Assembly: GCF_027947535.2 (NCBI RefSeq)
Contig: NZ_JAAGKO020000036.1
Coordinates: forward strand, 1-64,000
Source of the DNA: Streptantibioticus silvisoli
GTDB lineage: Bacteria; Actinomycetota; Actinomycetes; Streptomycetales; Streptomycetaceae
Direction of reading: 5' to 3'
DNA: 64,000 bases
Shown piece after piece: positions 1 to 64,000 of the stretch (positions are counted from its first letter, which is position 1; every line of letters begins with the position of its first letter). Below the pieces are notes generated by a model. It was not told the origin of the DNA and did not search any database. It saw only the letters and a program-made list of their open reading frames with translations. A program made the translations under genes and the position numbers.

Positions 1-20249
<20,249 letters not shown>

Positions 20250-20282
20250 CCGCGGACACCGGCTGAGAACACGACTGCGAGC

Positions 20283-20325
20283 ACGACTGCGGGGCCCGGC
20301 GCGTGCTGCCGGGCCCCGCGGTCGT
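20283..20325. terminator. Bidirectional hairpin terminator between gene A and the methyltransferase
   Basis: Arms 20283-20300 and 20308-20325 pair over 18 positions with a single G-U wobble (20288 with 20320), around a 7-base loop (GCGTGCT). The core is GCGGGGCCCGGC paired with its exact complement. It sits 33 bases after the stop of gene A and 20 bases beyond the stop of the convergent methyltransferase gene, so it can end transcripts from both sides. There is no long U tract, which is usual for actinomycete terminators. Confidence 0.88.
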
Positions 20326-20345
20326 CACGGTGGCTTCCGCGACGG

Positions 20346-21080
20346 TCAGGTGCGTGTGGCGTGCACCATGTACGTGACGTTTCGCGCCTCGGTCAGCGGT
20401 GCCTGCGTCACGGCCGTCGTGAAACCGGCATCGTGCAGGATGCCGTTGACCTTCTCCAACTGGCCGTCCAGGTCCGCCACTTCCAGGACCGCCTGGTGGA
20501 TGCGCGGCCACTGGTCCGCGGCGATGCCGAGCAGGACGTCCGCCTCCGCGCCCTCGACGTCGACCTTGAGCAGGTCGACGTCCCGGTCCTCGGGCAGGAA
20601 CGACGCCAGCCGCTCCACGGTCGCGTTCACCTCCTGGACCTTGTACATCTGGTCGACGGTCTTCTGCGGCACGGCCTCGGCCATCTGGACCATGGGCAGC
20701 ACCTTGGTCTCCGGGTACCGGGTCGAGTTGCCCGGCAGCATCGGATAGAAGGCGAACATGACGTTGCCCTCCGTCTCGCTGCCCAGCGCGACCTCGTTCA
20801 GCGTGATGCCCTCGAGCCGGTGCAGGGCGACGTTCTGACGGAAGACCGCGGCCGACTGGGGCATCGGCTCGAAGGAGATGATCTCCGCGTCCGGGTATTT
20901 GCTCTTGATATAGAGGACGAACATCCCGATGTTTCCGCCGACATCCACAATGAAGGGGCGATCGGGGAGATCGACGTCGTAACACCCCTCATTGAATATC
21001 TCATCGTGCATGAAGCGGGTTTCCATGATGCTCTGGGCATAGACGTGCAAGCCGCCACCCAGATCGAGGAGTTTGGACAT
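20346..21080 (-). CDS. FkbM-family SAM-dependent methyltransferase
   Basis: A 244-residue soluble methyltransferase. Residues 43-54 read FIVDVGGNIGMF, the glycine-rich SAM-binding motif I; Glu71 in SFEPMP is the expected ribose-binding acid; residues 172-179 read KVDVEGAE, the conserved FkbM-family motif. The ATG at 21080 is chosen because it opens MSKLLDLGGG directly before the family fold and is preceded by a GAAAGAG ribosome site. An upstream extension in the same frame is low-complexity and Arg-rich and is rejected. FkbM relatives methylate hydroxyl or carboxylate oxygens on polyketides and other natural products, so this is probably a tailoring O-methyltransferase for this cluster; which oxygen it modifies cannot be read from sequence. 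It is the only non-PKS gene in the window, convergent with gene A and divergent from gene B. Its own promoter is at 21162-21190. Confidence 0.92.
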   Translation of the reverse strand: MSKLLDLGGGLHVYAQSIMETRFMHDEIFNEGCYDVDLPDRPFIVDVGGNIGMFVLYIKSKYPDAEIISFEPMPQSAAVFRQNVALHRLEGITLNEVALGSETEGNVMFAFYPMLPGNSTRYPETKVLPMVQMAEAVPQKTVDQMYKVQEVNATVERLASFLPEDRDVDLLKVDVEGAEADVLLGIAADQWPRIHQAVLEVADLDGQLEKVNGILHDAGFTTAVTQAPLTEARNVTYMVHATRT

Positions 21081-21161
21081 AGGCACTCTTTCGCTGTTCT
21101 CCGGCGTACCCCTGGGGGAGCTGCAAAGAGACGGGCCAGCACCGGAATGTGGGGGGTTCGA

Positions 21162-21190
21162 ATCGTAGCCGCTCACCTGTGGCTTTCCAA
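21162..21190 (-). promoter_or_regulatory. Predicted sigma-70 (HrdB-like) promoter of the methyltransferase gene
   Basis: On the - strand, TTGGAA (21190-21185) and TACGAT (21167-21162) are separated by exactly 17 bases, a good match to the TTGNNN / TANNNT pattern of actinomycete housekeeping promoters. The start of transcription would be near 21155, giving a leader of about 75 bases. Predicted by pattern only. Confidence 0.55.
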
Positions 21191-21310
21191 CCTTTGTGAC
21201 GGATGCCCCTTGTTGTACGGCCCTCGGGGGGCGCGCGCCGCGCCGCCGGGCCGACGACGGGCCGGGAATCCACCGCGTGACCGGCCCGGAAGGCGCCGAC
21301 GGGCATCCCA

Positions 21311-21326
21311 TAGGGGTGGTTAGGGG
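21311..21326 (+). promoter_or_regulatory. Direct TAGGGG boxes with 10-base period upstream of the operon promoter
   Basis: TAGGGG occurs at 21311-21316 and 21321-21326, so the two boxes fall on the same face of the helix and end two bases before the predicted -35. This position suits an activator binding site. No regulator gene is in the window to pair with it. Confidence 0.4.
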
Positions 21327-21327
21327 G

Positions 21328-21357
21328 TTGTGTGCGACGCGCGCGGGTTCGTAGGGT
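21328..21357 (+). promoter_or_regulatory. Predicted promoter of the gene B-E operon
   Basis: On the + strand, TTGTGT (21328-21333) and TAGGGT (21352-21357) are 18 bases apart. The leader to the GTG at 21493 would be about 130 bases and includes the AT-rich patch. A weaker alternative could use the AT-rich segment near 21383-21404. Predicted by pattern only. Confidence 0.45.
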
Positions 21358-21492
21358 CGGAGACGATCTTACTCTTCAACGATTGTGTATGTATTCATTC
21401 CTGGAATGGTGACGGTGACCGGCCGCCGTTTCCCCTGAATGGATGGCGCGCGTCAGGTGTCGGGCCTGGCGGTCCGGAGAAGGTGGCATCGA

Positions 21493-24400
21493 GTGGCGGA
21501 CGACCAGAAATACCTCGACTACCTCAAGCGGCTGACCGTTGATCTGCGGCAGGCCCGTCGCCGGCTGTCGGCCGCTGAGGCGCGCGAGCACGAGCCGATC
21601 GCGATCGTCGGCATGAGCTGCCGTTATCCGGGCGGCGTGCGCACCCCCGAGGAACTCTGGCAACTCGTCACCTCGGGCAATGACGGAATCACCGAGTTCC
21701 CCGCCGATCGCGGTTGGGAACTCGACGCGTTGTTCGACCCCGATCCCGACCGCCAGGGAACCTCGTACGTGCGCGAGGGCGGTTTCGTACACGAGGCGTC
21801 GGGATTCGACGCCGGCCTGTTCGGGATCTCGCCGCGTGAGGCGCTGGCGATGGACCCGCAGCAGCGGCTGATGCTGGAAACGTGCTGGGAGGTCTTCGAA
21901 CGCGCCGGGATCGACGCGACATCGCTGCGCGGCACCGAGACCGGGGTCTTCATCGGCTCGTCGTCGTCCGCCTACGGCGCGGGCGTGCGCAAGCTCCCCC
22001 AGGGGATCGAGGGCCACCTCCTCACCGGCAACGCCCCCAGCGTGGTGTCCGGCCGGGTGTCGTACACCTTCGGCCTCGAAGGCCCCGCGGTCACCGTGGA
22101 CACCGCGTGCTCCTCGTCGCTGGTGGCGTTGCACCTCGCCGTGCAGGCGCTGCGCAGCGGTGAGTGCTCTTTGGCGTTGGCCGGCGGTGTGACCGTGATG
22201 GCGACGCCGGGGATCTTCACGGAGTTCAGCGCCCAGCGCGGACTGGCCGCCGACGGCCGCTGCAAGTCGTTCGCCGCGGGGGCGGACGGCACCGGCTGGG
22301 GCGAGGGCGCGGGCATCCTGCTCGTGGAGCGGTTGACGGACGCCCGGCGCAACGGCCATCAGGTGCTCGCGGTGGTGCGAGGCAGCGCGGTGAATCAGGA
22401 TGGCGCCTCGAACGGGTTGACGGCGCCGAACGGTCCGTCGCAGGAGCGGGTGATCCGCCGGGCCCTGGTGAACTCGCGGGTCGAGGCGTCCGACGTGGAC
22501 GTGGTGGAGGCGCACGGCACCGGAACCGTGCTGGGCGACCCGATCGAGGCCCAGGCGCTGCTGGCCACCTACGGCCAGGAACGGCCTGCGGAGCGGCCGC
22601 TGTGGCTCGGATCGATCAAGTCGAACATCGGTCACACCCAGTCCGCGGCCGGCGTGGCCGGTGTCATCAAGATGGTGATGGCGTTGCGGCACGGGGTGTT
22701 GCCGCGATCGCTCCACGTGGACGAGCCGTCGCCGCACGTCGACTGGGCCTCCGGTGCGGTGGAGTTGCTCACCGAGGCGCGGGAGTGGCCGGCGGTGGAG
22801 GGGCGTCCGCGCCGGGCGGCCGTCTCGTCGTTCGGGGTGAGCGGGACGAACGCGCACGTGATCATCGAGGCGCCGGTCGACCGGGTGGAGGAAGCGCCGT
22901 CCGAGGACGAGGCGCCTTCGGTCGAGGTGGCGGCTGAGATGGCTGCTGTGGTGGTGCCGGTGGAGGCCGGTGTGGTGCCGTGGGTGGTGTCGGCGGGTTC
23001 GGCGGAGGCGTTGGGGCGGCAGGCGGAGCGGTTGGGTTCGCATCTGGCCGGGGTGTCGGATGTCCGTGTGGTGGATGTGGCGTGGTCGTTGGTGTCGTCG
23101 CGTGCTGGGTTGGAGCATCGTGCGGTGGTGCTGGGTTCCGATGTCGAGGTGTTGCGGGGTGGGTTGGAGCGGTTGGCGTCGGGTGGCGATGCGCCGGGTG
23201 TGGTGCGTCGGGTGGGTGAGGTGGGTTCCGGGGGGGCGGTGTTCGTCTTCCCGGGTCAGGGTTCGCAGTGGGTGGGGATGGCGCGGGAGTTGCTTGACGC
23301 CTCGCCGGTGTTCCGGGAGCGGATCGAGGAGTGCGAGCGGGCGCTGAGCGCTTTCGTGGACTGGTCGTTGCTGGAGGTGTTGCGCGCCGAGGGTGATGAG
23401 GGCGCGGCGTGGTTCGATCGCGTTGACGTCGTTCAGCCGGTGTTGTGGGCGGTGATGGTGTCGTTGGCGGGGTTGTGGCGTTCCGCCGGTGTGGTGCCGT
23501 CCGCTGTGGTGGGGCATTCGCAGGGTGAGATTGCTGCTGCGGTGGTGGCGGGTGGGTTGAGTGTGGAGGATGGCGCGCGGGTGGTGGCGTTGCGGAGTCG
23601 GGCTATTGGTGAGGTGTTGTCGGGGTTGGGTGGGATGGTGTCGGTGGCTCAACCGCGTGCCCTGGTGGAGGAGTTGATCGGTGGGTGGGGTGCGGCGGTC
23701 TCGGTGGCGGCGGTGAATGGTCCGTCGTCGACGGTGGTGTCGGGTGACGCGGCGGCGTTGGACGAGTTGTTGGAGTTGTGTGAGGAGCGGGGGGTCAGGG
23801 CGCGTCGGGTTCCGGTGGACTACGCGTCGCATTCGGTGCATGTGGAGCGGATCCGGGAGCGTTTGCTGGCCGAACTCACCGTTTCCCCGCGGCAGTCGGG
23901 TGTTCCGTACTACTCCGGGGTGACCGGTGGGTTGGTGGACACCGCAGGTTTGGATGCGGAGTACTGGTATCGGAATTTGCGGGAGACGGTGGAGTTCGAG
24001 GGGGTGACGCGGAGTCTGCTGGAGGCGGGCCGGTCGTTGTTCGTGGAGGTCAGCGCGCATCCGGTGCTGACGGTGGGTGTGGAGGAGACGGTCGCGGAGG
24101 CGGGTGCGGCGGCTGCGGTGCTGGGGACGTTGCGGCGTGGTGAGGGCGGCACGCAGCGGTGGTTGACGGCGTTGGCCGAGGGTTATGTGCATGGGTTGCC
24201 GGTGGACTGGCGTGCGGTGCTGGAGCCGTTCGGTGGCCGCACGGTCGACCTGCCCACGTACGCCTTCCAGCACCAGCACTACTGGCTGGTGTCGGAGGAG
24301 ACCGACGCGCCGCTCGCGGTGGACCCGGCCGAGGCCGAGTTCTGGGCGGCCATCGAGCGCGGCGACGTCGACGAGATCGCCGGCACGCTGCGGCTGGAGA

Positions 24401-27400
24401 CCGGCGACGAACTCGCGGCCGTGCTGCCCGCGTTGTCCTCCTGGCGCCGCGCCCGGCGGGACCGGTCGACGGTGGACTCCTACCGTTACCAGGTCTCGTG
24501 GAAGCCGGTCGGCGACCCGGCGTCCTGCGCGCTGTCCGGGACGTGGCTCGTCGTCACGCCGCGCGGCCTGGCGGAGAGCGAACCGGCCGCCCAGTGCCTG
24601 CTGGCGTTGCGGGAACACGGCGCCGAGGTGCTGGAACTCGTCGTCGAGGACGACGGGATGGACCGCTGGGCGCTGGCGGAACAGCTCGACGACCTGGTGT
24701 CGATGGGCGACATGCCCACCCACCTGCTGTCGCTCCTCGGCCTCGACGAGAGCGAGCACCCGGACGAGGCGGGAGTGGGCGTCGGCGTCACCGCCACGGC
24801 GTGCCTGGTCCAGGCCCTGATCGACATCGGTCTGGAGATCCCGCTGTGGTGCGTCACCACGGGCGCGGTCTCGACCGGCAGGTCCGACGGCCTGCGCAAC
24901 CCCGTCCAGGCGCAGGTGTGGGGCCTCGGCCGGGTGGTGGCGCTCGAACAGAGCGCGCGGTGGGGCGGTCTGGTGGACCTGCCCGACGCACTGGACGAGC
25001 GCGGCCGGGCCCGGCTCGCCGCCGTCCTTGGCAGCCGCGCCGCCGGTGAGGACCAGCTCGCCGTGCGGTCCTCCGGCGTGTTCGCGCGACGGCTGGGCCG
25101 GGCGCCGATGCCCCAGGGTGCCGTCGCGGAGTGGGTGCCGTCCGGCCCGGTGCTGGTCACCGGCGGCACCGGCGCGCTCGGCGCACAGGTCGCGACGTGG
25201 CTGGCCGGCCGGGGCGCGCGGCGACTGGTCCTCACCAGCCGCAGCGGTCCCGACGCGCCGGGAGCGGCCGAACTGGTGGCCCGACTGGCCGAACTCGGCG
25301 CGACCGCGACCGTCGCCGCCTGCGACGTCGGCGACCGCGCGGCGCTGGCGGCGCTGCTGGCCGAGCACCCGGTGACCGCGGTGGTCCACGCTGCGGGCAT
25401 CGACGTGTCCATGCCGCTGACCGACATCGAGCCCGGGGACCTCGCCGACCTGTTCCGCGCGAAGGTGACGGGCGCGGTCAACCTGCACGAACTGCTCGCC
25501 GACCGGCCGTTGGACGCCTTCGTGACGTTCTCCTCGATCGCCGGGATCTGGGGCAGCGGGAGCCAGGCCGGCTACGCGGCGGCCAACGCGTTCCTCGACG
25601 CGCTGGCCGAGCGGCGGCGGGCCGACGGCCTGCCGGCCACCTCGGTGGCCTGGGGCGCGTGGGCGGACGCCGGCATGGCGACCCGCGGAGGCGCGGGGGA
25701 GTACCTGCGCAGCCGGGGGATCGACCCGATGCCGCCGCAGCTGTGCGTCGCGGCGCTCGCCGCAGCCGTCGATCGCGGCGAGAGCGGTGTGACGGTCGCC
25801 AACGTGGACTGGGAGCGGTTCGCCCCGGCGTTCACCTCCGGCCGCCCCAGCCCGCTGATCGGCGATCTGCCGGAAGTACGGGCCGTGTTGGGCGCCGACG
25901 CCGGCCGGACGGCGGACGACGGCGACGTGCTGTCGGCCCTTCAGCGGGAGATCGCGCGGGCCGGCACCGACGAGCGGGCCCGGGTCGTGCTGGAGGTCGT
26001 CAGGTCGGCGACCGCCTCCGTGCTGGGCTACCAGGACCTCGCAGCCGTCGAGCCCGACCGGCCCTTCAAGGAGATCGGGCTGGACTCGCTGACCGCGGTC
26101 GAGACCTGCAAGCGGCTCAGGACGGCGACCGGCCTGCGGCTGCCGGCCACCCTGCTCTTCGACTACCCGACCCCCCGGGCGCTCAGCCGGTTCCTGGTGG
26201 ACGAACTCACCGGTGCCGACGCCGGTGCCGCCGACGTGGCGCCGTCCACCGTCGTCGACGCCGACGAGCCGATCGTCATCGTGGGGATGAGCTGCCGCTA
26301 CCCGGGCGGCGTCGCTTCGCCCGAGGAGCTGTGGGACCTGGTCGCCGCCGGCGCCGACGGCGTGTCGGGCTTCCCGACCGACCGCGGCTGGGACCTGGCG
26401 ACCCCCGAGGGCGGCTACACCCCCGAGGGCGGCTTCGTCTACGACGCCACCACCTTCGACGCGGGCCTGTTCGGCATCTCGCCGCGGGAAGCCGTGGCCA
26501 TGGACCCGCAGCAGCGCGTGCTGCTGGAGGCGTCCTGGGAGGCGCTGGAACGGGCCGGGCTGGACCCGCAGTCGCTGCGCGGCAGCCGGACCGGTGTCTT
26601 CGTCGGCGCCTCCACCTCCGGCTACGGCGTGGGTATGCGGCTGACGGCCGGACTGAGCGGCCACTACATCACCGGTACGTCGGCCAGCGTCATGTCCGGC
26701 CGCATCGCCTACTCCTTCGGCCTCGAAGGTCCGGCGCTCACGGTGGACACCGCGTGCTCGTCGTCCCTGGTCGCGCTGCACCTGGCCGGCCAGGCGCTGC
26801 ACGGCGGGGAGTGCTCGATGGCCCTGGTGGCCGGCGTCGCGCTGATGACCAGCCCCGACATCTTCGCCGAGTTCAACACCCAGAGCGGCCTGTCCACCGA
26901 CGGCCGCTGCAAGTCGTTCGCCACCGCAGCCGACGGCACCGGCTGGGGCGAGGGCGTCGGCGTCCTGCTGCTGGAACGGCTGTCCGACGCGCGGCGCAAC
27001 GGGCACCAGGTGCTGGCGGTCGTACGCGGCAGCGCCGTCAACCAGGACGGCGCGTCCAACGGCCTGACCGCGCCCAACGGCCCCGCGCAGCAACGCGTCA
27101 TCCGGCAGGCGCTCGCCAACGCCCGGCTCACGTCGTCCGCCGTGGACGTCGTCGAGGGACACGGCACCGCCACCACCCTCGGCGACCCGATCGAGGTGCA
27201 GGCGCTGCTGGCCACCTACGGCAAGGAGCGCCCGGCCGACCAGCCGCTGTGGCTCGGATCGCTGAAGTCGAACATCGGCCACACCCAGGCCGCGTCCGGC
27301 GTGGCCGGCGTCATCAAGATGGTGATGGCCATCCAGCAGGGCGTCCTGCCCAGGACGCTCAACGTCGACGAGCCGACGGCGCACGTGGACTGGTCGGCCG

Positions 27401-30400
27401 GCGCGGTGGAACTGCTCACCGACGCCCGGCCGTGGCCGCGGACCGGCGAACCCCGCAGGGCGGCCGTCTCCTCCTTCGGCGTCAGCGGCACCAACGCGCA
27501 CGTCATCATCGAGCAGGCGCCCGCGCCGCAGGAGGAAGCCCCCGCCGCGCCCGCCGCGACGCCCCCGCGCACGCTGCCCTGGCTCGTGTCGGCCAGGACC
27601 GCCGCCGGACTGCGGTCCCAGTGCGCCGCCCTCGCCGCCCACACGCAGGACCGCCCCGACGCGGCCGTGCTGGACGTGGCACGCTCCCTGGCGACCTCGC
27701 GGGCCGGCCTGGAACACCGGGCCGTGGTGTTCGCCGCCGACCCCGCCGGCTTCCGGGAGGCGCTGACCGCGCTGGCCGACGGCGACCTGCCGCCCGGCGC
27801 CGTACGGGGAACCGTCCGCGAGGGCCGCCTCGCCTTCCTGTTCACCGGTCAGGGTGCGCAACGTGCCGGTATGGGTGCCGGGTTGTACGCCGGGTTCCCG
27901 GTGTTCGCGGAGGCGTTGGACGCGGTGTGTGCGGGGTTGGACGGGGAGTTGGACCGTCCGTTGCGTGAAGTGATGTTCGCCGATGGTGCGTTGCTGGATC
28001 GGACGGCTTATACGCAGGCGGGGTTGTTCGCGCTTGAGGTGGCGTTGTTCCGGTTGGTGGAGTCGTGGGGTGTGACGCCGGACTTCTTGCTGGGGCATTC
28101 GATCGGTGAGGTGGCGGCGGCGCATGTCGCCGGTGTGTTGTCGTTGGATGACGCGTGTGTGCTGGTGGGTGCGCGGGGTCGGTTGATGCAGGCGTTGCCG
28201 GCGGGTGGGGCGATGCTGGCGGTGGAGGCTGCTGAGGCGGATGTTGTCGCGGAGATCGAGGACCGTCCCGAGGTGAGTGTGGCGGCGGTGAACGGGCCGT
28301 CGTCGGTGGTGGTTTCCGGTGATGAGGATGTGATCGCGGAGCTGGAGTCGGCGTGGCGGGATGCTGGTCGGCGGGTGAAGCGGTTGGCCGTTTCGCACGC
28401 GTTCCACTCGCCCCGCATGGAGGCGATGCTCGATGAATTCGCCGCCGTCGCCAGCGGATTGACCCTGAACGCACCACGTATCCCGATCATCTCCAACCTG
28501 ACCGGTGCCCCCGCCGACCCCGAGCTGATCCGGACCCCCGCGTACTGGGTGCGGCACGCACGGGAGGCGGTCCGGTTCGCCGACGGTGTCCGGTGGCTGC
28601 ACGACGAAGGGGTCACCCGCTTCCTCGAACTCGGCCCCGACGGCGTCCTGACCGCCATGGCCGGGGAGTGCCTGCCCGCCGGCGACGCCACCGTGCTCGC
28701 CCCCGCCCTGCGCGCCGAACGCGACGAGGCCGAGACCGCCCTGCGGATGATCGCCGCCGCGCACGCGCACGGCGTCCGGATCGACTGGTCCGCCGTCTTC
28801 GCCGGCTGGGGCGGCCGGAAGGTGGAACTGCCCACCTACGCCTTCCAGCGCGAGCGGTACTGGCTGGACACCTTCGTCGAGCCCGCGGCGTTCGGCGGCG
28901 GTGCCGCCGAGGCCGAGTTCTGGGCGGCGGTGGAGGGCGAGGACCTCACCGCCGTCGCCGACGCGCTGCGCCTGGACCCCGACACCGTGGGGGCCGTACT
29001 CCCCGCGCTGTCCTCCTGGCGCCGCAAGCGCCAGGAGCAGTCGACGGTCGACGGCTGGCGCTACCGCGCCGCCTGGCGGGCGCTGACCGACCTGCCGGCC
29101 GGTACCCTCTCCGGCACCTGGCTGGTCGTCGCACCCGCCGGGTCCCCCGCGGCCGACGATGTCGCCGCCGTCGTACGTGCCCTGGGCGACGGCGGAGCGA
29201 CGGTCGCCGACCTCGTGCTCGACGTCGAACGGGACGACGCCGCCGCCGTGGCCGACCGGCTGCGGGAGGCGGCCGACGCCGCGGGCGGCCTGGCCGGGGT
29301 GCTGTCCCTGACCGGACTCGACGAGGACGGCCACCCCGGCCACCCGGGGCTGACCCGCGGTCTCGCCGCGACGGTCGTGCTGCTCCAGGCCCTGGTGGCG
29401 GCCGGCATCGACGCGCCGTTGTGGGCGGCCACCCGTGGCGCCGTGGCGGTCAACCGCTCCGACCGGCCCGCCGCCGCGACCCAGGCCCAGGTCTGGGGGC
29501 TGGGCCGCACGGCCGCCCTGGAGTTCCCGCAGCAGTGGGGCGGGCTGCTCGACCTGCCGGAGTCGCTGGACCGGCGCGCCGGCACCCGCCTGGTGGCGGT
29601 GCTCGCCCACGGCACGCAGGACCAGGTCGCCGTGCGCGGTTCCGGGGTCTACGCCCGGCGGCTGGCCCGCGCCCCCCTCGCGGCCGGCGCCGAACGGCGT
29701 GAGTGGCGGCCGAACGGCACCGTGCTGATCACCGGCGGCACCGGCGCCCTCGGCGCGCGGGTCGCCCGGGTACTCGCCGAACGCGGTGCCCGCAAGCTCG
29801 TGCTGACCAGCCGCCGGGGCATCGACGCCCCCGGGGCGCCGGAACTCGTCGCGGAACTGTCCCGCTCGGGCACCGAAGCGGTAGTGGTCGCCTGCGACAT
29901 CGCCGACCGCGCCGCGCTGGCCGCCCTGCTCGCCGCGCATCCGGTGACCGGCGTGGTCCACACCGCCGGGGTCATCGACTCCGTGCCGCTGGCCGACGCC
30001 GGGCCGGCCGACCTGGCCGAGGTGCTGCGTGCGAAGGTGTCGGGCGCGGCCCACCTCGACGTGTTGCTGGCCGGCGTCCCGCTGGAGGCGTTCGTGACGT
30101 TCTCCTCGATCGCCGGGGTGTGGGGCAGCGGGGGACAGGCCGCGTACGCGGCGGCGAACGCCTTCGTCGACGCCCTCGTCGAGAACCGCCGCGCCCGCGG
30201 GCTCACCGGCACCTCGGTGGCGTGGGGACCGTGGGGCGGGGGCGGCATGCTCGCGGCCGAGGGCGGCGAGGAGTACCTGCACCGCCGCGGCCTGGCCGCC
30301 ATGGACCCCGAACTGGCGCTGCGCGCGCTCGCCGACGCCGTCGACCACGACCTCGGCTGCGTCACCGTCGCCGACGTCGACTGGGCGCCGTTCGCCGCCG

Positions 30401-33400
30401 CGTTCACCTCCCGCCGGCCCAGCCCGCTGCTCGCCGAACTGCCGGAGGCCGCCCCCGCGCGCGCCGCCGAGGACGAGCAGGCCGGATCCGCCGAACTGCG
30501 CGGGCGCCTCGCCGCGATCGGCCCCGACGACCGGCTGCGCGTCCTGGTGGAACTGGTCAGGTCCGGCGCCGCCGAGGTGCTCGGCCATGCCTCCGCCGAG
30601 GTCATCGAGGCGGAACGGCCGTTCAAGGACCTCGGCTTCGACTCGCTGACCGCCGTGGAACTGCGCGAGCGGCTGTCGCAGGTCACCGGCCTCGTCCTGC
30701 CCACCACGCTGGTCTTCGACCACCCGAACGCCACGGCCCTGGCCCGGCGGCTGTCCGACGAGCTGGGCATCACCGCCGCGGAACAGAGTCTGCCGCGGAC
30801 CGGTGGCACCGCCGTCCCCGGTACGGATGAGCCCATCGCGATCGTGGCGATGAGCTGCCGCTACCCCGGCGGCGTCCGCTCCCCGGAGGACCTGTGGCAG
30901 CTGGTCGCCTCCGGCACGGACGGCATCGGCGCCTTCCCCACGGACCGCGGCTGGCTGGTCGGCGACGACGACGCCGACCAGGACGACGCGATGACCCGCG
31001 AGGGCGGTTTCGTCCACGAGGCGCCGGGTTTCGACGCCGGCCTGTTCGGGATCTCGCCGCGTGAGGCGCTGGCGATGGATCCGCAGCAGCGGCTGATGCT
31101 GGAGGCCTGCTGGGAGGTCTTCGAACGCGCCGGGATGGACCCGACCTCGCTGCGCGGCAGCCAGATCGGTGTCTTCGCCGGCATGAACAGCCACGACTAC
31201 CTCGCCCTGATCTCCGGCGTCGCCGGGGTCGAGGGCTACGTCGCCACCGGCAGCTCCGCCAGCGTGGTGTCGGGCCGGGTGTCGTACACGTTCGGTCTCG
31301 AAGGCCCCGCGGTCACGGTGGATACGGCGTGTTCGTCGTCGTTGGTGGCGTTGCATCTTGCGGTGCAGGCGTTGCGGGGTGGTGAGTGTTCGTTGGCGTT
31401 GGCGGGTGGTGTGACGGTGATGGCGACGCCGGGGATTTTTGCGGAGTTCAGTGCGCAGCGTGGGTTGGCGGCTGATGGGCGGTGCAAGTCGTTCGCGGCG
31501 GGTGCGGATGGTACGGGGTGGGGTGAGGGTGTGGGTGTGTTGCTGGTGGAGCGGTTGTCGGATGCGCGGCGCAATGGTCATCGGGTGTTGGCGGTGGTGC
31601 GGGGTAGTGCGGTGAATCAGGATGGTGCGTCGAACGGGTTGACGGCGCCGAACGGTCCGTCGCAGGAGCGGGTGATCCGGCAGGCGCTGGTGAACTCGCG
31701 GGTCGAGGCGTCGGACGTGGACGTGGTGGAGGCGCACGGTACCGGCACGGTGCTGGGTGACCCGATCGAGGCGCAGGCGCTGTTGGCGACGTATGGGCAG
31801 GGTCGGGCTGCGGGGCGGCCGTTGTGGTTGGGTTCGGTGAAGTCGAACATCGGTCATACGCAGGCTGCTTCGGGTGTGGCGGGTGTGATCAAGATGGTGA
31901 TGGCGATGCGTCGGGGTGTGTTGCCCGCGACGTTGCATGTGGACGCGCCGTCGCCGCACGTGAACTGGGCTTCGGGTGCGGTGGAGTTGCTCACCGAGGC
32001 GCGCGAGTGGCCGCAGGTGGAGGGGCGTCCGCGCCGGGCGGGTGTTTCGTCGTTCGGGGTGAGCGGGACGAACGCGCATGTGATCGTGGAGGCGCCTTCG
32101 GTCGAGGTGGCGGACCGTGCCCCGTCGGACGACCTGGCCCCTTCAGAGGACCTGGCTCCCTCGGACGTCCTTGCCGCGTCGGATGTCCTGGCTCCTGCGG
32201 CGGCTGCGGCTGTGGCTGGGGCTGTTGTGGTGCCGTGGGTGTTGTCCGGTGGTTCGGCGGGTGCGTTGGCCGGTCAGGCGGAGCGGTTGCTCGGGCTGTT
32301 GGAGGGTGTGTCGGAGGCGGCGGTCGTGCCGGGTGTGGTGGATGTGGCGTGGTCGTTGGTGTCGTCGCGTGCGGTGTTGGAGCATCGTGCGGTGGTACTG
32401 GGTTCTGATGTTGAGGTGTTGCGGGGTGGGTTGGAGCGGTTGGCGTCGGGTGCGGATGCTCCGGGTGTGGTGCGTCGGGTGGGTGAGGTGGGTTCCGGGG
32501 GTGCGGTGTTCGTCTTCCCCGGGCAGGGTTCGCAGTGGGTCGGCATGGCCCGGGAGTTGCTTGACGCCTCACCGGTGTTCCGGGAGCGGATCGAGGAGTG
32601 CGAGCGGGCGCTGAGCGCGTTCGTGGACTGGTCGTTGCTGGAGGTGTTGCGCGCCGAGGGTGATGAGGGTGTTGCGTGGTTCGATCGCGTTGACGTCGTT
32701 CAGCCGGTGTTGTGGGCGGTGATGGTGTCGTTGGCGGGGTTGTGGCGTTCGGTGGGTGTGGTGCCGTCGGCGGTGGTGGGTCATTCGCAGGGTGAGATTG
32801 CTGCTGCGGTGGTGGCGGGTGGGTTGAGTGTGGAGGATGGTGCGCGGGTGGTGGCGTTGCGGAGTCGGGCTATTGGTGAGGTGTTGTCGGGGTTGGGTGG
32901 GATGGTGTCGGTGGCTCAACCGCGTGCCCTGGTGGAGGAGTTGATCGGTGGGTGGGGTGCGGGGATCTCGGTGGCGGCGGTGAATGGTCCGTCATCGACG
33001 GTGGTGTCGGGTGATGCTGCCGCGTTGGACGAGTTGTTGGAGTTGTGCGGGGAGCGGGGGGTCAGGGCGCGTCGTGTTCCGGTGGATTACGCGTCGCATT
33101 CGGTGCATGTGGAGCGGATCCGGGAGCGTTTGCTGGGTGAACTCACGGTGTCTCCGCGGCAGTCGGGTGTTCCGTATTACTCCGGGGTGACCGGTGGGTT
33201 GATGGACACCGTGGGGCTGGATGCGGAGTACTGGTACCGGAATCTGCGGGAGACGGTGGAGTTCGAGGGGGCGACGCGGAGTCTGCTGGAGGCGGGCCGG
33301 TCGTTGTTCGTGGAGGTCAGCGCGCATCCGGTGCTGACGGTGGGCGTGGAGGAGACCGTTGCGGAGGCGGGTGCGGCGGCTGCGGTGCTGGGGACGTTGC

Positions 33401-36400
33401 GGCGCGACGAGGGCGGCACGCAGCGGTGGCTGACCGCGCTGGCGCACGGTTACGTGCACGGGTTGCCGGTGGACTGGCGTGCGGTGTTGGAGCCGTTCGG
33501 TGGCCGCCGGGTCGACCTGCCCACGTACGCCTTCCAGCACCAGCACTTCTGGCCGGAGACGTCGCAGCTCCCGACGAACGTGGCGTCGGCCGGACTGACG
33601 GCCGTGGGGCACCCGTTGATCGGTGCGGCGGTCCAACCGGCCGACAGCGAGGGCACGTTGTGGACGGGACGGCTGTCGCTGGCCACGCACTCCTGGCTCG
33701 CCGACCACGCGGTGATGGACACCGTCCTGCTGCCCGGCACCGCGTTCGTGGAACTGGCGTTGCAGGCGGGCGACCAGCTCGGCTGCCCCGTGGTCGACGA
33801 GCTGACCTTCGAGGTGCCGCTGACGTTGCCGGAGCGGGCCGGGGTCCAGCTCCAGGTCGTCGCCGGCGCGCCGGACGGTGACGGACGGCGGACGGTCACC
33901 GTCCACTCGCGGCCGGAGCGGTCCGGCGCCGACCAGCGGTGGACCCGGCACGCCACCGGCACGCTGGCACCCGGCACCGCCGCTCCCGGCTTCGACCTGG
34001 TCGCCTGGCCGCCGCCGGGCGCCGAACCGCTCCCGGTCGACGGCTTCTACGAGGCGCTGGCCGACGGCGGTTACGGCTACGGCCCGGCCTTCCGGGGGCT
34101 GACGGCGGCGTGGCGCTGCGGCGAGGAGGTCTTCGCCGAGGTCGCCCTCCCCGACCACATACGCAAGGACGCCGCGTCGTTCGGCCTGCACCCGGCCCTG
34201 CTGGACGCGGCCCTGCACGCGGCCGGACTCGGCGGACTGCTCGGCGCGGACGGCCCGGCGAAGCTGCCGTTCGCCTGGAGCGGGGTGTCACTGCACGCCA
34301 CGGGCTCACCGGCGCTGCGGGTGCGCCTGACGCCGCTGGGCACGGACACCCTCGCGGTCGCGGTCGCCGACGCGACCGGCGCCCCGGTCGCCCGGGCCGA
34401 GTCGCTCACCCTGCGCCCGGTCTCCGCCGCCCAACTGCGCGCCAACCGCGGTGGCGGCGCGTCGGACGCGCTGTTCCAGGTGGAGTGGACCCCGGTGACC
34501 GCGGACGAGCCGTCGGCGGCCTTCCGCCTGACGGTGGTCGGGCAGAGCGAACCCGTCGAACTCATCGAGTCCGGCAGGCAGGTCTCCTGGTACCAGGACA
34601 TGGCCGCGCTGATGGCCGCCGTGGACGCCGGACTGTCCGTACCCGAACACGTCGTGTGGTCCCCGGCGGCGGCCGGCACCGTGCGGGAGGCCACCGACGA
34701 GGCGCTGGCGACCGCGCAGGAGTGGCTGCGCGACGAGCGCCTCGCCGACGCCCGCCTGGTCGTGGTGAGCCACGGCGCGGTGGCGGTGAACGCCGGGGAG
34801 GACGTGCCCGACCTGCCGGCGGCGGCGGCCCGGGGCCTGCTGCGTTCCGCCCAGTCGGAGAACCCCGACCGGATCGTGCTCGTCGACCTCGACGCCCGTC
34901 CCGGCTCTTGGCAGGCGCTGCCCGCGGCACTGACCGCGGACGAGCCGCAGGTGGCCGTACGCGCCGGACAGCTGCTGGCGCCCCGGCTGGTCAGGGCCGG
35001 CGAGAGCGCGCTGATCCCGCCCGCGGCGGGCGAGCCGTGGCGGCTGGACACCACCGGCCACGGCGCGCTGGACGGGCTGGCGCTGCTGCCCGCGCCCGCC
35101 GCGTCCGCGCCGCTCGCCCCCGGCGAGGTCCGCGTCGCGGTACGCGCCGCGGGGGTCAACTTCCGTGACGTGGCGATCGCCCTGGGCATCGTGCCGGACC
35201 AGGCCGTGATGGGCACCGAGGGCGCCGGAGTGGTGCTCGAAGTGGGCTCCGCGGTCACGGACCTCGCCGTCGGCGACCGCGTCTTCGGACTCCTCGCGGG
35301 CTGCTTCGCACCGGTGACCGTGGCCGAGCGCCGCGCCCTGGTGCGGATGCGGCCCGGCTGGACGTTCGCCGAGGCCGCCTCGCTGGCGACGGTCTTCCTG
35401 ACCGCCTACTACGGGGTGGTCGACCTCGCCGGCGCCAAGGCCGGGGAAACGCTGCTGGTGCACTCGGCGGCCGGCGGCGTCGGCATGGCCGCCGTACAGC
35501 TCGGCCGCCACCTCGGGCTGGAGGTCTTCGGCACCGCGAGCGCCGGCAAGGAGGACGTGCTGCGCTCGTGGGGGCTGGACGACGACCACATCGCGTCGTC
35601 GAGGACGCTGGACTTCGCACCGCACTTCCGGGTCACCACCGACGGGCGGGGCGTCGACATCGTCCTGAACTCGCTGGCCGGGGAGTTCGTCGACGCCTCC
35701 ATCGAACTGCTGGCGCCCGGTGGCCGATTCATCGAGATGGGCAAGACCGACATCCGCGACGCCGCCGAGCTGGACGAGGAGTACCCCGGCCTGTCCTACC
35801 GGGCGTTCGACCTCGCCGAGGCCGGCGCGGAACGCCTCTTCGCGATGCTGGCCGAGATCCTGGACCTGCTCGACCGGGGCGCGCTGCGGATGCTGCCCAT
35901 CACCGCGTGGGACCTGCGGCAGGCGGTGGACGCCTTCCGGTTCATCAGCCAGGCCCGGCACATCGGCAAGAACGTGCTGACCCTGCCCGCCGCCCTGGAC
36001 CCGCGGGGCACGGTGCTGATCACCGGCGGCACCGGCGTACTGGCCGGGGCGCTGGCCCGGCACCTGGTGCACGAGCACGGCGTACGCCACCTGCTGCTCG
36101 CCGGCCGGCAGGGCCCCGCCGCCCCCGGCGCCCGGGAGCTGGCCGCCGAACTGGCGGAAGCCGGGGCACGGGTCGAACTGGCCGCGTGCGACGTGGCGGA
36201 CCGGGAGGCGCTGGCCGCGCTGCTGGCCGCCGTACCGGCCGAACACCCGCTGACCGGTGTGGTGCACGCGGCCGGCACGCTGGACGACGGGGTCTTCGAC
36301 ACGATGAGCCCGGAGCGGCTGGACGCGGTCCTGCGGCCGAAGGCCGACGCGGCGCTCCACCTGCACGAGCTGACCCGTGACGCGGACCTGGCGATGTTCG

Positions 36401-37332
36401 TGCTGTACTCGTCGGCGTCGGCCACGTTCGGCTCGCCGGGCCAGGCGAACTACGCGGCGGCCAACGCCTTCCTCGACGCCCTCGCGCAGCACCGCAGGCA
36501 CCAGGGGCTGCCCGCGGTGTCGCTGGGCTGGGGGCTGTGGGAACAGGCCAGCGCCATGACCGGACACCTGTCGGGCACCGAACTGGCCCGGGCGACACAC
36601 GCGGGCGGTCCGCTGAGCACGGCCCAGGGCCTGGAACTGTTCGACACCGCCGTCGGACTGGGCCGGGCGCACCTGGTGCCGGTCAACCTCGACCCGGCAG
36701 CGCTGCGCGGCCGGCCCGAGGACGCCGCCGGGGTCCCGGCGCTGTTCCGCGCCCTGGTACGCGCCCCGCGCCGCCGGGCGGCCGACGCCGTGCGGACCGC
36801 GCCGGCCTCGCTCGCCGACCAGCTCACCCGGCTGCCGGTGGCCGAGCGGCGCCGGACGCTGGTGGAGCTGGTCAGGACGCACGCCGCCACGGTGCTCGGG
36901 CACCCCACGCCGGAGGCGATCGGCGCCGACCGGCCGTTCCGGGAGGTCGGGTTCGACTCGCTGACCGCGGTCGAACTGCGCAACCGGCTGGGCACCGCGA
37001 CCGGGCTGCGGCTGCCGGCGACCGCGGTCTTCGACTACCCCACGCCCGGCGAGCTGGCGGCCCACCTGGTCACCCGGCTCGTGGCCGCACCGCCCCCCGG
37101 GCCGGCGCCGGCCGGCGACGTGGTCGACGAGGTCGAACGGCTCACCGCCCGGCTGGAGTCGATGACGGACGACGCGCTGGACCGGGCCCGCCTCGGCGAC
37201 AGCCTCCAGGCGCTGGTGCGCAAGCTGGCCGCGCTGACCGGCGCCGCGGACGGCCAGGTGGCCGACAAGCTCCAGGACGCGTCGGCCGACGACGTCTTCG
37301 CCTTCATAGACAACGACCTCGGCGTCTCGTGA
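21493..37332 (+). CDS. Type I modular PKS, gene B: three modules
   Basis: Predicted 5279-residue PKS. The GTG at 21493 is preferred: GGAGAAGG lies 9 bases upstream and the protein then opens with the coiled-coil docking helix [13 protein letters not shown] found in the same form in genes C-E. An in-frame ATG at 21439 has no ribosome site. Order: docking helix; KS-AT-KR-ACP (B1); KS-AT-KR-ACP (B2); KS-AT-DH-ER-KR-ACP (B3); C-terminal docking region ending [16 protein letters not shown]. Two methylmalonyl ATs flank one malonyl AT. The AT of B1 and the AT of B3 are nearly identical in DNA and TTG-rich, against a CTG-rich background. First gene of the B-C-D-E series, 46 bases before gene C. Confidence 0.98.
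21592..26215 (+). other. Module B1: KS-AT(methylmalonyl)-KR(A1-type)-ACP
   Basis: Adds propionate and leaves a hydroxyl. KS 21592-22870 (Cys codon 22108-22110). AT about 23236-24150 with GHSQGE (Ser codon 23518-23520) and YASH (from 23821): methylmalonyl-CoA signature. KR about 25144-25770 has no LDD; a Trp lies eight residues before the catalytic Tyr (codon 25573-25575) and Gln three before it: A1-type, L-hydroxyl without epimerising the methyl. ACP Ser codon 26086-26088 in a slightly unusual [14 protein letters not shown] box. Confidence 0.93.
23575..23695 (+). repeat. 121-base exact repeat, copy 1 (AT of B1)
   Basis: Identical base for base to 32842-32962 in the AT of B3. It is the longest exact block I measured inside a region of more than 1 kb (about 23095-24290 against 32350-33550) where the two methylmalonyl ATs differ at only scattered bases. 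Confidence 0.9.
26263..30775 (+). other. Module B2: KS-AT(malonyl)-KR(A1-type)-ACP
   Basis: Adds acetate and leaves a hydroxyl. KS 26263-27510 (Cys codon 26755-26757); its His box is HGTAT rather than HGTGT, with the catalytic His kept. AT about 27832-28710 with GHSIGE (Ser codon 28099-28101) and HAFH: malonyl; its first ~600 bases switch abruptly to TTG-rich codons. KR about 29716-30330: no LDD, Trp at -8 and Gln at -3 relative to the catalytic Tyr (codon 30145-30147): A1-type. ACP Ser codon 30643-30645. Confidence 0.93.
27894..27961 (+). repeat. 68-base exact repeat, copy 1 (AT of B2)
   Basis: Identical to 63933-64000 in the AT of E2, and the identity runs into the right edge, so its true length is unknown. 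Upstream of the exact block the two ATs differ at only three bases over a further ~60. Confidence 0.88.
32119..32208 (+). repeat. Tandem 18-base (hexapeptide) repeat in KS-AT linker of B3
   Basis: Four successive in-frame hexapeptides of the form A-P/A-S-D/E-D/V-L, followed by a degenerate fifth copy rich in Ala. No other KS-AT linker in the window contains this array; it lengthens a flexible acidic linker. Confidence 0.85.
32842..32962 (+). repeat. 121-base exact repeat, copy 2 (AT of B3)
   Basis: Second copy of the tract at 23575-23695, just after the GHSQGE active site of the B3 AT. Confidence 0.9.
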
Positions 37333-37378
37333 GCGCGCTCGCGCCAGGTGCAATGACCGACGAATAGGACAGGGTCGG

Positions 37379-46866
<9,488 letters not shown>

Positions 46867-46867
<1 letters not shown>

Positions 46868-49800
46868 TGGCCGACGAGGCAAAGCTCCGGGACTATCTCG
46901 GCAGGGTGATCGCCGAGCTGCACCAGACCCGGCAGCGCCTGCGCGACGCCGAGTCGGGCGAGTCGGAGTCCATCGCCATCGTGTCGATGAGCTGCCACCT
47001 GCCCGGCGGCGTGCACAGCCCCGACGACCTGTGGCGGCTGCTGCTCGACGGGGGCGACGCCATCACCTCGTTCCCGGCCGACCGCGGCTGGAGCGCCGAC
47101 CTGCCCAGCGGCGCGGAAGAGGGCCGCGACTCCGCGGCCCGCGGCGGGTTCCTGCACGACGCCGCCTGGTTCGACCCCGGCTTCTTCGGGATCAACCCCC
47201 GCGAGGCACTGGCCATGGACCCGCAGCAGCGGCTCGCGCTGGAGACCGCCTGGGAGGCCGTCGAACGGGCCGGCATCCACCCCAAGTCCCTGCGCGGCAG
47301 CCGCACCGGCACCTTCATCGGCGCCAACGGCCAGGGCTACGACGCCGCCATGCAGGCGGCCGGCGCCAGCTCCTCCGAGGGCTACCTGCTGACCGGCGGC
47401 GCCACCTCCGTCGTCTCCGGCCGGATCGCCTACACCCTCGGCCTGGAGGGCCCCGCCGTCACGGTCGACTCCGCCTGCTCCTCCTCCCTGACCGCCCTGC
47501 ACCTGGCCGGCCAGGCACTGCGCGACGGCGACTGCACCATGGCCCTGGTCGGCGGCGTCACCGTGATGCCGCACGCCATCGGCTTCTACGAGTTCGACCG
47601 GCAGCGCGGCCTGTCCTCCGACGGCCGGTGCAAGGCGTTCTCCGCCGCGGCCGACGGCATGGGCATGGCCGAGGGCGCCGCGATGCTCCTGGTCACGACG
47701 TACACGAACGCGCTGCGCAACGGCTACCCGGTCCTGGCGGTGCTGCGCGGCAGCGCGGTCAACCAGGACGGCGCCTCCAACGGGCTCACCGCGCCCAACG
47801 GCCCCTCCCAGGAACGCGTGATCCGCCAGGCGCTCGCCAACGCGCGACTGTCGCCCGAGCAGGTCGACGCCGTCGAGGCGCACGGCACCGGCACCGCGCT
47901 CGGCGACCCGATCGAGGCCCAGGCCCTGATCGCGACCTACGGCCAGGACCGCCCCGCCGACCGGCCGCTGTGGCTCGGATCGCTGAAGTCCAACATCGGC
48001 CACACCCAGGCCGCGGCCGGCGCCGCCGGGGTGATCAAGGCCGTCCTCGCGCTGCGCCACGCGACGCTGCCGCGCACCCTGCACGCCGACGAGCCCACCC
48101 CGCACGTCGACTGGTCGGCCGGTTCGGTGGAACTGCTCACCGAGTCCCGGCCGTGGCCGCGGTCCGAGGAACCGCGCCGCATCGGGGTGTCCTCGTTCGG
48201 CATCAGCGGAACGAACGCGCACCTCATCCTCGAACAGGCCCCGGTCACCGAGCCGGCCGCGCCCGACGGCCCGCGTGCCGCGCCGCCGGTGATCCCCCTG
48301 CCGGTCTCCGGCCGGACCGCCGACGCGCTGCGTGAGCACGCCGGCCGGCTCGCCGCCCTCGTGCGCGCCGAACCGGGCCTGGACGTGCTCGACCTCGGCT
48401 GGTCGCTCGCGACGGGCCGTGCCTCCTTCGACCACCGCGCCGTGGTGCTCGCCGCGGACCGCGAGGCGTTCCTGACCGGCCTGGACGCGCTGGCCGACGG
48501 GGGCGCGACCGCGCCCGGTGTGGTGCGCGGCGTCGCGGCCCAGGAGCTGACCGCGTTCCTGTTCACCGGCCAGGGCGCCCAGCGCGTCGGCATGGGCCAG
48601 GAGCTGTACGCGGCGTTCCCGGTGTTCGCGCGGGCCCTGGACGAGGTGTGCGCGCACTTGGACACCGCGCTGGGCGGCTCGCTGCGCGAGGTGATGTTCG
48701 GCGACGAGGAGTCGCTGAACCGGACCGACGGCACCCAGGCCGCGCTGTTCGCCCTGGAGGTGGCGCTCTTCCGGCTGCTGGAGTCGTGGGGGGTGCGCCC
48801 CGACTTCCTGCTGGGCCACTCGATCGGCGAGATCGCCGCCGCGCACGTCGCCGGGGTGTTCTCGATCGAGGACGCCTGCACGCTGGTGGCCGCCCGCGGC
48901 CGGCTGATGCGGGCGCTGCCCCCGGGCGGCGCCATGCTGGCGGTGGAGATCACCGAGGCCGAGGCCGTCGAGGCGCTCACCGCCTACGAGGCCTCGGTCG
49001 GCGTCGCGGCGGTCAACGGACCCACCTCGGTGGTGGTCTCCGGCGACGAGGAGGCCGTCGCCGGCCTGGAGGCGACCTGGCGGCAGGCCGGCCGCAAGGT
49101 CAAGCGCCTCACCGTCTCGCACGCCTTCCACTCCCCGCGCATGGACGCGATGCTCGACGAGTTCGCCGCCGTCGTCGCCGGCCTGACCCCGCACGCCCCC
49201 AGCCTGCCGATCATCTCCGACCTCACCGGGCAGCCGGCCGACCCCGACCTGATCCGCACCCCCGGCTACTGGGTGCGGCACGTGCGCCAGGCGGTCCGTT
49301 TCGCCGACGGGGTGCGGACGCTGTACGCGGCGGGGGTGCGCACCTTCCTCGAACTCGGCCCCGACGGCGTGCTCACCGCCATGGCCCAGCACTGCCTGAC
49401 CGAGGACGACGACGCCTGCCTCACCGCCACGCTGCGCGCCGGACGCGACGAGAGCGGCCAACTGCTGCGCGCTCTCGCCACGCTGCACACCGCCGGCGCC
49501 GACCCCGACTGGCGGGCCGTCTACGCCGGCTGGGGCGGCACCCGCGTCGACCTGCCCACCTACCCGTTCCAGCGCCAGCGCTACTGGCCGGCGATCAGCG
49601 GCGCCACCAACATCGCCGCGGCCGGCCTGGGCAGCGCCGACCACCCGCTGCTCGGCGCCGCGGTGTCGCTGGCCGACGGCGACGGCGCCCTGCTGACCGG
49701 GCGGCTGTCCACCGTCACGCACCCGTGGCTGTCCGAACACGTCGTCCTGGGCAGCACGCTGGTGCCCGGCACCGCCCTGGTGGAACTGGCCCTGCGCGCC

Positions 49801-52800
49801 GGTGACCAGGTCGGCTGCCGCCGGCTGGAGGAACTGACGCTGCGCACCCCGCTCGTGCTGCCCGAGCACGGCGGCGTCCAGCTGCAACTGCGCGTCGGCC
49901 CCCCGCAACCGGACGGCCGCCGCACGGTCACCGTGCACTCGCGGCCGGACGGTGCGGGCGACGAATGGACCTGGCACGCCGAAGCCACCGTCGCCCAGGG
50001 CGAGCCCGCCGCCCCCGAGAGCCTCACCGCCTGGCCCCCGGCGGACGCCGAACCGCTCGGCGTCGACGGCTGGTACGAGGGCGCGGCCGGCGCCGGACTG
50101 CGCTACGGGCCCACCTTCCAGGGGCTGCGCGCGGTGTGGCGGTCCGGTGACGCGGTGTACGCCGAGGTGGAACTGCCCGAACCCGGCCGCGCCGAGGCCG
50201 CCGGGTTCGGACTGCACCCCGCCCTGCTGGACGCCGCGCTGCACGCCGTCGGCGTCAGCGGACTGCTGTCCGGCTCCGACGGCATCCGACTGCCGTTCGC
50301 CTGGAGCGGCGTCAGCCTCCACGCCATCGGCGCCTCCGCGCTGCGGGTACGGCTGACCCCGGCCGGCGCCGACGCGGTGTCGCTGACCGTCGCCGACGGT
50401 ACGGGCGAACCCGTCGCGTCCGTCGACCGGTTGGTCCTGCGGCCGACGACCTCCGCCCAACTGCCCTCCGGCGTCCCGCGCGACACCCTTTTCCAGGTGC
50501 AGTGGGTGCCCGCCGCACCGCCCGGCACGGCCGCCGACGCCAGCGACGCCGCCGACGGTGCCGACACCGACCGGGCCGCCGCCGACAGCGCCGTCCTCCT
50601 GCCGGTCGGGGCCACCGCGGACCCCTCGGCGGAGGCCGTCCGCACCGCCCTGCGCGAGACCCTGGCGGCGCTGCACGACTGGCTCGCCGCCGACCGGCCC
50701 GCCGACGCCCGCCTGGTCGTCCGCACCCGCGGCGCCGTGCCCGCGGACGGCACCCCCGTCGCACCGGTGGCCGCCGCCGTCTGGGGCCTGGTGCGCGCCG
50801 CCCAGTCCGAACACCCCGGCCGCTTCGTCCTGCTCGACGCGTTCGACGCCGAGGAGGGCGCCGCCGCCGACGAACCCGGACAGCTCGCCGCCGTCCTGGC
50901 CACCGGCGAACCGCAGGTGGCGCTGCGCGGCGGCCGGACGCTGGTGCCGCGGCTGGCACCGGCCGCCACCCGGCCGGCCGCCGAACACCGCGCACCCGAC
51001 CCGGCGGGCACCGTGCTGATCACCGGCGGCACCGGCGTGCTCGGCGCGATCGTCGCCCGGCACCTCGTCGTCCGGCACGGCGTGCGGCACCTGACGCTGC
51101 TCAGCAGGCGCGGCGCCGACGCGCCGGGCGCCGCCGAACTCGTCGCGGAACTCGCCGCCCACGGCGCCACGGCCGACGTGGTCGCGTGCGACGCCGCCGA
51201 CCGCGAAGCCCTCGCCGCCGTCCTGGCCGCCCTGTCGGCGGACCGCCCGCTGACCGGGGTCGTCCACGCGGCGGGCGTCGTCGCCGACGCGACGATCGAG
51301 TCCCTGACGCCCGAGGGGATCGACACCGTCCTGCGGCCCAAGGCCGACGCGGCGGTCAACCTGCACGAGCTGACCGCCCACCTCGACCTGGGCCTGTTCG
51401 TGCTGTTCTCCTCCGCGTCCGCCACCTTCGGCACACCGGGACAGGGCAACTACGCCGCCGCCAACGCCTTCCTGGACGGCCTCGCCCAGCACCGCACCGC
51501 CCGGGGGCTGGCCTCGGTCTCCGTCGGCTGGGGCCTGTGGGCCGAGGCCAGCGGCATCACCGGCCACCTGGGCGAGACCGACCGGGCCCGCATCACCCGG
51601 GCCGGAGACGCGCTGTCGACCGAGGAGGGACTCGCGCTCCTCGACGCCGCCCTGGCGGCCGGCGCCCCGCACCTCGTCGCGCTCCGCCTCGACCTGCGGG
51701 CCGCCCGCGCGCAAGCCGGCACCGGCCACCCGCTGCTGCGCGACCCCTCCCGCCCCCGGGCCCGCCGCACGGCCGGAGCGGCCGGGCACCCGGCGACCGC
51801 CCGGTCCCACCTGGCGGCGCGGCTGTCGGCGCTGGAGGAGGCCGACCAGCTGCGGGAGCTGACCGACCTGGTCCGCGCCGCCGCCGCCACCGTCCTGGGC
51901 CACGCCTCGGTCGAACTCATCGAGCCGCGAAGGTCGTTCGCCGAACTCGGCTTCGACTCGCTGACCGCGGTGGAACTGCGCAACCACCTCGCCGACCGCA
52001 CCGGGCTGCGCCTGCCGGCCACCCTGGTCTTCGACCACCCCTCGTCGGCCGTCCTGGCGGCGCACCTGCGGCCCCGGCTGCTCGGCATCGCCACCGCCGG
52101 CCCGGTGGCTCCCCAGGGCACCGCGGACGCGGACGAGCCGATCGCCATCGTGGGCATGAGCTGCCGCTTCCCCGGCGGGGCCGACAGCCCCGAAGCGCTG
52201 TGGCGGCTGGTCGAGACCGGCACCGACGCCATCTCACCGTTCCCCGACAACCGCGGCTGGGCCAGCGAGGCGATCTTCGACCCCGAACCGGGCACCAGCG
52301 GCAAGTCGTACGTGCGCACCGGCGGCTTCGTCCACGACGCCGACACCTTCGACCCGGAGCCGTTCGGGATCTCCCCGCGCGAGGCGCTGGCGATGGACCC
52401 CCAGCAGCGGCTGATGCTGGAGGGCTCCTGGGAGGCGTTCGAACGCGCCGGCATCGACCCGTTGTCGCTGCGCGGCAGCCGCACCGGTGTCTTCGCCGGC
52501 CTGATGTACCACGACTACGCGGGCACCATGAGCTCGCTGCCCGAAGGCGTCGAGGCGTTCCTCACCACCGGCACCTCCGGCAGCGTGCTGGCCGGCCGGG
52601 TGTCCTACACCTTCGGACTCGAAGGCCCGGCCATGACCGTGGACACCGCCTGCTCCTCCTCACTGGTGGCGCTGCACCTGGCCGCACAGGCCCTGCGCGG
52701 CGGCGAATGCGACCTGGCGCTGGCCGGCGGGGTCACCGTGCTGTCCACCCCGGCCGTCTTCGTCGACTTCAGCCAGCAGCGCGGCCTGGCCCCCGACGGG

Positions 52801-55800
52801 CGGGCGAAGTCGTTCGCCGCGGCGGCCGACGGCACGAGCTGGTCGGAGGGCATCGGCGTGCTGCTGGTCGAGCGGCTGTCGGACGCGCGGCGCAACGGCC
52901 ACCAGGTGCTCGCGGTCGTGCGCGGCACGGCGGTGAACCAGGACGGCGCCTCGAACGGGCTGACCGCGCCGAACGGCCCCTCGCAGGAACGGGTGATCCG
53001 TCAGGCGCTGGCCAACGCCCGGCTCACCACGTCGGACGTGGACGTGGTCGAGGCGCACGCCACCGGCACCAAGCTCGGCGACCCCATCGAGGCGCAGGCG
53101 GTCCTGGCCACCTACGGCCAGGACCGGCCCGCCGACCGGCCGCTGTGGCTCGGGTCGCTGAAGTCCAACCTCGGACACGCCCAGGCCGCCGCGGGCGCCG
53201 GCGGCGTCATCAAGATGGTCATGGCGATGCGCCACGGGGTGCTGCCGAAGACCCTGCACGTCGACGCCCCCAACCCCGAGGTCGACTGGTCGGCCGGCGC
53301 GGTGGAACTGCTCACCGAGTCCCGGCCGTGGCCGCAGACCGGCCGCCCGCGCCGGGCCGCCGTCTCCTCGTTCGGCGTGAGCGGCACCAACGCCCACGTC
53401 ATCCTCGAAGAGCCGGCCGACCGGCCCGAACCCGGCGCCGCACCGGCACTGCGGGAGGACGGCGGCGCGACGCTGCCCTTCGTGCTGTCGGCCAAGAACG
53501 ACGAGGCGCTGCGCGAGCAGGCCGCCCGGCTGCTCGCCGCGGTCGGGACCGAGCGGCCGCAGCCGGCGGACGTGGCCAGGTCGCTGGTGGAGACCCGCGC
53601 CTCGCTGGAGCACCGCGCCGTGGTGCTGGCCGCGACGGCGGACGAACTGACCGCCGCACTGGCCGCGATCGCCGCCGGCGGTGCCGCCCCCGGCGCGGTG
53701 ACCCGTACCGGGGACGCCGGTCGCGGCGGAGTGGTCTTCGTCTTCCCCGGCCAGGGCTCGCAGTGGGTCGGCATGGCCGTCGAACTGCTGGACGCCTCCG
53801 AGGTGTTCCGCCGGCGGATCGAGGAGTGCGACCTGGCGCTGCGGGAGTTCGTCGACTGGTCGCTGCTGGAGGTGCTGCGCGCCGTGGGCGACGAGGGCGC
53901 CAAGTGGCTGGACCAGGTCGACGTCCTCCAGCCGGTGCTGTGGGCGGTGATGGTCTCGCTGGCGCAGATGTGGCGCGCGGCCGGCGTCGTGCCGTCCGCG
54001 GTGGTGGGCAACTCGCAGGGCGAGATCGCGGCGGCCGTGGTGTCCGGGGCGCTGACCCTGCGCGACGGCGCCCGGGTGGTGGCGCTGCGCAGCCGGCTGG
54101 CCATCGAACTGCTCGCCGGGCGCGGCGGCATGGTCGCCGTGGCGCTGCCGCGCGCGAAGGCCGCGGAACTGCTGGAGCCGTGGCAGGGCCGCGTGTCGGT
54201 CGGCGCGGTCAACAGCCCGTTCTCCACGGTGGTGTCCGGCCAGGCCGCCGCGCTGGAGGAGCTGCTGGCGGTCTGCGAGGAGCGCGGGATCCGGGCGAAG
54301 GCCATCCCGGCCGCGTTCGCCTCGCACTCGCCCGAGGCCGACGTCATGGAGGAACGGCTGCTGGAACTGCTGCGCCCGGTGGCGCCGCGCGAGCCGAAGG
54401 TGCCGTTCTACTCCACGGTGCTGGGCCGCCGGCTCGACACCGCCTGCCTCGACACCGAGTACTGGTTCGACAACATGCGCCGCGAGGTGCTGTTCGAGGA
54501 GACCACCCGCGTCCTGCTGGCCGAGGGGCGGTCGCTGTTCATCGAGATGAGCCCGCACCCGGTGATGGCCGCCGCGCTGTCGGAGACCGTGGAGGACGCC
54601 GGGGCGCGCGCCGCGGTCCTCGGCACGCTGCGGCGCGGCGAGGGCGGCGCGCAGCGCTGGACGAGGGCGCTGGCCGAGGCGTACGTCCACGGTGTGGACG
54701 TCGACTGGTCGGCGGCGCTGCGGGGCCGCGGCGGGCGGCGGATCGGGCTGCCCACCTACGCCTTCCAGCGCAAGCGCTACTGGCCGGAGTCCGGTCCCGC
54801 GATCGCCGCCGTCAGCGCGGCCGGCGTCATCGCCGCCGACCACCCGCTGCTCGTGGTGGCCGTCCCGGTGGCCGGCGGCGACGGCGTGCTCTACACCGGA
54901 CGGCTGTCGGTGGCCACCCACCCGTGGCTGGCCGAGCACGCGGTGCTGGGCACCGTGCTGCTGCCCGGCACCGCGTTCGTCGACCTGGCGCTGCGCGCGG
55001 GGGAGCAGGCCGGGTGCCCCCGGCTGGAGGAGCTGATCCTCCAGGCGCCGCTCACCCTGCCCGAGACCGGCGGGGTGCGCTTCCAGGTCGCCGTCGGCGT
55101 CCCCGGCGACGACGCGGGCCGCACCTTCACCGTCCACTCCCAGCCGGAGTCGGCGGACCCGTCCGCGCCGTGGACCACGCACGCCACCGCAACCCTGCTG
55201 CCCGCCGGCCCCGCCGAGCCGTTCGACTTCGCCCAGTGGCCGCCCGCCGGGGCCGAGGCGGTCACCGTCGAGGGCTGGTACGACGGCGCCGCCGCGGCCG
55301 GCTACGGCTACGGCGCCACCTTCCGCGGGCTGCGCTCGGTGTGGCGCCGCGGTGACGAGGTGTTCGCCGAGGTGGCGCTCCCGGAGCAGGCGCACACCGG
55401 CGCCGAGCGGTTCGGCGTCCACCCCGCCCTGCTGGACGCCGCGCTGCACGCGCTGGGCCCCTCCGGACTGCTGCCGGACACCGGCCAGATCCGCCTGCCG
55501 TTCTCCTGGAGCGGCGTCAGCCTGTACGCCACCGGCGCGCTCGGGCTGCGGGTACGGCTCGTGGCGGACGGCACCGACAGCGTCCGGCTCCAGGCCGCCG
55601 ACGCCACCGGCCGGCCGGTGCTCGCCGCCGAGTCGCTGGCGACCAGGACCGTGACGCCCGGCGAGCTGCGCACCGCCGGCGACGCCACCCGCGAATGCCT
55701 CTTCCAGCTCGACTGGACGGCGCCCGGGTCGCTGCCCGCCGCCGACGTCCCCGCGGTGTGGGCCGTGGTCGGCGACGACACCGCGGACGTCGCCGAGGGC

Positions 55801-57597
55801 CTGCTCCCCCACGTCCCCCGGCTGGAGTGGCACCCCGACCTCGGCACGCTCGCCGAGGCCCTCGACGCCGGCCGCGACATCCCGGACGTCGTGGTCTGGT
55901 CCGGCTCCCCGGGCCCGGACGACGGGCCCCTCGCGGCCGGGGTCCGCGACGAGACCACCGCGACGCTGGAGCGGTTGCGGGCCTTCCTCGGCGACGACCG
56001 GCTGGCCGGCGCGACGCTGCTCTTCCTGACCCGCGGCGCCGTCGCCACGTCCGCCACCGAGGACGTACCCGATGCCGCCGCCGCCGCGGCACGCGGCCTG
56101 GTGCTGTCCGCGCAGAGCGAGAACCCCGGCCGCGTCGTGCTGGCGGACCTGGACGCCGACGCGGCCTCGCTGGCCCGGCTGCCGCAGCTGGCGACGGCCG
56201 GCGAACCCCAGCTCGCCCTGCGGGCCGGGACGGTGCTGGTGCCCCGGCTGGTCCGTACGGCACCCGACGACACCGCGCCGCCCGCCGTCCGGGCCGACGC
56301 GCGGGTGCTGATCACCGGCGGCACCGGAGTCCTCGGCGCGATCGTGGCCCGCCACCTGGCCACTGAATACGCCGTCCGCGACCTGCTGCTGCTCAGCCGC
56401 AGCGGCGACCAGGCGCCCGGAGCGGCCGAACTGGTCGCCGAACTCGCCGAGTTGGGCGCCCGCGCGGAGATCGTCGGCTGCGACGCGGCCGACCGCGAAC
56501 AACTCGCCGCGGTGCTCGCCGACCGCCCGGTCACCGGAGTCGTGCACGCCGCCGGCGTCCTCGACGACGGCGTGATCGGCACGCTCACCGCCGGCCACGT
56601 CGAGCGCGTCCTGCGCCCCAAGGTGGACGCCGCGGTGAACCTCGACGAACTCACCGCCGACAGCGACCTCGACATGTTCGTGCTGTTCTCCTCGGCGGCG
56701 GCCACCATGGGCACCGCGGGACAGGGCAACTACGCGGCGGCCAACGCCTTCCTCGACGCCCTGGCCCACCGCCGGCGGCTGCGCGGCCGGCCCGCGGTGT
56801 CCGTCGGCTGGGGGATGTGGGCCGAGGCCAGCGGCATGACCCGGCACCTGGACGCCCGCGACCTGGCCAAGGCGGCGGGCGGCGGCTCCGCGCTCACCGC
56901 GCAGGAGGGCATGGCCCTGTTCGACGCCGCGCACGCGGCGGCCACCGCCCCCGCGCACCTGGTGGCGGCCCGCTTCGACCTCGCCGCCCTGCGCGCGAGC
57001 GCCGGCTCCGTCCCCGTACCGGCGGTACTGCGCACCCTGGTGCCGCCCCCCGTGCGGCGGGCGGCCGACGGCGGCGCCGACAACGCGCCGGCCCTGCACC
57101 GCAAGCTCGCCGGACTGTCGGAGGCGGAACGGCGCCGCACCCTGGTCGAACTCGTGCGCGGCGAGGTGGCCTCGGTGCTCGGGCACGCCACGGCCGACGG
57201 GATCGACCCCGAACGCGGCTTCAGCGAGCTGGGGTTCAGCTCGCTGACCGCGATCGAGATCCGCAACCGGCTGGCCGTGGCCACCGGGCTGCGGCTTCCC
57301 ACCACGCTGATCTTCGACTACCCGACGGTGACCAGGCTCGCCAACCACCTCTACACCCACCTGGTGGTCGACGGCCCCGCCGACGCGCTCCCGCTGCTGG
57401 AGCGGATCACCGAGTTCGAGGCGGGCCTGGCCGACACCGACGACGAGGAACTGCGCGACCGGGTGGTGCAGCGCCTACAGGCCCTGCTGGCCAAGTACGA
57501 CCCGGACGCCGATCCGGACGCCGGCGCGGTCAACCTGGACTCCGCCACCGACGAGCAGATGTTCCTGCTGATCGACAACGAGCTGGGGGCGCCGTGA
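46867..57597 (+). CDS. Type I modular PKS, gene D: two dehydrating modules
   Basis: Predicted 3576-residue PKS. The ATG at 46867 overlaps the stop of gene C by one base and has GGGAG about 8 bases upstream; the frame is open further left inside gene C, but only from this ATG does it give the docking helix [13 protein letters not shown]. Order: docking; KS-AT-DH-KR-ACP (D1); KS-AT-DH-KR-ACP (D2); docking region ending [16 protein letters not shown]. Both modules have DH and KR but no ER, so they should install two successive double bonds. The first KS has DSACSSS rather than DTACSSS. The second AT is atypical (GNSQGE, FASH). The final ACP lacks the usual Asp. Gene E starts 48 bases on. Confidence 0.97.
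46966..52080 (+). other. Module D1: KS-AT(malonyl)-DH-KR-ACP
   Basis: Adds acetate as CH=CH. KS 46966-48245 is divergent: [25 protein letters not shown] (Cys codon 47476-47478) and [10 protein letters not shown] in place of the usual [12 protein letters not shown] about 48550-49400: GHSIGE (Ser codon 48820-48822) and HAFH: malonyl. DH 49642-50450: [10 protein letters not shown] (His codon 49738-49740), YGPTF and LLDAALH, all intact. KR about 51007-51640 has VAD at the LDD position and no Trp marker; catalytic Tyr codon 51451-51453. Probably B-type, which with DH usually gives a trans alkene. ACP Ser codon 51958-51960. Confidence 0.92.
52132..57594 (+). other. Module D2: KS-AT(unusual)-DH-KR(B-type)-ACP-docking
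   Basis: KS 52132-53410 (Cys codon 52651-52653), His box HATGT. AT about 53730-54620: the active-site box is GNSQGE (Asn codon 54010-54012, Ser 54013-54015) and the specificity box is FASH (54316-54327) after PAA instead of VDY; the NGPS segment reads NSPF. The serine and the final His are kept, so it should be active, but its extender is not readable as plain malonyl or methylmalonyl. DH 54841-55660: [10 protein letters not shown] intact (His 54937-54939), YGATF instead of YGPTF. KR about 56305-56930 with LDD, Tyr 56731-56733. ACP box GFSSLT, Ser codon 57241-57243, with Ser replacing the usual Asp. Docking region to the end. Confidence 0.9.
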
Positions 57598-57633
57598 CCG
57601 CGACGCCGACCCGCTCACCCGCACCGCTGACCG

Positions 57634-57648
57634 CAGGAGGCCCCCGTG
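57634..57648 (+). promoter_or_regulatory. Ribosome binding site and GTG start of gene E
   Basis: AGGAGG followed by five C residues and GTG at 57646. This near-perfect site fixes the start of gene E and rules out later in-frame starts. Confidence 0.85.
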
Positions 57649-60600
57649 GCGAATGAAGACAAGCTCCGGGAGTACCTCAAGCGGGCGACCACCGAGCTGA
57701 CCCAGGTCCGCCAGCGGCTGCGCGCGGTGGAGGCCGCCGACCACGAGCCCATCGCGATCGTCGGCATGGCCTGCCGCTACCCCGGCGGTGTCGACAGCCC
57801 CGAGGCCCTGTGGCAGCTGGTGTCCGACGGCACCGACGCGATCGCCGGCTTCCCCGGCGACCGCGGCTGGGACATGCGGTTCTTCGACGCGGCCGACGCC
57901 GACGGTGCCTCCTTCACCCGCGAGGGCGGATTCCTCTACGACGTCGCGGACTTCGACCCGTCGCTGTTCGGCATCTCCCCGCGCGAGGCCCTCGCGATGG
58001 ACCCCCAGCAGCGGCTGATGCTGGAGACCTCCTGGGAGGCGCTGGAGCGCGCCGGCATCGACCCGCTGTCGCTGCGCGGCAGCCGCACCGGGGTGTTCGC
58101 CGGCGTGATGTACAACGAGTACGCCTCCCGGGTGCTCGACATCCCCGAGGGCGTGGCGAACTACCTCGGCACCGGAAGCGCCCCCAGCGTCGTGACCGGC
58201 CGGATCTCCTACACCCTCGGCCTGGAGGGCCCCGCCGTCACCATCGACACCGCGTGCTCCTCGTCGCTGGTGGCGGTGCACCTGGCCGGCCAGGCGCTGC
58301 GCAGCGGCGAGTGCAGCCTCGCGCTGGCCGGCGGTGTCGCGGTGATGATCACCCCGAACACCTTCGTCGACTTCGGCATGTCCGGCGGCCTGTCGCCCGC
58401 CGGCCGCTGCAAGGCGTTCGGCGCGGACGCCGACGGCAGCGGCTGGGGCGAGGGCGTCGGCATGCTGCTGCTGGAGCGGCTGTCGGACGCCCGGCGCAAC
58501 GGGCACCCGGTGCTCGCGGTGGTCCGCGGTTCCGCCGTCAACCAGGACGGCGCCTCCAGCGGGCTGACCGCGCCGAACGGCCCCTCCCAGCAGCGGGTGA
58601 TCCGGCAGGCGCTGGCCAGCGCCCGGCTGTCCGCGGCGGACGTCGACGTGGTCGAGGCGCACGGCACCGGAACCGTACTGGGCGACCCGATCGAGGCCCA
58701 GGCACTGCTGGCGACGTACGGCCGGGAACGCCCGGCGGACCGGCCGCTGTGGCTGGGATCGCTGAAGTCCAACATCGGCCACACCCAGGCCGCGGCCGGG
58801 GTCGGCGGCGTCATCAAGATGGTCATGGCGATGCGGCACGGCGTGCTGCCCAAGACCCTGCACGCCGACGAGCCGTCCCCGCACGTGGACTGGTCGGCCG
58901 GCGAGGTCGAACTGCTGACCCGGGCCCGCCCGTGGCCGCGCACCGGCGAACCGCGCCGGGCCGGCGTCTCCTCGTTCGGCGTGAGCGGCACCAACGCCCA
59001 CCTGATCATCGAACAGCCCCCCGAGACCGCCGCGCCCGCGGACGACGAGCCCGCGCCCGGACGGTCCGCCGGCGGACCGGTCCCGTGGGTGGTGTCCGGC
59101 AAGACGGCGGGCGCGCTGCGCGGCCAGGCGGCACGACTGCTGCGCCGGGTCGAGGAACTGTCCGGCGCGGACGGCGCCGACCCGGCCGACGTGGGGCTGT
59201 CGCTGGTCGCCACCCGGGCGGCGCTGGAGCACCGCGCGGTCGTCCTGGGCACCGACACCGAGGAGCTCGCCCGCGGCCTGGCGGCACTGGCCGACGGCCA
59301 GGAGGGCCCCGGTGTGGTGTGCCGCACCGGCGACATGGGCCGCGGCGAGGCGGTGTTCGTCTTCCCCGGCCAGGGCTCGCAGTGGGTGGGCATGGCGGTG
59401 GGACTGCTGGAGACCTCACCGGTCTTCCGCGAAAGCGTCGAGGAGTGCGAGCGCGCGCTGAACGCGTTCGTGGACTGGTCGCTGGTGGAGGTGCTGCGGG
59501 CCGAGGGCGACGAGGGCGCCGCCTGGCTGGACCGGGTCGACGTCGTCCAGCCGGTCCTGTGGGCCGTGATGGTGTCGCTGGCGCAGCTGTGGCGCTCGGT
59601 CGGGGTGGCCCCGGCCGCCGTGGTGGGCCATTCGCAGGGCGAGATCGCCGCGGCCGTGGTCGCGGGCGCGCTCAGCGTCGACGACGGCGCGCGCGTGGTG
59701 GCGCTGCGCAGCCGCCTGATCGGCGAGGTGCTCTCCGGCCCCGGCGGCATGGTGTCGGTCGCCCTGCCGCGCGCCGACGTGGTGCAACTGCTGGGCCCGT
59801 GGGGCGAGGACATCTCGGTCGCCGCGGTCAACGGGCGCACCTCCACGGTGGTCTCCGGCGACGCGGGCGCGCTCGGCGAACTGCTCGCCGCGTGCGCGGA
59901 ACGGCAGATCCGGGCCCGCCGCATCCCGGTGGACTACGCCTCGCACTCCGCCCAGGTCGAACGCATCCACGACCGGCTGCTGCGGGACCTGGCCCCGGTC
60001 GCCCCGCGGGCGGCGACGGTGCCGTTCTACTCCGCGGTCACCGGCGGACGCGCCGACACGGCGTCCCTCGACGCGGCGTACTGGTTCGACAACCTGCGCC
60101 GCGAGGTGCTGTTCGAGGAGACCACACGGGTCCTGCTGGGGGAGGGGCGCTCACTGTTCATCGAGATGAGCGCCCACCCGGTGCTCACCGGCGGACTGTC
60201 GGAGACCGTCGAGGACGCCGGGGCGCGCGCCGCAGTGCTCGGCACCCTGCGGCGCGGCGAGGGCGGCCGGGAACGCTGGCTCAAGGCCCTGGCCGAGGCG
60301 TACGTGCACGGCGTCAACGTCAACTGGCAGGCGCTGTACGAGGGTTCGGGCGCCCGGCGGATCGACCTGCCCACCTACGCGTTCCAGCGCAGACGCTACT
60401 GGCTCGAAACGCTGTCCCTCGGGCTCGCGCCGCTGGACCCGAACGCCTCAGCGCCCTCCTCGTGGCGCTACGAGATCTTCTGGAAGCCCTCACCGGTCGC
60501 GCCGGCCACCCTGGCCGGCGACTGGCTGCTGCCCATCGCGGCCGGCACCGCAGACGACCCGTCGGTGGCCTCCTGCCGTGCCGCCCTGCAAGCCGCCGGC

Positions 60601-63600
60601 GCCACCGTCATCGCCTGCGAACTGCCCGCGGCCGGCAGCGACCGCCACACGCTCGCCACCCGGCTGCGCGAGCTGACCGGCGACCGGCAACCGGCCGGCG
60701 TGCTGTCACTGCTCGCCCTCAACGAGGCACCCCACCCCGGTCAGCAGGACGTCCCGGCCGGACTGGCCGACACCCTGACCCTGCTCCAGGCCCTGCACGA
60801 CGCGCGCATCGACGCACCGCTGTGGTGCGCCACCCGCGGAGCCGTCTCGACCGGCCCCGGCGACCGGCTCACCGACCCCGTCCAGGCACTGGTGTGGGGC
60901 TTCGGGCGGATCGCCGCCAACGAGTACCCCCGCTGGGGCGGCCTGATCGACCTGGCCGACGCGGCCGGCGACCGTGCCGCCTCCTGGCTGCCCGGCGTGC
61001 TGGCCGGCCGGGCGGGCGAGGACCAGGTCGCGCTGCGCGCCGACGGCGTCCTCGTGCCGCGCCTGACCCGGGCCCTGGTCACCGGCACCTCTGCGCGCCG
61101 CGCGTGGAAGCCCTCCGGCACCGTGCTGGTCACCGGCGCCACCGGCGGCATCGGCACCCACGTGGCCCGCTGGCTCGCCCGCGAGGGCGCCGAGCACCTG
61201 CTGCTCATCAGCCGCCGCGGCGCCGCCGCCCCCGGCGCCGGCGAACTCGTCGCCGAACTCACCGCTCTCGGCACCCGGGTGACCCTCGCGGCGGCGGACC
61301 CGGCCGACCGCGACGTCCTCGCCGGCCTGCTCGCCGACCTCCCCGCCGAAGCCCCGCTCACCGCCGTCTTCCACGCCGCCGGCGTCGTCGACTCCAGCAT
61401 CCTCGACTCCCTCACCGTCGAGCGGATGGGCAACGCCCTGCGCGCGAAGCGCCGCATCGCGATCAACCTGCACGAACTGACCCGCGACCACGACCTGACC
61501 GCGTTCGTGCTCTTCTCCTCCATGGCCGGCATCTTCGGCGCGGCCGGCGAGGGCAACTACGGCCCCGGCAACGCCTACCTGGACGCCCTCGCCCAGTACC
61601 GCAGGGCCGCGGGGCTGCCCGCCACCTCCATCGCCTGGGGCTCGTGGGACGGCGCCGGCATGGCCGAGGGCGACATCGGCGACGCCATGGCCCGGCACGG
61701 CATCCCGCGGATGGCACCGGAACTCGCGATCGCCGGACTCCAGCAGGCCCTCGACCACGACGACACCGCTGTCGTCGTCGCCGACATCCGCTGGGAGACG
61801 TTCTCCTACTTCTTCGGCGCCACCAACCCCACCCACCTCATCGACGACGTGCCCGACCTGCGGCAGCAGGCACCGAAAAGCACGGACACCCCCGCCCAGG
61901 AGGAGTCCGCGGCCGACGTCCCGCCGCTGGTGCGCACGCTGCGCGAGGCCACCGAGGCCGAACGCAACCGGGCCCTGCTGGGCCTGGTACGCGACCAGGT
62001 CCGGCTCGTACTCGGCTACGACTCCGTCGACGAGGTCGAACCCGGCCAGCCGTTCCAGAACCTCGGCCTGTCCTCCGCCGGCTCCGTCGAACTGCGCAAC
62101 CGGCTCACCCTGACCACCGGCCTTCGGGTGCCCGCGACCGTCGTGTTCGACTACCCGAACTGCACCGAGCTGTCCCGCTACCTCGGCACGCGGCTCCTGG
62201 AGCCGGCCGCGCGGACCGCGGCACCCCAGCAGCGCGCCGCCGTCGCCGCGGACACCGACGAGACCATCGCCATCGTCGGCATGAGCTGCCGCTACCCGGG
62301 CGGAGTACGCTCCCCCGAGGACCTGTGGGACCTGGTGCGCAACGGTACCGACGCGATGACCGGCCTGCCGCACGACCGCGGCTGGGACCTCGACGCGCTC
62401 TACCACCCCGACCCCGACCACCCCGGCACCAGCTACGCGCGCGACGGCGGCTTCGTGCCCGACGCCACGCAGTTCGACGCCGCGCTGTTCGGCATCTCGC
62501 CGCGCGAGGCCCTGGCCATGGACCCCCAGCAGCGGCTGCTGCTGGAGACGTCCTGGGAGGTCTTCGAACGCGCCGGGATGGACCCGCGGTCACTGCGCGG
62601 CAGCCAGACCGCGGTCTTCGCCGGCACCGGCGGCCAGGACTACATCAGCCTGCTGTCCGCCTCCGGCGAGTCCACCGACGGCTACCTGGCCACCGGCGGC
62701 TCGCCCAGCGTGGTCTCCGGCCGGGTGGCCTACGTCTTCGGCCTGGAAGGCCCGGCCGTCACCGTCGACACCGCCTGCTCCTCGTCGCTGGTCGCACTGC
62801 ACCTCGCGGTGCAGGCGCTGCGCCGCGGCGAGTGCGACCTCGCGCTGGCCGGCGGCGTGTCCGTGCTGTCCAGCCCCAGCATCTTCATCGAGTTCAGCAG
62901 CCAGCGCGGCATGTCCTCCGACGGCCGCTGCAAGTCCTTCGCCGCCGCCGCCGACGGCACCGGCTGGGGCGAGGGCGTCGGCATGCTGCTGGTCGAGCGG
63001 CTGTCGGACGCCCGGCGCAACGGCCACCAGGTGCTGGCGACGGTCCGCGGCTCCGCCATCAACTCCGACGGCACCTCCAACGGCCTGACCGCGCCCAACG
63101 GCCTGGCCCAGCAACGGGTGATCCGCCAGGCACTCGCCGGCGCCGGACTCGCCCCCGGTGACGTGGACGCCGTGGAGGCGCACGGCACCGGCACCACGCT
63201 CGGCGACCCCATCGAGGCGCAGGCACTGCTGGCCACCTACGGCCAGGACCGCCCCGGTGACCGGCCGCTGTGGCTGGGATCGGTGAAGTCCAACATCGGC
63301 CACACCCAGGCCGCGGCAGGCGTCGCGGGGCTGATCAAGATGGTCATGGCCATCCGGCACGGCGAACTGCCCATGACGCTGCACGTGGACGAGCCGTCCC
63401 CGCACGTGGACTGGACGGCCGGCGCCGTCGAACTGCTCACCGAGACCCGCCCCTGGCCGCGCACCGACGGACCGCGCAGGGCGGGCATCTCCTCGTTCGG
63501 GATCAGCGGCACCAACGCGCACACCATCATCGAGCAGGCCCCCGAGCAGGAACCGCTCCCGGCGCCGGCCGGTGAACTCCCGGCCGGACAACAGGAGTTC

Positions 63601-64000
63601 ACCCCCGGCCTGGTGCCGTGGCTGGTCTCCGCCGACACCGCGGAGGTCCTCGCCGGACAGGGCGAACGGCTCGCGGCGCTGGTCGCCGCCCACCCCGAAC
63701 TGCGCCCGCAGGACATCGGACTCTCCCTGGTCGCCGCCCGCGCCGACCTCGACCACCGCGCCGTCGTACTCGCCTCGGACCGCGAGGAGTTCCTCGCCGG
63801 CCTGGCGGCACTGGCACAGGACCGTCCCGCGCCCGGCGTCGTACGCGGCACCGCGGGACCGGGCCTGACCGCCTTCCTGTTCACCGGTCAGGGTGCGCAA
63901 CATGCCGGTATGGGTGCCGGGTTGTACGACGCGTTCCCGGTGTTCGCGGAGGCGTTGGACGCGGTGTGTGCGGGGTTGGACGGGGAGTTGGACCGTCCGT
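57646..64000 (+). CDS. Type I modular PKS, gene E (3' partial)
   Basis: Starts at GTG 57646 with AGGAGG 5 bases upstream and opens with the docking helix VANEDKLREYLKR, matching genes B-D. The frame is open to the right edge, giving at least 2118 residues. Order: docking; KS-AT-KR-ACP (E1); KS and the first ~40 residues of an AT (E2). E1 uses methylmalonyl. Its KR fits neither standard class and its ACP box is atypical. The gene lies 48 bases after gene D, without a terminator between them, so it is probably co-transcribed and next in the assembly line. Confidence 0.97.
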   Translation, partial: MANEDKLREYLKRATTELTQVRQRLRAVEAADHEPIAIVGMACRYPGGVDSPEALWQLVSDGTDAIAGFPGDRGWDMRFFDAADADGASFTREGGFLYDVADFDPSLFGISPREALAMDPQQRLMLETSWEALERAGIDPLSLRGSRTGVFAGVMYNEYASRVLDIPEGVANYLGTGSAPSVVTGRISYTLGLEGPAVTIDTACSSSLVAVHLAGQALRSGECSLALAGGVAVMITPNTFVDFGMSGGLSPAGRCKAFGADADGSGWGEGVGMLLLERLSDARRNGHPVLAVVRGSAVNQDGASSGLTAPNGPSQQRVIRQALASARLSAADVDVVEAHGTGTVLGDPIEAQALLATYGRERPADRPLWLGSLKSNIGHTQAAAGVGGVIKMVMAMRHGVLPKTLHADEPSPHVDWSAGEVELLTRARPWPRTGEPRRAGVSSFGVSGTNAHLIIEQPPETAAPADDEPAPGRSAGGPVPWVVSGKTAGALRGQAARLLRRVEELSGADGADPADVGLSLVATRAALEHRAVVLGTDTEELARGLAALADGQEGPGVVCRTGDMGRGEAVFVFPGQGSQWVGMAVGLLETSPVFRESVEECERALNAFVDWSLVEVLRAEGDEGAAWLDRVDVVQPVLWAVMVSLAQLWRSVGVAPAAVVGHSQGEIAAAVVAGALSVDDGARVVALRSRLIGEVLSGPGGMVSVALPRADVVQLLGPWGEDISVAAVNGRTSTVVSGDAGALGELLAACAERQIRARRIPVDYASHSAQVERIHDRLLRDLAPVAPRAATVPFYSAVTGGRADTASLDAAYWFDNLRREVLFEETTRVLLGEGRSLFIEMSAHPVLTGGLSETVEDAGARAAVLGTLRRGEGGRERWLKALAEAYVHGVNVNWQALYEGSGARRIDLPTYAFQRRRYWLETLSLGLAPLDPNASAPSSWRYEIFWKPSPVAPATLAGDWLLPIAAGTADDPSVASCRAALQAAGATVIACELPAAGSDRHTLATRLRELTGDRQPAGVLSLLALNEAPHPGQQDVPAGLADTLTLLQALHDARIDAPLWCATRGAVSTGPGDRLTDPVQALVWGFGRIAANEYPRWGGLIDLADAAGDRAASWLPGVLAGRAGEDQVALRADGVLVPRLTRALVTGTSARRAWKPSGTVLVTGATGGIGTHVARWLAREGAEHLLLISRRGAAAPGAGELVAELTALGTRVTLAAADPADRDVLAGLLADLPAEAPLTAVFHAAGVVDSSILDSLTVERMGNALRAKRRIAINLHELTRDHDLTAFVLFSSMAGIFGAAGEGNYGPGNAYLDALAQYRRAAGLPATSIAWGSWDGAGMAEGDIGDAMARHGIPRMAPELAIAGLQQALDHDDTAVVVADIRWETFSYFFGATNPTHLIDDVPDLRQQAPKSTDTPAQEESAADVPPLVRTLREATEAERNRALLGLVRDQVRLVLGYDSVDEVEPGQPFQNLGLSSAGSVELRNRLTLTTGLRVPATVVFDYPNCTELSRYLGTRLLEPAARTAAPQQRAAVAADTDETIAIVGMSCRYPGGVRSPEDLWDLVRNGTDAMTGLPHDRGWDLDALYHPDPDHPGTSYARDGGFVPDATQFDAALFGISPREALAMDPQQRLLLETSWEVFERAGMDPRSLRGSQTAVFAGTGGQDYISLLSASGESTDGYLATGGSPSVVSGRVAYVFGLEGPAVTVDTACSSSLVALHLAVQALRRGECDLALAGGVSVLSSPSIFIEFSSQRGMSSDGRCKSFAAAADGTGWGEGVGMLLVERLSDARRNGHQVLATVRGSAINSDGTSNGLTAPNGLAQQRVIRQALAGAGLAPGDVDAVEAHGTGTTLGDPIEAQALLATYGQDRPGDRPLWLGSVKSNIGHTQAAAGVAGLIKMVMAIRHGELPMTLHVDEPSPHVDWTAGAVELLTETRPWPRTDGPRRAGISSFGISGTNAHTIIEQAPEQEPLPAPAGELPAGQQEFTPGLVPWLVSADTAEVLAGQGERLAALVAAHPELRPQDIGLSLVAARADLDHRAVVLASDREEFLAGLAALAQDRPAPGVVRGTAGPGLTAFLFTGQGAQHAGMGAGLYDAFPVFAEALDAVCAGLDGELDRP
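57745..62200 (+). other. Module E1: KS-AT(methylmalonyl)-KR-ACP(atypical)
   Basis: KS 57745-59010 (Cys codon 58255-58257). AT about 59350-60240 with GHSQGE (Ser codon 59632-59634) and VDYASH (near 59935): methylmalonyl. No DH. KR about 61117-61750: NADPH loop VTGATGGIG; VDS instead of LDD; Phe instead of Trp eight residues before the catalytic Tyr (codon 61558-61560); Glu at -3; YGPGN instead of YAAAN. Catalytic Ser, Tyr and Asn are all present, so it is probably active, with uncertain stereochemistry. ACP box LGLSSAGSVELRN, Ser codon 62074-62076: Asp, Leu and Thr of the normal DSLT are all replaced. Confidence 0.9.
62257..64000 (+). other. Module E2 (partial): KS and start of AT
   Basis: KS 62257-63535 (Cys codon 62776-62778, DTACSSS; HGTGT and SNIGH intact). 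The AT begins near 63868 with FLFTGQGAQ, the form shared by every malonyl AT here (methylmalonyl ATs start [10 protein letters not shown]), so malonyl is likely, though the active-site and HAFH boxes lie beyond the edge. From about 63880 codon use switches to TTG-rich and the DNA matches the AT of B2. Confidence 0.88.
63933..64000 (+). repeat. 68-base exact repeat, copy 2 (AT of E2, cut by the window edge)
   Basis: Identical to 27894-27961 in the AT of module B2. The copy reaches the last base of the window. Confidence 0.88.

Follow-up and report, generated by a model that had tools for sequence, protein, structure and literature searches.

The acyltransferase (AT) of module D2, encoded in a giant polyketide synthase (PKS) cluster of Streptantibioticus silvisoli, carries neither the malonyl nor the methylmalonyl signature and probably loads ethylmalonyl-CoA, which would yield an ethyl-bearing alkene in a diene. 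We propose that D2 is an active cis-acyltransferase that evolved within the cluster from a methylmalonyl AT by enlargement of the acyl pocket. The cluster's crotonyl-CoA carboxylase/reductase (CCR) would convert crotonyl-CoA to ethylmalonyl-CoA, and a 3-hydroxybutyryl-CoA dehydrogenase copy may aid this supply in the present genome. The D2 KS would then condense the ethylmalonyl unit, with KR and DH acting and no ER, so that the ethyl group would be borne by the alpha carbon of a trisubstituted double bond within the diene built by D1 and D2.

Motifs and pocket residues of the D2 acyltransferase

The window, that is, the whole 64,000-nt stretch analysed, corresponds to bases 1–64000 of contig C61 (88.6 kb) in a draft genome of 8.7 Mb, across which 97 AT domain matches were found; 15 ATs lie on C61. 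PKS gene D occupies an open frame on the plus strand (44515–57597, coding start near 46788) and encodes modules D1 (malonyl, DH-KR) and D2. Within it, the D2 AT domain (53734–54699, plus strand, 322 aa, conserved in orthologues) is of the type I PKS family: PF00698 covers the whole domain (283.7 bits, positions 1–318), with both catalytic residues, Ser and His, in place. A motif scan located the rest of the module on the same strand (52642–57597), with KS (DTACSSS, 52642), DH (54937, an 11-residue motif), KR (56317–56731, motifs GGTGVLG and YAAAN), ACP (57226) and the stop codon; an ER motif was absent from the module. The presence of DH and KR motifs and the lack of an ER motif support the alkene position given to the D2 unit in the initial annotation. 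In the ten-residue motif of the D2 ACP (57223–57264), Ser replaces the Asp preceding the phosphopantetheine serine, a form kept in S. triculaminicus and S. lilacinus; the E1 ACP (contig 62056; window 62056–62097) has the same replacement (NLGLSSAGSV).

Translation and alignment of the 15 contig ATs bore out the unusual motifs first annotated in D2, all on the plus strand and all found in D2 alone among the 15. These are GNSQGE at the active site (54007–54024, catalytic Ser at 54013–54015), in which Asn stands where EryAT6 has H643; VNSPF (54208–54222), replacing VNGPS; and the small-subunit motif PAAFASH (54307–54327), equivalent to EryAT6 V742A, D743A and Y744F with the catalytic His kept. 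The 11 other ATs with an active site in the window carry, as the same annotation had it, either GHSIGE with HAFH or GHSQGE with YASH (YGSH in one); the window ends within a twelfth, at 63874. NSP is common to the tylosin ethylmalonyl AT (8jpu) and also to some YASH ATs. To these motifs the alignment added further fixed pocket changes on the plus strand: VDVLQP versus VDVVQP (53917–53934), within the large-subunit motif QVDVLQP (53914–53934; xVDVVQP in methylmalonyl ATs), Ala at the place of EryAT6 L673 (54100–54102), Ala at that of V751 (54337–54339), unique within the set to D2 orthologues, and Met at that of L797 (54475–54477), common to tylosin AT5 and a CAGH AT. D2 thus lacks both the methylmalonyl signature (GHSQGE, VDVVQP and YASH) and the malonyl one (GHS(I/V/L)GE and HAFH); judged by sequence, its non-YASH small-subunit motif goes with a predicted enlargement of the pocket, as looked for in an ethylmalonyl AT. 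Leu in VDVxQP occurred in 8 of 14 non-YASH ATs versus none of 85 YASH ATs, and Ala at 673 was shared by all of the six other PAAFASH ATs and by none of the YASH ATs in the set. Ala673, the Leu in VDVLQP and PAAFASH look like coupled pocket changes.

We placed D2 on EryAT6 numbering by anchoring on the catalytic Ser and His and on the residue numbers given in PMC8044089; EryAT3 (2qo3) stood in for EryAT6 in the alignment, which has a one-residue insertion between positions 673 and 747. Of 318 residues, 18 were invariant across three D2 orthologues and found in none of 15 methylmalonyl ATs from the two clusters. Six of the 18 (H643N, L673A, V742A, Y744F, V751A and L797M) fall on the ten EryAT6 positions that shift extender use, an overlap with a hypergeometric P of 2.5e-6 that serves as a guide, the sites not being independent. 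Orthologue controls put none of their residues on the ten positions (E1, 0/3; C2, 0/24; E3, 0/0). Position alone gives no direction, because H643F, I648G and L797E made EryAT6 stricter for methyl (PMC8044089); the D2 substitutions at 673, 742 and 751 are all to Ala, towards space. The ethyl product of EryAT6 rose from 2.9 to 4.3% with V742A (1.5-fold) and to 4.5% with H643S (1.6-fold), and most single mutants still preferred methyl (PMC8044089). Asn643, Phe744 and Met797 of D2 are substitutions outside those made in EryAT6.

Conservation, spread and descent of the motifs

A scan covering one genome per bacterial species found D2 orthologues in S. triculaminicus JCM 4242 (L003; 74–75% amino-acid identity), whose locus is colinear with the window across genes A to E, and in S. 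lilacinus (L017; 72% over the part free of N runs). Both read GNSQGE, VNSPL and PAAFASHS, and a fourth D2 copy lies in genome G218 (L110). The D2 motifs are more than chance, because they are conserved in orthologues at 74–75% identity. With its changes conserved in S. triculaminicus, S. lilacinus and G218, the D2 AT is not degenerate, which agrees with the earlier view that it is not simply dead.

Apart from the orthologues, loci L004–L071 carried GHSQGE with a single exception, GSSQGE in Frankia sp. AgB32 (L033); this AT also has a VASH motif and groups with the solved chain 7vt1. Searches with degenerate DNA patterns found GNSQGE(I/L/V/M)AAA in at least 4 of 396 Streptomycetaceae genomes and PAAFASH with two set residues after it in at least 7 of 386; these are lower bounds, as the patterns sample part of the possible codons, and the GNSQGE pattern missed G218. 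Three other GNSQGE ATs, from three Streptomycetaceae genomes (L102, L103 and L104), have an ordinary VDYASH and form their own clade, unrelated to D2. GNSQGE has therefore arisen more than once and is no marker alone, and we rejected it as a specificity marker; it was not found in the literature. The PAAFASH ATs L105, L106, L107, L109 and L111 belong to other clusters. In five genomes with other PAAFASH ATs there was no CCR within about 30 kb and no FkbH nearby, and PAAFASH was accordingly rejected as a strict marker of CCR-containing clusters; the genes flanking these loci gave no product name. The L111 AT also carries VDVLQP and NSPG, the PAAFASH loci of G028 and G129 have a small two-module PKS, and two adjacent CCR genes in G325 (C1:145106–147648) lie far from that genome's PAAFASH AT.

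In the tree, the D2 orthologues group together (100/100) with this genome's E1 AT as sister (98/91), and the D2 and E1 clade is nested inside the cluster's methylmalonyl ATs, from which D2 descends. This is the grouping that the initial annotation had named as evidence against a non-standard extender. As a test of specificity the placement is not discriminating, because the tylosin ethylmalonyl AT (AT5) also falls among methylmalonyl ATs; the tree shows the in-cluster origin of D2, not its specificity. The methylmalonyl ATs B1, B3 and E3 (window 23239–24180 and 32506–33444; contig 68542–69480) are 94–97% alike in this genome, and B1 and B3 are 94% alike in S. triculaminicus, which suggests gene conversion or homogenisation within each genome, with D2 staying distinct.

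Extender supply and the choice between substrates

Two CCRs of this genome exceeded the family cut-off. The one on C105 is read as adjoining primary ethylmalonyl-CoA operon genes. The other (C7:6398–7585) lies upstream, on the small contig that also holds the beginning of PKS gene Y1, and is joined to the cluster solely by colinearity with S. triculaminicus. This cluster CCR groups with the crotonyl enzymes (869 bits to 3hzz versus 491 to octenoyl CCR) and is adjoined by a tandem 3-hydroxybutyryl-CoA dehydrogenase copy. In S. triculaminicus, the CCR sits between a P450 and a type II thioesterase gene just after gene E. The G218 cluster CCR (C3:1078656–1079849), 26 kb from D2, has one in-frame TGA stop, reflecting either a pseudogene or a sequencing error, and that genome also has an intact primary CCR at 1411235. 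A second CCR of S. lilacinus, on contig C53 with a PKS AT about 7 kb away, is probably the cluster CCR. A cluster-linked crotonyl CCR, the usual though not obligatory companion of an ethylmalonyl AT, is thus found, in this genome by contig colinearity. FkbH was absent from the cluster contigs searched (C7, C84, C114 and C61 with the window), and the FkbH genes of this genome lie on C37, C102, C1 and C77. Of the two kinds of supply gene that the initial annotation proposed to look for, the CCR was therefore found in the cluster and the methoxymalonyl-ACP genes were not found on its contigs.

Ethylmalonyl-CoA is favoured because crotonyl-type CCRs occur in the cluster here and in two or three relatives. 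Moreover, D2 is the only AT clearly departing from the malonyl and methylmalonyl signatures among those listed for S. triculaminicus, where frame breaks or incomplete capture removed two or three ATs from view and the final AT reads HGFH; as the sole clearly non-standard AT listed, D2 is the natural consumer of the CCR product. The earlier suggestion of a branched or oxygenated unit is thereby narrowed: a non-methyl branch is probable, with ethyl favoured, and an oxygenated unit is disfavoured.

It is rather improbable that D2 still loads methylmalonyl-CoA, or a mixture of methyl and ethyl units, its pocket changes being drift or tuning of activity. D2 does nest among the methylmalonyl ATs of its own cluster, FASH and YASH are a single hydroxyl apart, and EryAT6 V742A still used mostly methyl (PMC8044089), but the changes in D2 are coordinated, conserved and placed at selectivity positions where the control modules have none, and under this reading the S. 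triculaminicus cluster CCR would be left with no clearly non-standard AT to supply. Less likely still as a substrate is an alkylmalonyl-CoA that is larger or branched (propyl, isobutyryl, butyl or longer). Ala at 673, 742, 743 and 751 would in each case make room, the L673G and V751A mutations raised the use of butyl by EryAT6 (PMC8044089), and FASH has been linked to bulky esters (PMC8365161); against this, the cluster CCRs are crotonyl-type enzymes and not octenoyl- or AntE-type ones, and among the C7 genes searched neither an acyl-CoA ligase nor a ketosynthase III that could provide a longer enoyl-CoA was seen.

Loading of methoxymalonyl-ACP or another oxygenated unit is very unlikely, because FkbH is absent from the cluster contigs. 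Some oxygenated-extender ATs derive from methylmalonyl-type ATs, and an FkbM-type methyltransferase gene lies at window 20346–21311 on the minus strand, between PKS genes A and B and opposite to them in orientation. Yet the FkbH genes of this genome are confined to the four contigs named above, and the C-terminal half of the C7 dehydrogenase resembles the copy near the C105 CCR of the ethylmalonyl-CoA operon (55%) and not those near FkbH genes (31–32%). That the D2 AT is inactive or decaying has a negligible probability: the usually invariant His preceding the nucleophile is lost, but the catalytic Ser and His remain, orthologues conserve the motifs, three other genomes conserve GNSQGE in an AT that is otherwise ordinary, and EryAT6 H643S kept 58% activity (PMC8044089).

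The assembly line and comparison with known acyltransferases

Colinearity with S. triculaminicus identifies C7, C114, C84 and C61 as pieces of one giant cluster, with C8 as the probable link from C84 to C61. PKS1 (C84) starts with a KSQ loading module (VDAGQSSS) that has a methylmalonyl-type AT. The Y genes (C7/C114) are likely internal to the same line, because they have docking ends and neither a loading nor a thioesterase domain. Gene E (plus strand, 57646–64000, running on to contig 76845) has four modules and ends in a thioesterase. From motif scans we estimate about 34–35 modules for the whole line. In S. triculaminicus, frame breaks occur in the loading AT and near E3 (G001:C8 near 960400; 829500–832500) and are possibly assembly errors. 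Counting back from the E thioesterase, on the assumption that D passes to E and that E is terminal, module order would place the D2 branch at C10 of a C10=C11–C12=C13 diene; an ethyl-branched diene is thus predicted in a giant macrolide. A second PAAFASH AT of this cluster, in Y1 (C114:19433–20371, minus strand; L073/L074), has GHSQGE, VEILQP and Ala673 and may add a second ethyl group. The S. triculaminicus AT at this place is of the ordinary methylmalonyl type, so the two organisms may make different products. Gargantulide was considered as a product; the papers found mention it only in passing. Monazomycin, considered for its module count and a cluster report (PMC11199612), was rejected, as PKS1 has KSQ loading and not an arginine-derived amino starter.

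Among known systems, the X-14952B PKS was the only result of literature searches for FASH and 7VRS/7VT1. Its module 2 AT has FASH in an otherwise methylmalonyl-type line, as does D2, and the motif goes with an ethylmalonyl-derived unit (PMC8365161), a likeness at the level of the motif. Small residues in place of YASH are typical of exotic alkylmalonyl ATs (PMC6490886). The module 5 AT of tylactone synthase (8jpu, our reading of an ethylmalonyl AT from the structure title and motif) resembles D2 as a cis-AT in the methylmalonyl radiation with NSP and Met at L797, but has TAGH instead of FASH, keeps VD, and reads GHSQGE and VDVVQP. There is a fairly small chance that D2 represents a convergent pocket type unrecognised so far (Ala673 and PAAFASH, often with Leu in VDVxQP, and here Asn preceding the nucleophile), which would select larger or branched alkyl units, or would select cleanly through replacement of the thioester-positioning His by Asn.

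Single mutations have mostly changed AT choice to a modest degree, as many residues share in determining selectivity. The engineered EryAT6 variants V742A, H643S, L673G and V751A (PMC8044089) were changed at the same positions as D2, mostly towards smaller side chains, whereas D2 is natural and combines six changes at once. D2 looks like a natural solution, a methylmalonyl AT converted in its own line by about six pocket changes. Its direct sister, the methylmalonyl AT of the adjacent module E1, is 72% identical and, unlike D2, has GHSQGE, VDVVQP, PVDYASH and Ile, Val or Leu at the pocket positions; the D2 and E1 pair offers a ready test of which residues suffice for a methyl-to-ethyl switch.
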